IMG/VR virus record: IMGVR_UViG_3300036719_006047
Coordinates: 62,001-126,000 of that record
DNA length: 64,000 bases
From: a virus
Reading direction: 5' to 3' (one strand)
The first letter of the stretch is position 1, and each line of letters opens with the position of its first letter. The translations under genes were made by a program, and so were the position numbers. This document shows, in pieces, positions 1 to 64,000 of this stretch. The notes under the pieces were generated by a model. That model made no database searches, was not told the DNA's origin, and saw nothing but the letters and a program-made list of their open reading frames with translations.

Positions 1-2
1 CC

Positions 3-653
3 GCTTGCTCCATCCCTTACCTCGAAAAACATACTTTATCGGAGGACTGGACAGGAGGCTTCATGGGGCGATGGCTCGTTTTCTACGGTATGCGTGAACG
101 GTATGATGCAAATCCCGTAGGCGACGACAGCATGGTTCCCCTTCTGAAAGAAGGCTTGCAGTCTCGCGCGCAAACAGCTTCTGCAGGCTTCTGCAAAGGC
201 TTGACGCCCGAAGCTCAGGAGCTTTGGGATGAGTGGTACAAAGACATCGTTCACCGCAGACTGCCCAACAACATCGTGGGCATCCGTTCTCGAGCGCCGA
301 CTATCGCGAGAAAGCTGTGTCTTGTTCTGGCTTGGGATTACGGACTGGCTCGCGAAGGCGCCCCTTGGGATCTCGATGTCGACATTTTGCGCCCCGCCAT
401 TGCGATCACTGAGCTTCACGTAAAGAGCTTGGTCGACCTTTCCTCGATGATCGCGGAGCACGCTGACGCACGAATGCGTAGATCTGTCATCGACGCCGTG
501 GAATGCGTCGGAGGCGTTGCTACTCTGGGCGAGATTCTCTCTCACTTGAAGATGAGAAAACGCCCTGTGGTCGAAGTGCTCGATTCCTTGATCGAAGAGG
601 GAAGAATCAAACGAATCAAGACTTCCCTCGGGTACTCATACGAACTTCAATGA
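3..653 (+). CDS. C-terminal part of a DUF3987-like (YfjI-type) replication protein, cut by window edge
   Basis: The frame is open from the first bases of the window, so the N-terminus is probably outside. An ATG at 63 with AGGAGG four bases upstream is an alternative start. The residues just before it (DWTGGF, then MGRW) fit the G-F-x-x-R turn of DUF3987 proteins, so I favour read-through. The LTPEAQELWDEWY segment, the R-x-x-A-x-x-I-A-R-K-L helix and the C-terminal winged-helix-like 60 residues also fit that family. DUF3987 proteins are often fused to primases or helicases in phages and mobile elements. The 3' end overlaps the convergent leftward gene by 38 bp. Confidence 0.55.
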   Translation, partial: ACSIPYLEKHTLSEDWTGGFMGRWLVFYGMRERYDANPVGDDSMVPLLKEGLQSRAQTASAGFCKGLTPEAQELWDEWYKDIVHRRLPNNIVGIRSRAPTIARKLCLVLAWDYGLAREGAPWDLDVDILRPAIAITELHVKSLVDLSSMIAEHADARMRRSVIDAVECVGGVATLGEILSHLKMRKRPVVEVLDSLIEEGRIKRIKTSLGYSYELQ

Positions 654-1224
654 GAGGCAGCAGCCACTTCAGATTGACGGGCTTGAGCGAGCCCGGCTTT
701 GTCGGAACAAGTGGCGTGTAAATCTCTTTTTCCGGTGTGGGCTGCGCCCACTCTCGAAGGGTCTGGATCGCTTGCTTGGGCAAGATGATCCAGGCCTTTG
801 AGCCATTGGCTTCAGGCGTTTCGTAACGGTCTTTGTTTTCGTTGTAGATGACATGCCCCCACGTCCTTGTCTTCAGGCTCTTTGCTTCGAGACCAGACAA
901 GATGCAGTCCGCGATGGCGTCTACGACTTCGACAGGCACCTGAGGGATGTCCACGATGTTCTCCACGGGCTTGGGAGGTCTTCCGAGGGGCAGGACAGGG
1001 AGATCGGGCAACTGCTTTTCGTAAAGCTCAAGCATGTACCGAGAGTAAGCTCGGTAAGCAGAACGAGTTTTGGGGTGCAGAAGGATGACTCCTTTCACTT
1101 GCTCCTCGTCCTCGAAGGTAGTTGAGTTCAAAGCTCTTTCGAGGCAATTGATGTGAGACAAGTAGACTTTGATCGAGTTGTCCTTCATCTGCATCTCTTT
1201 CTTGAGCCATTCTTTGAACTGCAT
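616..1224 (-). CDS. Putative DNA-binding protein with integrase core-binding-like N-terminus
   Basis: This 202-residue protein is the only convincing leftward gene in the window. The start at 1224 follows GGAG with a five-base gap; the frame is open further upstream but has no better start. The first ~70 residues (EWLKKEM, then a helix with SIKVYLSHI and another with TRSAYRAY) resemble the helical core-binding domain of tyrosine recombinases. No R-HxxR-Y catalytic set is visible, so it is not an active integrase by sequence. A 22-bp operator-like site lies 10-31 bp upstream of its start. A repressor or origin-binding role is inferred, not shown. Confidence 0.7.
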   Translation of the reverse strand: MQFKEWLKKEMQMKDNSIKVYLSHINCLERALNSTTFEDEEQVKGVILLHPKTRSAYRAYSRYMLELYEKQLPDLPVLPLGRPPKPVENIVDIPQVPVEVVDAIADCILSGLEAKSLKTRTWGHVIYNENKDRYETPEANGSKAWIILPKQAIQTLREWAQPTPEKEIYTPLVPTKPGSLKPVNLKWLLPLIEVRMSTRGKS

Positions 1225-1233
1225 GGTCACTCC

Positions 1234-1255
1234 GTTAACTGGTTTACGGGATAAC
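1234..1255 (+). promoter_or_regulatory. Operator-like 22-bp site, copy 1
   Basis: The sequence GTTAACTG-N7-GGATAAC lies directly upstream of the leftward gene at 616-1224. An inverted copy at 1393-1414 matches at 18 of 22 positions. The placement fits autoregulation by the leftward gene product, which is inference. Confidence 0.4.
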
Positions 1256-1295
1256 AGAACTCGTTTACCCTGTGTCGCGCTGGTAGTCAAATCAC

Positions 1296-1343
1296 CTGGA
1301 ATAGAAAGACATAGGTACTTCTCCTTATGCATGTCTATTCCAG
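1296..1343. repeat. Interrupted inverted repeat
   Basis: CTGGAATAG plus ACAT (1296-1304 and 1309-1312, split by AAAG) pairs with ATGTCTATTCCAG at 1331-1343. This gives 13 base pairs with a 4-base bulge. It sits in the leader of the leftward gene and could be an operator or an RNA hairpin. Confidence 0.4.
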
Positions 1344-1392
1344 ACTTGTCTCTCTGATTTCAGACAGCGTGCGCAAACGATAACGTACTTCT

Positions 1393-1414
1393 GTTATCCA
1401 GTTATTCAGTTAAC
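1393..1414 (-). promoter_or_regulatory. Operator-like 22-bp site, copy 2 (inverted)
   Basis: Read on the minus strand this is GTTAACTG-N7-GGATAAC, matching copy 1 at 18 of 22 positions. The adjacent 10-mer CGATAACGTA at 1378-1387 recurs at 34565-34574 in the other large noncoding region. GATAAC and GTTATC words flank it. Confidence 0.4.
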
Positions 1415-1444
1415 TACGCCCGGCGCAAGCATCGCGTCGCGTCA

Positions 1445-1735
1445 CGTGCGTGTCGTGCGTGTCGTGCGTGTCGTGCGTGTCGCACGTGTCGTGCGTGTCG
1501 CACGTGTCGTGCGCGTCACGCGTGTCGCACGTGTCGCACGTGACGTGGGAGTCGTACGTGTCGCACGTGACGTAGGGACCGTACGTGTCGCACGTGACGC
1601 ACGTGTCGCACGTGACGTACGTCCACTCCGTACGGCGCGCACGTTACGTACCCGCTCCGTACGGCGCGCACGTAACGTGCATGCACGTACGCCCACCGTA
1701 CGTCCGCACGGACGTGCGCATGTGTACGTGATAGA
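1445..1735. repeat. Degenerate 9-bp tandem repeat array (CGTGTCGCA-type)
   Basis: About twenty units of a 9-base repeat, CGTGTCGTG / CGTGTCGCA / CGTGACGTA, run almost without gap from about 1449 to 1620. They then decay into two longer units around CTCCGTACGGCGCGCACGT (about 1626 and 1656) and CGTACG palindromes to about 1735. An AT-richer stretch follows at 1745-1790. The period is three codons, so both strands carry long meaningless frames. Iteron arrays next to AT-rich DNA are typical of replication origins or partition sites. That role is inference. Protein-coding is ruled out by the trivial V-R-V-A composition. Confidence 0.8.
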
Positions 1736-1932
1736 AAGGGCCGGAGTTAATCCAAAGAAGGCCAAAAAAATTTTGTTAGACCAAAGAGAGGGTCGATAGG
1801 AACCTTACTGTTTCCGACGGTTTCTGTCGATACCCTCAGTCTCTCAGGGATCGTGGTTGATTCCCGAGAGCGAGGGGTTTGTCCCCCACGGGAGCGTGTT
1901 GTATCGCTCCCTCACATGCCCTTGGAGGCACC
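1736..1932 (+). other. AT-richer spacer and leader upstream of the 1933 gene
   Basis: This region has no plausible gene. It holds an A-tract and T-tract (AAAAAAATTTT near 1766) and two direct GTCGATA words at about 1791 and 1827. The GGAGG-type ribosome site of the next gene starts at 1924. No clear promoter hexamers were found. Confidence 0.4.
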
Positions 1933-2712
1933 ATGTCCGCTGTTCTCCCCGCGCAGGCCTTCGTCGAGACCTCCACCATCACCGTCCCCGTGGACGGCCG
2001 CCAGCGGGTGTTCTTCGGCCACACGGCCGAGGACACGACCCAGTACCTCTGGGTGTTCAAGGCGGGGGGCGCCATCGAGGCGTTCCCCGGGCGCGACCCG
2101 AAGTCGCTGCCCTCGGTCGAGGGGGTCGAGGGCCGCATCCTCGTCCCCCTCACGACGGACAACTTCGGGGTCCAGCCCGGGGCGCGCGGCTCCACGCTCG
2201 TGGCCACCGAGGCGGCCCGCGGCCGCCGCCGCGACGAGCTGCGCGGCCTCGGCACCCCCGCCCCCGCGCCCGCCCCCGCCCCCGTGACCGGCACCCCCGC
2301 CGCGGGGCTCGCCTTCGGGGTGCCCCGCGCCCCCACCGCCGCCTCCACGAAGGTCGCCGCGCCGCCCCCGGCGCCCCCGGCGGTCAAGCCCGACGACCCC
2401 CGCGCCGTCGGGCTCTACAAGGGCACGCTGACGATCTCCGCGGCCATCGAGGGGCTCACGTCCGCGGAAATCGTGGCCCTCACGGCCGCGGTGAGGGCGC
2501 TCAAGGAGCGCCACGCGGCCGAGGAGGCGGCGATGGCCGCCGCCGTGGACGGGCTGAAGCAGCTCATGGGCGAGATCCCCGGCGTCGTGACGCCCGTCGC
2601 GCCGTCCGCCCCCGTGGCTCCGTCCGCCTACGACGACGCCACCGCTGACGCCGACGCCGACGACGACATCGGCCTCGACGACGACGAGGCCCCCGTCGCC
2701 GGCGTGGGGTAG
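1933..2712 (+). CDS. Unknown GC-rich protein with Pro/Ala-rich linker and acidic tail
   Basis: This 259-residue protein of unknown function starts at the ATG preceded by GGAGGC. Residues 1-95 look like a compact beta-rich domain. A low-complexity Ala/Pro linker follows (about 105-150), then a helical segment around residues 160-215. The tail ends in a D/A-rich run. GC content is visibly higher than in the 6-35 kb genes. It is first in the group of four GC-rich genes but lacks the repeated leader found before the other three. A strong hairpin follows the stop. Confidence 0.75.
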   Translation: MSAVLPAQAFVETSTITVPVDGRQRVFFGHTAEDTTQYLWVFKAGGAIEAFPGRDPKSLPSVEGVEGRILVPLTTDNFGVQPGARGSTLVATEAARGRRRDELRGLGTPAPAPAPAPVTGTPAAGLAFGVPRAPTAASTKVAAPPPAPPAVKPDDPRAVGLYKGTLTISAAIEGLTSAEIVALTAAVRALKERHAAEEAAMAAAVDGLKQLMGEIPGVVTPVAPSAPVAPSAYDDATADADADDDIGLDDDEAPVAGVG

Positions 2713-2718
2713 CCCCCA

Positions 2719-2752
2719 GGCAGGGGTGAGGGTTTAGGCCCTCGCCCCTGCC
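2719..2752 (+). terminator. Strong hairpin after the 1933 gene
   Basis: GGCAGGGGTGAGGG (2719-2732) pairs with CCCTCGCCCCTGCC (2739-2752) over 14 positions with one G-T, around a TTTAGG loop. It begins 7 bases after the stop codon. There is no T-run after it, so factor-independent termination is uncertain. Confidence 0.5.
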
Positions 2753-2769
2753 CGGTCCGTGACCGTCAC

Positions 2770-2936
2770 GGGCCCGTGCTGACTTCACGCGAGATCGCGT
2801 GAGGTCATCTCGGCCTCGTGGCCGTGCGCTCAAGCTCGTGGTGAGCGAGAGCACAACCCAGCGGAGTGTCTACGCGCCCGCGGACACTTCGCATCACGTA
2901 CGTCACGTACGTGTTTGAGCGGGCATAGGAGCTACC
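2770..2936 (+). repeat. Repeated ~160-bp structured leader, copy A
   Basis: This is the first of three near-identical sequences, each ending at a start codon. Hairpin 1: GACTTCACGCG / CGCGTGAGGTC with a 4-base loop. Hairpin 2 is built on GTGC-GCTC / GAGC-GAGA-GCAC. Hairpin 3 is closed by GTGTC / GACAC. CACGTACGT words follow, then AGGAG as the ribosome site. Copies A and C carry one more 9-base CACGTACGT-type unit than copy B. It may be a 5' UTR control element or a recombination tract that lets the downstream genes be exchanged. Confidence 0.75.
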
Positions 2937-3284
2937 ATGACCTACACCGAAACCCTCGCGGAAAAGGCGGTTGAGGGCCTGGGCATCGGCTTTGGCGGGA
3001 CCTCGCAAGTCTCGCCCGACGTGCTCGGGCAGGCCCTCGCGGGCCAGATCAACAACGGGGGATGGGCGCTCATCGCGCCCGTCTCCCACTGGCAGGACGT
3101 CCTCTTCCGCGCGTGGGAGGGGGATGGGGATTACTGGGAGGACGACGATCGTGAGGCGGCGAAGGCCGCATTCGTGGCGGGGTTCGAGGCTACAATCCTC
3201 GCGCTGGGCCTCAGCCTCGAAGAAGTGTACGCGGCGCAACCGCCGCCTCCGGCCGAGCCCCCTCAGCCTGGGGATCATTGGTAG
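2937..3284 (+). CDS. Unknown 115-aa protein behind leader copy A
   Basis: The start is fixed by AGGAG five bases upstream, inside the conserved leader. The protein is Gly/Ala-rich in its first half and acidic in the middle (GDGDYWEDDDRE). It has a helical stretch near residues 72-92 and a Pro-rich tail. No family is recognised. It does not resemble the other two proteins that share the leader. The GC-rich codon use matches the 1.9-4.9 kb group. Confidence 0.7.
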   Translation: MTYTETLAEKAVEGLGIGFGGTSQVSPDVLGQALAGQINNGGWALIAPVSHWQDVLFRAWEGDGDYWEDDDREAAKAAFVAGFEATILALGLSLEEVYAAQPPPPAEPPQPGDHW

Positions 3285-3297
3285 GCGAGGGGCCTGC

Positions 3298-3455
3298 GGG
3301 CCCGTGCTGACTTCACGCGAGATCGCGTGAGGTCATCTCGGCCTCGTGGCCGTGCGCTCAAGCTCGTGGTGAGCGAGAGCACAACCGGAAGAAGTGTCTT
3401 TGCGCCCGCGGACACTTCGCATCACGTACGTGCTTGAGCGGGCATAGGAGCTACC
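3298..3455 (+). repeat. Repeated structured leader, copy B
   Basis: Second copy of the leader with the same three hairpin positions and the same TTGAGCGGGCATAGGAG end. It is shorter than copies A and C by one 9-base CACGTACGT-type unit before the ribosome site. Changes fall mostly in loops and in the stem-3 interior. Confidence 0.75.
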
Positions 3456-3836
3456 ATGACCGACAAGCCACATCTGTGGCTGGTGGATCCAGCCATCACA
3501 GAGGAGGACCCGTGCGACGAGTCCTCTGAAGAGTCGGAGGAGGACTACGAGCAAGCAAACGAGCTTGCTCGGGGCATTTTCATGCACCTCACGGGTGCCC
3601 TGGGGCACGCCAAGTACGTGTCTCTGTCCCTGCTGGGTCGGGCAGTCGCGACTCGCGTGCTGCTGGGGGAGCAGCTTGCTCCTCGTCTCCTCGCGTTCGC
3701 GTGCGCGTTGAGGTGGCTGGAAGCCCGGCACGGGGAAAGCCCCGTCTCGGACGAGGACTACGCGTTCGCGTCCGACACATGTCGGGCGGCAATGGTCGTG
3801 TTCCTCGCGGAGCACGACGTCACCTCCAGAAGTTAG
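3456..3836 (+). CDS. Unknown 126-aa protein behind leader copy B
   Basis: The ATG lies four bases after the AGGAG of leader copy B. An acidic stretch at about residues 20-38 (CDESSEESEEDYEQ) precedes a mostly helical remainder with several Leu/Ala-rich segments. No known motif was seen. Codon use is slightly less GC-rich than in the flanking genes. Confidence 0.7.
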   Translation: MTDKPHLWLVDPAITEEDPCDESSEESEEDYEQANELARGIFMHLTGALGHAKYVSLSLLGRAVATRVLLGEQLAPRLLAFACALRWLEARHGESPVSDEDYAFASDTCRAAMVVFLAEHDVTSRS

Positions 3837-3860
3837 GCCAGGGGGCCACGAGGCCGAGAT

Positions 3861-4017
3861 GACTTCACGCGATCTCGCGTGAGGTCGTCTCGGCCTCGTC
3901 GCCGTGAGCTCAAGCTCGTGGTGAGCGAGAGCACAACCGGAAGAAGTGTCTACGCGCCCGCGGACACTTCGCATCACGTACGTCACGTACGTGTTTGAGC
4001 GGGCATAGGAGCTACAC
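3861..4017 (+). repeat. Repeated structured leader, copy C
   Basis: Third copy. The loop of hairpin 1 reads ATCT where copies A and B read AGAT, while the 11-bp stem is unchanged. It ends two bases longer before the ATG at 4018. The preceding ~24 bases (after the stop at 3836) are GC-rich with no obvious feature. Confidence 0.75.
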
Positions 4018-4932
4018 ATGACCGCGCTTTACACTGACCCCTACGCAGACCCCTACTCGTTCGCCAAGGCCGCCGGCTGGGAGGGGCAGATTGTGCCCTT
4101 CCCGGGCGAGGACCACTTCCGCACCGTCACGGTGCGGGACGAGACCGTGACGGTCCTCGTCGCTCTCGGGCTCGGGGGCTACTACGCCCCCGTGAACGAC
4201 AAGGGGCAGATCCTCGTCCGGCCCCCCCAGGTGGGGGACCTGCTCCACTACCTCCCCGACATCCTGGGCTGGATGGGCCAGCCCACCAAGCTGCGCCCGG
4301 AGGCGCTGCTGACCCCCGGCTGGGCCAAGACCTGGCCCGGCAAGTACACGGACCAGAACCTTCGGGAGGTCGAGGAGCGGCGGGCCGCCCGTGAGGCGAA
4401 GGCGGTGAAGCCGACCTCCGCGGCGTCGGCCCCCGCCGCCCCGTCCCCGGCCCAGGTCGGTCCGGTGAAGGCGAAGGTGAGCTTCGGCTCGCCGTCGCCT
4501 TCCTCCTCGTCGCCCGCGCTCGACAGCGACTCCGGGCCGTTCTCGGTCGAGGGAACCATCGACATGCACGACACCGGCGTCGTGCAGCCCTCGGTCGAGG
4601 CCACCGCGCCGCCGGCGCCCGCCGCCCCCGTGAAGGCGAAGGTGAGCTTCGGCTCGCCGTCGCCCTCCCCCTCGCCCTCCTCCCCGGCCGCCCCTCCTGT
4701 CCTCGACCCCATCGTGGACGAGAGCGGGCTGTGGTTCCTGCGCCGCGCGGAGATCACCTGGGACCAGTGGTTCCAGGAGGTCGTCGCCTTCGCGGAAGGC
4801 GAAGGCAACCCGTCGCTGATCGCGCACGGGCTCGCCGCGGGCCTGCCGCTCGTGCGGCCGACCGACCCGAACCGGGTCGATTTCCGCAAGAGCAAGTTCA
4901 CCGCCCCGCTCGGGCGGCCCCCGGGCTCGTAG
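4018..4932 (+). CDS. Unknown two-domain protein with duplicated KAKVSFGSPSP linker
   Basis: This 304-residue protein has an N-terminal ~115-residue domain, a long Ala/Pro/Ser linker and a C-terminal ~70-residue domain rich in Trp and Phe. The linker holds two copies of V-K-A-K-V-S-F-G-S-P-S-P-S (near residues 150 and 205), a recent-looking internal duplication at both DNA and protein level. No family is recognised. It may be a flexible bridging or virion-associated protein, which is speculation. It is the last gene before the tRNA array. Confidence 0.75.
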   Translation: MTALYTDPYADPYSFAKAAGWEGQIVPFPGEDHFRTVTVRDETVTVLVALGLGGYYAPVNDKGQILVRPPQVGDLLHYLPDILGWMGQPTKLRPEALLTPGWAKTWPGKYTDQNLREVEERRAAREAKAVKPTSAASAPAAPSPAQVGPVKAKVSFGSPSPSSSSPALDSDSGPFSVEGTIDMHDTGVVQPSVEATAPPAPAAPVKAKVSFGSPSPSPSPSSPAAPPVLDPIVDESGLWFLRRAEITWDQWFQEVVAFAEGEGNPSLIAHGLAAGLPLVRPTDPNRVDFRKSKFTAPLGRPPGS

Positions 4933-4943
4933 TGACCTTGCCG

Positions 4944-4977
4944 ACTGTCAATGCTTGAGCGATCGAGCATTGACAGT
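4944..4977. repeat. Perfect 12-bp palindrome upstream of the tRNA array
   Basis: ACTGTCAATGCT (4944-4955) and AGCATTGACAGT (4966-4977) are perfect inverted arms around TGAGCGATCG. The right arm contains the -35 hexamer of the tRNA promoter. It could be a terminator for the 4018 gene, an operator, or both. Confidence 0.65.
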
Positions 4978-4998
4978 TGGCACAGCCCGCGATACCCT
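4970..4998 (+). promoter_or_regulatory. Sigma-70-type promoter for the tRNA array
   Basis: A consensus TTGACA at 4970-4975 is followed after 17 bases by TACCCT at 4993-4998. The first tRNA starts 13 bases later. The -10 is weak (3 of 6). The perfect -35 and its position make it the most plausible array promoter. Confidence 0.5.
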
Positions 4999-5010
4999 GC
5001 GGGTACTTGA

Positions 5011-5084
<74 letters not shown>

Positions 5085-5096
5085 CTTCTTTGACAT

Positions 5097-5167
5097 TGGG
5101 GCGTAGTGTAATGGTAGCACAAGGGGTTTTGGCCCCCTTGGTCCGGGTTCGAGCCCTGGCGCCCCAG
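5097..5167 (+). tRNA. tRNA-Gln (TTG)
   Basis: The acceptor TGGGGCG pairs with CGCCCCA. The anticodon loop TTTTGGC gives TTG. The leading T is normal for bacterial tRNA-Gln. The T-arm GGGTTCGAGCCC is intact and there is no encoded CCA. Confidence 0.93.
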
Positions 5168-5173
5168 TTTTCG

Positions 5174-5390
5174 TTGGTGCTCCAACGCCCCGTGTGCGCG
5201 GGGCTCCCCTTCGCGGGAAAAGGTGCTTGCTAACCACGCACACGGCGGCAAGAAGCTGGGCGGTCGCTGTCGGTCCGTTTCCAGGGTGGACGCCGTAACA
5301 CTGTCCCACGGTAGCGTGTGGGGCGGATCACGTGCGAACGAGGTCGCACGACGTTTGCCAGCCTTCCTCGTCCTTGCTGAAAAAGGCTGG
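5174..5390 (+). ncRNA. Possible structured RNA between tRNA-Gln and tRNA-Leu
   Basis: This 228-base gap in an otherwise tight tRNA array has no convincing gene but several helices. These are GTTGG/CCAAC (about 5174-5187), CCGTGTGCG (5190-5198) with CGCACACGG (5237-5245), GTGCGA/TCGCAC (about 5331-5348) and CCAGCCTT (5358-5365) with AAGGCTGG (5383-5390). The last ends six bases before tRNA-Leu. It may be one or two RNA genes, or just processing structure. Confidence 0.35.
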
Positions 5391-5395
5391 AATTT

Positions 5396-5479
5396 GCGAG
5401 AGTGGTGGAATAGGTAGACGCGCCGGACTCAAAATCCGGTGACCGGAAGGTCGTGCGGGTTCGATTCCCGCCTCTCGCA
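5396..5479 (+). tRNA. tRNA-Leu (CAA)
   Basis: This is a class II tRNA with a long variable arm. The acceptor GCGAGAG pairs with CTCTCGC. The anticodon loop CTCAAAA gives CAA, reading UUG. No encoded CCA. Confidence 0.95.
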
Positions 5480-5483
5480 CTTC

Positions 5484-5556
5484 GCTGGCGTAGCTCAACT
5501 GGCAGAGCAGCGGTTTTGTAAACCGCAGGTTATCGGTTCAAGTCCGTTCGCCAGCT
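5484..5556 (+). tRNA. tRNA-Thr (TGT)
   Basis: The acceptor GCTGGCG pairs with CGCCAGC. The anticodon loop TTTGTAA gives TGT, reading ACA. It starts five bases after tRNA-Leu, so the two are certainly co-transcribed. Confidence 0.93.
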
Positions 5557-5563
5557 TCTTTTC

Positions 5564-5636
5564 GGGGACGTAGCTCAGTTGGGAGAGCACCTGCTTTGCA
5601 CGCAGGGGGTCACGGGTTCGAGTCCCGTCGTCTCCA
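5564..5636 (+). tRNA. tRNA-Ala (TGC)
   Basis: The acceptor GGGGACG pairs with CGTCTCC (one G-T). The anticodon loop TTTGCAC gives TGC. The T-arm CGGGTTCGAGTCCCG is complete. Confidence 0.94.
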
Positions 5637-5644
5637 TTTTGTTT

Positions 5645-5764
5645 GGCCCTCGCGGTGAGGGTAGGGCAGCGTAGCTCATGAAAGGCTTGACCATCGCCAT
5701 CTCCGTGGTTGGTCAGAAGCCCCTCCGAAGCCCTATCCGTTTGACCGTGAGCCCCGCGAGGGCC
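5645..5764 (+). ncRNA. Structured ~120-nt RNA embedded in the tRNA array
   Basis: The element sits 8 bases after tRNA-Ala and 4 bases before tRNA-Asn, like an RNA gene of the array. Three nested helices are visible. P1: GGCCCTCGCGG (5645-5655) with CCGCGAGGGCC (5754-5764), a perfect 11-bp closure. P2: GGGTAGGGC (5659-5667) with GCCCTATCC (5730-5738), nine pairs with one G-T. P3: GGCTT-GACCA (5684-5693) with TGGTC-AG-AAGCC (5710-5721), ten pairs with a 2-base bulge. It does not fold as a tRNA. Phage T4 likewise encodes stable non-tRNA RNAs (C and D) within its tRNA cluster. Function unknown. Confidence 0.65.
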
Positions 5765-5768
5765 TTTT

Positions 5769-5843
5769 GCCGACATAGCTCAGTGGTAGAGCAGGCGGCT
5801 GTTAACCGCCTTGTCGCAGGTTCGATCCCTGCTGTCGGCGCCA
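5769..5843 (+). tRNA. tRNA-Asn (GTT), CCA encoded
   Basis: The acceptor GCCGACA pairs with TGTCGGC. The anticodon loop CTGTTAA gives GTT. A CCA triplet follows the discriminator at 5841-5843, unlike the other tRNAs here. Confidence 0.95.
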
Positions 5844-5848
5844 CTTCA

Positions 5849-5922
5849 GGGGCGGTAGCTCAGTCGGTCAGAGCACCCGGCTCATACCCGGTATGTCGTG
5901 GGTTCGAGCCCCACCCGCCCTA
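5849..5922 (+). tRNA. tRNA-Met-type (CAT)
   Basis: The acceptor GGGGCGG pairs with CCGCCCT (first pair G-T). The anticodon loop CTCATAC gives CAT. It could be elongator Met or a lysidine-modified Ile tRNA. Sequence alone does not settle this. Confidence 0.9.
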
Positions 5923-5928
5923 CAGTTT

Positions 5929-6012
5929 GCGAGAATGGTGGAACCGGTAGACGCGCTGGATTTAAAATCTGGTGACCGCAAGGTCGTGCGGGTTCGAGCC
6001 CCGCTTCTCGCA
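5929..6012 (+). tRNA. tRNA-Leu (TAA)
   Basis: This is a class II tRNA closely similar to the tRNA-Leu at 5396, so probably a duplication with anticodon change. The acceptor GCGAGAA pairs with TTCTCGC. The anticodon loop TTTAAAA gives TAA, reading UUA. Confidence 0.95.
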
Positions 6013-6019
6013 CACATTC

Positions 6020-6092
<73 letters not shown>

Positions 6093-6119
6093 CACTTTAT
6101 TCGAGGCCAAGGAGGCCGC

Positions 6120-6638
6120 ATGATGTATGCAGGTATTGGGTCGCGGCACACCCCCGCAGAGATGTGCGCCTACATGGCGCAGCTCGCATCTTTCCTGGAG
6201 AGCAAGGGCCTCATCCTTCGCTCCGGCGGCGCTGCTGGCGCGGACCTTGCGTTCGAGGCCGGGGTCAAAGACCCCACAAAGAAGGTCGTTTACACGGCCC
6301 ACAGCCGTTTGTCTGCCGAGGACTGGAAGTACGGGTTCGATCACGTCTCGTGGTTCCACCCGGCTCCTGACAAGGTTCTCGGCAGCAAGTGGGGCCGAGT
6401 CATGGCGCGCAACACTTTCCAGGTGTTGGGCACTCCGTCCGAGCAAGCCGCAGGCCAGCCCCACAGCGCTTTTGTGGTCTGCTGGACGCCCGACGGGGCC
6501 GAGAAGGTCACCACCCGTGCTACCGGAGGCACGGGACAGGCGATCCGGATTGCCGCTCACTACGGTATTCCGGTGTTCAATCTCCGAGTTCACGATGCTG
6601 TCGATCGTCTCGACAGCTTTCTCGCCAGCCGTGCTTAG
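6120..6638 (+). CDS. SLOG/DprA-like Rossmann-fold nucleotide-binding protein
   Basis: This 172-residue protein begins M-M-Y-A-G-I-G-S-R-H-T-P, the hallmark of phage proteins related to the SLOG/DprA (DUF2493-like) superfamily. The glycine-rich LRSGGAAGAD segment (about residues 35-44) and GGTGQAIRIA (about 140-149) are the expected ligand-binding loops. Such proteins are thought to bind nucleotides or nucleotide-derived signals. The actual role in phages is unknown. AAGGAGG precedes the start. A second ATG three bases later is equally possible. Confidence 0.85.
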   Translation: MMYAGIGSRHTPAEMCAYMAQLASFLESKGLILRSGGAAGADLAFEAGVKDPTKKVVYTAHSRLSAEDWKYGFDHVSWFHPAPDKVLGSKWGRVMARNTFQVLGTPSEQAAGQPHSAFVVCWTPDGAEKVTTRATGGTGQAIRIAAHYGIPVFNLRVHDAVDRLDSFLASRA

Positions 6639-6647
6639 GAGGCACCC

Positions 6648-6893
6648 ATGAAGTATCCCATGAAGTATGTCGAGTTGACGCATGTCTTGAGTCAGGACGG
6701 TACCAAGTTCTACCACCCGATGTTGGTCCCCGTCGGGCAGTTCTCGGTCGTGGGGCCGCCCCCGGAGCAGGGTGGTTGTCTGATCATCCTCAACGGCTCG
6801 AACACGGGCCTCGTGATCGACGAGCCTTACGAGAAGGTCTGCGAGATCATCTCCTCGCTCTGCGACGTCACCCGTCTGCCCGGCGAGGAGTGA
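6648..6893 (+). CDS. Unknown 81-aa protein
   Basis: The ATG follows AGGAGG by six bases. The small protein is probably beta-rich, with a central PPPEQGGCLIIL segment and an acidic C-terminus. No family is recognised. It lies 9 bp after the SLOG gene and 3 bp before the next, so it is in the same operon. Confidence 0.75.
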   Translation: MKYPMKYVELTHVLSQDGTKFYHPMLVPVGQFSVVGPPPEQGGCLIILNGSNTGLVIDEPYEKVCEIISSLCDVTRLPGEE

Positions 6894-6896
6894 GCT

Positions 6897-7256
6897 ATGG
6901 TCGAGAAATACTCGAAGATCATGCAGGACCCCGCCTGGATTGCCTTCGCCTCCATGGCGGAGCGATTCAACCAGGTCGCGCTTCGACTGGAAAGCGGCAA
7001 GCCCTCCTCGATGGAGGTGTTCTCGACGCACCTCAACGAGGCGGTCGCGCCGCTGAAGATGGTCACTCCCAGCCCGAAGGTCGCGGCCATCTTCAAGAAG
7101 GCCGCCAATCGGGCCGCCGCCCAGTTGACGCTGGCCGCCCAGACCTACGGCATGGGTCCGTTCGGGGCCCAGCATCACTGGTGTGGAGCGATGCGTGCCG
7201 ACTTGCAGCGCCTCGCAACCGACCTCTACTTGCAGCTCGCGGTCGAGATCGAGTAG
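6897..7256 (+). CDS. Unknown 119-aa helical protein
   Basis: The protein is mostly helical and Ala-rich, with a mildly basic middle (IFKKAANRAAAQL). A G-M-G-P-F-G-A-Q-H-H-W turn lies near residue 88. No family is recognised. It is the last gene of the 6120-7256 operon, since a strong terminator follows 16 bp after the stop. Confidence 0.75.
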   Translation: MVEKYSKIMQDPAWIAFASMAERFNQVALRLESGKPSSMEVFSTHLNEAVAPLKMVTPSPKVAAIFKKAANRAAAQLTLAAQTYGMGPFGAQHHWCGAMRADLQRLATDLYLQLAVEIE

Positions 7257-7272
7257 AACATCGGTTTGTCTG

Positions 7273-7312
7273 ACCCCGGGGTTCGCAGCCCCGGGGTTTC
7301 GTCGTTTTTGCA
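7273..7312 (+). terminator. Rho-independent terminator
   Basis: ACCCCGGGG (7273-7281) pairs perfectly with CCCCGGGGT (7289-7297) around TTCGCAG. TTTCGTCGTTTTT follows. It is the clearest terminator in the window and closes the SLOG operon. Confidence 0.85.
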
Positions 7313-7333
7313 CTTACTTTCGGCGAGGTAGTT

Positions 7334-7780
7334 GTGATCTTTCTGTTTCTCGCGGCGGCTGCGGGCGGTCACGGTATCGAACCCAGCCGTGATGATATTT
7401 CGTTCGTCTCGGTCGAAGGCTACCCGGTGGCGAAAACAGATTGCCCGCTGGACTTGCTTTTAGCGGCTGAGTACGCGGCTGAAGTTCTCGGGGTTCCCGA
7501 GAGACTGGCATCGACTATCGCCATCCACGAGAGCCGTTGCGACGAAAAAGCTCTTGGGGCTTTGGGTGAGGTCGGAGTAATGCAGATTCGCCCTGAGTTG
7601 TGGTTGGGCGACTTGTGCCGGGCAGGCATTGCTTGCTCGGAGGCAGAGTTGTGGGACGCCACCACGAATGTCGAGGCTGGCGTCTGGATACTTTCTCGCT
7701 TCCCGGGGTCTGCGTGGTCCCGTGCGAAGCGCTACAACGGCTCGGCGGCTTACGCCGATGCGATCAGGAGAAAGATGTGA
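7334..7780 (+). CDS. Secreted lytic transglycosylase (SLT domain)
   Basis: This 148-residue protein has a short hydrophobic leader (residues 1-11) with a GTG start. The SLT/goose-lysozyme pattern is clear: catalytic E66 in A-I-H-E-S-R-C, then G-E-V-G-V-M-Q-I (78-85), and a Y-N-G-S near residue 136. It would cleave peptidoglycan between MurNAc and GlcNAc. Its small size and leader fit a phage endolysin, or an entry enzyme placed outside the virion module. Three Cys (37, 69, and one near 94) could form disulfides in the periplasm. Confidence 0.85.
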   Translation: MIFLFLAAAAGGHGIEPSRDDISFVSVEGYPVAKTDCPLDLLLAAEYAAEVLGVPERLASTIAIHESRCDEKALGALGEVGVMQIRPELWLGDLCRAGIACSEAELWDATTNVEAGVWILSRFPGSAWSRAKRYNGSAAYADAIRRKM

Positions 7781-8238
7781 AGAGAAGGAAACATGTAGAC
7801 CACGCTGTCCGTGGTTTCGTGGTGGGGAAAGACCGCAGCATGACTGACACAGAGCTGATGTCTTGCTTGACACAGTGCAGCCTCACCGAAGCTGTCTTCT
7901 TCTTCGAGGGGGGCGGCGACTCAGGTGACCTGTCGTCGGAAAACTACTTCTGTGACAATGGAGAAGTTTCGATCGAAGGGCTCTTTGTCGACATTCCCAA
8001 GGTAGATGTGCGGCCTTTGTACGGTCGCGACTTCACGCCTACCGAGGTCATCGTGTCGCTGCGGCAGAGCGCGATCGACGCCTTGAGCAGCATCGCGTGG
8101 GGGAAGGCCGACTCAGTGCCGTTCGACTGGGTCAACAACGAGGGGGGCTGGGTACGCGTCACCTTCTCAGTCGAGAACGGTACGCTTATCGACTGTGGAG
8201 AGAATGAAGTCGAGTATTCTGATGAGGAGGAAGAGTGA
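7777..8238 (+). CDS. Unknown 153-aa acidic protein
   Basis: I chose the GTG at 7777 because AGGAG lies six bases upstream and it overlaps the previous stop (GTGA), the coupling style used throughout this genome. An ATG at 7840 would give 132 residues. The protein is acidic and ends EYSDEEEE. No family is recognised. Confidence 0.65.
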   Translation: MKRRKHVDHAVRGFVVGKDRSMTDTELMSCLTQCSLTEAVFFFEGGGDSGDLSSENYFCDNGEVSIEGLFVDIPKVDVRPLYGRDFTPTEVIVSLRQSAIDALSSIAWGKADSVPFDWVNNEGGWVRVTFSVENGTLIDCGENEVEYSDEEEE

Positions 8239-8456
8239 ACTACCTGTTGTCTCTCCCGGCATTGCCGAGTTGGGTTCAATTCTACTGCGTGGGCGTCATT
8301 ATCACTGGGCGCCACACGGCGGTGAGGCGGGTGCTGAACAACCTGTCTCCCGCAGATCGTCGGGTCGTGCTCGCAGTCATCGAAGACTGCGTGAAACGTG
8401 ATCTCAACAAGGTTCCCTGTGTCGAGGGAGACTTCTTGCCTGCGGAGTGCAACTGA
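8235..8456 (+). CDS. Small protein with one probable membrane segment
   Basis: This 73-residue protein starts with a GTG overlapping the previous stop. Residues ~3-23 are hydrophobic enough for a membrane anchor. The rest is a short helical, charged domain. It lies directly upstream of rIIA and overlaps it. A membrane partner for the rII proteins is speculation. Confidence 0.65.
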   Translation: MNYLLSLPALPSWVQFYCVGVIITGRHTAVRRVLNNLSPADRRVVLAVIEDCVKRDLNKVPCVEGDFLPAECN

Positions 8457-10639
8457 TGAAACAGATTGTCGAGAGAGGCGATGTGGAGCTCCTCGCCGGC
8501 GGTGTCGCGGCTGTGGGAGCCTACAAGATTTCTGACCGAGAGGAGGATGTTGCTCTGCTGTCGGTCCTCTTGCGGCAGAAGCTTTACCTTGACCCCACGT
8601 GGGCCGCTGTCCGGGAGGTCGTCAGCAACGCGATCGACGCGCACGAAGCTGTCGGTCAGACGAAGAAAGTCAACATCCACTTCCCGACTTCGATGGACCC
8701 GACGTTCCGCGTGCGGGACTACGGGCCTGGTCTGTCGGAAGAAGATGTTCTCGGGCTGTACTTGACGTTCGGGTCCAGCACGAAGCGCAATTCCGATTCC
8801 CAGATCGGCGGCCTTGGCCTCGGCTGCAAAGCTCCGCTCGCTTACGCGGAGAGCATGTCTGTCGAAAGCCACCACGGCGGCGTCAAGAAGACCTACATGT
8901 TTTTCCGTGATCTGGGTGCGGCCGGCCAAGCCCACAAGGTCGCGGAGGAGCCCACGACAGAGACTGGCATCGAGGTCTCTTTTGCCGTCAAGCTCGCGGA
9001 CACGCATCTGTTGCAGACTTACGCCGCCAGGATGTTCCTGTGGCACGACCAGCTTCAGAGTAACGTGGAGATTCCCTCAGTGCCGGAGTCTTCGCGTAGA
9101 GGGGATTACATCGTGTTGCCGAATGACATGCTGCGCAGCACAGGCAGCTCGCTGCACGTTGCAATGGGCGGCATCATCTACCCGCTGCTGAGCGACAAGC
9201 TGATGGGCGGCTACGATTCGACTGAAGACGAGAGGGCCAAGTTAGAGCGAGTGCTCCGATTCTTGAATCACTTCAATCAGAAGTTGGTTCTTCTGCGGTC
9301 GGTGGGGTTTTGCCCAGTCTCTCCTTCTCGGGAGAACTTGGAGTACACCAAGAAGAGCACCATTGCGCTGCTCCGCTCGCTGGTAGAGTCCACGTCCGGC
9401 ATCTACGCCAAGACGCGAAAAGACTTCGTAAGCATGCCGTTTTGGCAGCAGCTCGCGATAAGTTATTTGTGCGGCAACAACCGCTCTTATGACGGAATGG
9501 GAACGCTCTCGTACATCCAGATGACGCACAAGGCGTCGTATCTCTTGGTCGACCCACAGCTCAGAATTGAGCTCAACGACAAGAAAAACGAACTTGTCCA
9601 GCTACTGGAAGCGTCGCTGAAGAAGCACAAGCTCACGCTGAAAGTTCTCGATTGGGAGAAGAAAGCCAAAGCTGTACCAGCGGAACGGATCTTCGTGGGT
9701 CCTTCTCGTCATCGTTCAGCGAGAAACCTGTTGAATGACGAGCCACCCACGCTCGTGTTGTGCGACAAACGCAACTACATTGAGCGCGGGTTCGGTCCGG
9801 GTTCCCTTCTTGTGGTTGCCAGCTCAGGGACTATCGCTGACACGGCGAAGGTTTTGGCTCTTTTCGCAGCGGAGCTGTCAGCTAAGCTCAAAGAGTTTGA
9901 GTTTCCTGCGTTTGAGTTTGTATACTGCTCGTCGCAGAAGCCTCCCGATAGGCAGAGATCGGCCACCAAGGCTCTGCGCCGCAAAAAGGGTTTTGTGTAC
10001 TACTGCAACACCATGAAGCTCTTTCGCGACGAGAACTACAAGGACTGCGACCGGTACGTGGCCGAGGACGACGACACCATCCCTTACGTGGTGGTGAACG
10101 AAACAACCGGAAAGTCTTACACAGGGGGCCTTCCTTCTGTCGAAGCGCTCGGATCTGTCATGCGGGCAGTGAATGAACCTTTTCCTGAAGTAGTGCGTGT
10201 ATTCTTCTCGGCCGAGACTCCCACGGGTCTGTCCTTGTTCGAGTTGTACAACAGGATGGGGGCAAAAGCCATTGCGAACAACTGGGATTTAGTTGTCAGG
10301 GAGGTGAAGCGCGTCGCCTACACGCCTACCACCAGAGACTTTGACGTTGTTGAATGTGTCAGTAAAGCATGTGGTTTGCCTCCTGACATGGAAGCTGTTG
10401 CGAACAACTACACCATTCCCCGATTGACTGGATCCATGAGCAGCGTCATGATCCAGCTTGACTACCACTCAAAGTGGATCACGCCTGATATGCACAAGGA
10501 ACTTGAGGCTGTCCGCGCGGAAGCAAGAAAGGCCATTGAGGCCATGCACAACAAGTACGCTTTGCTGTTTTTGGGTTTTTCCCACCATGATTCCAAGTCT
10601 GATCTGGAAAGTTACATCTCCCACCGCAACGAGGTCTGA
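8456..10639 (+). CDS. rIIA: rIIA-like GHKL ATPase
   Basis: This 727-residue protein carries a GHKL ATPase domain at the N-terminus: N-box with E54 and N58 (VREVVSNAIDAH), G1 box D88-x-G-P-G, and G2 box GGLGLGCK (118-125). Phage rIIA proteins have exactly this layout and typical length. In T4, rIIA acts with rIIB at the membrane in lysis timing and exclusion of other phages. The next gene is rIIB-like, which supports the call. The start ATG overlaps the previous TGA. The ~600 residues after the ATPase domain carry no motif I can name. Confidence 0.85.
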   Translation: MKQIVERGDVELLAGGVAAVGAYKISDREEDVALLSVLLRQKLYLDPTWAAVREVVSNAIDAHEAVGQTKKVNIHFPTSMDPTFRVRDYGPGLSEEDVLGLYLTFGSSTKRNSDSQIGGLGLGCKAPLAYAESMSVESHHGGVKKTYMFFRDLGAAGQAHKVAEEPTTETGIEVSFAVKLADTHLLQTYAARMFLWHDQLQSNVEIPSVPESSRRGDYIVLPNDMLRSTGSSLHVAMGGIIYPLLSDKLMGGYDSTEDERAKLERVLRFLNHFNQKLVLLRSVGFCPVSPSRENLEYTKKSTIALLRSLVESTSGIYAKTRKDFVSMPFWQQLAISYLCGNNRSYDGMGTLSYIQMTHKASYLLVDPQLRIELNDKKNELVQLLEASLKKHKLTLKVLDWEKKAKAVPAERIFVGPSRHRSARNLLNDEPPTLVLCDKRNYIERGFGPGSLLVVASSGTIADTAKVLALFAAELSAKLKEFEFPAFEFVYCSSQKPPDRQRSATKALRRKKGFVYYCNTMKLFRDENYKDCDRYVAEDDDTIPYVVVNETTGKSYTGGLPSVEALGSVMRAVNEPFPEVVRVFFSAETPTGLSLFELYNRMGAKAIANNWDLVVREVKRVAYTPTTRDFDVVECVSKACGLPPDMEAVANNYTIPRLTGSMSSVMIQLDYHSKWITPDMHKELEAVRAEARKAIEAMHNKYALLFLGFSHHDSKSDLESYISHRNEV

Positions 10640-10640
10640 C

Positions 10641-11726
<1,086 letters not shown>

Positions 11727-11769
11727 CCAGTGGGGGCTCCTTCGCCCTACGCAGACCGAGAGGATTACA

Positions 11770-12270
11770 ATGAATACCATCCTGTGCGTAGCCATGCATG
11801 TGCAGGAAGGACGCTTGCGTGGGCTCGGGGGAGCCCTCCTGGCTCGCCTTCCCGCTGGTTCTTGGGCTGTCATCGACGACGCCCTCTGGGAACACCCTGA
11901 GGGCATCAACTTTGCCGATGCGTGGCTTCTCTTTCTCGAATGGGCCCGCGGCCTGTCCCGAGGCGATAAGCCTGTGCTTGCTGTGTGGGGGCGTCAAACC
12001 CTCACACAGCTTCGGCGGAACTGCTACGAGTTTGAGCTTAGCTTCCCTTGGACAGATGACTTCGTGTACGACGTAAGGGAGGCAGTTTCTTGCCAGTACC
12101 CTGCCCTCGAACTCAACCAGATTCGCGTAGAGGCGGTCTGTCGAGACTTCGGTGTGGGGAATGGCGTCTACAACGTCCTTCTCGATGCTCGCGACCGCGC
12201 AAACGCTTTGGCGGGTGTCGCGAAGATGCTTCAGAATCACCGCTTGTTGGCCGCAGAAGCGGCAAAGTGA
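11770..12270 (+). CDS. Unknown 166-aa protein, weakly exonuclease-like
   Basis: The segment V-C-R-D-F-G-V...V-L-L-D-A-R-D-R-A-N-A-L-A (about residues 120-150) resembles the third motif of DEDDh 3'-5' exonucleases. The expected N-terminal D-x-E motif is not obvious, so any nuclease activity is doubtful. It is the first gene after rIIB, 43 bp downstream, with a GAGAGG-type ribosome site. Confidence 0.6.
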   Translation: MNTILCVAMHVQEGRLRGLGGALLARLPAGSWAVIDDALWEHPEGINFADAWLLFLEWARGLSRGDKPVLAVWGRQTLTQLRRNCYEFELSFPWTDDFVYDVREAVSCQYPALELNQIRVEAVCRDFGVGNGVYNVLLDARDRANALAGVAKMLQNHRLLAAEAAK

Positions 12271-12277
12271 GGCTCGT

Positions 12278-12676
12278 TTGAGCAAAGTTTTCGTGTGTCC
12301 CCACTGCGACGTGGAAGTTTCCCGGAAGAATGTTGATGTCCCGTATCGTGTTAACGCTCTGCCTGACGTGATCATCGTCGGCGCGAAGTTGGCTCAGTGC
12401 CCGGGATGCCAGGAATACTACTTTTGCGATCCAGCCCACTACCGCTACATGACGCAGTGCATTGCACGCTCGATCGCGCTTCGCCCCGGCCGGCTGACCG
12501 ACAGCGAAAAGTTGTTGCTCTTGCTGCGCTTCAAGAATCGTGTCGCGCCCGAGATGGCGCATATGTCAGAAGGTGCCGAAGCCAAGTACCGTGCGCTTCT
12601 GGCGGCAGTGCCTGTGACTGAGATCATGGCTGTCATGGCCATGCCACGCTGCAAAACTTTCACCATCACTCTGTAG
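12278..12676 (+). CDS. MqsA/YgiT-type zinc-ribbon protein
   Basis: This 132-residue protein starts at a TTG with GAGG five bases upstream. C-P-H-C near residue 6 and C-P-G-C near residue 38 flank a V-D-V-P-Y-R-V-N motif, the layout of YgiT/MqsA-type zinc domains. In MqsA the zinc domain binds a toxin and the C-terminal HTH binds DNA. Here the C-terminal half is helical but no clear HTH is visible. No toxin gene is adjacent. Confidence 0.6.
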   Translation: MSKVFVCPHCDVEVSRKNVDVPYRVNALPDVIIVGAKLAQCPGCQEYYFCDPAHYRYMTQCIARSIALRPGRLTDSEKLLLLLRFKNRVAPEMAHMSEGAEAKYRALLAAVPVTEIMAVMAMPRCKTFTITL

Positions 12677-12684
12677 GAGACGCC

Positions 12685-13146
12685 ATGAAGAAGAAAGACG
12701 CGGAAGCTGTGTTTCGTGGGCTCGCCGAGGAAGTCCGCCGGCGCAAGAATGAAGGGGAAAGCATCCCCCACATCTTCTTCCTGCTGGTTCCTGGCGTGCA
12801 GCCACTGATGATCGATGTGTCTGAGTTGCTGCGACTGCAGCCGGATCTGACGAAAGACGAGGTGGCTCAGTTCGTCAAGCTCGCGAGCTTGAACACGGGT
12901 GCTCGCTACGTCATTCAGATGACGGAAGCGTGGTGCCTCACGACGCACCAACACCCTGGCGACATCGAGATCTCGAAGCACCCCGACCGCCAGGAGATCA
13001 TCATGCTCACGGTCGACGGCGTCGACTACAACAGCACCATCATGATGGCCATCGAGAACGACCGCGTAGTCGGCGAGAACAAGGAAGTTGTCGGCACCTT
13101 CGACGGGCGCTTCTCCAACATGTCCGGCAACGTGGGGATCAACTGA
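12685..13146 (+). CDS. Unknown 153-aa protein
   Basis: The N-terminus is charged and helical (KKKDAEAVFRGLAEEVRRRK), followed by an alpha/beta segment. The last ~50 residues are beta-rich (IIMLTVDGVDY, VVGTFDGRF). No family is recognised. AGGAGAC precedes the ATG, and the stop overlaps the next start. Confidence 0.75.
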   Translation: MKKKDAEAVFRGLAEEVRRRKNEGESIPHIFFLLVPGVQPLMIDVSELLRLQPDLTKDEVAQFVKLASLNTGARYVIQMTEAWCLTTHQHPGDIEISKHPDRQEIIMLTVDGVDYNSTIMMAIENDRVVGENKEVVGTFDGRFSNMSGNVGIN

Positions 13147-13706
13147 TGCAGATCACGTTTCATCAAGCCGACATGCTCGAACTCGGCAAGAACGAAGCGG
13201 CCAAGGGCAAAATCACTGTCGTGCACGCGTTCTCGAGCGAGGACCAGTACCGCGGTAGCGGTCAGCTCGGACACCTGCTGCGAAACACCAGCCTCAAGAA
13301 CCGTTCGCCTCCCGACGGCATCTACCCCATCGGCGAAAAAGAGGTGAAGACCTACTGCTTGTCAGCCTCCCACGACCAGTCGGGGACAGAGATGTTCTTC
13401 GTGTTCTCGCCGTGCGTGAAGTGGGGTGTGTCGAAGATGACCTACGATGAGAAAGTCGAGGTCATGGAAGCGAGGGCTTCGGCTGTTCGGGCAGCGGCGA
13501 TGAGCCTGAACGCAGAGACGCTTGTGTTGGGCGCTTGGGGCTGCGGCATCTACGGTGTGCCTGACCGTGTGTCTGCTCAAGTCCAGTTCGACAAGATCCT
13601 GACGGGAGGTGGTTTCAAGTCCGTCCTGTTCGGCTTCACTGACCGCAGACAGCGCCTCGCGTTCGAGCTGGAGCGCAATGCCTGGCAGAAGAAGTCTCAA
13701 GCATGA
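13146..13706 (+). CDS. Macrodomain / microbial-PARG-like protein
   Basis: This 186-residue protein contains L-G-A-W-G-C-G-I-Y-G (128-137), which matches the C-terminal loop of DUF2263/TIGR02452 macrodomain proteins (microbial poly-ADP-ribose glycohydrolase-like). The early I-T-F-H-Q-A-D-M also fits a macrodomain first strand. The usual N-terminal G-G-G-W loop is replaced by GSGQLGHLLRNTSL. If active it would bind or hydrolyse ADP-ribose adducts. In a phage this could reverse an NAD- or ADP-ribose-based defence, which is inference. Confidence 0.65.
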   Translation: MQITFHQADMLELGKNEAAKGKITVVHAFSSEDQYRGSGQLGHLLRNTSLKNRSPPDGIYPIGEKEVKTYCLSASHDQSGTEMFFVFSPCVKWGVSKMTYDEKVEVMEARASAVRAAAMSLNAETLVLGAWGCGIYGVPDRVSAQVQFDKILTGGGFKSVLFGFTDRRQRLAFELERNAWQKKSQA

Positions 13707-14005
13707 AAGAAGCTGATTACACATCTGCGTTGATCGCGATGACTGCTTGTTTCGTCATTGCAAGCCTTGTGCTGCGGCGAGTTCAGGCCAAGGCGAAGGA
13801 CACAGAACTAACGCAAATGATCGACTCTGCGGCTGAAGTAGTCATGCTTTCGATGTACTTCGCAGGAACTGTTGTGGTGGCTGTCGTTGCGAGCGAAGTC
13901 TTGCCGCAATGGGCCACCCTTCCTGTGGTAGAGCTGTGGATGTGGTTGTATGTCTATCCAGTGATCGCCTTGACGAAAGCTATTTTGCGAGTTCACAAGC
14001 CATGA
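13703..14005 (+). CDS. Small membrane protein (three predicted helices), paralogue of next gene
   Basis: This 100-residue protein has hydrophobic stretches at about 8-25, 43-66 and 70-93. V-L-R-R-V...T-E-L-T-Q-M-I-D aligns with V-L-R-N-V...T-G-Y-A-K-M-I-N of the next gene, so the two look like a tandem duplication. It overlaps both neighbours by four bases. A holin-like role is possible but unsupported. Confidence 0.7.
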   Translation: MKEADYTSALIAMTACFVIASLVLRRVQAKAKDTELTQMIDSAAEVVMLSMYFAGTVVVAVVASEVLPQWATLPVVELWMWLYVYPVIALTKAILRVHKP

Positions 14006-14244
14006 CGCCCCTGTCCGTATTCGTAATCTGCTTTATAGTCCTGCGAAACGTGAAGAACAGTTCGCAGGCAACAGGCTACGCAAAGATGATCAACTACGTC
14101 GTTGGCGTTCAGGCCGTCAACACAGTATACGTCATCGTGTCTCGTGTTGTCGGCCATAAGCCAACGGTCGCAGAAGTGATTGCATTGAGCTTGCCTTTCC
14201 TGTACGTGGCCAAGCTCGAACTCGAAATCAAGAAGGAGAAGTGA
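14002..14244 (+). CDS. Small membrane protein, paralogue of the 13703 gene
   Basis: This 80-residue protein has hydrophobic stretches near 3-16, 32-50 and 56-72 and a basic C-terminal KLELEIKKEK. It overlaps the upstream paralogue by four bases. A strong AAGGAG for the next gene overlaps its end. Confidence 0.7.
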   Translation: MTPLSVFVICFIVLRNVKNSSQATGYAKMINYVVGVQAVNTVYVIVSRVVGHKPTVAEVIALSLPFLYVAKLELEIKKEK

Positions 14245-14246
14245 AC

Positions 14247-14573
14247 ATGACCCCTCTGGACCTCGAGCGGCTTGCCGTTCGCATCGAATCCCTCGTCAAC
14301 ACTTCCACAAACGGCTGGTCGGCAAGTGAAGCGTTCGATATGCTTCGCCTTCTGCCGGACCCTTCTGACGCAGAAGGTCGTGTCCGACTGCCGCAGACGA
14401 AGCGTCTTCGTGAAGCAGCAAAAAGGCAGGCTCCTTTCCCGACTCCGGTCGACTACCAGAGATGGCTTCGAGCCTGCATGGATCTCGAGCATCATGTGTC
14501 GCGCAACCGCCCCGGCAGTCCGACCCGCATGATGCGGGAAGCCATGCGCGGTCGCTTCCCCCTCACTAGGTAG
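14247..14573 (+). CDS. Unknown 108-aa Arg-rich protein
   Basis: I chose the ATG at 14247 rather than the GTG at 14241 because AAGGAG lies nine bases before it. The protein is helical with a strongly basic C-terminal half (RNRPGSPTRMMREAMRGR). Nucleic-acid contact is possible. No family is recognised. Confidence 0.7.
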   Translation: MTPLDLERLAVRIESLVNTSTNGWSASEAFDMLRLLPDPSDAEGRVRLPQTKRLREAAKRQAPFPTPVDYQRWLRACMDLEHHVSRNRPGSPTRMMREAMRGRFPLTR

Positions 14574-14589
14574 GAAACAGGAATACACA

Positions 14590-15126
14590 ATGCCGAACGC
14601 AACGACATCTCAGTCTTCGCATCTTTCCCGCCTTCTTCGAGAGGCGGCCGATACCATCGACACTCTGGCGGCGAATCGATCGCAGGAAGTAGAACTCAAG
14701 AAGATTTACGAGCTGCTCGAATGGTCCGGATTCCCTGTTCAGGCCGACGTAGACAAGGCGACAGAGGACGACTTCGTTCGCTCAGTTCGGGCTCTGGCGA
14801 GAAGCAGAGAGAGCATCAGTCACGATTACGAAGCCCTGAAGCTCGAACTCGCCAAACTCCGCGAGACCATCGACCTGGCCAGCCGAACGCTGACTGCTTA
14901 CGGATTCGGTGAATGCCAGCGCACGGCCCCCAGCGTGAATCACCTCGCCGATGCCATCTCCTCCATGCGAATGGCACACTTGACCACCATTCAAGGCCAA
15001 GAGAGAAGGATCGCAGAGCACCGCAATCGGGCTGACACGAACCAAGACCGGGCGCGCGATCTCGAAAAAGAAGTCGAAAGGATGAAGGCTGGGCTGCGAA
15101 ATCTCATCACGGACAACAACAAGTAA
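14590..15126 (+). CDS. Coiled-coil protein, 178 aa
   Basis: The protein has heptad-like helices at about residues 75-105 (DYEALKLELAKLRETIDLA) and 130-172 (RRIAEHRNRADTNQDRARDLEKEVERMK). Short phage coiled-coil proteins of this kind are usually scaffolds or regulators. No family is recognised. GGAAACAGGA lies ahead of the start. Confidence 0.7.
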   Translation: MPNATTSQSSHLSRLLREAADTIDTLAANRSQEVELKKIYELLEWSGFPVQADVDKATEDDFVRSVRALARSRESISHDYEALKLELAKLRETIDLASRTLTAYGFGECQRTAPSVNHLADAISSMRMAHLTTIQGQERRIAEHRNRADTNQDRARDLEKEVERMKAGLRNLITDNNK

Positions 15127-15136
15127 GGGTGCCAAC

Positions 15137-15334
15137 ATGGAAGTAGCTGTCGCTGTCATCGTCGTTTGCTTTGTGCTCTACGTCTTGTTGGATCTGTACT
15201 CGCACTTCTCCAATCGCGCAGAAGAGGAGCGCCGCCAGAGACAGGCGCAGGAGCTGATCAACGAGGCGAAACTCAGACTCGAAGAAGCAGAACGCAACAC
15301 CAGAGAAGTGCTGGACCTGTACAACAAGAAGTAG
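15137..15334 (+). CDS. Single-pass membrane protein with coiled coil
   Basis: The first ~20 residues form a membrane segment (VAVAVIVVCFVLYVLL). The remaining ~40 residues are a charged coiled coil (EEERRQRQAQELINEAKLRLEEAE). This topology resembles a small inner-membrane spanin. A lipoprotein gene lies 200 bp downstream, but the pairing is speculation. Confidence 0.7.
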   Translation: MEVAVAVIVVCFVLYVLLDLYSHFSNRAEEERRQRQAQELINEAKLRLEEAERNTREVLDLYNKK

Positions 15335-15403
15335 CGCAACAAACATAACGACAGTTTTGCGACCCGCATTGCGACATCTCTTTGAGTATTCGAGGTATGA
15401 CGT

Positions 15404-15502
15404 GTGCGAAGTATATCAGTCGCGGAATTGAAGGCTGCCCACAAAGCTCTTGCGGATCGGCTGCAAGAAGGTGTCTACGATTACGGCTTTTTGCGCAAGT
15501 AA
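15404..15502 (+). CDS. Candidate 32-aa microprotein
   Basis: A GTG start follows GAGG by eight bases. The frame encodes V-A-E-L-K-A-A-H-K-A-L-A-D-R-L-Q then EGVYDYGFLRK and a TAA stop. This is a well-formed amphipathic helix and tail in codon use matching its neighbours. It fills most of the 197-bp gap between two genes. Confidence 0.4.
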   Translation: MRSISVAELKAAHKALADRLQEGVYDYGFLRK

Positions 15503-15531
15503 GCAACAACAAAACCACGAAGGACGAAGAA

Positions 15532-15813
15532 ATGAAGAACAGAATCATCAGCATCGGACTTGCGTTTGTGCTTTCCTGCACCGGCGAGAACCCTGAGTAC
15601 GACTTGGGGTTTGAGCAGGGCTGTGAGAGCGGCCGGTATGACGCGTACAACTGCTACGCGAAGAACCCGCGGATCGACGGCCTCGAAAAGGAGGAGAGCG
15701 AATACGCTGAAGGGTTTTACGAAGGGTATGTCGACTGCTACGACGCTGCTGTGCTGCTGTCGAGCTGCAATGACTGGCAGACGAACAACGCCTGCAACGC
15801 CTGCGCAGAATAG
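15532..15813 (+). CDS. Small lipoprotein, 93 aa, Cys-rich
   Basis: The start at 15532 follows AAGGA and gives a signal peptide ending in the lipobox-like V-L-S-C (Cys16). An upstream in-frame ATG lacks a signal. The mature part has seven further Cys and two repeats of a G-x-x-x-G-Y-x-x-x-Y pattern (FEQGCESGRYDAYNC, YEGYVDCYDA). It is probably exported and lipid-anchored. The frame continues for 35 codons after the TAG. Confidence 0.65.
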   Translation: MKNRIISIGLAFVLSCTGENPEYDLGFEQGCESGRYDAYNCYAKNPRIDGLEKEESEYAEGFYEGYVDCYDAAVLLSSCNDWQTNNACNACAE

Positions 15814-15918
15814 ACCTTCACCAAGAACGCGACAGAGGAAGAGCTTTTCAGTTACCTTTCTGCTTTCTGGAGCACGCGGGGCGGCAAACTCATGCAGTCT
15901 CGCTTTATCGACAGCTAA
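15814..15918 (+). other. In-frame extension after the amber stop of the lipoprotein gene
   Basis: In the same frame as the 15532 gene, 35 codons follow the TAG before a TAA. They encode a protein-like stretch (NATEEELFSYLSAFW, then RGGKLMQSRF). It has no start codon near its beginning. It could be a truncated original C-terminus, readthrough, or chance. Confidence 0.3.
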
Positions 15919-15933
15919 CACAAGAGGTGATTT

Positions 15934-16728
15934 ATGGCGTACAAGAAATCTGGTCCTCCTGAGTGGGTTCTTGCGGCTCGCCCCCTTCTCGGGACGATGC
16001 GGGACCCCGAGCTCGCCCGAATGCTCGGCGTCAACAAGGGCACGCTTCGCGCCCTCCGTCTGCGCGAAGGCATTGCGATGAGTCCGGACATTCCGAGAAT
16101 CAAGCGAAGGAAGCCTGATGCCGAGGCTATGGCTTACGCAGACGAGAAGCATCCCGGAATCCTGGAGAAAGTAGGTCTTTTGTCGGACACTGACATCGCA
16201 AAGGAATACGGAATCTCGAGAGCACGGGTCCGAAACATCAGAAACCGGACCAACAAGAAGTCACCGGCCTCAAACGTCTTTTTCCCGAATCGCTTGGATC
16301 TGCCCCAAAGCGAAGTCGACAGGATCGGCAAAGAGCCTGACGCGAAGCTGGCGAAAGAGTGGGGCGTCTCCGCTTCTTCCGTCTGCAGATGGAGAAAACT
16401 CAACAGAATTGAGACCTTCGAGAACAACGATGCGTGGCTGAAGATTGCAGCAGCCCACGATCGCGTGGGGCAGGTGTCTGATCTCAAGCTGTCGTTGGAG
16501 TTGCAGGTTTCGCCACACACTATCATGAAGTACCGCAAAAAGCACAACATCAAGCCTGTGCGTGCTTCGCCTGCTTCAGAACACTTCGTGATTGTCGATA
16601 AGGACGAACTGAAGAGGCTGATCGACGAAGGAAAGAGTATCAAAGAGATCGCAACGCACTTCAACAGAAGCCCCGCTTGCATTCACGCCCACAAGAAGAG
16701 CTTGGGCCTTACCCGGAAAAAACCATGA
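15934..16728 (+). CDS. Protein of five tandem helix-turn-helix repeats
   Basis: This 264-residue protein is built from five HTH units of ~50 residues. Their recognition parts read L-A-R-M-L-G-V-N-K-G-T-L, I-A-K-E-Y-G-I-S-R-A-R-V, L-A-K-E-W-G-V-S-A-S-S-V, L-S-L-E-L-Q-V-S-P-H-T-I and I-A-T-H-F-N-R-S-P-A-C-I. Each unit is followed by a basic helix. Such multi-HTH arrays can read an extended DNA site. A transcription or replication regulator is likely. No catalytic domain is present. It overlaps the next gene by four bases. Confidence 0.8.
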   Translation: MAYKKSGPPEWVLAARPLLGTMRDPELARMLGVNKGTLRALRLREGIAMSPDIPRIKRRKPDAEAMAYADEKHPGILEKVGLLSDTDIAKEYGISRARVRNIRNRTNKKSPASNVFFPNRLDLPQSEVDRIGKEPDAKLAKEWGVSASSVCRWRKLNRIETFENNDAWLKIAAAHDRVGQVSDLKLSLELQVSPHTIMKYRKKHNIKPVRASPASEHFVIVDKDELKRLIDEGKSIKEIATHFNRSPACIHAHKKSLGLTRKKP

Positions 16729-17081
16729 ACAACGACACAAATCTTATGCGCGTCTGCAATGTCATTCGGCTGCTTCTCAACTTGGCCGATGACATCGAGA
16801 AATACTCTTTGCCCCCTGAGGGTATCAAAGCGAACGCCGCGAGCCTCCGTCATGTTATCATGCACTGGTGCGGAGAGTGCAAAGAGCTGAACTTCGTCAG
16901 AATCATGGAAATCTTCTTGTCGGAAGATGCTCGTGTAGTAGAGACCCCGATGCTGTTGGCGGCTGCCATTGCGCGCTACGGAGGCTACATGGAGAGATCG
17001 GGCAACTTCAACGACAAACTCGAAAAAGTGATTGCGCAGACCTTGTGGAACCTCACTGTTATCACGGAAGGAACACAATGA
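16725..17081 (+). CDS. Unknown 118-aa helical protein
   Basis: Start ATG overlaps the previous stop (ATGA). The all-helical protein has an H-W-C-G-E-C segment (about residues 47-52) that could bind metal, though no second Cys pair is seen. It sits between two HTH genes. Confidence 0.7.
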   Translation: MNNDTNLMRVCNVIRLLLNLADDIEKYSLPPEGIKANAASLRHVIMHWCGECKELNFVRIMEIFLSEDARVVETPMLLAAAIARYGGYMERSGNFNDKLEKVIAQTLWNLTVITEGTQ

Positions 17082-17311
17082 GCCCGTCAGAGAGAGCAGC
17101 CCGGAACTTCACCCGGACGCGAGGCAAAGCTGCCTTTAGACTGTTCATACAGATGCTCTGCGAGAAGCAGAGTGGCACGGACATCGGGAAGCAGTTCGGC
17201 GTCTCCCGAGAACGCGTCAGACAGTGGAAAGAGATTTTCGGGACTACGATTTCGATCTACCAACCTCACGCAGAAGTGATGCGTGTTATCGGAGGCGGCA
17301 ATGGACATTGA
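17078..17311 (+). CDS. Small HTH protein resembling sigma region 4
   Basis: In this 77-residue protein, S-G-T-D-I-G-K-Q-F-G-V-S-R-E-R-V-R-Q-W-K (about 35-54) is a textbook sigma-70 region-4 / GntR-like helix-turn-helix. There is no other domain. It overlaps its upstream neighbour by four bases and the downstream one by eleven. A phage transcription regulator is likely. Confidence 0.7.
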   Translation: MSPSERAARNFTRTRGKAAFRLFIQMLCEKQSGTDIGKQFGVSRERVRQWKEIFGTTISIYQPHAEVMRVIGGGNGH

Positions 17312-17648
17312 CGAGATCAAGAAGAACTTCATCGAGATGAAAGAGAGACGAGATGAGCAAGAGCTGCGGCTTCAGCAAGGTCGCGACACCTTGTGGCTCG
17401 CCAACAAGATCCGCGAAATCCAGCACAATTCTCGCGCCAACGCGCAAGACATGATCGCGCTGGTCGAGGGTGATTCTCCTGATGAGTGCCGCCGCAGGCT
17501 CAAGCTTCTTGCGGAAGAGCTTCGCCTCGATCTCAGCAAGGGCGCGAACCTCAAGGTCCAAGAGATCCCACTGCACGCGAGACGCAGCCACTCTCCGAGC
17601 CCGTTCCTGATCCAATGCAGCCTCGAAGACTTTATTGCGATGTTCTGA
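17301..17648 (+). CDS. Unknown 115-aa protein with N-terminal coiled coil
   Basis: The ATG follows GGAGG by five bases. Residues 1-45 are a charged helix (EIKKNFIEMKERRDEQELRL). A second helical region, RRRLKLLAEELRLDL, precedes a 35-residue tail. No family is recognised. Confidence 0.7.
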   Translation: MDIDEIKKNFIEMKERRDEQELRLQQGRDTLWLANKIREIQHNSRANAQDMIALVEGDSPDECRRRLKLLAEELRLDLSKGANLKVQEIPLHARRSHSPSPFLIQCSLEDFIAMF

Positions 17649-17675
17649 GTCCTGAGTACAGTACGAGAGGTAAAC

Positions 17676-17948
17676 ATGTTGAACGCGATTAGCCTGAACG
17701 AAGTGTTTTTCCACGCAACCCGGCTGGGGCTTAGCTTGTTTGACATCGTCGAAGACGCGGAAGAGCAGACGATTACTGCTGTCTTTCGCGGCAACGAGAG
17801 AATGGCGTTGGTTACGGTGTTCTTAGACGGGGAAGTTATCGTTAGCTGGAAAGCGGAAAAGCCCGTCTTTGTCGAGATACAGCCCGGAAGAACAGCGGCT
17901 CTCGACGCTGCTACCCGAGTACAGTCCTACCTTGCCACAGGAGAGTGA
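17676..17948 (+). CDS. Unknown 90-aa protein
   Basis: The small alpha/beta protein has strands TITAVFRG, ALVTVFLDGEVIVSW and VFVEIQPG. A GAGAGG ribosome site precedes the start. No family is recognised. It is immediately upstream of an AAA ATPase gene and probably co-expressed with it. Confidence 0.7.
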   Translation: MLNAISLNEVFFHATRLGLSLFDIVEDAEEQTITAVFRGNERMALVTVFLDGEVIVSWKAEKPVFVEIQPGRTAALDAATRVQSYLATGE

Positions 17949-17949
17949 C

Positions 17950-19107
17950 ATGAACAAATTCGTTTTGCGCTGCTGGTTGTCGCGGTTGTCTTCCTTGAGG
18001 GACATCAACAAGGAGATCAGCTACTTGAGCCACGCGAAAGGCTGGGGAAGAGTTATTGCTTTTCCGGGTGCATTCTTCAGCATCGCTGATGTCCTTGCGG
18101 ACATCGACCACAGTGGGCCGCTCACTTCTCTGTACGACAAGGGGTGGAAGGATTCACCTTGGTCCTGCATTGGAAACGACTGGGTCGCGAGTTTGATCGC
18201 GGCGGATCGAAGCCTCTCTTGCATGAAGTTGCGTGTACCTAGCGGAGACAAGACCGACTACTACCCCGACCTTGGTATTGTCGTGGTTCATGAGTCAAAC
18301 AACACAGCGTCTATTGTGGTCTCGCCCGACACAAGCGCTTTCCGCTCTTGGCTGAATGTGCGCCTCGCAGACAAGGCCCACGCGGCCCAGCAGATCATCC
18401 GGTTGCAGAAAGTCTCTGTTGTTTCCAGCTCCTCGTGGCGAGGGAGCAGCGAGATCACGAAGTGGGGCTTTCGCTCGGATGCTGCCGAAAAGAAAGAGCT
18501 TGTGCGAGGGACGTGGGCTCCGAGTGTAGAAAACATCGCAGCCACCCTGAAGCCCGGAAACTCCATCCTGTTGTTCGGTCCCTCGGGCTGCGGCAAGACT
18601 GAGACCGCCATTCAGGCGGCACTTCACAACGGGGCGTCTCGAGTTCTCGTCATTCCCGGTGGCGTCGTGGGGTCTGAGCTGTACGGCTCCTCTCTCGCAA
18701 GCCTCATGGACCTGCTGGGCGCCTCGGTCCTCGTCATTGATGATCTGGCGGGGGACGCCACTGTCGCGATGCTTGATCACTTCGAGATGCTCAAGAACAA
18801 CAACTTTAGCGTCATCGTCACCCTCATGACTGACAACGGCCCTGTGAGACTTCCCGGCTTGCGTCCTGGGCGAATCGATCAGTTCTTCTCGTTCGATACG
18901 CCCACAACGGAAGACCGACTCAACTTGCTTCACTACTACGCTCCGAACGTCAACTTTGCCGGGAGCGACCAGCTCACGAGAAAGTTCACGCCAGCCTACT
19001 TGAAAGAGCTGGCCAAGAGAGCCGTGGCTTCGGGTGACACCGACAAGAAAGCCTGGGAATCTGCCGCAAGGTCGCTTCAGATTCAACTCGACATCGTCAA
19101 CCGATAG
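17950..19107 (+). CDS. AAA+ ATPase
   Basis: This 385-residue protein has an N-terminal ~200-residue region of unknown fold followed by an AAA domain. Walker A is G-P-S-G-C-G-K-T (210-217) and Walker B is V-L-V-I-D-D-L (260-266). The R-P-G-R-I-D-Q-F-F-S-F segment (near 310-320) is the arginine-containing second region of homology of classic AAA proteins (BCS1/FtsH type). The substrate is unknown. The N-terminal region is probably the adaptor or substrate-binding part, and the 331-residue next gene is a possible partner. Confidence 0.8.
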   Translation: MNKFVLRCWLSRLSSLRDINKEISYLSHAKGWGRVIAFPGAFFSIADVLADIDHSGPLTSLYDKGWKDSPWSCIGNDWVASLIAADRSLSCMKLRVPSGDKTDYYPDLGIVVVHESNNTASIVVSPDTSAFRSWLNVRLADKAHAAQQIIRLQKVSVVSSSSWRGSSEITKWGFRSDAAEKKELVRGTWAPSVENIAATLKPGNSILLFGPSGCGKTETAIQAALHNGASRVLVIPGGVVGSELYGSSLASLMDLLGASVLVIDDLAGDATVAMLDHFEMLKNNNFSVIVTLMTDNGPVRLPGLRPGRIDQFFSFDTPTTEDRLNLLHYYAPNVNFAGSDQLTRKFTPAYLKELAKRAVASGDTDKKAWESAARSLQIQLDIVNR

Positions 19108-19118
19108 AAGGAGCTGAC

Positions 19119-20114
19119 ATGAACACCGAGAAAGAAGAAGTCCGTCACGCTGACAAGACCTGGATCATGGTTCTCGACGATCTCGACGTCGAGGGGGCTC
19201 GCCAGAAGCTGATCGAGGCGGGCGTGGATGGCGACACTCTCGTCGTCGAGAAGGGTGACGAGTCTGATCTGTGGCAGAACCCCGACGTGGTGTTCCGCAC
19301 CTCGCACATGCGACTCAACGACTTCACGTACACCCGAGTCCCGGAAAACTCGATCACGCTGAAGATGCTTGTCGAGCAGATCGCAGACGGCCAAAAAGCC
19401 CAGAGTGCGTGGCTCGTCGCACGACAGAAGCTCAAGAGCTTGGACACCGTGGCCCAGTGCCGCCTTCCGATGTCGGCCCTTACGCACCCCGGCTTCCAGG
19501 TCTTCCTCTCGGAGTGCGCCCGAGGCCAGACGCAGATCATCCGCTACTCCACGGTGCAGTCGAGCTGGTCGAAGCACCGCTACAACACGGTGTCTCTCGT
19601 CGCCGACATCACCACGCGCAAGTTTGGCGATGATCGAGACGACGACTACAGCGAGGTGTCGGGGCAAGTCACTTTCGAGGTTCCCATCACCAAGGTGGTG
19701 ATCGGCCTGGGTGACAGGGTGACCAAGAACGTGACCCACGTCGTCGTGATGAACAAGCTTGAGGCCGGGATGCCGGATTCGCGCTGCTCCTTGCCGCAGG
19801 TCCCGCAGAATAGCTACAGCTTTCTGGCGACCCCTCGCAGCCATTTCGAGCGCAAGCTGCATTACGATCTTCGTCTCCTTCTCGGAATCGACGTGAATCC
19901 CGAAGAGTTGCCGTACTTCGTGCGATCCGAGACTCTTGTGCGAGACGGAACCAATCGTTACGTCTATCTCGTGAAGTTCATCGTCCGCAACGTTGGCTTC
20001 TCCCAGCAGAGGTCGAGCACGATCGAGACCGCTCAGATCCTGCCTCTGCAAGACGCAGTACTTCGGCTTCACCCCGAGGATGCGGGTTTGCTTTACGTGG
20101 CGTCCAACCTGTAA
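19119..20114 (+). CDS. Unknown 331-aa protein downstream of the AAA ATPase
   Basis: The start follows AAGGAG. The protein is alpha/beta with long beta-rich stretches (VSGQVTFEVPITKVVIGLGD, VYLVKFIVRNVGF). No motif or family is recognised. It is 11 bp from the ATPase gene, so the two are expressed together. Confidence 0.75.
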   Translation: MNTEKEEVRHADKTWIMVLDDLDVEGARQKLIEAGVDGDTLVVEKGDESDLWQNPDVVFRTSHMRLNDFTYTRVPENSITLKMLVEQIADGQKAQSAWLVARQKLKSLDTVAQCRLPMSALTHPGFQVFLSECARGQTQIIRYSTVQSSWSKHRYNTVSLVADITTRKFGDDRDDDYSEVSGQVTFEVPITKVVIGLGDRVTKNVTHVVVMNKLEAGMPDSRCSLPQVPQNSYSFLATPRSHFERKLHYDLRLLLGIDVNPEELPYFVRSETLVRDGTNRYVYLVKFIVRNVGFSQQRSSTIETAQILPLQDAVLRLHPEDAGLLYVASNL

Positions 20115-20138
20115 CAGACAAGTCGAGAGGACGGGACA

Positions 20139-20819
20139 ATGAGAATTTGGCACATCTCTGATACGCACGGACTTCACGATCAGCTTGTTGTCCCTTCCGG
20201 CATCGACGTCGTCGTTCACAGCGGAGATGCGACCAACAGTCGTGCCAGCTGGGCAAACAAGAACGAGATGATTCGTTTCGTCGAGTGGTTTGCGCAGCTG
20301 GCCATCCCGCACAAGATCTTTGTGCCCGGCAATCACGACAGCTCGGTCGCGGAACGAGAGTACAAGGCCGAGCTGTTCGAGGAGTTTGGCATTCACCTTC
20401 TCGTCGATGAAGATGTCACACTCGATAGCATCAAGTTCTGGGGCTCTCCTTGGGTTCCTCGTTACGGCGACTGGGTATACATGGCAGACCGCAGCAGCTT
20501 CACGCGGCGGTGGTCTTTCATCCCAGACGACACCGATGTGCTCATCACACACGGCCCTCCGTTCGGCGTGCTTGACGCCACTTACGGAAGCACCAACAAG
20601 TTCGAGTTGACTGGTTGCCGGGCTCTGCAGAAAAGAGTTTTTGTGTTGCGGCCGAGATTGCACCTGTTCGGTCACATTCATTCGTGCGATGACATCAGAA
20701 ATTCGGGTACGCGAGTGCTGCCCGATGCAGGAGACACCGTATTTTCCAATGGCGCTTGCTGCGATGATGGTGTCTACGACAAACCAACGAGCAACGGCAA
20801 TGTGCTTGAGCTCAACTGA
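20139..20819 (+). CDS. Calcineurin-like metallophosphoesterase
   Basis: In this 226-residue protein all metal-binding motifs of the family are present: D8-x-H10, G-D30 in HSGDATN, G-N-H-D (64-67), the H-G-P-P motif and G-H-I-H near residue 180. Length and motif order match small phage MPEs. These hydrolyse phosphodiesters or monoesters, such as cyclic nucleotides or nucleic-acid ends. The substrate cannot be told from sequence. Nearby nucleotide-related genes make a nucleotide role plausible. Confidence 0.85.
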   Translation: MRIWHISDTHGLHDQLVVPSGIDVVVHSGDATNSRASWANKNEMIRFVEWFAQLAIPHKIFVPGNHDSSVAEREYKAELFEEFGIHLLVDEDVTLDSIKFWGSPWVPRYGDWVYMADRSSFTRRWSFIPDDTDVLITHGPPFGVLDATYGSTNKFELTGCRALQKRVFVLRPRLHLFGHIHSCDDIRNSGTRVLPDAGDTVFSNGACCDDGVYDKPTSNGNVLELN

Positions 20820-20874
20820 ACTACGTCAGCACCGTGGTTGACTACTCCAACAAACTCCTCCCGGAGAAATGAAG

Positions 20875-21372
20875 ATGTTCGCTTTCCTTCTCGCTTCCTC
20901 GATTGCTTCTGCTCAAGACAGGCCCTACGACTGCTTGGCGGGAGTGTGCCTCAACGATGTGGCTGTTTCTGTGCAAGACAGCACGGTCTCGATGGCAGGC
21001 CGAACCTGGCAGCGCAGCATTGAGGTCTGTCAGAACCGAGTGGCTTCCATCGCGCTGAACACGGGGTGGTACCAGCCTGGGATCAAGCTCGATGGTGTGC
21101 TCCCTGGGGTCTACACGCTCACGCAGGGTGACGCAGGGCCGGAAGCGATGGCTTTGCGCAGCAAGGTAGACGCAACGATTCGCGCTCAGGAGTGGCGCGA
21201 GGTGACTGTGCAGGGCCCGGCCACTGTCTACAGGTTTGCCGTCTCCGCTTTGGGCGGTACGCGTATTCTCGCCCTCGAGAGGCTGGAAGCGACGGCTCCT
21301 CACGTCTGGACCGTGACGCTGGGTTCGGCTCACCCCAACCGCACCGAGCTGTGCAAGACAGGAGGTCTGTGA
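20875..21372 (+). CDS. Secreted protein with YDCLAGVCLN domain
   Basis: I prefer the ATG at 20875 over 20869 because GGAG then sits eight bases upstream. Residues 1-13 form a signal peptide ending A-S-A-Q. The mature protein starts with Y-D-C-L-A-G-V-C-L-N and continues with I-E-V-C-Q-N-R-V-A-S-I. The same pattern forms the C-terminal domain of the 48908 protein. Function unknown. The paired Cys and export suggest a disulfide-bonded periplasmic or surface domain. Confidence 0.75.
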   Translation: MFAFLLASSIASAQDRPYDCLAGVCLNDVAVSVQDSTVSMAGRTWQRSIEVCQNRVASIALNTGWYQPGIKLDGVLPGVYTLTQGDAGPEAMALRSKVDATIRAQEWREVTVQGPATVYRFAVSALGGTRILALERLEATAPHVWTVTLGSAHPNRTELCKTGGL

Positions 21373-21716
21373 TGGGAAGGCGCGCGTGTCGAACGTGCCC
21401 TTGGCGGAAGTCGGTGCCTCCGGGCGGCTTTCCTGGGGGCTGCGTGAACGAAAAAGAGCTGAAGCAGATGGCCTCGGGTGTGCCCGTCCTCAAAGTCATG
21501 CAGTGCCACAGCACACCTGATGGGAAAGACGCCAAAGTCTGCGTCGGCTTTGCGATCAAGATCGGGACAAAGAGCGTCGGCTTTCGCTTTGCGGCAAGCC
21601 AAGGTCTGATTGACGAGGTCGAAGACGACGGGGATCTCGTCGATAGCGTTCACGAGTTCATCCAGAAACACAACACGGGAAGGGGGTTGGTCTGCGACCC
21701 TTCTCGGAAAGAGTGA
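21372..21716 (+). CDS. DUF6283-like Cys-rich protein
   Basis: C-R-T-C-P-W-R-K-S-V-P-P-G-G-F (residues 6-20) and V-M-Q-C-H-S-T-P (about 42-49) match the C-x2-C-P-[WY]-R-x...C-H pattern I recall for DUF6283, common in phages. It is probably a metal-binding protein of unknown role. GGAGG lies seven bases before the start, and the ATG overlaps the previous TGA. Confidence 0.7.
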   Translation: MGRRACRTCPWRKSVPPGGFPGGCVNEKELKQMASGVPVLKVMQCHSTPDGKDAKVCVGFAIKIGTKSVGFRFAASQGLIDEVEDDGDLVDSVHEFIQKHNTGRGLVCDPSRKE

Positions 21717-21779
21717 CAAACGCGAATCGATGGCTTTCGTCACGAGTTCACTCTGTCGAAAAGAAGCCCAGGGAGGCTC

Positions 21780-22313
21780 ATGACACGGAAGGTACTTTTC
21801 TTGGACTTTGACGGTGTGCTCAACGACAACGCGTGGTTCGAGACAGAGGAGAGAAAGAACCTCGAACGCGAGTACAGGAGGCGGGACAAAGCTCTGCCTC
21901 CGACAGAGAGTGAGATCACGATGAAGCTGGGGCTGGCGGACATTCGACCCCAGTACGCGGCAAGAGTAAGGGAGATTGTCGATAGGACTGGTTGTGAGGT
22001 CATCGTCTGCTCTGCTTGGAGGTACACCTTTACAGCAGAACAGATCTGGTACTTGCTTCAGTCTCAAGGCATCCCCTGCAACGGAGTGGTTCAACAGACA
22101 AGAAGACGTAAGTTGTCGGATTTGCTCGACTACCGTGTTCCCGACATCAAAGCTGTGGTTTCCACCTTTGCAGGAAAGACGAACTGGTGTGTCTTGGACG
22201 ACAGCGTGAATGCCAGCGAAGTGGACGGAAGAGCAGTCACTCCTGTGGATGGCGTGACTCGAGACAACGTAGAAGAAGTGGTTCGGATCCTCAACAACAC
22301 TGACACCGAGTAG
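21780..22313 (+). CDS. HAD-superfamily hydrolase
   Basis: This 177-residue protein has the HAD motif I F-L-D-F-D-G-V-L-N with D9 and D11, motif II C-S-A-W-R and late acidic motif V-L-D-D-S. The S-x-W-R form is that of the small HAD domains associated with nucleic-acid repair (HAD_SAK_2 type). A phosphatase acting on nucleotide or polynucleotide ends is plausible. GGGAGG precedes the ATG. Confidence 0.8.
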   Translation: MTRKVLFLDFDGVLNDNAWFETEERKNLEREYRRRDKALPPTESEITMKLGLADIRPQYAARVREIVDRTGCEVIVCSAWRYTFTAEQIWYLLQSQGIPCNGVVQQTRRRKLSDLLDYRVPDIKAVVSTFAGKTNWCVLDDSVNASEVDGRAVTPVDGVTRDNVEEVVRILNNTDTE

Positions 22314-22324
22314 CGGAGAAACAA

Positions 22325-23617
22325 ATGACCCTGCGTCGTTACCTTGATGGTCGCATCACCCTCAACACCCTCAACTACCAGCCCTGGGAGCTGGAGCCCG
22401 GTCAGGTCTACACCTTCGAGAAGGACATGCAAGTCGGCTTGCACCTCGTCAAGAGCAAGGAGGGCTTGACCTTGCCCCCCAAGCTTTACGGCAACGTCGA
22501 AGCGCGCAGCCAGCGCGTGCTCAAGACGTTCGGCCTCCTGGGGCGCCTCGGTGTCGCGCTCTACGGGCTCAAGGGAAGCGGGAAGTCGCTGCTCGCGGCG
22601 CACATCCTCAAGTCGAGCAACCTGCCGATCATCAGCATGAACAAGCCGTTCTCGCCGTCCGAGTTCGGACCGTTCCTCGATTACGTCGGCCCGCACGCCG
22701 TGTTCTTCGATGAGTTCGGCAAGATATACAATGATGCGGACCTGCAAGCTCAGCTCTTGCCGTTCTTCGACTCCGCCCATGCGGCCAAGCGCCTGGTCGT
22801 GGTCACGGACAACACGGATCACGCGGTCTCGGATGCCAACCGCAACCGACCCGGTCGGTTCCACTACCTGTGGCGCTTCTCGGGACTCGAAGAGGCGTTC
22901 GTTCGGGACTACATCAACGACCACTTGACGGCGCCTGCCGAGTACCGCGAAGCCGTGCTGCAGCGGGCCGAAGACATGAGGTCTGAGCTGTCCTTCGACA
23001 TCCTGCGGGCCCTGGTGTGGGAGTGCAACAACTACCACACGGAGCTTTCGCCGGCTGACGTGCTGGCCCCGCTCAACGCCGAGGTCAAGCCGGTCTCGTA
23101 CGGCTGGTCAGTAAGCTTTGAGTGGAGTGAGCCCTTCGCTGCTGTCGGCTTTCTCTGCAACGCGTCGAAGTACGCCGAAAACGTGGAGGAGATCATCGAG
23201 TCGGCCGGCTTGTACTCGGTCACTGTCCTCGTCAAGCGCGAGCATCCCAAGAAGCCGTTTAACGCAGAAAGCGGAGAGGACGAGGATGAGGACATCGACG
23301 AGGACTACTCCAACAGCATGACGGACGAAGAGTTCGCTCAGACCAACTACTGGGATTCGACCAAGTTCCAGCGGTACAGCACCTCGTTCAACTTCCCGTC
23401 CTCGTTCTTGGTTCAGGAGACTGCCAAGAAGCTCCAGTACCGTTTCCCCATCGTGGTCAACGGTCGCCTGGATTTCGCGCTTCTGCGTGACCTCAACCTC
23501 TTCTCCTACCTCTCTGCGTCGCATCTGGTCAAGGAGTTCAGGAAGCACCAGAACTTGGAGCTGAGCCTCTTCCTCGAGCGGAAGAATCGCGAAGTCTTCC
23601 GGTCGTGGGCCATGTGA
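22325..23617 (+). CDS. AAA-type ATPase, 430 aa
   Basis: Walker A is G-L-K-G-S-G-K-S (81-88) and Walker B is V-F-F-D-E (126-130). T-D-N-T-D-H (sensor-like) follows, then R-N-R-P-G-R-F. The C-terminal ~200 residues include an acidic patch (GEDEDEDIDEDY) and no other motif. Codon use is more GC-rich than its neighbours, which may mean high expression. The role is unknown. A hairpin region follows the stop. Confidence 0.8.
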   Translation: MTLRRYLDGRITLNTLNYQPWELEPGQVYTFEKDMQVGLHLVKSKEGLTLPPKLYGNVEARSQRVLKTFGLLGRLGVALYGLKGSGKSLLAAHILKSSNLPIISMNKPFSPSEFGPFLDYVGPHAVFFDEFGKIYNDADLQAQLLPFFDSAHAAKRLVVVTDNTDHAVSDANRNRPGRFHYLWRFSGLEEAFVRDYINDHLTAPAEYREAVLQRAEDMRSELSFDILRALVWECNNYHTELSPADVLAPLNAEVKPVSYGWSVSFEWSEPFAAVGFLCNASKYAENVEEIIESAGLYSVTVLVKREHPKKPFNAESGEDEDEDIDEDYSNSMTDEEFAQTNYWDSTKFQRYSTSFNFPSSFLVQETAKKLQYRFPIVVNGRLDFALLRDLNLFSYLSASHLVKEFRKHQNLELSLFLERKNREVFRSWAM

Positions 23618-23697
23618 GGTAGCGCAAGCAGGGTGGGGTTAGGCCCTGTGCGGCTTCCGGCTTCGGCCGGGAGCGTCCCCGACGACAAACACTTTTC
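23618..23697 (+). terminator. Two hairpins after the 22325 gene, possible terminator
   Basis: GCAGGG pairs with CCCTGTGC (about 23626-23653). CCGGC-TTCG-GCCGG follows, a stable UUCG-capped hairpin near 23658-23671. There is no T-run directly after it, so termination is tentative. The short gap may also hold the promoter of the next gene, but no hexamers stood out. Confidence 0.35.
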
Positions 23698-23715
23698 GTG
23701 CTTGCGAGGTATCAG

Positions 23716-25785
23716 TTGACCACAGCAAAAAGCTATACTCTCCCCACTCTCCCCGCTCGGTACCGCATCAAAGACGCACTCCTCGAGGCGAAGATTCGGA
23801 TCACTGACTGGAACGGCCACATGAAGCGCGGCTCGTACTGGTTAGAAGATTTCTGGAACGAGCCGCCAGAAGTGAGAGAGGAGAACTTGCTGACCTCGTC
23901 TTGGTTTTTTGGCGTGTCCGATGAAAAAGTCGACGAGCTGATCGAAGCGCTGAAAGGCGGTCCAGCTCTGACCGAGTTCGTGGAGATCGAGACCTCGTCA
24001 AATCGACTTCTTTGCCCTTTCTGCGACAAAAGACTCGATCTGGCCACAGACGGCCACATTCTTCGCGTTTCTGGTGCTCCTTGTCCCCTCCCAGAAGGGA
24101 TCGACCACTTCGACGTAGAGCTGAACATCCCTTCGGGGCGCATCGTCGTCAGTGATGACCTGAGAGAGTGGTACAAGTCGGACCACAAGGACGAAAACAT
24201 CAATCGCCTGAAAGGCCGCATCAATACGACTGCGGCCTACGCCGAAATCAACCTGGCTGTAGGGTGTATCGGGAACAGTGACCCGGGTCTTTACCGCAAA
24301 GGCGGGAAGATCACGATCGGCCTCAAAGGCTCTTCTCGGAAGGGAAAGAAAAACTTGATGCCGTCCGCCCCTTGGGGCAGGAAGATTGCTGAGATCAGAA
24401 CTCAGTTGTGGTGGTATTCACTGGCAGACCTCGATGACTTTACGGAGCGTCTGGCCTACTACACTCCGGACTTGTCGCTGAGCGACTGGGAAAAGGCATA
24501 CGGCAACAGCGTCATCAAGGTAAAGCCTGGTGTGTACCGCGTTCGCTGGTATGCCAACTTCCAGGATACCGACCAAGGCGAGCGAATGGCTGAAGTGGAA
24601 TGGATTCGGCCGGCTGACCCGAGAGTCGACCACTTGACTCGATACAAGAACACGAGGCTGACGGCTCTGGAGTGTTGCATCCAAAGTGTCTTGGACTGGC
24701 CGACGCTGTATCTGCCTCACAGGACCGAACACGGCAGATACGAAGACCGTCTTTCGTGGGAGGAACTGGACGAGAGCCAGCGTCTTTACTCTATCGCAAG
24801 GGCAGCAGATCACTTGATGTGTGTTCTTGGCGGTGGGGTCGAATGGCACGAAAACGGTCATGTTTTGACCCGTGTCAGTGCGGAAACAAAGAAGTTTGCC
24901 GCAGGAATCTCTGCGGACGGAATCGTGCCTCTCTTTGAAGAGGGTTACAACTGGTACCCTTTCAGCGAAGGCTACGGAGGGATGTGTCTCGGCGCTGGGT
25001 TGCAGAATCACTACAGACAAGTGCCTGAGATCAACCTGAACCCTACGTTTGCCCTGTTGTCGCTCAACATCGCGGCCAACTACTTGCGGTACCCGCCGAA
25101 GCCGCGGCTGAACGGAGAGGCCTGGCCGCCAGTTTTCCTTGTCAGCGAAGTTCGCGATCGGATGAAGCTGGCTCTGCGAGTGTACCGCGAGACGCGAAAG
25201 AGGTACGACGTCGGTCCCATGGACCCTGTGTTTGATGCTCTTGCAATGGATGCCGCGTATGACGACGTGATCGAACAGTGCGACCTGGGCCCAGACCACC
25301 CGCCCGAAGACCAGTGGGGTGATCCTCCTGGCATCCTTGAGTTCGAGAAGTTCAAGTTCGTCGAGTTCGACGCGAGCCTCAGCCAGAGCAAAGACGGATA
25401 CTGCTGGCACCCAAAGAACCCGGGCTGCTCCGGCTGCTGGGCTCGTCCCGAAGACGCTCAAAGGTATGCGATCAATTCAAATCAAAGAGAGGAGGGTTTC
25501 TACTCCAACGCGGGTAGGTCAGTACCGCTAAAGTTCGTCGCCAGAGTGGTCAAGATCGTTCCCACCCATATGGGCCCTGTTCTTGAGGTCAGTTTCGATT
25601 ACGGCGACGACAAGATGCACGGACCGAGTGCTTGCCGTTGGGCAATCGCGAAAAAACAAGCTGATGCCGTTAGAGGTTTCAACGACGAGGAAGAATACGA
25701 AAAACTTCTCGCTCCGATGAAGAAGGTCTTCGATGACATGGAACAGCTGATCGAGACCAAGAAAAAGCAGATTTTCGGGGGATGA
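23716..25785 (+). CDS. Large unknown protein, 689 aa
   Basis: I chose the TTG at 23716 because GAGG lies eight bases upstream. A GTG at 23698 without a ribosome site is the alternative. L-C-P-F-C-D-K near residue 100 and C-S-G-C-W near 580 are short Cys pairs that could bind zinc. Trp/Tyr content is high throughout and a Lys-rich helix ends the protein. No family is recognised. It is the third-largest gene here, alone between noncoding gaps, so worth a structure prediction. Confidence 0.75.
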   Translation: MTTAKSYTLPTLPARYRIKDALLEAKIRITDWNGHMKRGSYWLEDFWNEPPEVREENLLTSSWFFGVSDEKVDELIEALKGGPALTEFVEIETSSNRLLCPFCDKRLDLATDGHILRVSGAPCPLPEGIDHFDVELNIPSGRIVVSDDLREWYKSDHKDENINRLKGRINTTAAYAEINLAVGCIGNSDPGLYRKGGKITIGLKGSSRKGKKNLMPSAPWGRKIAEIRTQLWWYSLADLDDFTERLAYYTPDLSLSDWEKAYGNSVIKVKPGVYRVRWYANFQDTDQGERMAEVEWIRPADPRVDHLTRYKNTRLTALECCIQSVLDWPTLYLPHRTEHGRYEDRLSWEELDESQRLYSIARAADHLMCVLGGGVEWHENGHVLTRVSAETKKFAAGISADGIVPLFEEGYNWYPFSEGYGGMCLGAGLQNHYRQVPEINLNPTFALLSLNIAANYLRYPPKPRLNGEAWPPVFLVSEVRDRMKLALRVYRETRKRYDVGPMDPVFDALAMDAAYDDVIEQCDLGPDHPPEDQWGDPPGILEFEKFKFVEFDASLSQSKDGYCWHPKNPGCSGCWARPEDAQRYAINSNQREEGFYSNAGRSVPLKFVARVVKIVPTHMGPVLEVSFDYGDDKMHGPSACRWAIAKKQADAVRGFNDEEEYEKLLAPMKKVFDDMEQLIETKKKQIFGG

Positions 25786-25823
25786 ATGCTTCTCCCTCAA
25801 CTCAACGCCACAAGGAGTGAACT

Positions 25824-26006
25824 GTGATCGAATTCTTTGTTCACCTCATCTGCGCCGTAGCCTTGAGCGGCATCGTCTACCAGTTGATCCGTTTCGCATA
25901 CTTCACTTGGCTGCTGTACAAGATAGAAAATCGACTTCACTTTCTGGAAACAGAAAGCCAGAAGCTCAGAAAGCGCCAGTGGGATGAACAACAACGCCAG
26001 GAATAG
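25824..26006 (+). CDS. Small membrane protein with coiled coil, 60 aa
   Basis: The GTG start follows AAGGAG. Residues 3-33 are hydrophobic (one or two passes) and the tail is a charged helix (ENRLHFLETESQKLRKRQWDE). The layout resembles the 15137 protein. Function unknown. Confidence 0.65.
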   Translation: MIEFFVHLICAVALSGIVYQLIRFAYFTWLLYKIENRLHFLETESQKLRKRQWDEQQRQE

Positions 26007-26014
26007 GAGGCGAC

Positions 26015-26590
26015 ATGCTGCGCGGAGAGATCGTACTGCACACAGAGCGCATCTGTGAGGTCGTCGATGTGATCGACGCCAAGTCAGTGAGGCTCAAAAC
26101 ACTTTTCTCGTCTTCATGCAAACCAGTGCAGAAGGACTCTGTACGAGCGGTACGGGTCGACGCCGTGGAGACAAGAGATCGCGCCGTCGTTCGTCTTAGA
26201 GCAAGGCGCGATAGATGCGATGAGATCCTCAGCCTTCTCGAGGCGAGGTCTCCGTTTGTGCCGAGCTTCACCCGGCCTCGTCATGGCGAGTTGTCGTCGC
26301 GCATTGACTTCAGCTTGTCTTCGAGCTGGAGAGCAGTTACCTACCCTCACGGCACGACGCACCATTACTTGTTCTACGCGAAGTTTGTTGATGTCGTTGC
26401 TGTCGAAGTCACAGAATACGATGCCTGCGTCAACTGGTGCTTCTTCTTGCCATTCGTGCCAGACGCGCCGGTACCAGACAGCGGCAACGTGTTCGTCACG
26501 AAGACGAAATCACCGGCAGATGCTTTGCGAGAAGCGAAAAAAGTATCTGTCGAGAGACTACTCAAACATCTCTCGAAGGACACGAAATGA
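26015..26590 (+). CDS. Unknown 191-aa protein
   Basis: The N-terminal ~70 residues are beta-rich with several Arg. The middle contains Y-P-H-G-T-T-H-H-Y. The C-terminal 30 residues are a basic helix. No family is recognised. AGGAGG precedes the ATG, and the stop overlaps the next start. Confidence 0.7.
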   Translation: MLRGEIVLHTERICEVVDVIDAKSVRLKTLFSSSCKPVQKDSVRAVRVDAVETRDRAVVRLRARRDRCDEILSLLEARSPFVPSFTRPRHGELSSRIDFSLSSSWRAVTYPHGTTHHYLFYAKFVDVVAVEVTEYDACVNWCFFLPFVPDAPVPDSGNVFVTKTKSPADALREAKKVSVERLLKHLSKDTK

Positions 26591-27144
26591 TGGTCTTGCT
26601 CTTGGCCCTTCAAGTTGCTTTCGCGGACGCGATCTGCCGCGACGGTTGGCGCAGCAGCTCGAGTGGTTCGGGAACGTGTTCGCACCACGGAGGAGTGGCT
26701 TACTGGATCCCGTCGACGTCTTCGCCAGGTACTGCGCCAAGTGGGTTGTATGTATACAAACCCCGCTACCCGCGATACGACTTCGGGCCATTCCAGAACT
26801 TCGTTCTCGACGTCTACTCAGGGATAAACCCGGACTTGTACCTGGGTTGCTTGACGTGTGATCCCAATCACGACGACCCTGAAATTTGGCTGAAGAGCGT
26901 TCGTCGTCGCGAAGGGAAGTACCACGTCAACGGAAAGTTGTGGGGTTCCAGCACAGATGGATACGCTTCTTGGTATGACGATCACTCGATGTGCAACCCC
27001 AAAGCGAAAAATCCACCGAAGGTGTTCAACCGTGAAACGAACGAATACGTCGGTAGGTTGACGCTGAACATGAACCTGCCGGACAGCATCAAGGTTCCCG
27101 AAGTCATCGGATTCATCAACAAGTCTTGCGAGGAGTGGTTGTGA
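26587..27144 (+). CDS. Secreted DUF3761-like protein
   Basis: This 185-residue protein has a signal peptide over residues 1-14. The mature N-terminus C-R-D-G-W-R-S-S-S-S-G-S-G-T-C-S-H-H-G-G matches the Cys/His signature of DUF3761 (C-x-D-G...G-x-C-S-x-H-G-G). The rest, with C-L-T-C-D-P near residue 90, is unassigned. It is expected in the periplasm. The function of DUF3761 is not known. Confidence 0.75.
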   Translation: MMVLLLALQVAFADAICRDGWRSSSSGSGTCSHHGGVAYWIPSTSSPGTAPSGLYVYKPRYPRYDFGPFQNFVLDVYSGINPDLYLGCLTCDPNHDDPEIWLKSVRRREGKYHVNGKLWGSSTDGYASWYDDHSMCNPKAKNPPKVFNRETNEYVGRLTLNMNLPDSIKVPEVIGFINKSCEEWL

Positions 27145-27899
27145 TCAACAATAAAAACATGAAGTTGATGCGTCTCATCTCTGAGAGACAAAAAGCATCA
27201 TCGGATCCAGAAAAGCTCGCCTTGACACAGATGATCAAGGCGAACGAAGAGCTGGGAGAGGCGGCGGCTGAGCTGTTGGCGCTGTCGAAATCGAAAAACG
27301 CTTCGGCGAGCGCTGCCGGCAACATCGAAGGCATGCTGGAAGAGCTGACTGACGTCCTCAGCTGTGTGATCGACATGCTCCTGACGCAAGGGGTCACGGA
27401 AGAGAAGCTCAACTCGATGCTTCTCCTCAAACTCAAGAAGTGGGGCTCGAAGCTGTTGCCTCGGCATCACAGCGACCTGGCCATGCATGGAAATCTCGCT
27501 GCTTGGACCTTGTGGGACCGCTCTTACATTGAAGTCCTCTCGTTCAACAAGCTCGACAAGTCGACCTCAGTCATGCCGCGTCCGTTGACTCTCGGCGAGC
27601 ACAACAAGATTTTGCTGGGAGCAACGCCCTACGTATACATGACCTCTCCCGAGAAGCCTATTGCATTGCACCGAAAGGAGGCAACCGACTTTATCGAAAC
27701 GCTCAACTACATCCTTGCTTGCAATTCAACAGATATGTGGCAGGAAGGTTTTTGCTTCTGCCTTCCCACAAAGTCTGATTTGTTGCAGGCAGGCATTCTC
27801 GATGACGACACGGACAAGTACTGGTTGTTTCCTCCCGACGACAACGGAACCGAAACGCCAGACACCAAGAAAATGGTCCTTGTCGTTTTCGGACTCTGA
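27141..27899 (+). CDS. MazG-like nucleotide pyrophosphohydrolase with extra C-terminal domain
   Basis: The GTG start overlaps the previous TGA. The N-terminal 80 residues carry the all-alpha NTP-PPase pattern: E-E-L-G-E (36-40) and E-E-L-T-D (67-71), i.e. E-x2-E and E-x2-D. These enzymes cleave (d)NTPs or (p)ppGpp-type nucleotides to monophosphates. The remaining ~170 residues are unassigned and unusual for MazG, so this is a fusion. MazG homologues are common phage auxiliary genes. Confidence 0.75.
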   Translation: MINNKNMKLMRLISERQKASSDPEKLALTQMIKANEELGEAAAELLALSKSKNASASAAGNIEGMLEELTDVLSCVIDMLLTQGVTEEKLNSMLLLKLKKWGSKLLPRHHSDLAMHGNLAAWTLWDRSYIEVLSFNKLDKSTSVMPRPLTLGEHNKILLGATPYVYMTSPEKPIALHRKEATDFIETLNYILACNSTDMWQEGFCFCLPTKSDLLQAGILDDDTDKYWLFPPDDNGTETPDTKKMVLVVFGL

Positions 27900-27910
27900 A
27901 AGGACTACTC

Positions 27911-28210
27911 GTGCCGGTAGACACAAAAGAACTCAGAAAGCGCTTGAGGCGCTACGACAAGAGTGCACCACGGTGCAGCGGCGCGTCATTGCGCAAAACT
28001 TCTTGGGCTCCGGACTGGGTGCATAAACAAGATCCGGAAGCTGAGGAATTTTCTGTTACTCTGACCTCTCCGTGCGCATTGCCTGAAGGCCACGATGGGC
28101 CTTGCAGTTCAATTCGGCCTGTATTGAGCTGGCCTGGATACGACATCATCAACTCGATGCTCGATGAGATCGATTCACTCCGAAACAGCAGCAACGACCC
28201 TGAGCCCTGA
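27911..28210 (+). CDS. Unknown 99-aa protein with Cys/His motif
   Basis: The GTG start has AAAGGA nine bases upstream. T-S-P-C-A-L-P-E-G-H-D-G-P-C (about residues 52-65) is a pattern seen in many small phage proteins, probably metal-binding. The N-terminus is basic. No function is known. Confidence 0.65.
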   Translation: MPVDTKELRKRLRRYDKSAPRCSGASLRKTSWAPDWVHKQDPEAEEFSVTLTSPCALPEGHDGPCSSIRPVLSWPGYDIINSMLDEIDSLRNSSNDPEP

Positions 28211-28219
28211 GGAGGGGAC

Positions 28220-28318
28220 ATGAGCAGCGACTGCTTAAACGGGGACGACAAGTTTGACGCTTTTGTGGGCGATTTCGTGCAGCAAGAGTTACTCAACCCC
28301 ACACAAACAGGCAAGTAG
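28220..28318 (+). CDS. Candidate 32-aa microprotein
   Basis: The ATG follows GGAGGGG by three to four bases. The acidic peptide (NGDDKFDAFVGDFVQQELL) ends one base before the next gene's start, so it fits exactly between neighbours. A real small gene is likely. Confidence 0.55.
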   Translation: MSSDCLNGDDKFDAFVGDFVQQELLNPTQTGK

Positions 28319-28759
28319 ATGAGCAATTCTCTTGTACGTGACCCAAAGGTTGACTGGCGATTCAAGTCCCTCCTGAACACAGCTGACTCTTATCGGGCAG
28401 CGAAAGAGGATCGCCTCAAGGCAGGAGAAATTCTTCGTTCCGATTCGGGGATGCGTTCGTTCTGGCGCAGCTCGCTCCCTTCTGAGGAGGAGCGTCAAGC
28501 TGCGAAAGAAACCCTCGACGAAAAAGTAGGATTCAAGTCCTACTGTCCCTGTTGCAATCGGTACTACGGGTTCCCGTCTGCCTATTGCTCTGTCCAAGAA
28601 CACGGACTTTGCGGTACGTGCCGCCTCTTTGAAGAAGGCAAGTTTGATGGAGTGGAATCTTTCCGCCATCCGACACTCGAAGAGGCGATGTCAGTCAAAG
28701 AGGTTCGCCCGGCCGAGGGCTACGTCCTTCAGCAAGCTATCCGAGAGTTGCGTAAATGA
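28319..28759 (+). CDS. Zinc-ribbon-like protein, 146 aa
   Basis: C76, C78 and C79 in Y-C-P-C-C-N, with C90 and C98-x-x-C101, form a probable zinc site between a charged N-terminal helix region and a short tail. No family name is assigned. It starts directly after the microprotein stop and ends overlapping the next start. Confidence 0.7.
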   Translation: MSNSLVRDPKVDWRFKSLLNTADSYRAAKEDRLKAGEILRSDSGMRSFWRSSLPSEEERQAAKETLDEKVGFKSYCPCCNRYYGFPSAYCSVQEHGLCGTCRLFEEGKFDGVESFRHPTLEEAMSVKEVRPAEGYVLQQAIRELRK

Positions 28760-29043
28760 AGAATGACCTCGTTAGCGCAGGAAAGAATGAACTTGTTAGC
28801 AAGGGGAAGAAAGAAGTTGAGGCGCAGACAGAGAACTGCGCGAACAACAAAGGAAGCGACACTGACTGGCGGAAAGCCTACTTGACGTTGTGCCACTTGA
28901 TCGCTACTGATTTTATCTCCAGTCATAAAGTCTCGAACTATGTCGACAACATCAGAAAAACGTCAGGAGACGAAGCAGCAGATTCTCTCGTAAAAGTGTT
29001 CAATTCTCTTCGGACACAGTTCATGCAAGACTTCATGGGGTGA
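28756..29043 (+). CDS. Unknown 95-aa helical protein
   Basis: The ATG overlaps the previous TGA. Lys/Glu-rich residues 1-30 precede a helical region with W-R-K-A-Y-L-T-L-C-H. No motif is recognised. Three bases separate it from the next gene. Confidence 0.65.
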   Translation: MKNDLVSAGKNELVSKGKKEVEAQTENCANNKGSDTDWRKAYLTLCHLIATDFISSHKVSNYVDNIRKTSGDEAADSLVKVFNSLRTQFMQDFMG

Positions 29044-29046
29044 AAC

Positions 29047-29403
29047 ATGTTCACGTTCAGGTCGCCCGAATGGGCAAACAAAGAAGGCGCTCCTCGGGAC
29101 GGAGCCGGAATGCTGTCTCGCGCGCGCGACTTGGCGAGCAGCTACTACCCGCTCGGAGTCCAGACCGGTGTCCACGCCATGATTGAATGGTGTGGAGTCA
29201 TGGGAGAGCACGTGAAGATGCTGGAAGATGCGTTTGCTCAAGGAATTGAGCCCAACAACATCGATCAGCATTCAGGTGTGACCGTCAAAGCAAAACCCTA
29301 CAGGGTTGCCTACATCTGCGAGAAAATCGGTTGTCAGCTGAAGCCTTTCGTCAAGGCGGACGCTGATTTGTGGAAGCGTGAAATCAACAAGTGGTTCGAG
29401 TAG
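29047..29403 (+). CDS. Unknown 118-aa protein
   Basis: The protein has a helical core with Y-Y-P-L-G-V-Q-T-G-V-H-A-M-I-E-W near residue 40 and a W-rich C-terminus. No family is recognised. The start codon comes 6 bases after a GGGGTGA run shared with the previous stop. Confidence 0.7.
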   Translation: MFTFRSPEWANKEGAPRDGAGMLSRARDLASSYYPLGVQTGVHAMIEWCGVMGEHVKMLEDAFAQGIEPNNIDQHSGVTVKAKPYRVAYICEKIGCQLKPFVKADADLWKREINKWFE

Positions 29404-29411
29404 GAGACATC

Positions 29412-29918
29412 ATGAACAGCATCAAGACCTTTTTCGTGGCGGCTGCGCTTACCCTCCCCTCTGTCGCCTCTGCGGGCAAGCTCGCGGAGGGCATCTTCGG
29501 CATCCCTTGGGGCGAGAAGACAGAGTTTCCCGCACCTTTCGAGGATTGCGTCAAGGACACTTCGAGCATCACGCCGTGGGAGTGTCAGCGCGAAATCGAC
29601 GGCATCAAGTTTGAGGTCGCTTTCGTGTGGGAGATGAACCTGTTTTACGGGGCCGCAATCCGCAGCAAGGACGGCTACGAGTCGTGTTCTCGCCTCCAGG
29701 ACATGCTGGAGGCCGCTTGGGGCAAGTCGTTCCCGACGTCTCGCTACCTGACCGGGAAGATGGACAACCGGGCGTGGAACGACGGGAGAGTGTCGGCTAC
29801 CTGGAAGTACAACACAGTGACCCACCACTGTGATGTCTTCGTCTTCCACCTCGACATGCTCGATACGATCAAGGCCGAAAAGAAGAAGAAGGCTGCGGAG
29901 GCGGCGTCCAAGTTCTGA
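29412..29918 (+). CDS. Secreted protein, 168 aa
   Basis: A clear signal peptide, MNSIKTFFVAAALTLPSVASA, precedes the mature chain G-K-L-A-E-G-I-F-G-I-P-W-G. The F-G-x-x-W-G opening resembles small periplasmic proteins of unknown function in bacteria. A Lys-rich tail ends it (AEKKKKAAE). TAGGAGA precedes the start. Confidence 0.75.
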   Translation: MNSIKTFFVAAALTLPSVASAGKLAEGIFGIPWGEKTEFPAPFEDCVKDTSSITPWECQREIDGIKFEVAFVWEMNLFYGAAIRSKDGYESCSRLQDMLEAAWGKSFPTSRYLTGKMDNRAWNDGRVSATWKYNTVTHHCDVFVFHLDMLDTIKAEKKKKAAEAASKF

Positions 29919-29940
29919 GCAGACAAAGAAGGAGATGATG

Positions 29941-30516
29941 ATGGGCGACACACTGACTGAGTTGTTCGACACCCTCAACAAAGAAGTCGAAAATGCTGTC
30001 CGCTCTGAGGTTAGCCCCGACGTCTTGCGCGCCACGGCAACAGAGTGGGTCAGAAAGGTCAGCAATCAGAAAAACGAAGAGCTTCTCTTCAAGTTCTGCT
30101 CGCAGGAAGACGAACAGATCAAAGTGATCATCGAGGAAGCAGTCAGAGAATCAACAATGATTCACTTGGGACGTGAGATCGAAGACGCGATCACTCACGT
30201 CGTCGGGAAGCGGCTCCTCGAGATCACGAAGAAACGAAAGAAGAAGCTGGAGCAGATCCTCGAAGAGATGATCACTGTCGAGATGGTGGAAAACTACTTT
30301 CCTCGCGTCATAGAGCTGACTCACAGCAAAGTCGACGAGATCGCGCACAGACGTTTGCTCAAGCATTGCATCAAAGCTATCGCAACTGCTCGCATCAACG
30401 CAATCGTAAAAAGAGCAGCAGAAGTTGGAGTGAAGCTCGGAAGAACTCAAAGCAAAAATCTACAGCACGCTATCGAAACAGAGCTGCACAACACGACCCG
30501 ATGGAGGGGGCTGTGA
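29941..30516 (+). CDS. Unknown 191-aa all-helical protein
   Basis: Of three consecutive ATGs (29935, 29938, 29941) the third is best spaced from GGAG. The protein is almost entirely charged helix, with a basic patch (TKKRKKKLEQ). No family is recognised. Its stop overlaps the next GTG. Confidence 0.7.
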   Translation: MGDTLTELFDTLNKEVENAVRSEVSPDVLRATATEWVRKVSNQKNEELLFKFCSQEDEQIKVIIEEAVRESTMIHLGREIEDAITHVVGKRLLEITKKRKKKLEQILEEMITVEMVENYFPRVIELTHSKVDEIAHRRLLKHCIKAIATARINAIVKRAAEVGVKLGRTQSKNLQHAIETELHNTTRWRGL

Positions 30517-30902
30517 CGATCGAAGAATGGCTCAAAGAGAACAAAGTGAAATATGATGTTCTCTCCTTCCGCCACCTGGATACAGGGGAAGTCTTGGCGC
30601 GAACCAAGCTGGGAGAAGCGCCCAGTCGCAGGTTTCTGCGAGACCTGAACGGCGCTGTTCGTGAAATCACGACCTCAGAGAGGAAACACATCGCAGCGAA
30701 GGCGAAAGCTGATGCCCGCAAAACCCGAAATCGTGGATCTGTGCCTGTTCCGCCTGTGTCGCCAGATCAGCCGAGAGAAGGAGAAAGTGACGGCGAGAGT
30801 GCTTGTCTCCCACGCGTACTTCGAGCTCGTGGGCCCCACAAGCAAGCTTCGCGTAAGGTTCGCCATCACCCCCGATCTGCAAAGGCTCGCAGGAAGGGTT
30901 GA
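30513..30902 (+). CDS. Unknown protein, 129 aa, long overlap with next gene
   Basis: The GTG start overlaps the previous TGA. Residues 1-68 look like a normal small domain. From about residue 67 the frame overlaps the next gene for 191 bases in another frame and becomes Arg/Pro-rich, as expected of a shadow. Either the tail is real, or a frameshift joins this frame to the 30712 gene. Confidence 0.55.
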   Translation: MTIEEWLKENKVKYDVLSFRHLDTGEVLARTKLGEAPSRRFLRDLNGAVREITTSERKHIAAKAKADARKTRNRGSVPVPPVSPDQPREGESDGESACLPRVLRARGPHKQASRKVRHHPRSAKARRKG

Positions 30903-31281
30903 AGTTTCTCTGCCTCATGTCCAGTTTAGCTGGCAAGGCGCAACTGCTGGAAGGGAGCTGTTACAGCCTTTGGGCCGTTTGATGGGGAAAAACTACGGGA
31001 TGTATCCCATCACCTCCAAGGGTTACTACATCAACTATCCCGAGTTCGAAGAGATCGAAAAAGGAGAAAGAGAGACCGCGTGGAGGTCTCTTGTCTTGAG
31101 AGACAGCAAAGACAACGGAATACTTGTTTTTCGGTCGCCTGAATTCCAAGAGCGCAGGATTTCTTGGTTGCAGTCAACCGTCAGGCCGTTGGCCCCTGAA
31201 CTTGCAGACGAAGAAGAAGTTCGGCAAGCGGACATTGAGGAAATCCTCCGTGTTCAGCACCTTCAATCCACCACCAAGTGA
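30712..31281 (+). CDS. Unknown 189-aa protein
   Basis: The start ATG (MPAKPEIVDL) is inside the previous gene and has no strong ribosome site. The protein is alpha/beta with G-M-Y-P-I-T-S-K-G-Y-Y-I-N-Y near residue 100 and an acidic tail. The lack of its own ribosome site supports either coupling or a frameshift from the upstream frame. Confidence 0.65.
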   Translation: MPAKPEIVDLCLFRLCRQISREKEKVTARVLVSHAYFELVGPTSKLRVRFAITPDLQRLAGRVEVSLPHVQFSWQGATAGRELLQPLGRLMGKNYGMYPITSKGYYINYPEFEEIEKGERETAWRSLVLRDSKDNGILVFRSPEFQERRISWLQSTVRPLAPELADEEEVRQADIEEILRVQHLQSTTK

Positions 31282-31979
31282 GATGCACAGAGATGCACTT
31301 TTCAAGCGCTGTTCAGTTGTGGGAGAGTGCTCGGCAGGGTCTTGTCCTTCCCGTCGAGACGATCCAGCAGTATGTGAGTGGCCTGGCTGCGCGTGCTGGC
31401 GGTGTTCATCGCGAGTGTTGGACTCGCTACCTGAAGCTGGCTCGCGCGCTCGATGTGCCGTGGGCAGTTCGTTTGCGGACTGCTCTCGATCGCCGGCTCC
31501 CCTGTCCCGGGGCTTGGTGCGGCCGCCATGAGTTTTACGAGTCGTGGCGTAGCCAGATGGTTGGCTGGTACGAGATGTTCTTGCTCGGCCCCATGAACAT
31601 CAACAGCGACACCGCTCCTCCTGCAGTGCGAGAAGGTCTTGTCGTGTTCCGCGACAACGTCCTTTCTTGTGCTCAGTTCGACGGTTCTTTGCTGTTGGTG
31701 TTCATCGAGAACGTCGACAAGGACAACGCCCGAATCACAAGCATCTTCGACATCTCGTTCGACGACACCATCACTGTTGCGTTCGGCAACAACACGGAGA
31801 TGACAAAGTTCGAGGACACGCCTGAGCCCGTGCCTGTTGTCCGTGCCCACTTCAAGCTCAAGGACTTCCCCGATATCCTTTGGGGCCAGGCGTACGAGAG
31901 TGACAAACCTGTGCGTGATGACAGTGCGCAAGCACGCGAACTGATCGAGAAACTTGCCCCCAACACCCTGTCCAAGTGA
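31278..31979 (+). CDS. Unknown 233-aa protein upstream of the VWA gene
   Basis: The GTG overlaps the previous TGA. An in-frame ATG at 31293 is an alternative. Residues 1-90 are helical with C-P-G-A-W-C. The second half is beta-rich (SLLLVFIENVDKDNARI). No family is recognised. It lies 11 bp before the VWA gene, so a functional link is likely. Confidence 0.7.
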   Translation: MRCTEMHFSSAVQLWESARQGLVLPVETIQQYVSGLAARAGGVHRECWTRYLKLARALDVPWAVRLRTALDRRLPCPGAWCGRHEFYESWRSQMVGWYEMFLLGPMNINSDTAPPAVREGLVVFRDNVLSCAQFDGSLLLVFIENVDKDNARITSIFDISFDDTITVAFGNNTEMTKFEDTPEPVPVVRAHFKLKDFPDILWGQAYESDKPVRDDSAQARELIEKLAPNTLSK

Positions 31980-31990
31980 GGAACATCAAC

Positions 31991-34411
31991 ATGACCACCA
32001 TCAAGTCCCTGACTGAGATCCGCTACACCAAGATCGACCTGTCCGACTTCGGCATCAAGCCCGCAGAGGTGCTGACCCCTGCGCACCACATCGTCGTCGT
32101 GGACCGCTCCGGTTCCATGTACTCCGACATCACTCACGCGCGCGACATGCTCATCCAGACCTTCGCCACCGCCACGGTGCTGAAGCCGCACGTCAAGGTG
32201 AGCTTGCTGTCCTTCTCCTCGGAAGGTGATCTGACGTCGCACTTCGAGAAGGTGCCGGCGACCGACGTCTCGGATCCCAAGTACGTCAGCGCGATCAAGA
32301 GCATTCACGCAACCGCGTTGACGTGCATCTCGCAAGGCATGCTCGCCGCGCTCAAGCTCGTGACGCCGGCAGAGCCGACGGCCATCACCTTGTTGACCGA
32401 CGGCTACGCCAACGACCGCTCGCCGTCCACCGAGATCGCGAAGCTCAACGCCTTCGTCGAGGAGGCCCGCATCATCCCCGGCTTGTTCGTCAACTGCATC
32501 GGCTTCCGCAGCTGGTGCGATTGGAACCTGATGCAGAAGATCGCATCGAACTTGGGCGGCAAGTGCGGCGAGGCAAAGACCTTCCTGGACGTGCACAAGG
32601 TGCTGTTCGAGGTCAACACAGCGCTGTCCGGCAACGTCTCGCCCATCATCAGCATCGGGCAGCCGGACGCGGAAGGTACGCTCCTCGCGGTCTGCCTCAA
32701 GCCCGAGAAGGTGGTCATGGCCAAGAAGGGCAAAGAGCTGATCTTGCCTTTCTTCGACACGAGCCTTGGCGACATCGATAAGATCATTCAGGTGTTCAAC
32801 ATCACCCCGAAAGGCGCTGAGAGCTACAAGAAGGCGGCGAAGTTTACGAACACCCTCAAGGCGGACAACGCGGAAGAAGCTTTCCGGGTTCTCGCGGCCT
32901 ACGCTTCCGCCCTCGTCGGTTCGCGTGAGCTGCGTCTGGCCAAGGAGTTGCTGTTCCTGAGCGGCAACAAGTCGCTTTACGAGGAGTACTGCACCGCCAT
33001 CACGCCGCTCGACCTCGTCGGAATGCAGATGGCGCTCGAGGAGTGGGCCTACATCGGCAGCACCCACTACACGATGGGCAAGAACATGAAGCCCAAGCTC
33101 ACGTTGTCGGATCTCGAAAAGCTGCTGTCAGCGACGACACCGCATCTGGGTTTCGACTTCGAGATCGATACCGACAAGTTCTGGGAGGTGTACACCCGGC
33201 GCAGCACCTCCCGGGTCGAGGGCACCGTCAACGAGCACGGAGAGCACATCCCGTTGCAGTTTGAGCTGTACGCGACCAACGCGCCTCAGATTCGCGGCTT
33301 GTCGATCAACACGAGCGAGGCGACCATTCAGGTGGAGACGGTGTCGCCTGCACTGGTGCGGGACAAGACCAACGGTCAGACGCTGATGAACTGCGAAGGC
33401 GTCAGCCTCATGAACCTCAAGAGCTACCGCAGCTTCACCCTCATGAGCAGCGGTGCTTGGAACATCCGCTACCTTCCCGTCAAGCCGGTCAACCGTGCCG
33501 GCGCCGAGAAGCTGTGCAGCATGTTCCCTGACGCCAACCGCAAGAGCGTCGATGTCGGTGACAGCTACCTGATCGACCTCAAGAAGTTCAACGCGGTCAA
33601 TCCCGAGGCGACTGCGACCTGGGCTGCGGTGCAGGCCGCAGCTTCCTCGATGGCAGTTTACACGGCCAACATCAAGTTCTACAGCGCGATGCTCAGCAAG
33701 GCCGATGCGTCTCCCTTCTCGGAGAAGCAGGTCAGTGAGCTGAAGCGCTTCTACTTGACGCCGGCCTTGTACTGGTCGCCGCCCACCGTCGAGAAGTACA
33801 AGATCAAGGATGCCGACGGCGGGGTCGGTCTCGATCACGCCATCAAGACGGGCAAGGTCGACATGTACACCCGGTTCTCGGTGTCGTTCGGCACGAACAA
33901 GATCCTCACCAAGGACGAGTTCCCGAGCGCCAACGAGTTCCTGGCCAAGTTCTACTTCGTCACCGAGGCCGGAGGCGCCAAGATCGCCAAGCCCAAGGTG
34001 CAAGACCTCCTGCAAGGAGGGAAGTTCGAGCTCAAGCCCTTCGCAGAGAACCGCATGAGCCATGCGCACAAGCTGATGAAGGCCGTTCTCGAGAACATCG
34101 ACTTCGGCAAGATCAAGCAGTCCGAGATCGCCACGAAGCTCAAGGGGTTCGAGGCCGACCGGGAACGGGCCTACAGCGAGCTTCAAGGCATCACGCTCTA
34201 CATCGGCTGCCTCGGCATGCTGCCCGAAGAGCTGGAAGCCGAAGGCGTCGTCGCTCTCACTGGAGAGGAGCTGGAGCAGAAGACGGGCGGGAAGCTCTCG
34301 AAAGATGAGCGGAACGGGATGTTCTTCATGCTCAGCAACGGACACGAACAGGACGGGGGAGAGTACGGGATCATCGGAGTCACCCCCAGCAACGCGTACT
34401 TCTCCCGATAG
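31991..34411 (+). CDS. Large VWA-domain protein, 806 aa
   Basis: It is the largest gene in the window. An N-terminal von Willebrand A domain has an intact MIDAS: D38-R-S-G-S42, T within L-T-C-I-S-Q, and L-L-T-D-G-Y-A (about 135-141). About 600 residues of unrecognised sequence follow. VWA domains bind partners through a metal ion and often pair with AAA+ ATPases. No ATPase adjoins it, but MoxR-type ATPases follow 6 kb downstream. Codon use is GC-rich like the 22325 gene, suggesting strong expression. A possible AAA/VWA network in this phage is inference. Confidence 0.8.
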   Translation: MTTIKSLTEIRYTKIDLSDFGIKPAEVLTPAHHIVVVDRSGSMYSDITHARDMLIQTFATATVLKPHVKVSLLSFSSEGDLTSHFEKVPATDVSDPKYVSAIKSIHATALTCISQGMLAALKLVTPAEPTAITLLTDGYANDRSPSTEIAKLNAFVEEARIIPGLFVNCIGFRSWCDWNLMQKIASNLGGKCGEAKTFLDVHKVLFEVNTALSGNVSPIISIGQPDAEGTLLAVCLKPEKVVMAKKGKELILPFFDTSLGDIDKIIQVFNITPKGAESYKKAAKFTNTLKADNAEEAFRVLAAYASALVGSRELRLAKELLFLSGNKSLYEEYCTAITPLDLVGMQMALEEWAYIGSTHYTMGKNMKPKLTLSDLEKLLSATTPHLGFDFEIDTDKFWEVYTRRSTSRVEGTVNEHGEHIPLQFELYATNAPQIRGLSINTSEATIQVETVSPALVRDKTNGQTLMNCEGVSLMNLKSYRSFTLMSSGAWNIRYLPVKPVNRAGAEKLCSMFPDANRKSVDVGDSYLIDLKKFNAVNPEATATWAAVQAAASSMAVYTANIKFYSAMLSKADASPFSEKQVSELKRFYLTPALYWSPPTVEKYKIKDADGGVGLDHAIKTGKVDMYTRFSVSFGTNKILTKDEFPSANEFLAKFYFVTEAGGAKIAKPKVQDLLQGGKFELKPFAENRMSHAHKLMKAVLENIDFGKIKQSEIATKLKGFEADRERAYSELQGITLYIGCLGMLPEELEAEGVVALTGEELEQKTGGKLSKDERNGMFFMLSNGHEQDGGEYGIIGVTPSNAYFSR

Positions 34412-34500
34412 GCGTAAGTGTTAATCGATATTGGTTAACACCTACCAAAATAGTACAACTACGTAGTCAACTTTGCTCCGAAAAGTGACTTAGCGGGCGG

Positions 34501-34531
34501 GCTACGACGTGCATCAGCGGCACGTCGTAGC
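34501..34531 (+). promoter_or_regulatory. Perfect 12-bp hairpin
   Basis: GCTACGACGTGC (34501-34512) and GCACGTCGTAGC (34520-34531) pair perfectly around ATCAGCG, 90 bases after the VWA gene stop. There is no T-run. It may be a terminator-like or protein-binding structure. Confidence 0.55.
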
Positions 34532-34572
34532 TAAACCGCGAACGTCAGATTTTTAGAAAAGTTGCGATAACG

Positions 34573-34578
34573 TATAAT
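34573..34578 (+). promoter_or_regulatory. Consensus -10 element TATAAT
   Basis: A perfect TATAAT lies within CGATAACGTATAATAGG. The -35 region 16-17 bases upstream is only TTTTTA-like. GATAAC words on both sides look like an operator covering the promoter. It may drive the 35.2-44.6 kb operon, but the leader would be over 600 bases. Confidence 0.35.
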
Positions 34579-35198
34579 AGGATAAACAAACACAGTTATC
34601 GCGTGCACATCGGTCAGAGAAACAAGGACCTCAGACACCCCACACGGGCCCTCGAACCACCAAACAGGACCCTCCTTCCCCTTGACGGACCTTGACTCTC
34701 TCACTACGACAGAACTCGCAGGAACCTCTCCCGACAGACTCCCTTCACCAGGGCTATCTCGACGGAATTCAAGCTCTTTGACACTCCAAAACCTGCACCA
34801 GCAGCCCCATCATGCATGAGTATAAGACGAATGCAGGGTGGGGCGCTTTTGTTTTCACAAACGAATATGAAAGTCGTTTTCAGTTGCTTCTTGAATTACT
34901 GTTGGAGGGATACTGATTTCTCTGACCGACGTGCACGCGATAACTGTGTTCTGTTAATCGATTATACATTAACGGGACTGAGAGCAGCCGTTTATCGGGA
35001 CTGCGAAGAGAGCTGTGTCGCCGAAGTTGTCGGCAGCGAGCACAACGCAGAGAAGAGCTGTCGCTGGGAAGGAAATAACGAGATGGGCGGGAAACGCACT
35101 TTTCGAGGCCAATTTTCGTAAGTGTTAATGGCTATATGGGTATTACTTACCCGAGTAGGTCGTGTGCCACACGATAGCTCTCACGAAGAGGAGGGTGT

Positions 35199-35630
35199 AT
35201 GTACTTCAACTACAACGTGGCTCCGGGAAGAATAACGATCGTGAAATGGTCGAGTGAATACTTGATCGGCTTCTCGGTTGTGTTCGCGCCGAACGAGAAC
35301 AACGAGATCGTGTCGGACAAGGTCATCATTCAGGCAAAGCAAGAGTTGTACGGTTGGTGCGTGAATGGCTCGATGGTAAGCTACTGTGGGCTACACAATG
35401 TCACCAACCCGATAATGCTGGATGGGATGAACGCCCTGTCTCTGCCCAAAATCAAGAAACTCCAAAAGTTGTTTGAGCCCTCATTCCAAGGAGAGCGCTT
35501 CGTATTCATCGCGGAGTGCGGATTGCACAGCGAGCCAGAGTTGTTGTTCCAGTGTGAGATGAAGCCTCTCGTAATACAGAGGGGCATGTACAACGTAGAA
35601 AGACCAGTGACTCCATTCAAGCCGAAGTGA
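35199..35630 (+). CDS. Unknown 143-aa protein, first gene of the Cas6/MoxR operon
   Basis: The start follows GAGGAGGG. The protein is beta-rich with several aromatic residues (YFNYNV, ELYGWCVNG). Near the C-terminus it has F-V-F-I-A-E-C-G-L-H. No family is recognised. It precedes the paralogue array by 9 bp and probably belongs to the same operon. Confidence 0.7.
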   Translation: MYFNYNVAPGRITIVKWSSEYLIGFSVVFAPNENNEIVSDKVIIQAKQELYGWCVNGSMVSYCGLHNVTNPIMLDGMNALSLPKIKKLQKLFEPSFQGERFVFIAECGLHSEPELLFQCEMKPLVIQRGMYNVERPVTPFKPK

Positions 35631-35639
35631 GGGAATGCG

Positions 35640-36506
35640 ATGAGCAAGCACGTAGAGCACAAAATTCAGGTAGTCGAGTCGACTTACTACGCTCGCGGGG
35701 TGACGTTGTCGTTCACGACTGAGCTGTGGCGAAACGAGAGCAAATTCGATTCCGAGCATCTGCTCGAATTGTTCTCAAAAATAATCAGCATCGTCGTGAG
35801 AGAGCGCACCGAAGAAATGAACGACATCCAGCCCAGGCTGGGATGGCGCGCAAAGAGGTTGCGCTTCTGCTTGGATTTTGGGTGCAGCACAGGGCAAATC
35901 TACAAGTTCAACTCGCTGGCGAAAGACATTCACACAATACACTCAGAGGAAGAAAGCAAAGCCGAAGAGGAGAGGTTGATTTTCATCCCAGGGAACCTGC
36001 CCGACGTGATGAAGAACATGTCCGCAGGAGAGCTCATAGCGCACTCCATTGAATCGGTCGATGCGGTAGAAATCAGCGTCGACACTTTGCTCGATAAGTC
36101 GTTATACGCAGTCATCTACAATGCGACCGAGCTCAGCAAGTACCGGTCAAGTTCGATTTTGTCGAGCAAAGAAAGCATAGTCGAGGAAGTGAAAGCGGTC
36201 AGGTCCAAGATCAAAGTCTACCAAGAGAGGCAGCGCCTCAACGCTTTCCGCGCTCCTGAGAAGATTAAGGTAGAGATAAGAAACAAGCTGAGATCGCTGA
36301 CGAACAAGGCCGGGGGCACTTTCTACTACGCAGAGCACAACGCAAACGACATCAAAGTGAGACTGAAGCTGGTCGAAGAAATGCTCGAGAAGAGCGGCGT
36401 CAGCGAGGAGATGAAGAGCAATGTGCAGGCTGCTTTGAAGCGCATAGAAGCAGTTCGCGCAGAGCTGAAGGCAGTCAAAGAACTTGTCGAGAAGGAGCTG
36501 CTGTGA
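35640..36506 (+). CDS. Tandem paralogue 1 of the W-[RK]-N family
   Basis: This 288-residue protein has the N-terminal family signature L-W-R-N-E-S-K-F-D-S-E-H-L-L (about residues 25-38). A predicted strand ends in M-S-A-G-E-L-I-A-H-S near 120. The C-terminal ~100 residues are a long helical/coiled-coil region (VEEVKAVRSKIKVYQERQRL and onward). The function is not recognised. It shares the layout with the next four genes and is coupled to them by 4-base overlaps. It and member 2 lack the longer acidic middle insert seen in members 3-5. Confidence 0.75.
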   Translation: MSKHVEHKIQVVESTYYARGVTLSFTTELWRNESKFDSEHLLELFSKIISIVVRERTEEMNDIQPRLGWRAKRLRFCLDFGCSTGQIYKFNSLAKDIHTIHSEEESKAEEERLIFIPGNLPDVMKNMSAGELIAHSIESVDAVEISVDTLLDKSLYAVIYNATELSKYRSSSILSSKESIVEEVKAVRSKIKVYQERQRLNAFRAPEKIKVEIRNKLRSLTNKAGGTFYYAEHNANDIKVRLKLVEEMLEKSGVSEEMKSNVQAALKRIEAVRAELKAVKELVEKELL

Positions 36507-37411
36507 CTGAAAGGGCTGACACAACCATAGTTTCGAGAAGCTTCACGATAGGCAGGCCACAAAATACAAGAACAATTTGTTTCGAGGTGTGGCGAAACAG
36601 GAGCCTTTTCGACAGCGAGGACCTGCTGAGCATCCTTTGCGGGTACTACAGCAAGTTGCTGAACTGCACGTTCGACGCTGATTTCGACCCAGAAGGCGAA
36701 GCTGCTTTCCTGGCAGGCATGCCAGAAAAAGTAGTTGTAGGCGTAGTAGCGGACTGTGTGGCCAACAACCATGCAGGCATAATTGTAATCCGGTTTGGCG
36801 AACTCACTGAGGCCGTTGTAGCGGAGAGACAGCTGGTAGAAAAGTCGACAAAAATGTTCTTCTTGAGAGTTTCGCTGCCCGACCCTCGAACTTCCCTTTC
36901 CGCGAGCGAGCTGTTCGCTGCTTCCACAGAAGAGAACGAAAGTCTGGTACTCAGCTTGAAGCAGCTCGGGATAAAAAGTCTACTCGATGCGTCTTCTGTC
37001 AGCGTGACGACGAGCATGCTGAACAAGACGTTCTTCTACCGATCAGAACTGAAAGAGAAGTTTACTCTGGTTGCGGAAGCTCTTCAGAAAGAAATACCTA
37101 CCGTTGTCGTCCACGCCAAAAAGAGGAACGTAGATGCGTTCTGCAGTGCGAGCACGAAGAGCTCGATCGCAGAGAACAGGTGCAGGCAGCTGTGGGAGTC
37201 TTCAGGGCCTCTCATGAAAGCATCGCAAGCGATCAAGAATGCTGAATTTATGTGTCTCGAAACGCAGCGACTCGCAGAAAGAGCGATGGACGCAGGGTCG
37301 AGCTCAGACGCGGTCCACAAAGTGAAGCGAATATCGAGTGAGTTAGCAGAAATCCAAAAAAGAATAGACGAAATCATCAGCGAGGCAGAGAAAATCGAAT
37401 GGCAATCGTGA
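36503..37411 (+). CDS. Tandem paralogue 2 of the W-[RK]-N family
   Basis: This 302-residue protein has a GTG start overlapping the previous TGA. The signature is V-W-R-N-R-S-L-F-D-S-E-D-L-L (about residues 28-41). The second conserved element is L-S-A-S-E-L-F-A-A-S near 130. The C-terminus is helical, ending in I-Q-K-R-I-D-E-I-I-S-E-A-E-K. Function unknown. Confidence 0.75.
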   Translation: MTERADTTIVSRSFTIGRPQNTRTICFEVWRNRSLFDSEDLLSILCGYYSKLLNCTFDADFDPEGEAAFLAGMPEKVVVGVVADCVANNHAGIIVIRFGELTEAVVAERQLVEKSTKMFFLRVSLPDPRTSLSASELFAASTEENESLVLSLKQLGIKSLLDASSVSVTTSMLNKTFFYRSELKEKFTLVAEALQKEIPTVVVHAKKRNVDAFCSASTKSSIAENRCRQLWESSGPLMKASQAIKNAEFMCLETQRLAERAMDAGSSSDAVHKVKRISSELAEIQKRIDEIISEAEKIEWQS

Positions 37412-38367
37412 CAGCGAAGCAGCCTCTAGTGAGCGAGATTCGCTCGCTCCGAGAAGCAGGAGGCACAGGAAAAAAGATCAAGGTCAGCGTGTGGCGCAAC
37501 ACCACGATCTTTGACGCAGGCGATGTTGCTCGCCTTTGCGCGGCTGTGTCGATCTGTACACAAGAAAGCAATTACTTCATCCAAGAAGAGCCGCAAGAGT
37601 ACAAGTTCGTCTTGCTCAACAAGAAGCAGGAGAGATTCTTTGCGGTGAGTGCCTTGCAAAACGTATCGCTAGCAAAAGTAGCTGCTTGCCCTGACATGAC
37701 CTTAGAGTGGTGGTCCTCGCCTCCGGGAACCACAGGCAGTAAAGTGATCTACGCGTCGAATCAGCTGGCTCAGTCGTCTGCAGCAGAGATCGTTAGCCGA
37801 GAACTCGACTGCTCAGACCCGAAAAGGCCCTTGTTCAAGCTCACGCGAGAAGAGGTGGCTTGCGTTGTGGGAACGATGTATTACGACATTATTTCTGCCT
37901 TCGATTATCGGGAAATCAAAGACTGGCCCATCAGCAGCATAGCGAAAAAGGCATCTCCAATCCGGGAACTGTTCGGGAGAATGCGGCAAAGCGAAAAAGA
38001 GATCAACCCGAACCACCCCGTCATCGCGGGCGTGATCGATCAGATCGAGGAAATGCTGCATCCGCACCCGCTACAGCTGAGATTCGCGAAGAAGCCATTC
38101 TCTTTCAGCGTGTCCCCCGAGAGAGAAAAGCTCCAATTGCTGGAAACGAAGCTGGACAACAGGCGCTGTCGAATCATGACAGCACAAAGAAAGTTGGTTC
38201 GACTGATGAGCAGCAAAAAAGCATTCATTAGCGAACCCTGGGCGTCAGAGGGGTACGATGAAGTGTTGAAGAAGATCGAGCAGTCGTATGAACTGCTACG
38301 TGCAGCAGAGCATGAAATCAGGCTAATGACCGAAAAAGCATTCACCAAGAGGCTTGAAATCAAATGA
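37399..38367 (+). CDS. Tandem paralogue 3 of the W-[RK]-N family
   Basis: This 322-residue protein has the signature V-W-R-N-T-T-I-F-D-A-G-D-V-A (about residues 31-44). The second element is S-S-A-A-E-I-V-S-R-E near 128, followed by a strand-helix unit F-K-L-T-R-E-E-V-A-C-V-V-G-T. That unit is shared with members 4 and 5. The C-terminal half contains L-Q-L-R-F-A-K-K-P-F-S-F-S-V-S-P-E-R-E, also shared with member 4. It overlaps gene 2 by 13 bases. Confidence 0.75.
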   Translation: MAIVTAKQPLVSEIRSLREAGGTGKKIKVSVWRNTTIFDAGDVARLCAAVSICTQESNYFIQEEPQEYKFVLLNKKQERFFAVSALQNVSLAKVAACPDMTLEWWSSPPGTTGSKVIYASNQLAQSSAAEIVSRELDCSDPKRPLFKLTREEVACVVGTMYYDIISAFDYREIKDWPISSIAKKASPIRELFGRMRQSEKEINPNHPVIAGVIDQIEEMLHPHPLQLRFAKKPFSFSVSPEREKLQLLETKLDNRRCRIMTAQRKLVRLMSSKKAFISEPWASEGYDEVLKKIEQSYELLRAAEHEIRLMTEKAFTKRLEIK

Positions 38368-39329
38368 GCTACACTCCGAAAGACCCTGTCGTTGCTCCCA
38401 TCCGTGTGGAGTTCACTCCCGGCCCGTCCTTCAGCGCGAAACCCAGAAAACAAGTGGGCTTCTTGTGGAAGAACACGTCGATTTTCCACAGCGAAGATCT
38501 GTTGCGTTTGTTGCTCATCGTAGGCGCGATCACAGATGAAGACTCTCACTACGAGAATCCGAAAGAAGAAAAACACTTCGTCTTTAGTACCGACACCAGC
38601 GCAAACTGGGTCAACATCGAGCGGCCTTGGCGCAGGAGTGAGCACATGTACGACGTGTCTCCTGTGATGAAAGAATTGTTGACGGAACAACGCTCAAGCA
38701 GCTACTACTGCAAGATCGTGATTGCCACCAATCACCCGGCCAAAGAGACCAGCGCGGAGCTCTTCTCCCGAACCATCGACAACAGCGACGGCAAGTCTTA
38801 CTTCCTCCTTCGCGACGAAGAAGTGATCGAATTGGCCGTTTCTGTCGTTAACTCCATGTACAACAGGGCGTCTGCCGAACTGCAAGCTATTTTCCGGGAG
38901 ACGTTCTTCGGAGGCGTAGACATCAACAGCTTCCACAGCAGAAAATACACTGTGCAGTCTGCGCGAGAGACGTGCGCAAAAAGAGTCGAAGAATTCATTC
39001 GCATGGCCTGCGATGACAAGATCCCGAAGATCAGGTTCAGCAACAAGCAGCTCTTCTTCAGCACTTCCCCCGACAGAGAGCGGCTCGGTGAGATGCAAAG
39101 AGCCTTCAAGACGAAGGCGTACGATGTGAGAGCTGTGCGAAAAAAGTTGCTCAGCATCAAGAAGGTGTCAGAAAAGCAGCTCAAGATTGAGTTTGCAAAG
39201 GAAGCGAACGAAGCGGCAAGACAGCACTTGATCAAGGCGGCGGAAGAGTTGATGAAAGCGGAACAAGCGATGCAGCATGCGATTGACGAAGCTGCGAAGA
39301 ACTACGACAGGATCTCGGAGGTCAAGTGA
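38364..39329 (+). CDS. Tandem paralogue 4 of the W-[RK]-N family
   Basis: This 321-residue protein has the signature L-W-K-N-T-S-I-F-H-S-E-D-L-L (about residues 31-44), then T-S-A-E-L-F-S-R near 135. F-L-L-R-D-E-E-V-I-E-L-A and I-R-F-S-N-K-Q-L-F-F-S-T-S-P-D-R-E align with member 3, so 3 and 4 are the closest pair. The helical C-terminus ends YDRISEVK. Function unknown. Confidence 0.75.
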   Translation: MSYTPKDPVVAPIRVEFTPGPSFSAKPRKQVGFLWKNTSIFHSEDLLRLLLIVGAITDEDSHYENPKEEKHFVFSTDTSANWVNIERPWRRSEHMYDVSPVMKELLTEQRSSSYYCKIVIATNHPAKETSAELFSRTIDNSDGKSYFLLRDEEVIELAVSVVNSMYNRASAELQAIFRETFFGGVDINSFHSRKYTVQSARETCAKRVEEFIRMACDDKIPKIRFSNKQLFFSTSPDRERLGEMQRAFKTKAYDVRAVRKKLLSIKKVSEKQLKIEFAKEANEAARQHLIKAAEELMKAEQAMQHAIDEAAKNYDRISEVK

Positions 39330-40267
39330 AGAAAACTAACCCACAATCAGCAGAGCACAAAGGCCACACAGCTTTCGTCTGGAAGAACAACTCCAACCTG
39401 TACGGGCCCGACTTGGCGCGGTTCGTGTTAGGCGTCATGTCTGTGTCGAATGAGCGCAAGTGCAGAGAGAGCGAAGAGGACAAGGAAGTTCACTTGATCT
39501 TGTTGTCCTCGAAGAGGCTAAACAAGGTTCAAACCGTTGGCAGTTACAGCCCTCTGCTGACGAAAAAGATGGTCGCAAGCTGCCCCAACATGCTGTACAT
39601 GCTTGAGGGGGCGGGTCAGTTGCACTTCAATCACAGGATCTTCCACGTTCCCGACAGGTACTCAGAAGAATCGCACTCACAGAAAATCACGAGAAGGATG
39701 AGCAAAGAAGGCAAGTTAGACCTCTTCAGCCTCAACGGAGAGGAAATCGTCGACATAGCCATAGCGGTATTGAAGTACAGTTGGAACAGCTTGCCGTATG
39801 AAGGCACAAAAGAATTTTGCGATACTCTTGGCGTAGCGGCAGACGTGATGGCTCGCCTTCTGAACATCTCATGCCTCGAAACGTACTTTTACGACAGAGA
39901 GGTAGTTGAGTTCAGGCAGAATCTGGGAGACAAACTCCTCGCAGAGTTCAATGTCACGCGCATCGAAGACATCAACCTCCGCTTCAGGTACCGCAAGTTC
40001 AGCTTCCACACTTGCAGAGACAGGGAAAGAATCAAGGAAGAGAACCAAGTACTGCTCAAAGACTGGCAAAATTTGAAGCAGAGTGCGAAGTACATCAAAA
40101 TCTGCATCGAAAGGAAGCTCAGCGCTTTTGCAGGAGCGGCTGCGATCGAGGAATTTGAAGCGTCAAAGCCATTGCTACAAGAAGCTTTGCTCAATCTCCA
40201 CAAGGCTATGCAGGCCTACGAACTCACCAACAACAAACTCCGGGATGCCTACGATGCGACTCTCTGA
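39326..40267 (+). CDS. Tandem paralogue 5 of the W-[RK]-N family
   Basis: This 313-residue protein has a GTG start. The signature is V-W-K-N-N-S-N-L-Y-G-P-D-L-A (about residues 14-27). L-F-S-L-N-G-E-E-I-V-D-I-A-I and L-R-F-R-Y-R-K-F-S-F-H-T-C-R-D-R-E match the shared elements of members 3 and 4. Its end overlaps the MoxR gene by 14 bases, so the array and ATPase are one translational unit. Confidence 0.75.
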   Translation: MKKTNPQSAEHKGHTAFVWKNNSNLYGPDLARFVLGVMSVSNERKCRESEEDKEVHLILLSSKRLNKVQTVGSYSPLLTKKMVASCPNMLYMLEGAGQLHFNHRIFHVPDRYSEESHSQKITRRMSKEGKLDLFSLNGEEIVDIAIAVLKYSWNSLPYEGTKEFCDTLGVAADVMARLLNISCLETYFYDREVVEFRQNLGDKLLAEFNVTRIEDINLRFRYRKFSFHTCRDRERIKEENQVLLKDWQNLKQSAKYIKICIERKLSAFAGAAAIEEFEASKPLLQEALLNLHKAMQAYELTNNKLRDAYDATL

Positions 40268-41369
40268 TCTGGCTGATGTCATCTTCTCCACTTGGAAGCA
40301 CAACCCCACTCAGTCCATCTTCGTCATGGGGCCGCCCGGCATCGGCAAGACCTCTGTCGCGGCCGCCGTTGTGGATCGCATCCGAAAGTACAACACAGAC
40401 AACAACGTCCAGGGCCCCGTCGTCTGCCACATCAAGGACCTGTCGTCTTCGTTGCCCGAAGACCTCAACGGTCTGCCGAAAACGGACGGCGAGGTGATGC
40501 GCTTCGTTCCCGACACCTGGCTCGCCGAGTGCTGCAACCCTGAAGCCTCCGGCATCCTCATCCTCGACGACCTGCCGGCAGCGACTGCTTCCATTCAGGT
40601 GGCAGCGCGTCAGCTCGTTCTCGACAAGCGCATCCACGAGCACAGGCTGTCCAGCAAAGTCATCGTTGTCGTAACTGGCAATCGTCGTGAGGACGCTTCT
40701 GCGGCCAAGACACTCCCCGCTCACTTCCGCAACTCCGTGTTGACGCTCGAAGCTGAGGCGAACTTGGCGGACTGGACTTCGTGGATGCGCTCCAAGGACG
40801 CAGACCGCTCCGTGACGGACTTCCTGGCCTTCCGGCCGCAGCACTTCTCTCGGCTGCCCGTCAATGCCGACCAGCGCGGGGTGTTCGCAACGCCTCGTAC
40901 CTGGAAGATGCTGTCCGACCTGATGCCGGTCGCTCTCGAGACCAAGAAGCTGTTCGAGATCAGCGCCGGTCTCGTTGGCGAGGGTGTGAGCGCGGAGTTC
41001 GTGGCCTTCAAGGACATGAGTGATGCGCTGCCTGACCCCAAAGCCGTGCTCGAAGACCCCTACAAGCACTACCCCAGCAACCACGACATCTGGTCCAACC
41101 GCCCCGACTTGATGGTTGCCGTGCTGTCGGGCATCTCGTACTACGCAGGCAAGGCCAAGAAGACAAAAGACTTTGTTCCTGTCGACGCTTACGTGAAGGC
41201 TGTTGCCTACTTGTGTTCCCGGTCCACCGAGTACTTCGAGTTCGCTTTCCAGGCTTTCCGCGACAGTGGCGGTCGCGAAATGGCTTTCTTGACGGCCGCG
41301 CAGCAGCTGTCGACGACTGACTCGCGTGTGGCCCAGCTCAAGGCCAAGCTCCGTGAGGTGTTCGCGTGA
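40254..41369 (+). CDS. MoxR-type AAA+ ATPase, copy 1
   Basis: This 371-residue protein has Walker A G-P-P-G-I-G-K-T (26-33), Walker B I-L-I-L-D-D-L (101-107) and sensor 1 V-V-V-T-G-N-R. The L-P-E-D-L-N-G-L-P-K block is typical of the MoxR-like ATPases paired with COG3864 proteins. MoxR ATPases act as chaperones that remodel or load partner complexes, usually with a VWA protein encoded next door, as here. It is about half identical to copy 2 at 59588. An ATG nine bases upstream is also possible. Confidence 0.85.
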   Translation: MRLSDLADVIFSTWKHNPTQSIFVMGPPGIGKTSVAAAVVDRIRKYNTDNNVQGPVVCHIKDLSSSLPEDLNGLPKTDGEVMRFVPDTWLAECCNPEASGILILDDLPAATASIQVAARQLVLDKRIHEHRLSSKVIVVVTGNRREDASAAKTLPAHFRNSVLTLEAEANLADWTSWMRSKDADRSVTDFLAFRPQHFSRLPVNADQRGVFATPRTWKMLSDLMPVALETKKLFEISAGLVGEGVSAEFVAFKDMSDALPDPKAVLEDPYKHYPSNHDIWSNRPDLMVAVLSGISYYAGKAKKTKDFVPVDAYVKAVAYLCSRSTEYFEFAFQAFRDSGGREMAFLTAAQQLSTTDSRVAQLKAKLREVFA

Positions 41370-42538
41370 CTAGCAGAGAAGAGACTTTCGCTCGTTTCTC
41401 GAAGGCGAGAACTTGGTTGATCGGCCGGATGCCTTTCTTCGGGCACCTGGCTCTCAACCTCAAGCTCGATCCTGTGGCCGGGGAAGATCAAGGAGTAGAA
41501 ACGGCTTGCATCTACCCGACGGGTGAACTCATCCTCAACGACAAGTTCGTCGCGTCGTTGACCGATGCTCACTTCAGGTTCGTTCTGGCCCACGAAGTGC
41601 TGCATCCAGCATTGTTGTGCCATGTGCGCCGCAAGGGCAGAGATCATCTCGTCTTCAACATGGCGCACGACTACGCCATCAACTTGATCATCACAGAGGC
41701 AGTCGAAACGGCAAAAGAGCACAACAACTGCTGTATGCCGCTCAAAGGGCTCATCGATAACGCTTACAAAGGCCTTTCCGCAGAAGAAATCTACGACAAG
41801 CTGTTGGAGAAAGCAAGCATCGCTTATTACGCAAAAGGAGGCTTCGATCAAGACGTCGCAGAGAAAGAAGCCAAGACTGAGGACAAGGAGCAAGACAGCA
41901 TCTGGAAAATGCGTCTCGCGGCTGCGAGCGTAGCGGCTTCTCGCTCGAAGAGAGGCAACATTCCTGCCGGGTTGCAGAAGATCATACAAGAGATTTTGCA
42001 GCCCCAGGTGTACTGGCTTGATGTTCTCGCGGAGTACGTGTCGGGTTGTTTGGGCGGAGACATTTTCACTTACAGCAGGCTGAACCGCCGGTCAGAGGGC
42101 GCAGGATGCATCCTGGCCGGAAAGATCAGCGATGAGATGCCCGAAGTGACAGTGTTGTGGGACACGAGCGGTTCGCAGCAGGGGTGGGAAGACACCGTTT
42201 TCGCGGAGCTGAAAAAGCTGCAAGATGACATGGCGGTGCCCTTCCGGCTCATGATCATCGATACCGTGTTGTACGCAGACATGATGGTAGACGACGTCGA
42301 CGATACTCTTTCACAGCTCAAAGGTGGCGGCGGCTCCGACTTCAAACCCGCTTTCGAGAAGCTCGAGCAAGAGAACAACCAGTCAGTCGTCATCGCATTC
42401 ACAGACGGCGCGATCGGTGTGCCAGAGACACCGCCACCGTTGCTCAAAGATGTCATCTGGGTGCTGACGGGACACTATTCGAGCCCCCCGGCACAGTACG
42501 GCCGCTCGATCTACATCGAGAAAGGAAAGTCGAAATGA
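41366..42538 (+). CDS. COG3864-type metallopeptidase-VWA protein, copy 1
   Basis: This 390-residue protein starts at a GTG overlapping the ATPase stop. The N-terminal domain has the zinc motif H-E-V-L-H (76-80) with H86, the HExxH of DUF2201/COG3864 putative metallopeptidases. The C-terminal VWA-like domain has D-T-S-G-S (266-270), G-G-G-S-D-F and F-T-D-G. This fused architecture is the standard partner of MoxR ATPases. The cleavage target is unknown. A Lys/Glu-rich linker (around 160-178) joins the two domains. Confidence 0.85.
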   Translation: MTSREETFARFSKARTWLIGRMPFFGHLALNLKLDPVAGEDQGVETACIYPTGELILNDKFVASLTDAHFRFVLAHEVLHPALLCHVRRKGRDHLVFNMAHDYAINLIITEAVETAKEHNNCCMPLKGLIDNAYKGLSAEEIYDKLLEKASIAYYAKGGFDQDVAEKEAKTEDKEQDSIWKMRLAAASVAASRSKRGNIPAGLQKIIQEILQPQVYWLDVLAEYVSGCLGGDIFTYSRLNRRSEGAGCILAGKISDEMPEVTVLWDTSGSQQGWEDTVFAELKKLQDDMAVPFRLMIIDTVLYADMMVDDVDDTLSQLKGGGGSDFKPAFEKLEQENNQSVVIAFTDGAIGVPETPPPLLKDVIWVLTGHYSSPPAQYGRSIYIEKGKSK

Positions 42539-43323
42539 AAGAAGGCGATGCCATCACGCACTTCGACAACTCTTTGCTAAACCCAGAACTGGAGGGAAAT
42601 CCGAAATACTGCTTCCGGATTCGAGTGATCGGCAACAACACAGAGCTGAGCACACAGCACGTAGAGAACACGGTCAACAACGCGCTGCGGCTTGCCTGCG
42701 AAGAAGACAAGCTGCCCGCTTCTGTGTCAGAGAAGCTTGAGCCGGTTTACACGCTGTTGGTGCTGAACCGGTTGAGACGAACAAGCAAGCGGGACTGGCA
42801 GTTGTCGCGGTTTGTTGAAAGCTGTCGCCTGTTCGCCAAGGTGAGCTCCATTTACGCCCTGAAACAGGTAAAGCCAAAAATGAGAGTGTCACCTGCTCTG
42901 TTTGTGTTGGACGTGTTTGACGCATCAAAGGTCTTCAGCGCGTCAGAGCTGATCGCTTTTTCTTCTCCCACAGGACTTGTTGTCCCCGGTAGTGAGATTG
43001 CAGGGCTTGCGTCATACGTGCTGCAGAGGCTCGAAAACCCCGACGATGTCAGATTTAAGCGGCGAGATGAGATACTGGTCCGAGTGTGCGCGGAAGCTCT
43101 GATTGCGACAAGGAAGCCGAAGCAAGAAGGTGTAACCGCCAAAGAAGCAGTAGCACTCGGCAAGAAAATCGCAGCGCACCGCACTCGGCGGCTGAAGATG
43201 GAAAGGCTGCAGAAGAACTTGAGAGAAGCACAAAGAACCCTAGCAAAGCTGTCCCGAGATAGCCGCAACGATCTCAAGCAAGACATGAAAGACTTCTACA
43301 CAAAGGGGACTCGCAAGAGATGA
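42535..43323 (+). CDS. Divergent sixth member of the W-[RK]-N paralogue family
   Basis: In this 262-residue protein, I-R-V-I-G-N-N-T-E-L-S-T-Q-H-V (about residues 25-39) fits the family signature with the Trp lost. F-S-A-S-E-L-I-A-F-S near 130 matches the second element of members 1 and 2. The helical basic C-terminus also fits. It lies between the VWA gene and cas6 with 4-base overlaps on both sides. The assignment is from pattern only. Confidence 0.6.
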   Translation: MKEGDAITHFDNSLLNPELEGNPKYCFRIRVIGNNTELSTQHVENTVNNALRLACEEDKLPASVSEKLEPVYTLLVLNRLRRTSKRDWQLSRFVESCRLFAKVSSIYALKQVKPKMRVSPALFVLDVFDASKVFSASELIAFSSPTGLVVPGSEIAGLASYVLQRLENPDDVRFKRRDEILVRVCAEALIATRKPKQEGVTAKEAVALGKKIAAHRTRRLKMERLQKNLREAQRTLAKLSRDSRNDLKQDMKDFYTKGTRKR

Positions 43324-43904
43324 ACGACCGCACGTACCGCTTCCCTCTGAAAAAAGGCGCGAAGCTCAAGGAAGACAACGGCTACGCTCTGTTGGCGGGA
43401 TTGACCTCCATCGCTCCGTTCCTTCACGGCAGGGAGAGTGTCCAGATCGCACCTATCGCGGGATCTCGCGTCAGCAGCGGTGTTCTCGTGACTGACGCAC
43501 GAAGCAAACTGCAGGTGAGAGGCATCACCCGGGAAGAAGCTGAACTGCTCCAGAAAAAGACTTTTCACGTTTCGGGAGAGGAGGTTGAGACTGGCCTGTT
43601 CCAGGAGGTGAAGTTTGCGTTCTTCCCCTGCTTGGCTTCTCGCCTTGTGATCTTCCGAGATGTGTTCAGCAAAGAGCAGTTCATCGAGAAGGTCAAAGAA
43701 GTTGCAAGGTCAGGCGATGTGGAGCTGGGGCGCCGGAGAGTGTTGACTCTCAAGAACAACAGCATGATCGGCTTCAGCGTGGTTTTGAAAGGACTGAAAG
43801 AAGAAGATTCGATCCGACTTCAGGCGGAAGGGATGGGCAAGTTCACGTCGATGGGTTGCGGGGTGTTTCACCACTTCCGACCGAACAGCACTCAACTGCG
43901 ATAA
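43320..43904 (+). CDS. cas6: Cas6-family protein (myxobacterial-type, PF09559-like), solitary
   Basis: This 194-residue protein follows the PF09559/TIGR02807 Cas6 pattern as I recall it from end to end: Y-R-F-P-L near residue 6, D-N-G-Y-A-L-L-A-G-L (19-28), P-F-L-H with H36, then S-x-L-x-V-R-G. The C-terminal glycine-rich loop S-I-R-L-Q-A-E-G-M-G and M-G-C-G-V-F (about 164-183) completes it. Family length is ~200-230. Cas6 cleaves CRISPR repeat RNA. The His of the usual D-H-G-Y is Asn20 here, so activity may be altered. No CRISPR array or other cas gene is in the window. It overlaps the upstream gene by four bases. Confidence 0.8.
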   Translation: MNDRTYRFPLKKGAKLKEDNGYALLAGLTSIAPFLHGRESVQIAPIAGSRVSSGVLVTDARSKLQVRGITREEAELLQKKTFHVSGEEVETGLFQEVKFAFFPCLASRLVIFRDVFSKEQFIEKVKEVARSGDVELGRRRVLTLKNNSMIGFSVVLKGLKEEDSIRLQAEGMGKFTSMGCGVFHHFRPNSTQLR

Positions 43905-43984
43905 GCGGCAGAGGTAGACGATGAAAATGAACTTTGATTGTGTGCCGGAAGAGATGCTGTAGCCCCTGCCTGGAGGAACTGGAA

Positions 43985-44596
43985 ATGAAGTCAGTCGCTC
44001 ATCCGAAAATCCGCACCATGTGTGAGATGGCTTGCCGGATTCGAGACATGTACGGGTACAAGTGGGTCTTGCACAAACCCAAGCACATCGAATGGCTGTT
44101 GTCCGACTCTCCCATCGGCCCATTTTCGCTCAAGTTGACGGGAAGAAAGAGGAGCAACTTTGTAGTGCTGTTATCGGCCGGTCCTTTCGACGGATGGACC
44201 GGAGGCAGCGAAACCTGCCCCGAAGAGCAAAAGTACTACGCAGCTCTGATCCACGAGATGAGCCACCTGACGCTCATGGATGGTTCTCCTGAAGACATGG
44301 GCACCGAAGAAGAAGGTGTCGTGCTCGAGACCGCGTGGCTTGATGCTTTGAGACCGACAAGGGAGATCAGAGCCGGGTACCGGGAGTACTCTATCGACAA
44401 AACAGAGATAGTCATAGACTACGAGAAGTGGGCCACCATGAACTACTCCGATATTCGAGGCCCGAAGAAGATGAAGTGGTGGGAGGAAGCACAGAAAATT
44501 TTGATCGAGAAAGGCGTCTTGACCAAAGGTGGCGCCCCGACCTGGAAGCGTACGAGGATGGGAGATGCCAAACACTCTGCCCGAAAATTGGTTTGA
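43985..44596 (+). CDS. Putative HExxH metallopeptidase, last gene of the Cas6/MoxR operon
   Basis: I chose the ATG at 43985, with GGAGG seven bases upstream. The 203-residue protein has H-E-M-S-H (90-94) in a hydrophobic helix (YYAALIHEMSHLTL), a zincin-type motif. No further ligand is certain; E and H candidates follow. The sequence otherwise matches no family I recognise. It is separated from cas6 by 80 bp holding only a possible 13-codon peptide (43921-43962). Confidence 0.65.
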   Translation: MKSVAHPKIRTMCEMACRIRDMYGYKWVLHKPKHIEWLLSDSPIGPFSLKLTGRKRSNFVVLLSAGPFDGWTGGSETCPEEQKYYAALIHEMSHLTLMDGSPEDMGTEEEGVVLETAWLDALRPTREIRAGYREYSIDKTEIVIDYEKWATMNYSDIRGPKKMKWWEEAQKILIEKGVLTKGGAPTWKRTRMGDAKHSARKLV

Positions 44597-44831
44597 GGTA
44601 ACACCAGCCTGCTACGAGTACAGGTGCTTTCCGTTCGATACGGACAAATACGGCAAACCGAAGCCGGGAACAGCATACCTCACTGTCGTTACGGTACAGA
44701 AGCGAGAAAACTCTATCGAGGTCAGCATAGACTCTTTTTCCGGAGGCTACGCTGACGGAGCAGCCGCACTGTCGACAGAGATACCGTTAGAGATTATAAA
44801 TCGCTTGATAGCAAGCAGACCGAAGGAGTGA
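44565..44831 (+). CDS. Unknown 88-aa protein; its 3' end is duplicated at 46972
   Basis: The start ATG has GAGG seven bases upstream and overlaps the previous gene by 32 bases. The protein is alpha/beta with V-T-V-Q-K-R-E-N-S-I-E-V-S-I-D. Its last 19 codons, its stop and the following ribosome site lie within the 99-bp direct repeat found again at 46972-47070. Confidence 0.65.
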   Translation: MPNTLPENWFEVTPACYEYRCFPFDTDKYGKPKPGTAYLTVVTVQKRENSIEVSIDSFSGGYADGAAALSTEIPLEIINRLIASRPKE

Positions 44832-44871
44832 CCGCATGACCCGCTCCCTGATCCCTTTCCTGGCTGTCGTT
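44773..44871 (+). repeat. 99-bp direct repeat, left copy
   Basis: It matches 46972-47070 at 97 of 99 positions. It covers the end of the 88-aa gene, the GGAGTG ribosome site and the first 12 codons (MTRSLIPFLAVV) of the following secreted-protein gene. The 2.1 kb between the copies carries the FGE-domain gene. Confidence 0.9.
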
Positions 44872-45024
44872 TATGGACTACTTCTGAAGTCTGCGCCGGT
44901 TGCGGCGCATGGTGGTGGCTTCGATGCGTCCAGGTTCAAAACCTGCGGGCAAAATCAAAATTGGCCGAAGTGGATGTTCAATCTTGATTGTCTGGAGTCA
45001 AAAAATGAAGTATCTGAACAATGA
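44836..45024 (+). CDS. Short secreted peptide, 62 aa
   Basis: The signal peptide M-T-R-S-L-I-P-F-L-A-V-V...A-A-H shares its first 12 residues (one change) with the 47035 lipoprotein because of the direct repeat. The mature part is only ~38 residues with two Cys. It may be a truncated remnant: the repeat-derived start fused to unrelated sequence. It overlaps the next gene by 20 bases. Confidence 0.5.
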   Translation: MTRSLIPFLAVVYGLLLKSAPVAAHGGGFDASRFKTCGQNQNWPKWMFNLDCLESKNEVSEQ

Positions 45025-46417
45025 CGATGATCTCATTCTCCCTCCTCCTGAGAAATCACTCCCGCAAAGACATGCCGGGAGGGTGGGTTTGGGAGTAGGG
45101 GTTGCAACAATAGTCGGGGTTATTACCTTTGGCACTATGGTCGATCTCAGGGCAGATCTTGAGAAAACCCAGAGTGAGATTATGAGGCTCAAAGACGCCC
45201 TCGCACTTGAAACCGAACTTCTGAACAGGAAGCTCAATAAAGTCCAGAGGGTCCAGGAGAAAACACTTCAAGTGGAGGCACGGCTCATCCAAGTAGGGAA
45301 GACGGGGCACGAGGCTTGCGTGGAGGCGGGCTTTACTTGTGGCTTTGTCCTTTCTACGTCAGTCGTAGACTCAAAAACAGTAGACTTTGCTGGGTGGCAT
45401 GTGAGCACCTGCGACTCGAAGGTCTACAAGTCCCGCGGAAAACATCTCCTCACTGGAGATTACATCCGTGGACCTGGCGTGAAGGGGGCTTATAGTGATG
45501 ATCTCCTCCTTTTAGAGGGGGAAGATAGCTACACCGCATACTGTATCACCAACCCCAGCCGGGGTTCAGAGATTCCCTTTTCGCCCATTACTGGGGGTTC
45601 GGTGGATTACCCGATGGTTCAAGTCCCAGCGGGCACCTTCGTGATGGGCTCCCCGGGGGACGAGGCAGGGCGGTACATCGACGAGGTGCAGCATTGGGTG
45701 ACGCTGAGCCGCGGCATCTGGATGGGGACGACGGAGGTCACGCAGGGGCTGTGGCGGGCGGTGATGGGGAGCAACCCGTCCACCGCCGAGTACGAGGGTG
45801 TGTCGCTGGTGGGCGCCACGCTGCCGGCGCAGACCGTGAGCTGGTGCGAGGCGGTGGCCTTCGCGAACCGGCTGTCGGCGCGGGAGGGCCTGCCGGCGGC
45901 GTACCGCGGGGTGGACCAGTGCGAGGCCAGCGAAGGCACCAGCGTGGTCTGGGACCGGTCCAGCGCGGGCTACCGGCTGCCGACGGAGGCGGAGTGGGAG
46001 TACGCGGCCCGCGGGGGCGTGGGTGGCGCATATGCGGGCGGGGTGAAGGCGGAGGGGGTGTGCGCGGTGGCGAACGTGCTGAACCCGTCGGCGAAGCAGC
46101 GCTTCGGCTTCGACCATGAGGCCTTCGGGTGCGAAGACGGGCACGCGGGCGCGGCGCCGGTGGGGAGCTTCCGGGCGAACGGGTACGGCCTGCACGACAT
46201 GACGGGCAACGTGTGGGAGTGGTGCTGGGACTGGTACGGGGCCTACGGCGGCGCCAGCGCTGACCCCACGGGGGCCCAGTCCGGCCGCAACCGGGTGGTT
46301 CGCGGCGGCTCCTGGTTCGGCGACCCGCGCCGCGCCCGGGTCGCCCGCCGCGACGGGGGCGTGCCCGGCTTCCGCGTTGACTACCTCGGCTTGCGTCTCG
46401 TGAGGACGGTCTTTTGA
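45005..46417 (+). CDS. Membrane-anchored FGE-sulfatase (SUMF1-like) domain protein
   Basis: This 470-residue protein has a membrane helix at 26-46 and a coiled coil at about 50-95. From about residue 203 it carries an FGE-sulfatase domain: V-P-A-G-T-F-V-M-G, T-E-V-T-Q-G-L-W, L-P-T-E-A-E-W-E-Y-A-A-R-G, G-N-V-W-E-W and R-G-G-S-W...L-G-L-R-L-V. This C-type-lectin fold either oxidises sulfatase Cys or serves as a binding scaffold, including as a diversity-generating-retroelement target. The FGE part is far more GC-rich than the N-terminal third, so the gene looks chimeric. Confidence 0.8.
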   Translation: MKYLNNDDDLILPPPEKSLPQRHAGRVGLGVGVATIVGVITFGTMVDLRADLEKTQSEIMRLKDALALETELLNRKLNKVQRVQEKTLQVEARLIQVGKTGHEACVEAGFTCGFVLSTSVVDSKTVDFAGWHVSTCDSKVYKSRGKHLLTGDYIRGPGVKGAYSDDLLLLEGEDSYTAYCITNPSRGSEIPFSPITGGSVDYPMVQVPAGTFVMGSPGDEAGRYIDEVQHWVTLSRGIWMGTTEVTQGLWRAVMGSNPSTAEYEGVSLVGATLPAQTVSWCEAVAFANRLSAREGLPAAYRGVDQCEASEGTSVVWDRSSAGYRLPTEAEWEYAARGGVGGAYAGGVKAEGVCAVANVLNPSAKQRFGFDHEAFGCEDGHAGAAPVGSFRANGYGLHDMTGNVWEWCWDWYGAYGGASADPTGAQSGRNRVVRGGSWFGDPRRARVARRDGGVPGFRVDYLGLRLVRTVF

Positions 46418-46430
46418 TCGCAGGGCATGA

Positions 46431-46458
46431 CTTGGATCGGGAATTGTCCTGATCCAAG
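46431..46458 (+). terminator. Hairpin after the FGE-domain gene
   Basis: CTTGGATCGGG (46431-46441) pairs with CCTGATCCAAG (46448-46458), 11 pairs with one G-T, around AATTGT. It starts 14 bases after the stop and has no T-run. Confidence 0.5.
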
Positions 46459-46512
46459 CATCAGTAAGGCTTCTTCAAAGCTTTACTTGACCAGTCACTT
46501 AAGGAGGATCAA

Positions 46513-46923
46513 ATGGAAACCCGCAAAACTGCCACGTTCAAGAATCACTTGTGGCTCAAGCATTACGAAAAGTTGATTGTTTTGGCTACGCTGCTCCAAA
46601 TAACGGCATCCGTCATTAATTCGTTGGGACAAATAAGTCGCAACGTCGACCTCAGCAATGCGAATGGGGCAATCATCGTGACGGGACTCTCGCTGGGGTT
46701 AGTGATCCACGCTGCTGCAGGGTTTGGTCTTATGGCTATAGCGTCTAACCTTCAGGCCTCCAACAGCAGGGCAATCAGGCTTGTCTTAGCCGTGCTACTT
46801 TCCATTTACCCTTTCGTTTGCTTCATGGTGCCCTTCAATCTTATTGCGGGGTTGGTGGTGGGCGTAAACGAGATCGGGGGTTGGTGGAAGTCAAGGTCTT
46901 CGGACTCTGACCCCCGCAAGTAG
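46513..46923 (+). CDS. Membrane protein, 136 aa
   Basis: The ATG follows AAGGAGG. Three hydrophobic stretches (about 22-38, 52-80, 92-120) suggest an integral membrane protein with a short charged C-terminus (GGWWKSRSSDSD). No family is recognised. It travels with the FGE-domain gene between the two 99-bp repeats. Confidence 0.7.
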   Translation: METRKTATFKNHLWLKHYEKLIVLATLLQITASVINSLGQISRNVDLSNANGAIIVTGLSLGLVIHAAAGFGLMAIASNLQASNSRAIRLVLAVLLSIYPFVCFMVPFNLIAGLVVGVNEIGGWWKSRSSDSDPRK

Positions 46924-46971
46924 GGGATTTTGGTCAGCATATCCCCAGTCTGATTTCTCGCGCTGCCTTGG

Positions 46972-47070
46972 CGACAGAGATACCGTTAGAGATTATCAAT
47001 CGCTTGATAGCAAGCAGACCGAAGGAGTGACCGCATGACCCGCTCCCTGTTCCCTTTCCTGGCTGTCGTT
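46972..47070 (+). repeat. 99-bp direct repeat, right copy
   Basis: It differs from the left copy at two positions. It carries a start-less remnant of the 88-aa gene's last 19 codons, then a functional ribosome site and the signal-peptide codons of the 47035 gene. Recombination or duplication is the simplest origin. Confidence 0.9.
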
Positions 47071-48855
47071 GCTGGGTGCAACTCGAAGCAAGTCATTGAA
47101 GACGCGCAGTGCTCTGATGAGGAGCAGGGCATGTTTATGGCGTGCCTTTCCTCAGGGTGTTCCGCCTCCTACGCGCAGGACCTCAGCGGCGCGGACTCCT
47201 GTTCGGTCGAAGGTGGCGGTACAGTTGTCTCAGTCGAAGCTGGCGGAGAGTGTGGTTTTACGTCTTCCGGCTCATGCTACGTCTTGTGTGATTGCCCCGA
47301 TGGAGTGGGCGTAGAGTTCAACACCGCGGACCGAGAACCGCAAGAATCTCCTTCTGAGTATGAAGGCGACATGGCAGGAGAGTGCTCAGACAGGGCAGAC
47401 AATGATCGAGATGGCCTGTACGACTGCAACGATCCCGACTGCGAGGGAAGCCCGGACTGCGCGGAAAGTGTGGACACTGCGGATAGTTCGGAGGAACCCG
47501 GCACGGAGGACACTGGCGCTCCGGAAGACACAGGAGAAACTGGGGGAGAAGACCCTGCAGTAGACGCCGACGGTGACGGGTACACCGTGGGCGACGGAGA
47601 CTGCAACGACCGCAATCCGGCGATCAACCCCTCCTCCACGGATATCGTCGGCGACCTGATCGATCAGAACTGCGACGGGATTGACGGCACCGACATGGAC
47701 CGCGATGGGTTTGCTTCCGAAGCCAGCGGCGGCAGCGACTGCGACGACTTCGACGCAGTGATCAACCCCAACTACGGAATTTGGGATGAGACGGATTACG
47801 TAGATTCAAACTGTGACGGAGAGGACGGTCTGAACTGGACATACAAATCATTAACGCTTTCTCACCTGTACATCCGGAATACGGGTGACTTTGACGGAGA
47901 CTCTAAAACTGATTTAGTTCTGTACGAAACAAGAACAGGGGATGTATGTATAATTTTCGGCTCATCTCTATCTTCTTCTGCTGTCAGTGTGATGACTGCA
48001 TCAGATTGTGATATTCTAACAGATATTGGGGGACAAGAATTTTCTGTCGGCGATGTTGATTCTGACGGAAAAGACGACCTCCTACACAAAAATTATTCGA
48101 CGGGAACCGGATACTTGTTTTACGGGTCCACAATAGCAACATCAACAGCATTATGGTCTGGGTCTAATCACGACATTGTTATTTCTCCCGGTTGGGGGTC
48201 GATCACATATTTTCAGATTATCGAAGACGTCAATGGTGATTCTGTCGATGACATTTTTGTCTACGCATCTTCTTACGTGCACATTCTTGTGTCGCCTTTC
48301 ACTCGTTCGTCTTTGACCGTATCAACAGACAAGCTTGTGTCCTTGACAGGAACCTACGCCTATGACGGGATAACTGTCTTACCACTGGATCTAAACTACA
48401 ACGGTAAAATGGATTTTCTATTTGATCGAGGCTATGCGGATGTGAGTACCAGCAAACGAAATTTCTCGACATTTTTCCCAACAGGTGTGTTGCCTGATAT
48501 TGATGGGGACGGAAACAAAGAAATAACAGACGGAAATTGCGTTCAGAACGCTAGCAACTACTCAGACAGTTCTTTTTGTGACTACTACGTAAGCTACACA
48601 TTGACCGCGCGGCAACTGGCAGATTTTGATGGAGACGGACTTGCAGACGACTACTTCTACTGTTCTGTGATCCACTCAACATATTACGACTGCTACATTA
48701 AGAAAGACATTCTGTTGGCGCCGGGCTCAAATGTACACATCCACGGAGCTCACGCTAACGAGAACTATTTCTTCTCTGGTGACTTTAACGGAGATGGAAA
48801 GGACGAGATCGTTGCGTCTGATGGCAGTAGCAGCAATATAATCGGATTCAGGTAA
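47035..48855 (+). CDS. Lipoprotein with MopE-type metal-binding and FG-GAP repeats
   Basis: This 606-residue protein has a signal peptide with lipobox V-A-G-C15. C-S-D-R-A-D-N-D-R-D-G-L-Y-D-C-N-D-P (about 118-135) and two MopE-like D-x-D-G-D-G-Y...D-C-N-D...I-N-P units (about 178-260) typify Myxococcota surface proteins. The rest has about seven D-x-[DN]-G-D/N-x-x-D calcium loops spaced like an FG-GAP beta-propeller. The first ~260 codons are GC-rich and the propeller part AT-rich, so the gene is a composite. It is expected on the cell surface of the infected host. Confidence 0.8.
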   Translation: MTRSLFPFLAVVAGCNSKQVIEDAQCSDEEQGMFMACLSSGCSASYAQDLSGADSCSVEGGGTVVSVEAGGECGFTSSGSCYVLCDCPDGVGVEFNTADREPQESPSEYEGDMAGECSDRADNDRDGLYDCNDPDCEGSPDCAESVDTADSSEEPGTEDTGAPEDTGETGGEDPAVDADGDGYTVGDGDCNDRNPAINPSSTDIVGDLIDQNCDGIDGTDMDRDGFASEASGGSDCDDFDAVINPNYGIWDETDYVDSNCDGEDGLNWTYKSLTLSHLYIRNTGDFDGDSKTDLVLYETRTGDVCIIFGSSLSSSAVSVMTASDCDILTDIGGQEFSVGDVDSDGKDDLLHKNYSTGTGYLFYGSTIATSTALWSGSNHDIVISPGWGSITYFQIIEDVNGDSVDDIFVYASSYVHILVSPFTRSSLTVSTDKLVSLTGTYAYDGITVLPLDLNYNGKMDFLFDRGYADVSTSKRNFSTFFPTGVLPDIDGDGNKEITDGNCVQNASNYSDSSFCDYYVSYTLTARQLADFDGDGLADDYFYCSVIHSTYYDCYIKKDILLAPGSNVHIHGAHANENYFFSGDFNGDGKDEIVASDGSSSNIIGFR

Positions 48856-48907
48856 CAAGAGAACAACACAGGCTGAATGCTTAATTACAGCACATTGGAG
48901 GTAAAAA

Positions 48908-50065
48908 ATGCTTTTGTCGCTGTTCGTAGTGCTGTCCCTGTCCGCACAGGCGAGAGATATCACACACTACTTTGCCGCTTGCAAAGACGGTTCACTGCAC
49001 TACGTAGGGCACGAAAAAGAAATGACTTTTGAGGATGCAGAGAGAAGCGGGTGGTCTCTCTGTGATATGTTTATTTTGTCAGATAGAGGCGAAAATAACT
49101 ACAGAGGAATATACAGCAGGCAGGCGCCGCACAATGATTACAAGAAGATTTTTTATGAGCTGACTTTAGCCTACGAAAAGAAAGTTTACTTAGAGATACA
49201 GGAAAAGATTGCTTACAGAGAGCAGCAGAAAAGGCTGGAGGATGAGCGCAAAGCTGATTTAGAATTAGAAGAGAGGCGAGATTGTTCCCGAAAGAAAACA
49301 AAACCCGCAATAGTTTATGCCTGCCCTTTGGGCTCTTATGCTTTACACCCTTCAAACTGTGAAGTTGTCATAGGTCACGTTTCTACGGGCGCTCATGCGG
49401 TTGAACTCGATACAGGAATAAAAATACTTCCAGAAGGCCAGTCTTGTCAAATTTCAGGAAAAACTATTGATAGTGCTTACTTAGACGAAGCTTTGCTGTG
49501 TTCTGTAAACAACAACTGTTCTCGCAATGTTGTTCCTCTGACTATAAGTGTGGATTTAAAGGAACCGCTCAAAAAAGCAAAGGAAGATTGGTCCAGAGCT
49601 GACCAAGAAAACGAAAAGAAAAAAACATATGATTGTCTCGCTGGTGTGTGTTTAAATGCGCCCGCATCAAGTATTTCTTCTAAGTTAGTCACAGTTTCAG
49701 AAGTGGTCATGCACAGAGCGGTAGAAGTTTGCTCTGGTCGAATCGTTCGCATCAGACTGTGGGCAGGTTGGGTCGAAGAGGGCTATGGGGGTTGGGTAGA
49801 CGTTCTACCAGGTGCGCAACACAAAGGTTACAACTACGGCGCGGAAAAAGCGAACAATCACATGGTTCAAATGGATAGTGAATTGGCAAAAATGGGGTGG
49901 GTAGTCGGCTGGCACAAGGAAAGACGAGTACACCCAAGCAAAATGGGTTGGCGTATAATAGAAAGCGCAGAAGGAGGCAACGGCGGAAGTTGGTTAGTAA
50001 GCCTTGAGTCGATTCATGCCGACCACCTTACCCTTTGCGAGCAAAAACGACAAGAGGGACTTTAG
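48908..50065 (+). CDS. Secreted protein with C-terminal YDCLAGVCLN domain
   Basis: This 385-residue protein has a signal peptide (LLSLFVVLSLSAQA). The middle is Lys/Glu-rich coiled coil (about 85-125) followed by a Cys-containing domain. The last ~140 residues start Y-D-C-L-A-G-V-C-L-N and continue V-E-V-C-S-G-R-I-V-R-I. They align with the entire mature 20875 protein. Codon use is AT-rich compared with the phage average. Function unknown. GGAGG precedes the ATG. Confidence 0.75.
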   Translation: MLLSLFVVLSLSAQARDITHYFAACKDGSLHYVGHEKEMTFEDAERSGWSLCDMFILSDRGENNYRGIYSRQAPHNDYKKIFYELTLAYEKKVYLEIQEKIAYREQQKRLEDERKADLELEERRDCSRKKTKPAIVYACPLGSYALHPSNCEVVIGHVSTGAHAVELDTGIKILPEGQSCQISGKTIDSAYLDEALLCSVNNNCSRNVVPLTISVDLKEPLKKAKEDWSRADQENEKKKTYDCLAGVCLNAPASSISSKLVTVSEVVMHRAVEVCSGRIVRIRLWAGWVEEGYGGWVDVLPGAQHKGYNYGAEKANNHMVQMDSELAKMGWVVGWHKERRVHPSKMGWRIIESAEGGNGGSWLVSLESIHADHLTLCEQKRQEGL

Positions 50066-50138
50066 GTTAGACCTTGTGCAAGCGAGGAGGGCTCGGAGCT
50101 TACTTTGACATCAACAAAACGTTTGCGGGGAAGAAGTA

Positions 50139-51239
50139 ATGCAGTACGTCATGATACCTTTCGCGTTCGACACGCGCGTGAAGCCAGAAGCTCTCTACAA
50201 CAACAGCATCCAGCCTGAAGCCAAGATGGACTTCTTCCCGGCGAAGGTTGTCGGATTCTGTATCGACCCGGGCAAGAAGATTGAGGTGATTGTCGAAGCC
50301 ATCATCGACACCAGCCAAACCCAGACGGGTCGGTTCTACGACGTGCCGTTGAGCTTCCTGGGGAACGACAGGGAAGCAGGCATGTCCTACGACAACCTTG
50401 CTCCCGACACGAAAGAAGTGCCCTTCTACACAGCCGAGACTTGGGTGAGGATGGTCAACGTCTACCGCGAGGGCCGAGTTATTGAAGGAAACAGGGTAGG
50501 AAGCCTCACCTGGAACTACGCAGACGTGACGCTCAACATCGTGGTCACGTCAGCAGGAACAGTCATCATCGCCCCGCCCCACAAGATCACAGTCGGTTAT
50601 CACCCGACTTTTCTGCCGTCTTGGATGCGGAAGCGTTACGATGACAGCCAATTTCCTCTCGAGCTGACTCGAGTGTATGACCCGCCGAAGAAGAAGGCTG
50701 AAGAAGCAAGAAAACTTGCTGTTCGTGCTCTGGAGTCCGACGAAGGTTGGAGGTCTCACGGCTTAGGGCTTATCCAGAAGTATGTAGACGGTCTTCGTGT
50801 TCATGTCTGGTCGAAGGGCGACGTGAAGATCGGGCTCAACGGAGGCATCCACAACCACCGCTACTCGCTCAACAGCATCGTGGTTCTGGGCGTCATCACG
50901 CAGGAGGAGTGGGAAGCTACAGAAAATCCGAAAGGGATGTGGTCGGAGTTCCGCCACGACAACGCTACCTGGGAAGTAGAGTTTACGGGGAAGAGGTATG
51001 ACTTGACCCCAAGGACGCAAGATATTTACGCAGGTCAGATGTACTCTTTCCCGCGTCACTGCTTCCATCGCACACTTCCCAGAAGCGAGATTGCAATTAC
51101 AGTGGTGGACCGGGAAGGTGTTGAGGGCAAGTCTTGTGCTTTGGCTCCTTTGGGGGTCAACATCGTCAACGGGCAGTCGATTGAGCTGGACGTAAAGAAG
51201 ATTGTCAGCTCGGCTCGAAAGCACCTGGGGGTAAAGTGA
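50139..51239 (+). CDS. Cupin-like protein, 366 aa
   Basis: The C-terminal ~140 residues carry G-G-I-H-N-H-R-Y-S (about 240-248) and Y-S-F-P-R-H-C-F-H-R-T (about 301-311). These are the two His-containing strands of a cupin metal site. The N-terminal ~200 residues are beta-rich and unassigned. A metal-dependent oxygenase or sugar/small-molecule binding protein is possible. Its stop overlaps the next GTG. The 73-bp gap before it shows no clear promoter. Confidence 0.65.
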   Translation: MQYVMIPFAFDTRVKPEALYNNSIQPEAKMDFFPAKVVGFCIDPGKKIEVIVEAIIDTSQTQTGRFYDVPLSFLGNDREAGMSYDNLAPDTKEVPFYTAETWVRMVNVYREGRVIEGNRVGSLTWNYADVTLNIVVTSAGTVIIAPPHKITVGYHPTFLPSWMRKRYDDSQFPLELTRVYDPPKKKAEEARKLAVRALESDEGWRSHGLGLIQKYVDGLRVHVWSKGDVKIGLNGGIHNHRYSLNSIVVLGVITQEEWEATENPKGMWSEFRHDNATWEVEFTGKRYDLTPRTQDIYAGQMYSFPRHCFHRTLPRSEIAITVVDREGVEGKSCALAPLGVNIVNGQSIELDVKKIVSSARKHLGVK

Positions 51240-51658
51240 GTGCAACGCCCAAGTACCTCTACTGCATCGAAGCCAAGCTGTCCGATAACCGTTGGACCAC
51301 GGTCGTAGGGGAGCAGGACGGGTCACTTGAATACATGCGCGGCCGCTTCGATGCATTTCGAGAGAGGCCAGGCCCGCAACCTGCCTTCCGTCTCTTGCGG
51401 ATGAACGTTAAAGACGCTTCCGCAGGCGCCAAGGTATTGTACGAGATCCACGAAAAAACTGAGCTTTCTGTAGGCGCGATGCCACAAACAGTCGGGTTTC
51501 AGTGGTCGAGGTATGCCAGTGCTGCGGCTGACGCACTTCACACGGCAGCGCATGATGTTCGATATGCGGCCCGAAACAACCCCGAGCTGCAACAGCATCA
51601 CGAAAAACTCATAGCTCTCGCCTCCGAAGTAGAGAGACTTCTGCCGACAAGTGGTTAA
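51236..51658 (+). CDS. Unknown 140-aa protein
   Basis: The GTG start is coupled to the cupin-like gene. The N-terminal half is alpha/beta and the C-terminal half is Ala-rich helix (AAADALHTAAHDVRYAA). No family is recognised. Confidence 0.7.
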   Translation: MSATPKYLYCIEAKLSDNRWTTVVGEQDGSLEYMRGRFDAFRERPGPQPAFRLLRMNVKDASAGAKVLYEIHEKTELSVGAMPQTVGFQWSRYASAAADALHTAAHDVRYAARNNPELQQHHEKLIALASEVERLLPTSG

Positions 51659-51682
51659 GAGGTAAGGCAGAGAGGTATAAGT

Positions 51683-52474
51683 ATGGAAGGCGAAGAAAAT
51701 CTGCTTGAGTCACCTGATTTGACTTTCATTTTGGGTGACACGACGTCAGTGTGTTCGGCGCTACCCGACGAGAGCTTCAGTCTCATACACTCAGACTTGC
51801 CGTTCAATACGGGGAGAGTGCAGAAGGGTAGTGCCGGGCAGTACGAAGACAAGTTTGACGACTTCAGTGCCTGGTTGACGGAACAAGTCACGCTTTACCG
51901 TAGACTTCTGGCTCCGAAAGGTGTGCTTGCTCTACAGCTTGATGACAGAGAGTATGTAACGCTTCGGTCTGTGTGCAACGCAGTTATGGGACCTGAGAAC
52001 TACAGAGGTACGCTGATCTGGCATTACGACACAGGGGGTCTTGCGAAGAACTGGTGGTCGATGAAGCACCAGTACATCGTGCTCTACGGTTCAGGCAAAG
52101 AGGAACCTGTCTTTCACGCAGACCAAGTGCCTCTGGTGCCACGAAAAGCTCTTCCAAAGAAAGTCGTAAACGCGGCCGGAGAAGAGAAGGTTTACGGCGG
52201 AGACAAAAGGCTTTGCTCTGTGTGGAACATGAACTGGTCCACGACAGACCCACAACGGTGCGGTTACCCGAGTCAAAAGCCTTCTTCGCTCGCAGAGACC
52301 TTAATCCGAGTGCATACGAACGAAGGTGATTGGGTGCTTGATCCTTGTTGCGGTTCAGGCACGACAGGCTTCGCGGCTCATGCGCTGCGCAGAAATGCAG
52401 TGATCGTCGACAAAAACCCAGAAGCTCTTCTTTCTGCAAAAGCAAGAGCCAAGAAGAAGCAGGAGACAACGTGA
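51683..52474 (+). CDS. Orphan DNA methyltransferase (N4/N6, beta-type)
   Basis: This 263-residue protein has catalytic motif IV S-D-L-P-F-N (37-42), where DPPY/SPPY is usual, in the N-terminal part. The AdoMet-binding motif D-P-C-C-G-S-G-T-T-G (220-229) follows near the C-terminus, the beta-class order. It would methylate adenine N6 or cytosine N4 in DNA, probably shielding phage DNA from restriction. No restriction enzyme gene adjoins. The S-D-L-P-F variant resembles phage and plasmid orphan methylases. Confidence 0.85.
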   Translation: MEGEENLLESPDLTFILGDTTSVCSALPDESFSLIHSDLPFNTGRVQKGSAGQYEDKFDDFSAWLTEQVTLYRRLLAPKGVLALQLDDREYVTLRSVCNAVMGPENYRGTLIWHYDTGGLAKNWWSMKHQYIVLYGSGKEEPVFHADQVPLVPRKALPKKVVNAAGEEKVYGGDKRLCSVWNMNWSTTDPQRCGYPSQKPSSLAETLIRVHTNEGDWVLDPCCGSGTTGFAAHALRRNAVIVDKNPEALLSAKARAKKKQETT

Positions 52475-52758
52475 ACGCGGCAGAGAAAGTCGCCAAGATC
52501 AGAGAAGCGCAAAAAGATCTATTCCTACAGGAGATGCGGATCAGGGCAGAGATCGAATGGGTAATCAACGAGGAGTTTGGGGCAGAGTACGAATCGTTGG
52601 TTTCCTTGGCCCACATGCAACAAGGAGTTTTGCTCGGAGCGAACAAGATAACTATTTTCTTGTCTACGGGACCCCCTTTAGCTTCGCAGGAAATCCTCCA
52701 GCAAAAGATGAAGAATGTTGAGCAGAAGACTGGAATTCCAACAGTACTTGGGCTGTGA
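52471..52758 (+). CDS. Unknown 95-aa helical protein
   Basis: The GTG overlaps the methyltransferase stop. Residues 1-60 form charged helices (KVAKIREAQKDLFLQEMRIRAEIEW). The remainder is short and uncharged. No family is recognised. A role with the methyltransferase is possible by coupling only. Confidence 0.65.
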   Translation: MNAAEKVAKIREAQKDLFLQEMRIRAEIEWVINEEFGAEYESLVSLAHMQQGVLLGANKITIFLSTGPPLASQEILQQKMKNVEQKTGIPTVLGL

Positions 52759-52798
52759 CCACGACTGAACCGCAAACACAATAGGCAGGAAGAAAGTT

Positions 52799-53182
52799 AT
52801 GCCGATCTACGTGTGTTCTGATGGCAATGGTGTGCTCGAGATCGAGGCGGATAGCGGGGAAGCAGCCGCCCATGATTACGTCGACGGAGGCGAGTGGGGC
52901 CACAACAACAAAACCTTCTGGATCAACGTCCGCGTCACCGAGAAGGGCACCAACGACACTGAGCTTCACAAGATCGAAGTGGAACCCGAGGAGCCCGAGT
53001 GTGAGGACGGCAACGATCACCACTGGCGTGAGGTTTCGATGAGGGGCAACGCAGGCGGCGTGATTACCACGTCTCGTTGTGTGCATTGTGGCAAGGAAGT
53101 GACAGTGAACACCTGGGATTACGATCCGCAAGATGGACAGCAAGCACTTTGCAGCGTCGAGTACGGGATGCAGGAATGCTGA
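52799..53182 (+). CDS. Zinc-ribbon-like protein, 127 aa
   Basis: The acidic protein has H-H-W (about residue 73) and S-R-C-V-H-C-G-K-E (about 91-99). An earlier C5 and acidic C-E-D-G may complete a metal site. AGGAAGAAAG precedes the ATG. No family is recognised. Confidence 0.65.
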   Translation: MPIYVCSDGNGVLEIEADSGEAAAHDYVDGGEWGHNNKTFWINVRVTEKGTNDTELHKIEVEPEEPECEDGNDHHWREVSMRGNAGGVITTSRCVHCGKEVTVNTWDYDPQDGQQALCSVEYGMQEC

Positions 53183-53745
53183 TCGCTTTCTCTGGTAAGA
53201 AGGGAGCAGGCAAGGACACTTGTGCGGTCATCCTCGACTTCATCGCAAAGTCGGAAGGGATGCAGACCTACACTGTTGGCTTTGCTGATGCGATGAAGAG
53301 CATTCTCGGCATGATCTTCCGGGTGAACCCAAAGATCTTTTACGACAACAAGGACACGCCCAACGAAAGCCTCAAAGGCAAGACGCCCAGAGGTGTGCTG
53401 ATCTCTTTCGCCAAGTGGGTGCGGGAGACCAAGGACGACGCTTGGGTGTCTCACGTGCAAGTGGCACTTGAGAGTTTGGGTGGTCCTGACAAGCTCAATA
53501 TGGTGACGGACTTGAGGCACGTCATCGAATACGAGGCTCTTCGAGGCAAAGGAGCCATCCTCGTTCGAGTCATCCGTCCTGGCACGGAGAACGAAGACGA
53601 CATCTCAGAGACCGCGCTCGACGACCACGAGTTCGACTACGTCGTCTACAACAACGGCACAATCTTAGACCTCACGAAGACTCTCCAGAAGTTGTGGCAG
53701 GACATCAAAGACAAGGAGCAGGAACATGCACTTTCTTTCTCCTGA
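53176..53745 (+). CDS. Deoxynucleoside monophosphate kinase-like protein
   Basis: This 189-residue protein has a P-loop G-K-K-G-A-G-K-D (7-14) at the extreme N-terminus and the layout of phage dNMP kinases (T4 gp1-like). Supporting segments are F-A-D-A-M-K, V-T-D-L-R-H (about 115-120) and V-R-V-I-R-P. It phosphorylates dNMPs for phage DNA synthesis. GCAGGA precedes the ATG, which overlaps the previous gene by seven bases. Confidence 0.75.
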   Translation: MLIAFSGKKGAGKDTCAVILDFIAKSEGMQTYTVGFADAMKSILGMIFRVNPKIFYDNKDTPNESLKGKTPRGVLISFAKWVRETKDDAWVSHVQVALESLGGPDKLNMVTDLRHVIEYEALRGKGAILVRVIRPGTENEDDISETALDDHEFDYVVYNNGTILDLTKTLQKLWQDIKDKEQEHALSFS

Positions 53746-54814
53746 AGAGATTATGGAAAAGTTCGGCGGCACCTTTTCCGCTTCGGAGAAGAAAAGCTTC
53801 TGGAAGTGGCGTGAAGAAGGAAATCAGTTTTTGCAGCCCTTCACAGAGAGGATCGTGCGCTCGCAGCAAATGGGTTTCCCTCGGTCTGCCGACAGCGTGC
53901 TGCGTGATTGGCGAGAGAGCATGCCGCGACCCGATAATGGGTACGCGGAAGCTCGCTTCAAGCGATGGCCGGACTACGCGAAGGACTGCCAAAGAGCAGT
54001 CGTCTTGAGATCTGCCGAGCACTACGACAAAACACATTGCATAGGCTTTGTGACGGCCGACGGCAACGTGAAGCATGAAGTCTTCTTCTGCAAGAAATCA
54101 GGAAGACACTGGAACCGAAAACTCGGTCATTCCAAGCATCACGCTTGGCTCGACGTAGAAGCAACCAGAAGGAATATCACAACCGAGGAAAGGACGACGC
54201 AGGAAAGGCGGAGCTTCTTCGATCTGTTCCCGTCTGCGTGTTCTCGAGAAATCAAGTTCAAAGCCCTTCATTCCTTGGGCGGGTGGGCTTGTTTTCTTCC
54301 GACGGACGAAGGCATGGCCATCGAGGGTGGATTCTTGCCTTGCCCAGAGCCACACAGGCCCAAGGGTGTTTATCTCTACCAGCTACGAAGCAAGAAGTAC
54401 GCGAGAAGCAATGAGTTCAACGAGATGCTGTGGGGCTGGCGGTACGCTTCGCCTGAGATCACAGAAGAAGAGCTCAAAGCTGCCTCGCTGTTCCGCCCTC
54501 CCACACCAGAGCAGGAAAGAGCAGAGTTTTACACCCGAGGGCAACTGGAAGAGCTTGCGACCAAGCTCGGAGTTGAAGCCGCGGTCAACGCGAATGGTTG
54601 GTTGCAGTTGACGTGGAAAGGCATTTACGGCAAGTACATCTTGGGCGTTGTTGTGGACGGCAAGACTCACCTAACGGAAGAAAGAGAAGTGCTTGACCTG
54701 CTCGAGAAAGAGTTGAACGCTTCTACCGAAAAAGCGAAAGCCGACATCGCCAAGTTGCAGGAAGGTCTTTCTGGTGACCTGAGTTTGCTCGAAAAGATTC
54801 GATCTTTGCGTTAG
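53726..54814 (+). CDS. Unknown 362-aa protein
   Basis: The ATG has AGGA four bases upstream and overlaps the kinase gene by 20 bases. The protein is Trp/Arg-rich in the first two thirds (KSFWKWREEGNQF, RHWNRKLGHSKHHAW), with a charged helical C-terminus. No motif or family is recognised. Confidence 0.75.
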   Translation: MHFLSPEEIMEKFGGTFSASEKKSFWKWREEGNQFLQPFTERIVRSQQMGFPRSADSVLRDWRESMPRPDNGYAEARFKRWPDYAKDCQRAVVLRSAEHYDKTHCIGFVTADGNVKHEVFFCKKSGRHWNRKLGHSKHHAWLDVEATRRNITTEERTTQERRSFFDLFPSACSREIKFKALHSLGGWACFLPTDEGMAIEGGFLPCPEPHRPKGVYLYQLRSKKYARSNEFNEMLWGWRYASPEITEEELKAASLFRPPTPEQERAEFYTRGQLEELATKLGVEAAVNANGWLQLTWKGIYGKYILGVVVDGKTHLTEEREVLDLLEKELNASTEKAKADIAKLQEGLSGDLSLLEKIRSLR

Positions 54815-54839
54815 TCTGTACGAGCACTCTGGAGGTCCC

Positions 54840-55082
54840 GTGGCGAAAGCGAACTACATCTTCCTCTTGGAACGTCTCGAAGGGGGGACGTGGGATTCAG
54901 TGTACGAAGTAGTCGCAATCGGACCAGACGAAGAGACTGTTCGTGAGATGGTGCTCGAAAAGTTTGATTACGACCCAAGCAGGTGGCCCACCTGGGAAAG
55001 CGGTGTCGAGGTGAAGAAAGTCGGAATCGCCTTCCCAGGTGAGGGGCCTCGCATACTCACCTACTACCAAACGCATGGATGA
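54840..55082 (+). CDS. Unknown 80-aa protein
   Basis: The GTG start follows GGAGG. It is a compact alpha/beta fold with Y-I-F-L-L-E-R-L-E-G-G and M-V-L-E-K-F-D-Y. No family is recognised. The ATG of the next gene follows within five bases. Confidence 0.65.
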   Translation: MAKANYIFLLERLEGGTWDSVYEVVAIGPDEETVREMVLEKFDYDPSRWPTWESGVEVKKVGIAFPGEGPRILTYYQTHG

Positions 55083-55086
55083 AACA

Positions 55087-55608
55087 ATGGCAAAGTACAA
55101 GTTCACGATCGAGATTGACGAAGAGATGCTTCAGCTGATGCTCGAAGCGCTCGAGTTCTACGAGCGTGTCGTGGGGCTCGGGCAGATCGAAGAGGTCGGT
55201 TACGCCTACAGGATCAAAAAGAAACTCACGACTTCTTGGACAGAGCACAACGAGAGGATGAAGATCGCGGATCTCGCGCTCGACACGTTCAAGATGGCCG
55301 TTGTCGGAATGCCGCGGAACCAAAGCCACGGTATCTACAGCCCCGAGGTGAACGACAACATCAAGAAGATGTACGACATGTACAAGACCTTGCGCAAGAG
55401 CCTTGCAGAGTCCCGATTGCGCGAGGCGATCGAAGCAGGGAACACAGAAACTGCCAACCACTTGAGGATGACGGTAGACATGCAAGGCTTCAGCGGCGTC
55501 TACTTCTCAGAGCCGCCCGTGCATGTCAGTTTCGTGCCCATGGCGCAAGAATCTCAGGCCGAGCCCGAAGAGGTGAACGATGCAACTCCCGAAGAAGTCG
55601 AACCTTGA
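55087..55608 (+). CDS. Unknown 173-aa protein with acidic tail
   Basis: The start at 55087 (MAKYKFTIEIDEE) has GGATGA upstream. An ATG at 55075 would add four residues. The helical protein has K-K-M-Y-D-M-Y-K-T-L-R-K near residue 98 and a tail rich in Glu and Pro. No family is recognised. Confidence 0.7.
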   Translation: MAKYKFTIEIDEEMLQLMLEALEFYERVVGLGQIEEVGYAYRIKKKLTTSWTEHNERMKIADLALDTFKMAVVGMPRNQSHGIYSPEVNDNIKKMYDMYKTLRKSLAESRLREAIEAGNTETANHLRMTVDMQGFSGVYFSEPPVHVSFVPMAQESQAEPEEVNDATPEEVEP

Positions 55609-55825
55609 CGCTTACGTGCTTCGAGGCCGAGATCCAAACCAGTTAGACGCTTCCTTTTGGGAGGGACAAGAAGCAGCAAAGAACGCGCTCAAGCCATTCC
55701 GAGATGTTCGGTATGAGCTTCTGAGAGTGCAGGTAAACGACAACGTGGTTTGGGCTCTCGACCAAGTGTGGGTCACACTACCCACAGGCAAAGTCAACTA
55801 CATTCCCGAGGTGGATGATGCGTGA
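55580..55825 (+). CDS. Unknown 81-aa protein
   Basis: The ATG lies inside the end of the previous gene with GAGG seven bases upstream. The protein is alpha/beta with V-R-Y-E-L-L-R-V-Q-V-N-D-N-V-V-W-A-L. No family is recognised. Confidence 0.65.
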   Translation: MQLPKKSNLDAYVLRGRDPNQLDASFWEGQEAAKNALKPFRDVRYELLRVQVNDNVVWALDQVWVTLPTGKVNYIPEVDDA

Positions 55826-56009
55826 CGACGATATGAAGTTTCAGGATCCGGGCGGTCGCTCTGCTCTGCGCCGGGCAAGCAAGAGCAATCCGAGAAAGTA
55901 TCCTTGTCCGACCTGCAAACAGCCTGACCGACTGACCCCTGCGGATGTTCGGCTTGGTTACCAGTGCGATACTTGTGCAGACAAGTTGGAGATGGGATGG
56001 GACTACTGA
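55815..56009 (+). CDS. Small zinc-ribbon protein, 64 aa
   Basis: C-P-T-C and C-D-T-C pairs (about residues 31-34 and 51-54) make a clear four-Cys zinc ribbon after a basic N-terminus. It overlaps both neighbours and is part of a run of tiny metal-binding genes. Confidence 0.7.
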   Translation: MMRDDDMKFQDPGGRSALRRASKSNPRKYPCPTCKQPDRLTPADVRLGYQCDTCADKLEMGWDY

Positions 56010-56167
56010 AAAAGGTGTTTGTGTGGTGCACTCGATGCCACGGTTCGGGTATCTCCTACACGACGCCCGGCAACAAGCCTGCCGATGGGCCTGATGATTG
56101 CCCTGCCTGCAGAGGCATGGGTCAAGTCGAGCAGCTTGTCGACGAAACAGACCCGGAACAAGATTGA
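55997..56167 (+). CDS. DnaJ-type zinc-finger protein, 56 aa
   Basis: The short gene encodes W-C-T-R-C-H-G-S-G and C-P-A-C-R-G-M-G (about residues 10-18 and 35-42), the C-x2-C-x-G-x-G pair of the DnaJ central zinc finger, and little else. Phages often carry such orphan fingers. The start has GAGATGG upstream. Confidence 0.7.
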   Translation: MGLLKKVFVWCTRCHGSGISYTTPGNKPADGPDDCPACRGMGQVEQLVDETDPEQD

Positions 56168-56169
56168 GT

Positions 56170-56628
56170 GTGAAAAAGCTGTTCGCGACGGGTGTGCACG
56201 AGCCCGTTGCGAACATACTTCCCGGTAAGTTCTTCTATTGCAGCATGTCCTTTTCGTATGCGGCGCTACGCGAGTACCCGAAGCTGACTGAGCAGCTCAC
56301 TCGAATGAGCGATGGCTTGCAACAGCCGAAAGTATCCTTCTGGCGAGAAGACCTCGAGCCAGGAGGTCACTTCGGGCCGACGCGAATGCACGTAGATGGG
56401 AAAGGGGACATTTCTGAGATCCACAGATTGTTTATCGTAGGCGGGCTTCCCACCGAAGCACACGACGGAAGCTTGTTACAGACAGGAGCTGTGTGGGAAT
56501 ACTCAGGTGACTTTGTTCACCGCGGCTTACCCGTCACGCAACCTTGTCAGCGCCTGATGCTGAGAGTGTCACAAACAACAATGCACACGAGGGAGACGTT
56601 TTGCTTGAGAACAAAGCACAAGAAGTGA
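56170..56628 (+). CDS. Unknown 152-aa protein, weakly 2OG-oxygenase-like
   Basis: The start is the GTG at 56170 (SVKKLF...); a TTG at 56164 overlaps the previous stop. M-H-V-D-G-K-G-D (about 75-82), V-H-R-G-L-P (about 117-122) and a later R-L-M-L-R have the order H-x-D...H...R of iron/2-oxoglutarate oxygenases. The spacing is short, so this is only a hint. Confidence 0.55.
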   Translation: MKKLFATGVHEPVANILPGKFFYCSMSFSYAALREYPKLTEQLTRMSDGLQQPKVSFWREDLEPGGHFGPTRMHVDGKGDISEIHRLFIVGGLPTEAHDGSLLQTGAVWEYSGDFVHRGLPVTQPCQRLMLRVSQTTMHTRETFCLRTKHKK

Positions 56629-56900
56629 AGAAGGAACTGCAAAAGCTTGTTCCTGACGCCGAGGTCGAGATCTCAGAGACAACGGACAAGGAAGAGTACG
56701 CTTACCTGATAATCTCGGCGGACTACGTTATCGAAGACGAAGTCAGCGTCATTTTGGGCTATGCCAAAGAAGACGAAAGCTTCTTCGTGGGATTGGATGA
56801 CGGGTACAATTCAGACGAGGATGAGCAAAGTATTTTGTTTATCACTGTGAAGGATGAAGTTGTCGTTCCCGTTGCGGTCCGTTTCCTGGTAGGAGAGTGA
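56601..56900 (+). CDS. Unknown 99-aa acidic protein
   Basis: I chose the TTG at 56601, preceded by GGGAG. It lies within the end of the previous gene. The strongly acidic protein (DDGYNSDEDEQS) has alternating strands. No family is recognised. Small acidic phage proteins are sometimes DNA mimics, but nothing here shows that. Confidence 0.55.
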   Translation: MLENKAQEVKKELQKLVPDAEVEISETTDKEEYAYLIISADYVIEDEVSVILGYAKEDESFFVGLDDGYNSDEDEQSILFITVKDEVVVPVAVRFLVGE

Positions 56901-56901
56901 T

Positions 56902-57453
56902 ATGGGAAGGGATGAGGCCAAGAAAGTTGACGTAGGCACTCGGCTGTACGTCGCCCCTGGCACTACGATCAAGAGCGCTATTTCGGGAAAGACGTTCAAG
57001 TTGACCGTAAACCGCATTCTTGGTCTTGACTACGACAATCTTCTGGAAGAAGGCAAAGTCTATCGCGTAGTCAAACGTGAAAATGGTCTGTACTTGTGCC
57101 CCGTCGGTATGTCTGCCATCACAGACGAAGAGCTGTTGGACGTATTCCTTGAGACAGAGATCGTCGACTGTCCTCGCTACTATGCGTCAAAGCAGACGAA
57201 AGAAGAGCTGCGAAAGAGGATCGTTGCGCACGTGAGCCGCGTGAACCATCAGTTCTTGAACGTGTGCCTCCTCACGCGAAGCTTGCTGGAAGAGATCACA
57301 GTATCGTACATCTACGCGGAGTCGGATTTCAGTGTGAAGCGATTGTTCGAGAAGATGGAGGGAGGCAACGAAAAGCTGAAAACGATGGCGAAATCGGTAG
57401 AAGTGAAGATAAAGCGTTCCATGATCGAGGAGGCGAGAGGGAAAAATGGATGA
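56902..57453 (+). CDS. Unknown 183-aa protein
   Basis: The ATG has AGGAGAG upstream. An N-terminal SH3-like beta region (TRLYVAPGTTIKSAISGKTF) is followed by helices and a Lys-rich C-terminus. No family is recognised. It overlaps the next gene by eight bases. Confidence 0.7.
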   Translation: MGRDEAKKVDVGTRLYVAPGTTIKSAISGKTFKLTVNRILGLDYDNLLEEGKVYRVVKRENGLYLCPVGMSAITDEELLDVFLETEIVDCPRYYASKQTKEELRKRIVAHVSRVNHQFLNVCLLTRSLLEEITVSYIYAESDFSVKRLFEKMEGGNEKLKTMAKSVEVKIKRSMIEEARGKNG

Positions 57454-58276
57454 GATCTACACCCCCATTCTGTGGTCTTCGTGGTACATGCACAAGCAGA
57501 TGTTCGCGGAAGGTGAGGAGAAGGTCAAGGCTCTTTTCGCGGAAAAGAAGCACGAACGGGACAACTTCCACTTCTCGTTCGGAAGTCGCAACAAGTTCAT
57601 GCTGTCCAGTCACTCTGACGGCTACGGCGGAGACGGACTTGTGGTGCTGCTTTCGTACAGCAAACCAGAAGCGGGTCGAGGCCAAACGCACAGCCACTCG
57701 TGCTACATCAACATCAAGCTGGCTGTGAGGAGGAAGAAGAAAGGCAAGGACGCAATGCCCACGAACGAAGAGACTTTCACCACTATCTTCGAGGGGCGAG
57801 AGGCTGTCAGCATAGAGACGATGTTTAGTGCTGCGGCAGGAGAAAAGAGCGCGAACGACACGCGCATCTTGCTGAAGTTTGTGGGTATGAACAAGAATCT
57901 GGACGATTGGGATGAAATCATCCAGAACCCGTTTCCTTCCTCCTTGTTCGACGTAAACTTGTCCAGAAAGGACGCAGAAAGGCTGTGCATTATGCTGCTT
58001 AGCCCAGACCAAAGCACATTCCACACAGGCAAAGAGCTGGCGAAAGTCTACCCCGGCTTGTCTGCACTCTTCTACGTGAACGATATCATGACAGAGGAAA
58101 TGAACTACTCTTGGGGCAGCCGAGATGACTGGAGCCGCGTGAACAAATACTTCGCCAAGCCGGCGGACGGAGTTGTTGACGCTTCGAAAGCGTTCGGTTC
58201 GATCTACGCGGAGTGCATTGAAGCCATGTTTGCATGCAAGAAATTGCGTAGGCTGTATAACCCTAAGACGAAATAG
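57446..58276 (+). CDS. Unknown 276-aa protein
   Basis: The protein has a basic N-terminal third (AEKKHERDNFHFSF) and a K-K-K-G-K-D patch near residue 95. Its middle is alpha/beta and aromatic residues are frequent. No motif or family is recognised. It is the last gene of the 50.1-58.3 kb run; a promoter follows. Confidence 0.75.
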   Translation: MDEIYTPILWSSWYMHKQMFAEGEEKVKALFAEKKHERDNFHFSFGSRNKFMLSSHSDGYGGDGLVVLLSYSKPEAGRGQTHSHSCYINIKLAVRRKKKGKDAMPTNEETFTTIFEGREAVSIETMFSAAAGEKSANDTRILLKFVGMNKNLDDWDEIIQNPFPSSLFDVNLSRKDAERLCIMLLSPDQSTFHTGKELAKVYPGLSALFYVNDIMTEEMNYSWGSRDDWSRVNKYFAKPADGVVDASKAFGSIYAECIEAMFACKKLRRLYNPKTK

Positions 58277-58291
58277 CATCGGCCAACCAGC

Positions 58292-58319
58292 TTGACTCCC
58301 CGTGACGCAGAGTTAGAAT
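58292..58319 (+). promoter_or_regulatory. Sigma-70-type promoter for the 58352 gene
   Basis: TTGACT (58292-58297), a 16-base spacer and TAGAAT (58314-58319) lie in the 75-bp gap, with the next ATG 33 bases on. Five of six -35 and five of six -10 positions match consensus. It is the best promoter match in the window. Confidence 0.65.
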
Positions 58320-58351
58320 TCTCACGCCCACTTTCGGGCCGTGAGGAAGAT

Positions 58352-58627
58352 ATGTCTAGCTTGCAAATCCAGTTCCCGATGAGCCCAAAGATCGATCGGG
58401 AAGACAACGAGTACTTTATCGGTTCCGCCCACGGACCCTTCACCGTGGACTTGAGCAACGCAACGTTCCTCTTCTTCCCTCCCGTCGACGACGATCCCAA
58501 GTCTCGCGGGACCTTGCTCATTCGGCCGAGCAACTACGTGAACCGCCACAAAGTCAAAGATGATCGCCCGAACGAGCAGTCGAACTGGGCTGACGACGAC
58601 AGAGACGGGGATCGCGATCGTGATTGA
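58352..58627 (+). CDS. Unknown 91-aa protein with D/R-rich tail
   Basis: The start ATG follows GTGAGGAAG. A beta-rich body (SLQIQFPMSP, FTVDLSNATFLFFPPVDD) ends in a highly charged Asp/Arg tail. No family is recognised. A strong hairpin follows the stop, so this may be a single-gene transcript with its own promoter. Confidence 0.7.
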   Translation: MSSLQIQFPMSPKIDREDNEYFIGSAHGPFTVDLSNATFLFFPPVDDDPKSRGTLLIRPSNYVNRHKVKDDRPNEQSNWADDDRDGDRDRD

Positions 58628-58655
58628 TTGACCCGAAAATTGTTTGACAGCAGTC

Positions 58656-58690
58656 ACCCCCGAAGGACGCTTGCAGGCGCCTTCGGGGGT
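58656..58690 (+). terminator. Strong hairpin, probable terminator
   Basis: ACCCCCGAAGG (58656-58666) pairs with CCTTCGGGGGT (58680-58690). The inner CGC/GCG extends it to 14 pairs around TTGCAG. Only a weak CTTT follows, so termination may need a factor. Confidence 0.55.
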
Positions 58691-58725
58691 GTAGCTTTAC
58701 CTACAACGCAAGAGGGCTACAGAGA

Positions 58726-59079
58726 ATGCACAAGGAAAAGTTCGACATCGTCTTCATCCACACCAAGAACGCAGGCGAGATGACGATCGCCCGGTCGTTT
58801 CGGTCGAGCAGAGCTGCTACCGAGGTGTGGTTCCCCTCGAAGAAGATCAGAGCCGCCATCAAGAAGGTGATGAACAAGAAGTCCGACATCAAGAACGTGA
58901 AGAATGTTGTCTTTTCAAACATCTCTTCGGACGACTTGTTCGAGATCATTCGACTGCTCGGTGGCCTCGACGATAGCATGCACGAAGACGGTCAGCTTCC
59001 TGCAGGCTGCATCAGCACAAAGCTGACCGAGCTTGAGCTCATCGCGAAAAACTACGACTTCGCGCTGTCGCTTGTGTAG
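58726..59079 (+). CDS. Unknown 117-aa protein
   Basis: The protein has a basic middle (SKKIRAAIKKVMNKKSDIKNVK) and an acidic segment after it. No family is recognised. It is first in the second MoxR/VWA operon. GAGGGC lies upstream. Confidence 0.7.
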   Translation: MHKEKFDIVFIHTKNAGEMTIARSFRSSRAATEVWFPSKKIRAAIKKVMNKKSDIKNVKNVVFSNISSDDLFEIIRLLGGLDDSMHEDGQLPAGCISTKLTELELIAKNYDFALSLV

Positions 59080-59081
59080 AC

Positions 59082-59591
59082 ATGATCACAGTTCTAGGAG
59101 AACACACACTGAAACTGGACGGGCAAGACGTAGTGCTCGTCGAGCTGAAAGATGAGACGACGGGGGCAATCTCTTTCGTAACCAAGTATCCGGTGACGAG
59201 AGACTTGTTTCCTGCGATTGAACCAAGCGGGAAAGCCAGCGAAGCCCTGCAAATCGAGGAGAGGAACTTCAACTTAGGCACGACAGAAGCTGTGATCGAA
59301 GAGGTTGCGAAGCAAGATCCTATCCTTTCGCACTACCAGTACCCCGAGAGAACAGACCACCTGCTCCGAGCGGTAAGCGAAGACAGTGGTCTGAGAGCAT
59401 CTTTGCTCTCGAGCAGCTTGCTGAAAAAGATGTTTTTGACCGAGAGGATGTTCGGAAACGATCTTGTCTTGTCCCATGAAGTTGCGTTCAAAGAGAACAG
59501 ATTGCCATTCCGTCTGAGCCACGCAACACAGAGTGTTTGCGGAGTGCTCTTTATCCCCTGCAACATCCCTGTCCTAGTGAGGAAGTCATGA
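59082..59591 (+). CDS. Unknown 169-aa protein upstream of MoxR copy 2
   Basis: A beta-rich N-terminus (VLGEHTLKLDGQDVVLVEL) precedes a helical remainder. It has no counterpart in the first MoxR operon by eye. It overlaps the ATPase gene by four bases, so it is probably a dedicated partner. Confidence 0.7.
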   Translation: MITVLGEHTLKLDGQDVVLVELKDETTGAISFVTKYPVTRDLFPAIEPSGKASEALQIEERNFNLGTTEAVIEEVAKQDPILSHYQYPERTDHLLRAVSEDSGLRASLLSSSLLKKMFLTERMFGNDLVLSHEVAFKENRLPFRLSHATQSVCGVLFIPCNIPVLVRKS

Positions 59592-60694
59592 AGTTCGCCC
59601 AAGCTGTCCGTCTCGTCTGCGCCAACCACAAGTCCAGCACGAAGCAGACGTTGTTTTTCCTCGGCCCGCCCGGCATCGGCAAGAGCAGCATCGCTTACGA
59701 GGCGAAGCGGGTGCTGAAAGAAACTGACTTGATCGACGTTGACGTGGTTGTTGTCGACCTCAGCAACGCTTTGCCCGAAGACCTCAACGGTCTGCCGAAG
59801 ACTGAAGGCGAGGTGATGCGCTTCATTCCAGACGAATGGCTGCACCGCCTTTGTCGGCCGGGGGCACAAGCTATTTTGGTGCTCGACGACCTCGCAGCGG
59901 CCTCGTCTGCCATTCAGGTGGCCACTCGTCAGCTTGCGCTCGATCGCAGGATTCACAATCACATCTTGTCTGATGGCGTAAGCATCATCGTCACGGGTAA
60001 CAGGTCAACAGACGGCGCGAAAGCCACACAGCTTCCGAGCCACTTCCGCAACTCAGTGCTTCTGATCTCGATCGATCCCGACTTTGATGCGTGGGTTTCG
60101 TGGTACAGGCACCAAGAGAACGTCGACCGCTCTATTGTCTCGTTCCTGTTATTCGCAAAGAAGTTCTTCAGCACTGTGCCGCAAGAAGCCGACAAGCTCG
60201 GAGCTTTCGCTACTCCCCGTTCGTGGTCGATGCTGGGTAGGTTGCTGCCACAAGTCGTGCCCTTGGGGGACGAAGACATTCTTCGCGAGACAGTCCACGG
60301 CCTCGTCGGCACAGGGCCGGGCGTAGAGTACTTGGCCTTCCGGTCCATGCAGAACGACACTGTCGACATCCAAGACTTCTTGCGAGACCCGAAAAGGACG
60401 CTGCCTGCTCCTTCCGACCTCGAGCGCTCCTACTTGATCGCGATCTGCTCGGCTGCCGTGACTCGCGTGGTCGAGGGCAAAGGGTCCGATGACTACGACA
60501 AGTTGGTCTACGCGATGGCGCACGTGGCGACCGACAAAAGAGACTTGTTTGCTTACGCCTTCCAGCTCGCTGAGTCGCTCGGAGGCAAGGAAGCTCGCCA
60601 GAGGTTCAGCTTTGCCGTGAGCCGGGTGGCGAAGCAAGACAAGTCGGTTCTCAGCTTGGTCAAGACCATCTCTGACTTGCTGGGTCAGTTCTGA
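59588..60694 (+). CDS. MoxR-type AAA+ ATPase, copy 2
   Basis: This 368-residue protein has Walker A G-P-P-G-I-G-K-S (26-33) and Walker B I-L-V-L-D-D-L (96-102). The A-L-P-E-D-L-N-G-L-P-K-T block, S-H-F-R-N-S-V-L and the I-V-T-G-N-R sensor are shared with copy 1 at 40254. It probably works with the next gene, as MoxR/VWA pairs do. Confidence 0.85.
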   Translation: MKFAQAVRLVCANHKSSTKQTLFFLGPPGIGKSSIAYEAKRVLKETDLIDVDVVVVDLSNALPEDLNGLPKTEGEVMRFIPDEWLHRLCRPGAQAILVLDDLAAASSAIQVATRQLALDRRIHNHILSDGVSIIVTGNRSTDGAKATQLPSHFRNSVLLISIDPDFDAWVSWYRHQENVDRSIVSFLLFAKKFFSTVPQEADKLGAFATPRSWSMLGRLLPQVVPLGDEDILRETVHGLVGTGPGVEYLAFRSMQNDTVDIQDFLRDPKRTLPAPSDLERSYLIAICSAAVTRVVEGKGSDDYDKLVYAMAHVATDKRDLFAYAFQLAESLGGKEARQRFSFAVSRVAKQDKSVLSLVKTISDLLGQF

Positions 60695-61950
60695 TGCAAG
60701 ACTTGAACAATAAGTGGGAAGCAGCTCTGCTTTCTCTGTCCTTCGCGTATCCCTTCTACGCGCACTTGCTCTACAAGGCGAAGCTGCAGTTTGTCGACAA
60801 CGACAAGTTGACTGCAAAGGTCAACCACAAGCTTGAGATCAAGATGGGAGCGAAGTTTGCGCGAAGCCTGTCGCAGACAGAGTTCTCGGGAGTTGTTCTT
60901 CACGAGGTATTGCACGTTGTGCTCGGATACCACGAACGGCTCAACACCAAAGACCATGTTTTGTTCAATATCGCTCACGACTACATCGTGAACGGCCTTG
61001 TGCAAGAAGCGCAGAAACACAAGTTCCGAGGGAATGACGTAGTCTGCTTGGCGGATGGATGTCTTCTCGAGCCGACGTGGTCGCACCTGGCTGCAGAAGA
61101 GATCTATGCTTTCTTGTCGGAGAGAGTCGAGAACAACGGAGGCAAAAGGAAGGTTAAGCTCAAATGCTACAACAAGACGAAGGGCAACTCGGAAGAAGTT
61201 GAAGTCGATCTCAACGAAAGCATGTACACGGACGTGGAAGAGTACGATCTACTGAGCGAATCTGAGATCAGGCAGCTGTCCTTGGAGATGGCGCAGCTAC
61301 TCAAAGAAGCAGAAATGCATCACAAGAGCAGCCGAGGAACTCTGCCCAGCGAGCTGCAGATCCGCATCGACGCTATTTGCACGCCGAAGATCCACTGGAA
61401 CTCCTTCATACGGAATCATGTGGGTAGTCGAATCGGTTCGCCCCATCCCACCTACATGCGCCGAAGCAGGAGGTCGGAAGCAGTAGGAGAGATACTTCCT
61501 GGATGGCGCAAAGATTCAGCCTCAAACATCATCTTGTTGTGGGACACCAGCGGGTCGATGTACGGGATGCACGAAGTTATTCTTTCTGAGTTTCGGTCTC
61601 TCGTGAGAGAGATGGGCTACTCGCTGCGCCTCATTCAGTGCGACGCGGCCGTGCAGTCAGACATGCTCCTCGAAGACGAGACTGTCATCGTCAAAGGCCA
61701 CGGCGGCTCCGATTTCCAGCCAGCGTTCAAGCTGCTGGAAGAGGAAAACGAGGATGTGTACGTCATCGCAATGACGGACGGGGAGATTGGGTACCCAGAA
61801 GACAAGCCAAGCTGCGTAAAGGACATTTTGTGGGTCTACACAAGGCTTTATTCCGGCTACCCGCCGCCTTACTTGTTCTCTTACGGAGACTGCATTCAGT
61901 TCGACGTCAAAGAAGGGACCGTCACTATCTTGCGTCGAGGTCACGCCTAA
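60694..61950 (+). CDS. COG3864-type metallopeptidase-VWA protein, copy 2
   Basis: This 418-residue protein has the zinc motif H-E-V-L-H (70-74) with H80, and a VWA-like domain with D-T-S-G-S (284-288), G-G-S-D-F-Q-P and M-T-D-G. It has the same architecture as the 41366 protein, with a different charged linker region. It shares one base with the ATPase stop and one with the next start. Duplication of the whole ATPase/VWA unit within the phage is the simplest explanation. Confidence 0.85.
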   Translation: MQDLNNKWEAALLSLSFAYPFYAHLLYKAKLQFVDNDKLTAKVNHKLEIKMGAKFARSLSQTEFSGVVLHEVLHVVLGYHERLNTKDHVLFNIAHDYIVNGLVQEAQKHKFRGNDVVCLADGCLLEPTWSHLAAEEIYAFLSERVENNGGKRKVKLKCYNKTKGNSEEVEVDLNESMYTDVEEYDLLSESEIRQLSLEMAQLLKEAEMHHKSSRGTLPSELQIRIDAICTPKIHWNSFIRNHVGSRIGSPHPTYMRRSRRSEAVGEILPGWRKDSASNIILLWDTSGSMYGMHEVILSEFRSLVREMGYSLRLIQCDAAVQSDMLLEDETVIVKGHGGSDFQPAFKLLEEENEDVYVIAMTDGEIGYPEDKPSCVKDILWVYTRLYSGYPPPYLFSYGDCIQFDVKEGTVTILRRGHA

Positions 61951-62456
61951 TGCCGAGGAGAGTAATCATCGAGGAGCGCACGTCGCCCGACCTGCAACAG
62001 CTTTTGCTGTCTTCGGGAGCCCTCGATATTGCGGAAGCCATCGACAACAGCCGGTTTCATGTGAACCAGCCGATAGCGATCACGAGGCCGGAAATCGTAG
62101 CAGTCACACTGAGGGGCAAGAGAGACAAGTTGTTTCTGCACGCGGAATGGGCGTTTACGCCACAACAGCTGCAGGAAGCAGTTTGGGTCTCGCAGTGCTC
62201 TGAGCCCCGCGTAGGAGACAGAGTACGGTCGTCTTTCGTGAGAAAGTCAGTCAAAATACATGCATTTTACCCTCACCCGTCGAAGGACGGATCTGTGTTC
62301 AAGAACATGATCGCCCTTTTCGACAACGACTTCGAGCGCTCAGAGAAGGTCGAGAAAAGGTTTGAGACGGAGATGAGGCGTGCTCGCTGCCACCACCTCG
62401 GCATGACCTACAACTTGTCCTTTGCTACCGTCTTTGCGAGAGAGTTGTTGCCGTGA
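61950..62456 (+). CDS. Unknown 168-aa protein downstream of VWA copy 2
   Basis: The protein is alpha/beta with several His (FHVNQ, LFLHAEW, IHAFYPHPS, CHHLG). No motif is certain. It occupies the position held by the sixth paralogue in the first operon but does not visibly resemble it. Confidence 0.7.
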   Translation: MPRRVIIEERTSPDLQQLLLSSGALDIAEAIDNSRFHVNQPIAITRPEIVAVTLRGKRDKLFLHAEWAFTPQQLQEAVWVSQCSEPRVGDRVRSSFVRKSVKIHAFYPHPSKDGSVFKNMIALFDNDFERSEKVEKRFETEMRRARCHHLGMTYNLSFATVFARELLP

Positions 62457-62629
62457 CAGAAAAAACAGAGTCTGTCATTCCGTTCGACTTTGACGTGAAA
62501 ACTGATTCAGAACCGCTTCGCGTCGAGTTCGACGTGATGGGAATCAATACGGATTGTGCCGTGAACTTTGTTTACTTGGTTTTCGAAGATACGCAAAAAC
62601 TCAGAAATGCTCTGGAGAAAAAGTCATGA
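62453..62629 (+). CDS. Unknown 58-aa protein
   Basis: The GTG overlaps the previous TGA and the TGA overlaps the next ATG, so it fits exactly in the operon. The acidic, beta-rich peptide contains I-P-F-D-F-D-V-K and C-A-V-N-F-V-Y-L-V-F. No family is recognised. Confidence 0.65.
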   Translation: MTEKTESVIPFDFDVKTDSEPLRVEFDVMGINTDCAVNFVYLVFEDTQKLRNALEKKS

Positions 62630-63753
62630 ACGCCACGCCTATCAACAACCTCACCGTCTCCTCTCGCGGTCTCGTCGACATGCGTAGCACGCGCACTCAG
62701 CCCATGAACAGGAGCCTCGAGGAGGTTCGTGACTACCTCAAGGCGCTCAACACCAAGCAGGATCCCGAAGACATCGTCCGCCCCGGCAGCCACTTGGCTG
62801 TGTTCTTCGAGAATGGAGTGATGACTGGTCGCTTCCTCACCCCTTCTGGCCTCGGGGACCAGGTGTACTCGTTCAGCTCCACGGGCGCCGCACAGTTGGC
62901 GAGCGAAGTGTTGCCGTCTCACTTCTTCCGCGGTCTTCGCGGCTTCGTCCAGATCGACGACGACGCCAAGAAGCTGGCTTCGCTCGTGTGGAACAAGTGC
63001 GCCACGCAGAGCAAGAACAACCTCTTGTTCCGCACCGTGAACTACAAGGATCCGGTCGACGGTGCCGTCAAGCGGATGATCCGGGCGGTCGTCAGCGAGA
63101 AGTACGCCGACTACTCGAACTTGCAGTACGTGCAGACGCTGCTCGACCACGGCGGCGACTTGATCCGCAACGCAAATGTTCTTGAGATGCGTGTTACCGA
63201 CGATCTCATGCGTCTTCGCGTGGCGATCGATCCTTTCGCCGAAGTCAACAAGCCCATTCGCATGGTCGAGCTGTGGAACTCGGAGGTCGCCAAGCGGCGC
63301 GTGTCGCTGCGCTCGGGCATCTACAAGCTCATCTGCACCAACGGTATGGGCCACTGGGACAAGGCCAACGACCACTCTTGGGTCCATCGCGGGGAGACGG
63401 GCAAGTTCCGGGATCGCGTCGAAAGTGCGGTCAAGGGGGCCATCACTGACGCGTCTGGCGTTGTCCACATGTACGAGATGGCGATCAACACTGTCATCAA
63501 CAAAGCGTTTGAGTTCATGACGGCGCAGATGACTCTCGAAGGCTTGACCCCCAACCACATCGCGGCTTCCGTCAAAGCTCTTGACGACACCACGACGACG
63601 CCCGGGAGCAAGCTCGCGTCGGTTGTCGACGCCATCACTCTGGCCGCTCAGGCCGAAGATCTCGAAACCCAAGACATGATGGAGGTGGCCGCAAGCAAGA
63701 TCATGTTCCGCGGCTTGCGTATGGCTCGCAATAACATCATCGAAATGGCGTGA
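62626..63753 (+). CDS. DUF932 (phage/plasmid-like) protein
   Basis: This 375-residue protein fits DUF932 in the A-V-V-S-E-K-Y-A-D-Y-S segment (about residues 145-155) and in V-S-L-R-S-G-I-Y-K-L-I-C-T-N-G-M (about 225-240). These proteins are widespread in phages and plasmids and have unknown function. Codon use is GC-rich, like the 22325 and 31991 genes, suggesting abundance. Confidence 0.8.
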   Translation: MNATPINNLTVSSRGLVDMRSTRTQPMNRSLEEVRDYLKALNTKQDPEDIVRPGSHLAVFFENGVMTGRFLTPSGLGDQVYSFSSTGAAQLASEVLPSHFFRGLRGFVQIDDDAKKLASLVWNKCATQSKNNLLFRTVNYKDPVDGAVKRMIRAVVSEKYADYSNLQYVQTLLDHGGDLIRNANVLEMRVTDDLMRLRVAIDPFAEVNKPIRMVELWNSEVAKRRVSLRSGIYKLICTNGMGHWDKANDHSWVHRGETGKFRDRVESAVKGAITDASGVVHMYEMAINTVINKAFEFMTAQMTLEGLTPNHIAASVKALDDTTTTPGSKLASVVDAITLAAQAEDLETQDMMEVAASKIMFRGLRMARNNIIEMA

Positions 63754-63770
63754 AGGTAGAGATCAGCAGC

Positions 63771-64000
63771 ATGTCAAACCAGTTCCCGTACGAAGTGTTC
63801 TCAAATAGTGTAGAAAGTTGGCTCGAAGGTAAGGAGTATTGGTGCTGTTGGGCCGTGTGGGAGAGGATGAAGGGTACGGTTCGAGTGAACGCAAACATTG
63901 ACTACGGATACGACTTGGCGAAGAGCCCAGAAGCGCGTGAGGTAGCGCTCGGCTTTGCTTGGGAAGACCTCGTCAATGCATTTTGCGGTTGCGGTACCAA
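63771..64000 (+). CDS. Unknown protein, cut by window edge
   Basis: The frame is open to the last base. A GTG at 63750 overlapping the previous stop would add seven residues. The visible 76 residues are Trp/Cys-containing (EYWCCWAVWERMKG and FCGCG near the edge). No family is recognised. Confidence 0.6.
   Translation, partial: MSNQFPYEVFSNSVESWLEGKEYWCCWAVWERMKGTVRVNANIDYGYDLAKSPEAREVALGFAWEDLVNAFCGCGT

What the first reader, a model, noticed from the sequence alone, without database searches (positions are those of the whole stretch)
5645..5764. Unassigned ~120-nt structured RNA inside the tRNA array
Three nested helices of 11, 9 and 10 pairs, with the closing helix perfect, exactly fill the space between tRNA-Ala and tRNA-Asn. 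It lacks a tRNA fold. T4 carries stable RNAs C and D of unknown function in its tRNA cluster, so this may be an analogous phage RNA.
Basis: partly seen in the sequence, partly recalled or inferred. Interest (0 to 1): 0.7.

Follow-up and report, generated by a model that had tools for sequence, protein, structure and literature searches.

The report
Orphan structured RNA in phage tRNA array
Between two tRNA genes of an uncultured phage sits a 120-base stretch that folds far better than chance into one compact RNA, like a small-RNA gene placed where a tRNA would be, but no relative was found, so its function and even its expression remain unproven.

Summary
Window 5645-5764 folds into helices of 11, 9 and 10 pairs (-60.1 kcal/mol, z -5.0, 0 of 200 shuffles as stable). 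It is spaced like a tRNA: 8 nt after tRNA-Ala, 4 nt before tRNA-Asn. It folds as a separate module when folded with both neighbours, which keep their cloverleaves. Relative to shuffles it folds better than the nine tRNAs, and it exceeds 16 comparison gaps from other phage arrays in z and closing helix. It is not a tRNA or tmRNA and matches no Rfam family.

The T4 comparison holds by position and size only: rnaC (tRNA T-arm) and rnaD (no end-to-end helix) share neither sequence nor fold with it. No homologue was found in phages, plasmids or fetched loci; exact-pattern scans of IMG/VR gave only chance hits. Covariation, the decisive test, could not be run. Most likely it is a discrete small RNA released by processing of the flanking tRNAs; a protein-binding or decoy role is a guess. 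A cis-acting processing hairpin or a MITE-like relic is not excluded.

The parts
5645..5764 (+). 120-nt structured RNA element (candidate small-RNA gene)
5645..5655 (+). P1 5' strand, GGCCCTCGCGG, pairs with 5754-5764, 11 perfect bp
5754..5764 (+). P1 3' strand, CCGCGAGGGCC
5659..5667 (+). P2 5' strand, pairs with 5730-5738, 9 bp
5730..5738 (+). P2 3' strand
5684..5721 (+). P3 hairpin, 10 bp with a 2-nt bulge, plus 5-bp apical extension
5674..5680 (+). putative pseudoknot arm GCUCAUG, in the loop inside P2, pairs with 5746-5752
   Evidence: duplex -11.2 kcal/mol, 2.5% of loop shuffles as good; inferred
5746..5752 (+). putative pseudoknot arm CGUGAGC, between P2 and P1; the nested MFE puts a weak G-U-rich 4-bp hairpin here instead
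   Evidence: inferred
5564..5636 (+). tRNA-Ala(UGC); its 3' processing would set the 5' side of the released RNA
   Evidence: role inferred
5769..5843 (+). tRNA-Asn(GUU); its RNase P cleavage would set the 3' side
   Evidence: role inferred
5011..6093 (+). array of nine tRNA genes
4970..4998 (+). possible array promoter TTGACA-N17-TACCCT, about 12 nt upstream of tRNA-Arg
   Evidence: read from the sequence; the -10 hexamer matches only 3 of 6, and the scan did not call it

Best explanation
The element is a small non-coding RNA gene that occupies one slot of the phage tRNA operon. It is co-transcribed with the tRNAs (inferred from orientation and spacing). 3' processing of tRNA-Ala and RNase P cleavage at tRNA-Asn would free a precursor of about 132 nt (inferred). 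The 11-bp GC-rich end clamp, with 8- and 4-nt tails, would keep the RNA stable (the fold is computed, the stability inferred). Inside the clamp, P2/P3 and a possible pseudoknot form a compact, mostly paired body. That shape fits an RNA that binds a protein, or acts as a decoy for an RNA-acting host factor, better than an antisense RNA, because little of it is exposed and it shows no unusual complementarity to the phage's own sequence. This last step is a guess.
For: z -5.0. Closing helix 2/5000 in shuffles. Modular fold with both flanking cloverleaves intact. Flanks of 8 and 4 nt match the other short inter-tRNA spacers of about 3-10 nt. Fold z of -4.6 beats all nine tRNAs, -1.5 to -3.3, under the same test. 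Strongest z and longest end helix (11 against 4-7) when compared with 16 gaps of 60-300 nt from other phage tRNA arrays and the other long gap of this array. No excess complementarity to the phage genome. ORFs across it hit no family significantly. T4 sets the precedent that tRNA clusters make small non-tRNA RNAs (PMC3014915).
Against: No homologue and so no covariation; no expression data. About 1% of the genome's windows fold as strongly. The opposite strand folds nearly as well. The pseudoknot has only modest support. The binding or decoy role rests on no direct evidence.
Confidence: 0.5

Rival explanations
1. Cis-acting processing hairpin: the structure is only a spacer that insulates the tRNA folds or serves as an RNase III-type cleavage site dividing the long precursor, and is then degraded.
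For: An 11-bp GC clamp plus a 9-bp P2 is a plausible double-strand substrate; the element lies mid-array; it folds without disturbing its neighbours.
Against: The other junctions of the array make do with spacers of about 3-10 nt, apart from one 227-nt gap that is not unusually folded (z -1.2). P3 and the possible pseudoknot are more than a cleavage hairpin needs.
Confidence: 0.22
2. Relic of a small inserted element with terminal inverted repeats (MITE-like), which folds because its ends are inverted repeats.
For: 11-bp perfect terminal inverted repeats and T-rich flanks (TTTTG on both sides) that could hide a target duplication. Phage RNAs domesticated from MITE-like elements have been suggested (PMC7567579).
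Against: Only copy in the phage record; no copy in phages or plasmids by blastn; internal helices P2 and P3 are not expected of a simple MITE.
Confidence: 0.12
3. Degenerate or unusual tRNA (pseudogene, intron-containing, or fused remnants).
For: A GCGTAGCTCA string at 5669-5678 resembles the D-arm region of the neighbouring tRNA-Thr; MAFFT aligns GGTCAGAAGCCC weakly with the T-arm.
Against: No Rfam tRNA match at E up to 10 within the element; ARAGORN finds nothing there with introns allowed or with thresholds relaxed to 50-60%; no T-arm GGTTCGA.
Confidence: 0.06
4. Chance structure in a GC-rich, neutral spacer, or a DNA-level palindrome without an RNA role.
For: 18 of 2276 genome windows reach z of -5 or lower; single sequence only.
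Against: Structure fills the spacer with matched ends; 2/5000 shuffles give such a clamp; several of the other top windows fall on the repeated leaders at 2701-3960 and on the inverted repeat at 4939-4982, which may be functional structures themselves.
Confidence: 0.1

Closest known systems
Phage T4 RNAs C and D (rnaC/species 1, rnaD/species 2)
   Same: Small non-tRNA RNAs of 139 and 119 nt encoded in a phage tRNA cluster; roles unknown (PMC3014915).
   Different: rnaC carries a T-arm (CCGGGUUCGAAUCCCGG) and looks tRNA-derived; rnaD lacks an end-to-end helix (z -0.8). They lie at the downstream end of the T4 cluster, not between tRNAs. No match by the element's covariance model.
GOLLD and ROOL RNAs
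   Same: Structured phage/prophage RNAs of unknown function often encoded near tRNA islands; ROOL is predicted to hold several pseudoknots (PMC12286853; PMC7567579).
   Different: Much larger (GOLLD often over 800 nt); no Rfam match here.
phi29 packaging RNA (pRNA)
   Same: Similar size (its essential form is about 120 nt), paired 5'/3' ends and a three-way junction (from memory, not tested by fold comparison).
   Different: No Rfam match; different phage group and position; nothing here ties it to packaging.
Y RNAs (Ro60-binding)
   Same: Terminal helix closing a compact RNA, tRNA-linked biology (from memory).
   Different: No Ro60 (TROVE) protein in the phage record; the only Y RNA-like Rfam hits, all below threshold, fall on the tRNAs and not on the element.

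Membership tests
tRNA (RF00005) | cloverleaf with T-arm and anticodon arm scored by covariance model | tested here: not met
   no match in 5645-5764 at E up to 10; ARAGORN negative, also relaxed and with introns
tmRNA | tRNA-like domain plus tag reading frame | tested here: not met
   ARAGORN tmRNA mode negative; no Rfam tmRNA match in the element
T4 RNA C / RNA D | sequence or structural homology to T4 rnaC or rnaD | tested here: not met
   covariance model R1 finds nothing in T4 locus L025; folds differ
T4 RNA C / RNA D (as a functional kind) | stable small RNA accumulates during infection | not testable with these tools
   no transcriptome for this uncultured phage
GOLLD / ROOL | large conserved structured core matching the Rfam models | tested here: not met
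   no match; 120 nt is far too short
any Rfam 15 family | score at or above gathering threshold | tested here: not met
   control: the same scan does not find T4 rnaC or rnaD in L025, so Rfam silence is weak evidence for this kind of RNA
new conserved RNA family | homologues with compensatory base changes | tested here: inconclusive
   no homologue found, so no covariation can be counted
MITE / small mobile element | multiple copies with terminal inverted repeats | tested here: not met
   inverted ends present, but one copy in the record and none found elsewhere

The most novel reading that the evidence does not exclude
A previously undescribed class of phage small RNA, pseudoknotted and end-clamped, built into a tRNA operon so that tRNA processing makes its ends, and acting in trans on the host, for example as a decoy for an RNA-targeting defence factor.
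Probability: 0.25. Interest if true: 0.7.

Novelty: new member of a known kind. Interest (0 to 1): 0.4.

Why it matters
Phage tRNA clusters sometimes carry non-tRNA small RNAs (T4 RNAs C and D; GOLLD and ROOL nearby) whose roles have stayed open. A compact, single-module example flanked by tRNA processing sites would be a good test case, but only once it is shown to be expressed or conserved.

Tried and rejected
Homologue searches: blastn of the element in phages and plasmids (only short matches of 20-34 nt with E of 1 or more); exact core patterns in IMG/VR (none; 3 hits, none with the flanking structure or an adjoining tRNA; 21 hits to a repetitive 18-mer, with no similarity beyond it). Covariance model R1 over 613 kb of loci (only itself plus a 17.6-bit hit in L058 with E 1.5, taken as chance) and over 25 whole records or genomes (none). 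Relatives of the phage by protein: DprA-like neighbour 26-47% identity in unrelated contexts, RIIA none, helicase one 100% contig of 30.7 kb that does not reach the array plus 27-29% hits, DNA polymerase the same contig, AAA ATPase none. Rejected: Y RNA/Ro60, antisense to phage transcripts (best 13 and 15 against shuffles up to 15 and 16), coding ORFs, the other long spacer 5169-5395 as a second structured RNA (z -1.2). The similarity in length to T4 rnaD (119 nt) led nowhere structurally.

Full report
What is there. The window is part of a 136,910-base virus record that carries phage genes: RIIA/RIIB-like, a DprA-like protein, DNA polymerase, helicases. Nine tRNA genes lie at 5011-6093, all on the + strand. 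Most spacers between them are short (about 3-10 nt). Two are long: 5169-5395 (227 nt) and 5637-5768 (132 nt). The finding is the second.

The structure. 5645-5764 folds with 11 perfect closing pairs, a 9-bp P2 and a 10-bp P3, at -60.1 kcal/mol, z -5.0, none of 200 shuffles as stable. The end clamp of 11 bp appears in 2 of 5000 shuffles of the spacer. Folding the 280 nt from tRNA-Ala to tRNA-Asn keeps both cloverleaves and the element as three separate modules. Under one common test the element scores z -4.6 and the nine tRNAs -1.5 to -3.3. In a small comparison of gaps of 60-300 nt in tRNA arrays of other phages, this gap had the lowest z (-5.04; next -3.84) and by far the longest end helix (11; others 4-7). 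The comparison set is a convenience sample of loci already fetched, and at least one of its gaps hides a missed tRNA (L063 5040-5136). Across the phage record 18 of 2276 windows reach z of -5 or lower, so the fold is exceptional but not unique in this genome; several of the others are intergenic leaders and an inverted repeat that look functional themselves.

A possible pseudoknot. The loop inside P2 (GCUCAUG, 5674-5680) can pair with the segment between P2 and P1 (CGUGAGC, 5746-5752): six Watson-Crick pairs and one G-U, duplex energy -11.2 kcal/mol, matched by 2.5% of shuffles of the two loops. The nested prediction places a weak G-U-rich hairpin there. I searched for this after seeing the sequence, so the 2.5% is optimistic.

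What it is not. It is not a tRNA, an intron-bearing tRNA or a tmRNA by ARAGORN, also with relaxed thresholds, and no Rfam model lies within the element on its + strand even at E 10. The same Rfam scan also fails to report T4 rnaC and rnaD in the T4 locus, so an Rfam blank is weak evidence for this kind of RNA. ORFs across it match no protein family significantly. There is no Ro60 protein, and no unusual complementarity to the rest of the phage.

Comparison with T4. T4 rnaC is 139 nt and rnaD 119 nt, next to each other at the downstream end of the tRNA cluster. rnaC contains a T-arm and rnaD lacks an end-to-end helix. The element's covariance model does not match them. The analogy is of place and size. 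A review states that their roles are unknown (PMC3014915).

Relatives. None was found: blastn in phages and plasmids, exact patterns in IMG/VR (with the hits examined), and a covariance model over fetched loci and 25 records. The patterns demand exact matches of 17-32 bases and the model is built from a single sequence, so a diverged homologue could be missed. Protein queries gave no close relative of the phage apart from one identical 30.7-kb contig that does not hold the array. Covariation therefore cannot be judged.

Mechanism. Shown: sequence, spacing, computed fold, modularity. Inferred: co-transcription, release by processing of the flanking tRNAs, stability from the clamp. Guessed: binding or sequestering a protein. 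I put 0.5 on a discrete small RNA and much less on any particular role.

Verdict. A real and statistically unusual structure; a candidate small RNA of the kind T4 carries, as an orphan without comparative or expression support.

Noticed in passing
window 2767-2939, 3295-3459, 3840-4021: Three intergenic leaders of about 165-180 nt, 80-92% identical over a 169-nt register, sit before three consecutive small + strand ORFs and end in a shared GCGGGCATAGGAGCTAC before ATG. They contain long hairpins, and the windows at 2701, 3781 and 3841 give the strongest folds of the whole record (z -8 to -10). They may be a repeated regulatory leader or promoter.
   Followed up: partly
window 2001-5000: GC content 0.65-0.74 against about 0.55 elsewhere in the record, directly before the tRNA array; possibly a later acquisition.
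   Followed up: no
window 1445-1678: Tandem array of 9-nt units (CGTACGTGT-like, about 20 copies) followed by a 29-nt repeat.
   Followed up: no
window 4939-4982: 20-nt inverted repeat, 90% complementary with a 4-nt loop, upstream of the tRNA array and overlapping a TTGACA hexamer; terminator of the upstream gene or an operator.
   Followed up: no
L014:11776-16581 (- strand): 1601-aa DNA polymerase ORF interrupted by segments resembling inserts seen in other phage proteins (thymidylate synthase, PhoH, ribonucleotide reductase families), probably inteins.
   Followed up: no
window 41366-42538, 59537-61950; L016:1843-5076: Repeated genes of PHROG families 1297 (ATPase) and 1314 (HNH endonuclease), twice as an adjacent pair.
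   Followed up: no
L063:5040-5136 (Klebsiella phage FBKp24): Rfam finds a tRNA (38 bits) in a gap where the record's annotation has none and ARAGORN called no tRNA.
   Followed up: no

What the first reader, a model, noticed from the sequence alone, without database searches (positions are those of the whole stretch)
43320..43904. Solitary phage Cas6 of the myxobacterial type
The 194-residue protein follows the PF09559/TIGR02807 Cas6 pattern along its whole length, including the C-terminal M-G-C-G-V-F loop. It lies in a phage operon with no CRISPR repeats and no other cas gene in 64 kb. It could process host CRISPR RNA as an anti-defence, serve an array elsewhere in the phage, or have been repurposed to cut another RNA. 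Asn20 replaces the family's usual His in D-H-G-Y.
Basis: partly seen in the sequence, partly recalled or inferred. Interest (0 to 1): 0.87.

Follow-up and report, generated by a model that had tools for sequence, protein, structure and literature searches.

The report
Lone, altered phage Cas6 protein
A large bacterial virus carries, on its own, a clear relative of Cas6 (the protein that binds and cuts CRISPR guide RNAs in bacterial immunity) with its usual active-site and RNA-loop residues changed, which suggests it was taken over for another job, possibly interfering with the host's CRISPR defence.

Summary
Window 43320-43904 (+) encodes an intact 194-aa Cas6/Cmx6-family protein: PF09559 E=2.9e-32 (112.7 bits, cut-off 26.7), TIGR02807 above its cut-off. 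AlphaFold2 gives pLDDT 93.9; the best PDB match is Cas6 of a type I-B CRISPR-transposon Cascade (8fcu_B, TM 0.83). The window belongs to a 136.9-kb IMG/VR viral record. In the whole record I found no second Cas6, no I-MYXAN or CAST cas gene, no CRISPR array and no copy of the family's own repeat. Nearly every bacterial relative fetched lies in a cas locus. Four Cas6 scans of 2.9 million viral contigs, INPHARED, PHROGs and BFVD gave no second viral Cas6. The protein keeps all 14 residues invariant in 54 relatives, but has lost the near-universal His (N20) and the basic glycine-loop stretch (GG[KR][RQHK], here G-K-F-T). It lies in a coupled operon MoxR ATPase / VWA protein / 262-aa unknown / Cas6. 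Best reading: a phage-captured Cas6, probably cleavage-impaired, still RNA-binding, more likely turned against host crRNA maturation or another RNA than serving a phage array. Function is untested. Caveats: the record is a fragment, the host is unknown, and no capsid or terminase gene was recognised.

The parts
43320..43904 (+). cas6-like gene, 194 aa; Cas6/Cmx6 family with N20 in place of the family His and G-K-F-T in place of GG[KR][RQHK] in the glycine loop
42535..43323 (+). 262-aa protein of unknown function, overlapping cas6 by 4 nt (ATGA), possible partner; no homologue found
   Evidence: single-sequence model unreliable, pLDDT 48.9
41417..42538 (+). DUF2201 metallopeptidase-like/VWA protein, overlaps the next gene by 4 nt
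   Evidence: PF13203 E 2e-22, PF09967 E 9.7e-11; phrog_1314 E 2e-64
40245..41369 (+). MoxR-type AAA+ ATPase
   Evidence: PF00004 above cut-off; phrog_1297 E 6e-57
43904..43985 (+). about 80-nt gap after cas6 with a moderately stable hairpin and a 13-codon ORF; candidate but unsupported RNA element
   Evidence: MFE -22.7, z -2.27
43985..44596 (+). 203-aa protein with an HExxH (zincin-like) motif, downstream of cas6; membership in the operon unproven
   Evidence: sequence; no Pfam, PHROGs or PADLOC family
35640..40267 (+). five co-directional genes of about 270-320 aa upstream; the last three are paralogues of each other; unknown
59588..61950 (+). second MoxR/VWA pair of the same phage (40% and 35% identical to the pair beside cas6), without cas6
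   Evidence: conserved in another viral contig, L066, which has no Cas6 in its 66.7 kb

Best explanation
Shown: a phage-like genome fragment encodes one stand-alone Cas6/Cmx6-family protein, with start codon overlapping the gene before it in a MoxR-VWA operon, without array, cognate repeat or other recognisable Cas protein. Inferred: it is a captured host (type I-B/I-MYXAN or CAST) Cas6 kept for a new job. It remains a folded, basic, RNA-binding protein, but its cutting of canonical repeats is probably lost or changed, since the usual catalytic-type His and the glycine-loop basic residues are gone. The job I think most likely is counter-defence: acting as a dominant-negative Cas6 during infection, by binding host pre-crRNA or occupying the Cas6 place on host Cascade, so that functional crRNA-Cascade does not form.
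For: Family and fold. Alone in the record. Relatives sit in cas loci, so its solitude is exceptional. All 14 columns invariant in 54 relatives are kept while H20, G174 and the basic 175-177 positions are lost, a pattern of altered function rather than decay. Net charge +9, pI 9.76, not below the family (median +7, 9.39), so RNA binding is plausible. GC and GC3 match the neighbouring genes and start codons overlap, so it looks like a settled, co-expressed phage gene. Precedent that phages attack Cas6 and crRNA maturation: RNA anti-CRISPRs bind Cas6f (PMC10651486).
Against: No host is known, so it is not shown that the host has a type I-B/I-MYXAN system. The lost glycine-loop charges could also abolish binding to cognate repeats. 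No known anti-CRISPR gene was seen beside it. Crenarchaeal Cas6 enzymes cut RNA without the His (PMC3652601), so loss of the His does not prove inactivity. Relatives were fetched with motifs of this protein, which inflates motif retention at D19-Y22 and the EDS-LQ stretch.
Confidence: 0.38

Rival explanations
1. Repurposed phage RNA-binding or RNA-processing protein: it binds or cuts phage (or host) mRNA or tRNA transcripts as a regulator, unrelated to CRISPR.
For: Loss of the canonical His and basic loop, no cognate repeat in the record, very long branch, basic protein, a moderately stable hairpin directly downstream of the gene.
Against: No repeated motif shared widely among intergenic regions in a simple k-mer count; the downstream hairpin is only z -2.3 and there is no relative to test covariation.
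Confidence: 0.28
2. Active Cas6 of altered specificity that matures crRNA from an array located outside the record (on the missing part of the phage, or a host array used in trans).
For: Fold and all invariant core residues kept; His-less Cas6 enzymes exist (PMC3652601); CASTs can use host crRNAs through Cas6 (review PMC11656645); the record is probably a fragment.
Against: 137 kb without array, repeat or any I-MYXAN/CAST Cas homologue; a lone Cas6 would need foreign Cas7/5/8.
Confidence: 0.14
3. Effector or adaptor of a phage-borne MoxR-VWA module: the Cas6-like protein recognises an RNA and the AAA+/VWA pair acts on the bound complex.
For: 4-nt overlaps VWA/262-aa/Cas6 on the same strand; the pair next to cas6 is a duplicate of another MoxR-VWA pair in this phage; MoxR-vWA ternary systems are conflict systems (PMC7159879) and vWA-MoxR modules occur near CRISPR loci (PMC10910872).
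Against: Six other viral records with a MoxR relative have no Cas6; the DUF2201-VWA partner is a general phage gene (297 phage records) and no VMAP was seen; the association rests on one genome.
Confidence: 0.13
4. Recently captured relic without function, or an assembly chimera.
For: No viral relative in the collections searched.
Against: Intact ORF, 14 of 14 invariant residues kept, composition like its neighbours, overlapping start; it sits 31 kb from the nearer record end with phage-type genes on both sides.
Confidence: 0.07

Closest known systems
Cas6/Cmx6 of type I-MYXAN CRISPR-Cas (TIGR02807/PF09559), e.g. Gloeothece citriformis PCC 7424 plasmid pP742402 (L008)
   Same: Profile above curated cut-offs, whole-length alignment at 23-33% identity, same fold, all invariant core residues, GxGx5GxGxF glycine loop
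   Different: Those have the His, basic loop residues, adjacent cas3-cas8-cas7-cas5-cas1-cas2 and an array of about 36-nt repeats; the phage gene has none of these
Cas6 of type I-B2 CAST (PDB 8fcj/8fcu; L016 and L063 appear to be of this kind)
   Same: Best structural and PDB sequence match; L016, L063 and the PDB chain also read D-N-G-Y, with Asn at the His position
   Different: L016 and L063 keep the GGK basic loop and are encoded with Cas8 and Cas7 genes. A common clade is neither shown nor rejected (p-AU 0.30)
RNA anti-CRISPRs / solitary repeat units (PMC10651486)
   Same: Phage interference at the crRNA maturation and Cas6 step is the analogy for the proposed function
   Different: Those are repeat-like RNAs captured by the host Cas6; here the phage has the protein and no repeat
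Crenarchaeal SsoCas6 (PMC3652601)
   Same: Cas6 lacking the active-site His
   Different: It is a dimeric, active crRNA processor that uses lysines and other basic residues; the phage protein lacks the basic loop residues and any array

Membership tests
Cas6 protein family (PF09559 / TIGR02807 Cmx6) | Profile match above curated cut-off along the length | tested here: met
Cas6 protein family (PF09559 / TIGR02807 Cmx6) | Two tandem RAMP/ferredoxin-like domains as in solved Cas6 structures | tested here: met
   pLDDT 93.9; 8fcu_B TM 0.83 over the query, further Cas6 and Cas6e hits
Cas6 protein family (PF09559 / TIGR02807 Cmx6) | C-terminal glycine-rich loop: glycine spacing | tested here: met
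   G171, G173, G179, G181 and F183 kept
Canonical Cas6 ribonuclease | N-terminal catalytic-type His (49 of 54 relatives) | tested here: not met
   Asn at 20; His-less active Cas6 are known, so this does not settle activity
Canonical Cas6 ribonuclease | Basic residues in the glycine loop (position 175 K/R in 54 of 54) | tested here: not met
   K174-F175-T176-S177 in the phage
Canonical Cas6 ribonuclease | Cleavage of CRISPR repeat RNA | not testable with these tools
   needs biochemistry
Type I-MYXAN / I-B CRISPR-Cas system | Adjacent Cas7-Cas5-Cas8 (and Cas3, Cas1-2) | tested here: not met
   tblastn and HMMs of cas/CAST proteins from the fetched loci against the 137-kb record
Type I-MYXAN / I-B CRISPR-Cas system | CRISPR array or cognate repeat | tested here: not met
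Type I-B2 CAST Cas6 | Common clade with CAST Cas6 | tested here: inconclusive
   p-AU 0.295, very long branch
Anti-CRISPR protein | Inhibition of a CRISPR system | not testable with these tools
   host unknown; needs an interference assay

The most novel reading that the evidence does not exclude
A phage has turned a Cas subunit into a weapon against CRISPR: a decoy Cas6 with rebuilt active site and RNA loop, coupled to a MoxR-VWA chaperone-like module, that blocks or redirects crRNA maturation of type I-B/I-MYXAN hosts (protein mimicry of Cas6, the mirror image of RNA anti-CRISPRs).
Probability: 0.3. Interest if true: 0.82.

Novelty: new variant of a known kind. Interest (0 to 1): 0.6.

Why it matters
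Phages are known to carry whole CRISPR systems, mini-arrays, solitary repeats and protein anti-CRISPRs. A lone, altered Cas6 was not described in the papers I could search, and no other viral example turned up. If it acts on host crRNA it would be inhibition by mimicry of a Cas protein; if it acts on other RNA it would show Cas6 exapted outside CRISPR. Either is directly testable with one 194-aa protein and known 36-nt repeats.

Tried and rejected
Array in the record: only repeat-rich genes and low-complexity runs at CRISPR-like spacing. Solitary cognate repeat: a weight matrix from 31 of the repeats found beside the relatives gives a best hit of 4.6 bits, against a mean random maximum of 5.5 and training values of at least 29; covariance model, best E 1.5 record-wide and 0.19 unfiltered near the gene. 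Spacer matches from fetched loci to the record: none convincing. Pseudo-solitary relative: the cas6 of Gloeobacter plasmid pGMOR1 looked alone, but its neighbours hit type IV csf2/csf3, so it is not a parallel. A related phage with the gene: four Cas6 scans and four neighbour-gene scans of viral contigs (53, 72, 101, 109) found no second viral Cas6; six records with the MoxR homologue lack it (some are short). Partner protein fold: single-sequence model too poor to use. Other cas genes in the record: no hits. Terminase: two Pfam models and phrog_2 without a significant hit.

Full report
What is there. The ORF at 43320-43904 (+) is intact and encodes 194 aa. It matches PF09559 at E 2.9e-32 and TIGR02807 above its curated cut-off, and six PADLOC Cas6 models. 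An AlphaFold2 model from an alignment of 45 family members has mean pLDDT 93.9. Foldseek's best PDB matches are the Cas6 chains of the type I-B CAST Cascade (8fcu_B, E 2e-16, TM 0.83), followed by archaeal Cas6 and Cas6e.

Where it is. The window is bases 62001-126000 of a 136,910-nt virus record, without terminal repeats. The record carries phage-type genes: RIIA/RIIB, ParB-like, Sak4, SSB, exonuclease, several helicases, MazG, a UDG-PolA fusion, and nine tRNAs. I did not recognise a terminase or a capsid gene (PHROGs and Pfam scans of selected proteins only), so 'phage' rests on IMG/VR's call and these genes, and the record is probably a fragment.

Solitude. The whole record has one Cas6. 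tblastn and HMMs built from the I-MYXAN and CAST proteins of the fetched loci find no Cas3, Cas8, Cas7, Cas5, Cas4-1 or Cas2. No array-like repeat spacing exists apart from repeat-rich genes. The family's own repeat was recovered from arrays beside the relatives (36 nt, GTG..ACCTTTGATGCCGTAAGGCGTTGAGCAC); neither a weight matrix nor a covariance model finds it in the record above chance. In contrast, the bacterial relatives lie next to other cas genes: nearly all of L016-L063 show cas3, cas8, cas7 or cas5 (L026 is a 5-kb contig with only a WYL regulator), and all 11 new full-length matches of a later search (L078, L080-L089) have cas3 within about 2 kb.

Rarity in viruses. No other viral Cas6 was found. 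INPHARED tblastn, PHROGs and BFVD structures also gave none. The scans depend on short peptide patterns, so distant viral relatives could be missed.

What changed in the protein. Against 54 relatives, all 14 invariant columns are kept (G13, D19, G48, R67, R108, G151, L159, D163, S164, Q168, G171, G173, G181, F183). The position that is His in 49 of 54 is Asn20. In the glycine loop the family's G174 (53 of 54) is Lys, the K/R at 175 (54 of 54) is Phe, and the mostly basic 176 and 177 are Thr and Ser. The same Asn occurs in CAST Cas6 (L016, L063, 8fcj_B) and in L026, but L016, L063 and L026 keep the basic loop. On a tree the phage protein is a very long branch without a supported place; joining it to the CAST group is not rejected (p-AU 0.295). 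The whole protein stays basic (pI 9.76). I read this as selection for the Cas6 core with change of the catalytic and RNA-contact parts. The His is presumed catalytic by analogy with other Cas6 families; a His-less Cas6 can be active (PMC3652601), so inactivity is likely but not shown. Part of the motif retention is expected because relatives were found through motifs of this protein.

Neighbours. Genes 40245-43904 (MoxR ATPase, DUF2201-VWA, 262-aa unknown, Cas6) are co-directional. The last three overlap by 4 nt, and GC/GC3 are alike for the last three. The MoxR-VWA pair is a diverged duplicate of a second pair at 59588-61950, and a third lies at L004:1843-5073. The second pair is 57%/42% identical to that of another viral contig (L066) with conserved order of five genes; none of six viral records with such MoxR genes has a Cas6. 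MoxR-vWA modules occur in conflict systems and near CRISPR loci (PMC7159879; PMC10910872), but the VWA partner here is a general phage gene, so the link to Cas6 is a lead from one genome.

How it may work. Shown: identity, predicted fold, solitude in 137 kb, altered residues, operon layout. Inferred: RNA binding (fold, charge), impaired canonical cleavage (residues), co-expression with MoxR-VWA (layout). The function I judge most likely is interference with host crRNA maturation or Cascade assembly by a Cas6 mimic (about 0.38). Next come a phage RNA regulator or processor (0.28), maturation of an array elsewhere (0.14), a MoxR-VWA effector (0.13) and a relic or artefact (0.07).

Novelty. It is a member of the Cas6 protein family by sequence and fold, not a member of a type I-MYXAN system, and not shown to be a Cas6 ribonuclease. 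I found no description of a phage-encoded stand-alone Cas6 in the library searched; most subscription papers are not held. I rate it a new variant of a known kind.

Noticed in passing
L064:8852-14888 (NZ_CP063846.1, Gloeobacter morelensis plasmid pGMOR1): A Cmx6-type cas6 (263 aa) lies between genes that hit type IV Csf2/Cas7 (E 1.4e-6) and Csf3/Cas5 (E 1.1e-12), with a CysH/PAPS-reductase-family gene: a type IV-B-like locus carrying an I-MYXAN-type Cas6, which type IV-B normally lacks.
   Followed up: partly
L016, L063 and PDB 8fcj_B (CAST-type Cas6); L026; L032, L049: CAST type I-B2 Cas6 proteins also have Asn at the His position (D-N-G-Y); L026 (Chamaesiphon) has D-N-A-Y, and L032 and L049 have Gln.
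   Followed up: partly
L002:11779-16581 (-): A 1601-aa protein joins a uracil-DNA glycosylase domain, 3'-5' exonuclease and family A DNA polymerase, interrupted by an intein with LAGLIDADG homing endonuclease.
   Followed up: no
window 40245-42538, 59588-61950; L004:1843-5073: Three paralogous MoxR ATPase/DUF2201-VWA pairs in one phage record, plus a separate VWA protein at 31991-34411.
   Followed up: partly
window 44763-44876 and 46962-47075: A 114-nt direct repeat (93%) flanks a GC-rich FGE-sulfatase/SUMF1-domain gene (45005-46417) and a small membrane protein: an apparent insertion or duplication cassette right after the cas6 operon.
   Followed up: no
record 46945-61137 (L004 and L005; before the window): Tandem family of a dozen or more paralogous repeat-rich genes with GGCGCCGGTGAGGTT-type DNA repeats.
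   Followed up: no
window 46427-46490: Two adjacent strong hairpins (z -3.6 for the 97-nt stretch) between the FGE-sulfatase gene and the next gene.
   Followed up: no
window 5011-6093: Cluster of nine tRNA genes on the + strand.
   Followed up: no
L002:3653-8760: Two tandem paralogues of about 850 aa (44% identical) built of repeated G-S-G-x-Y-S-Y motifs, adhesin- or tail-fibre-like, without a database family.
   Followed up: no
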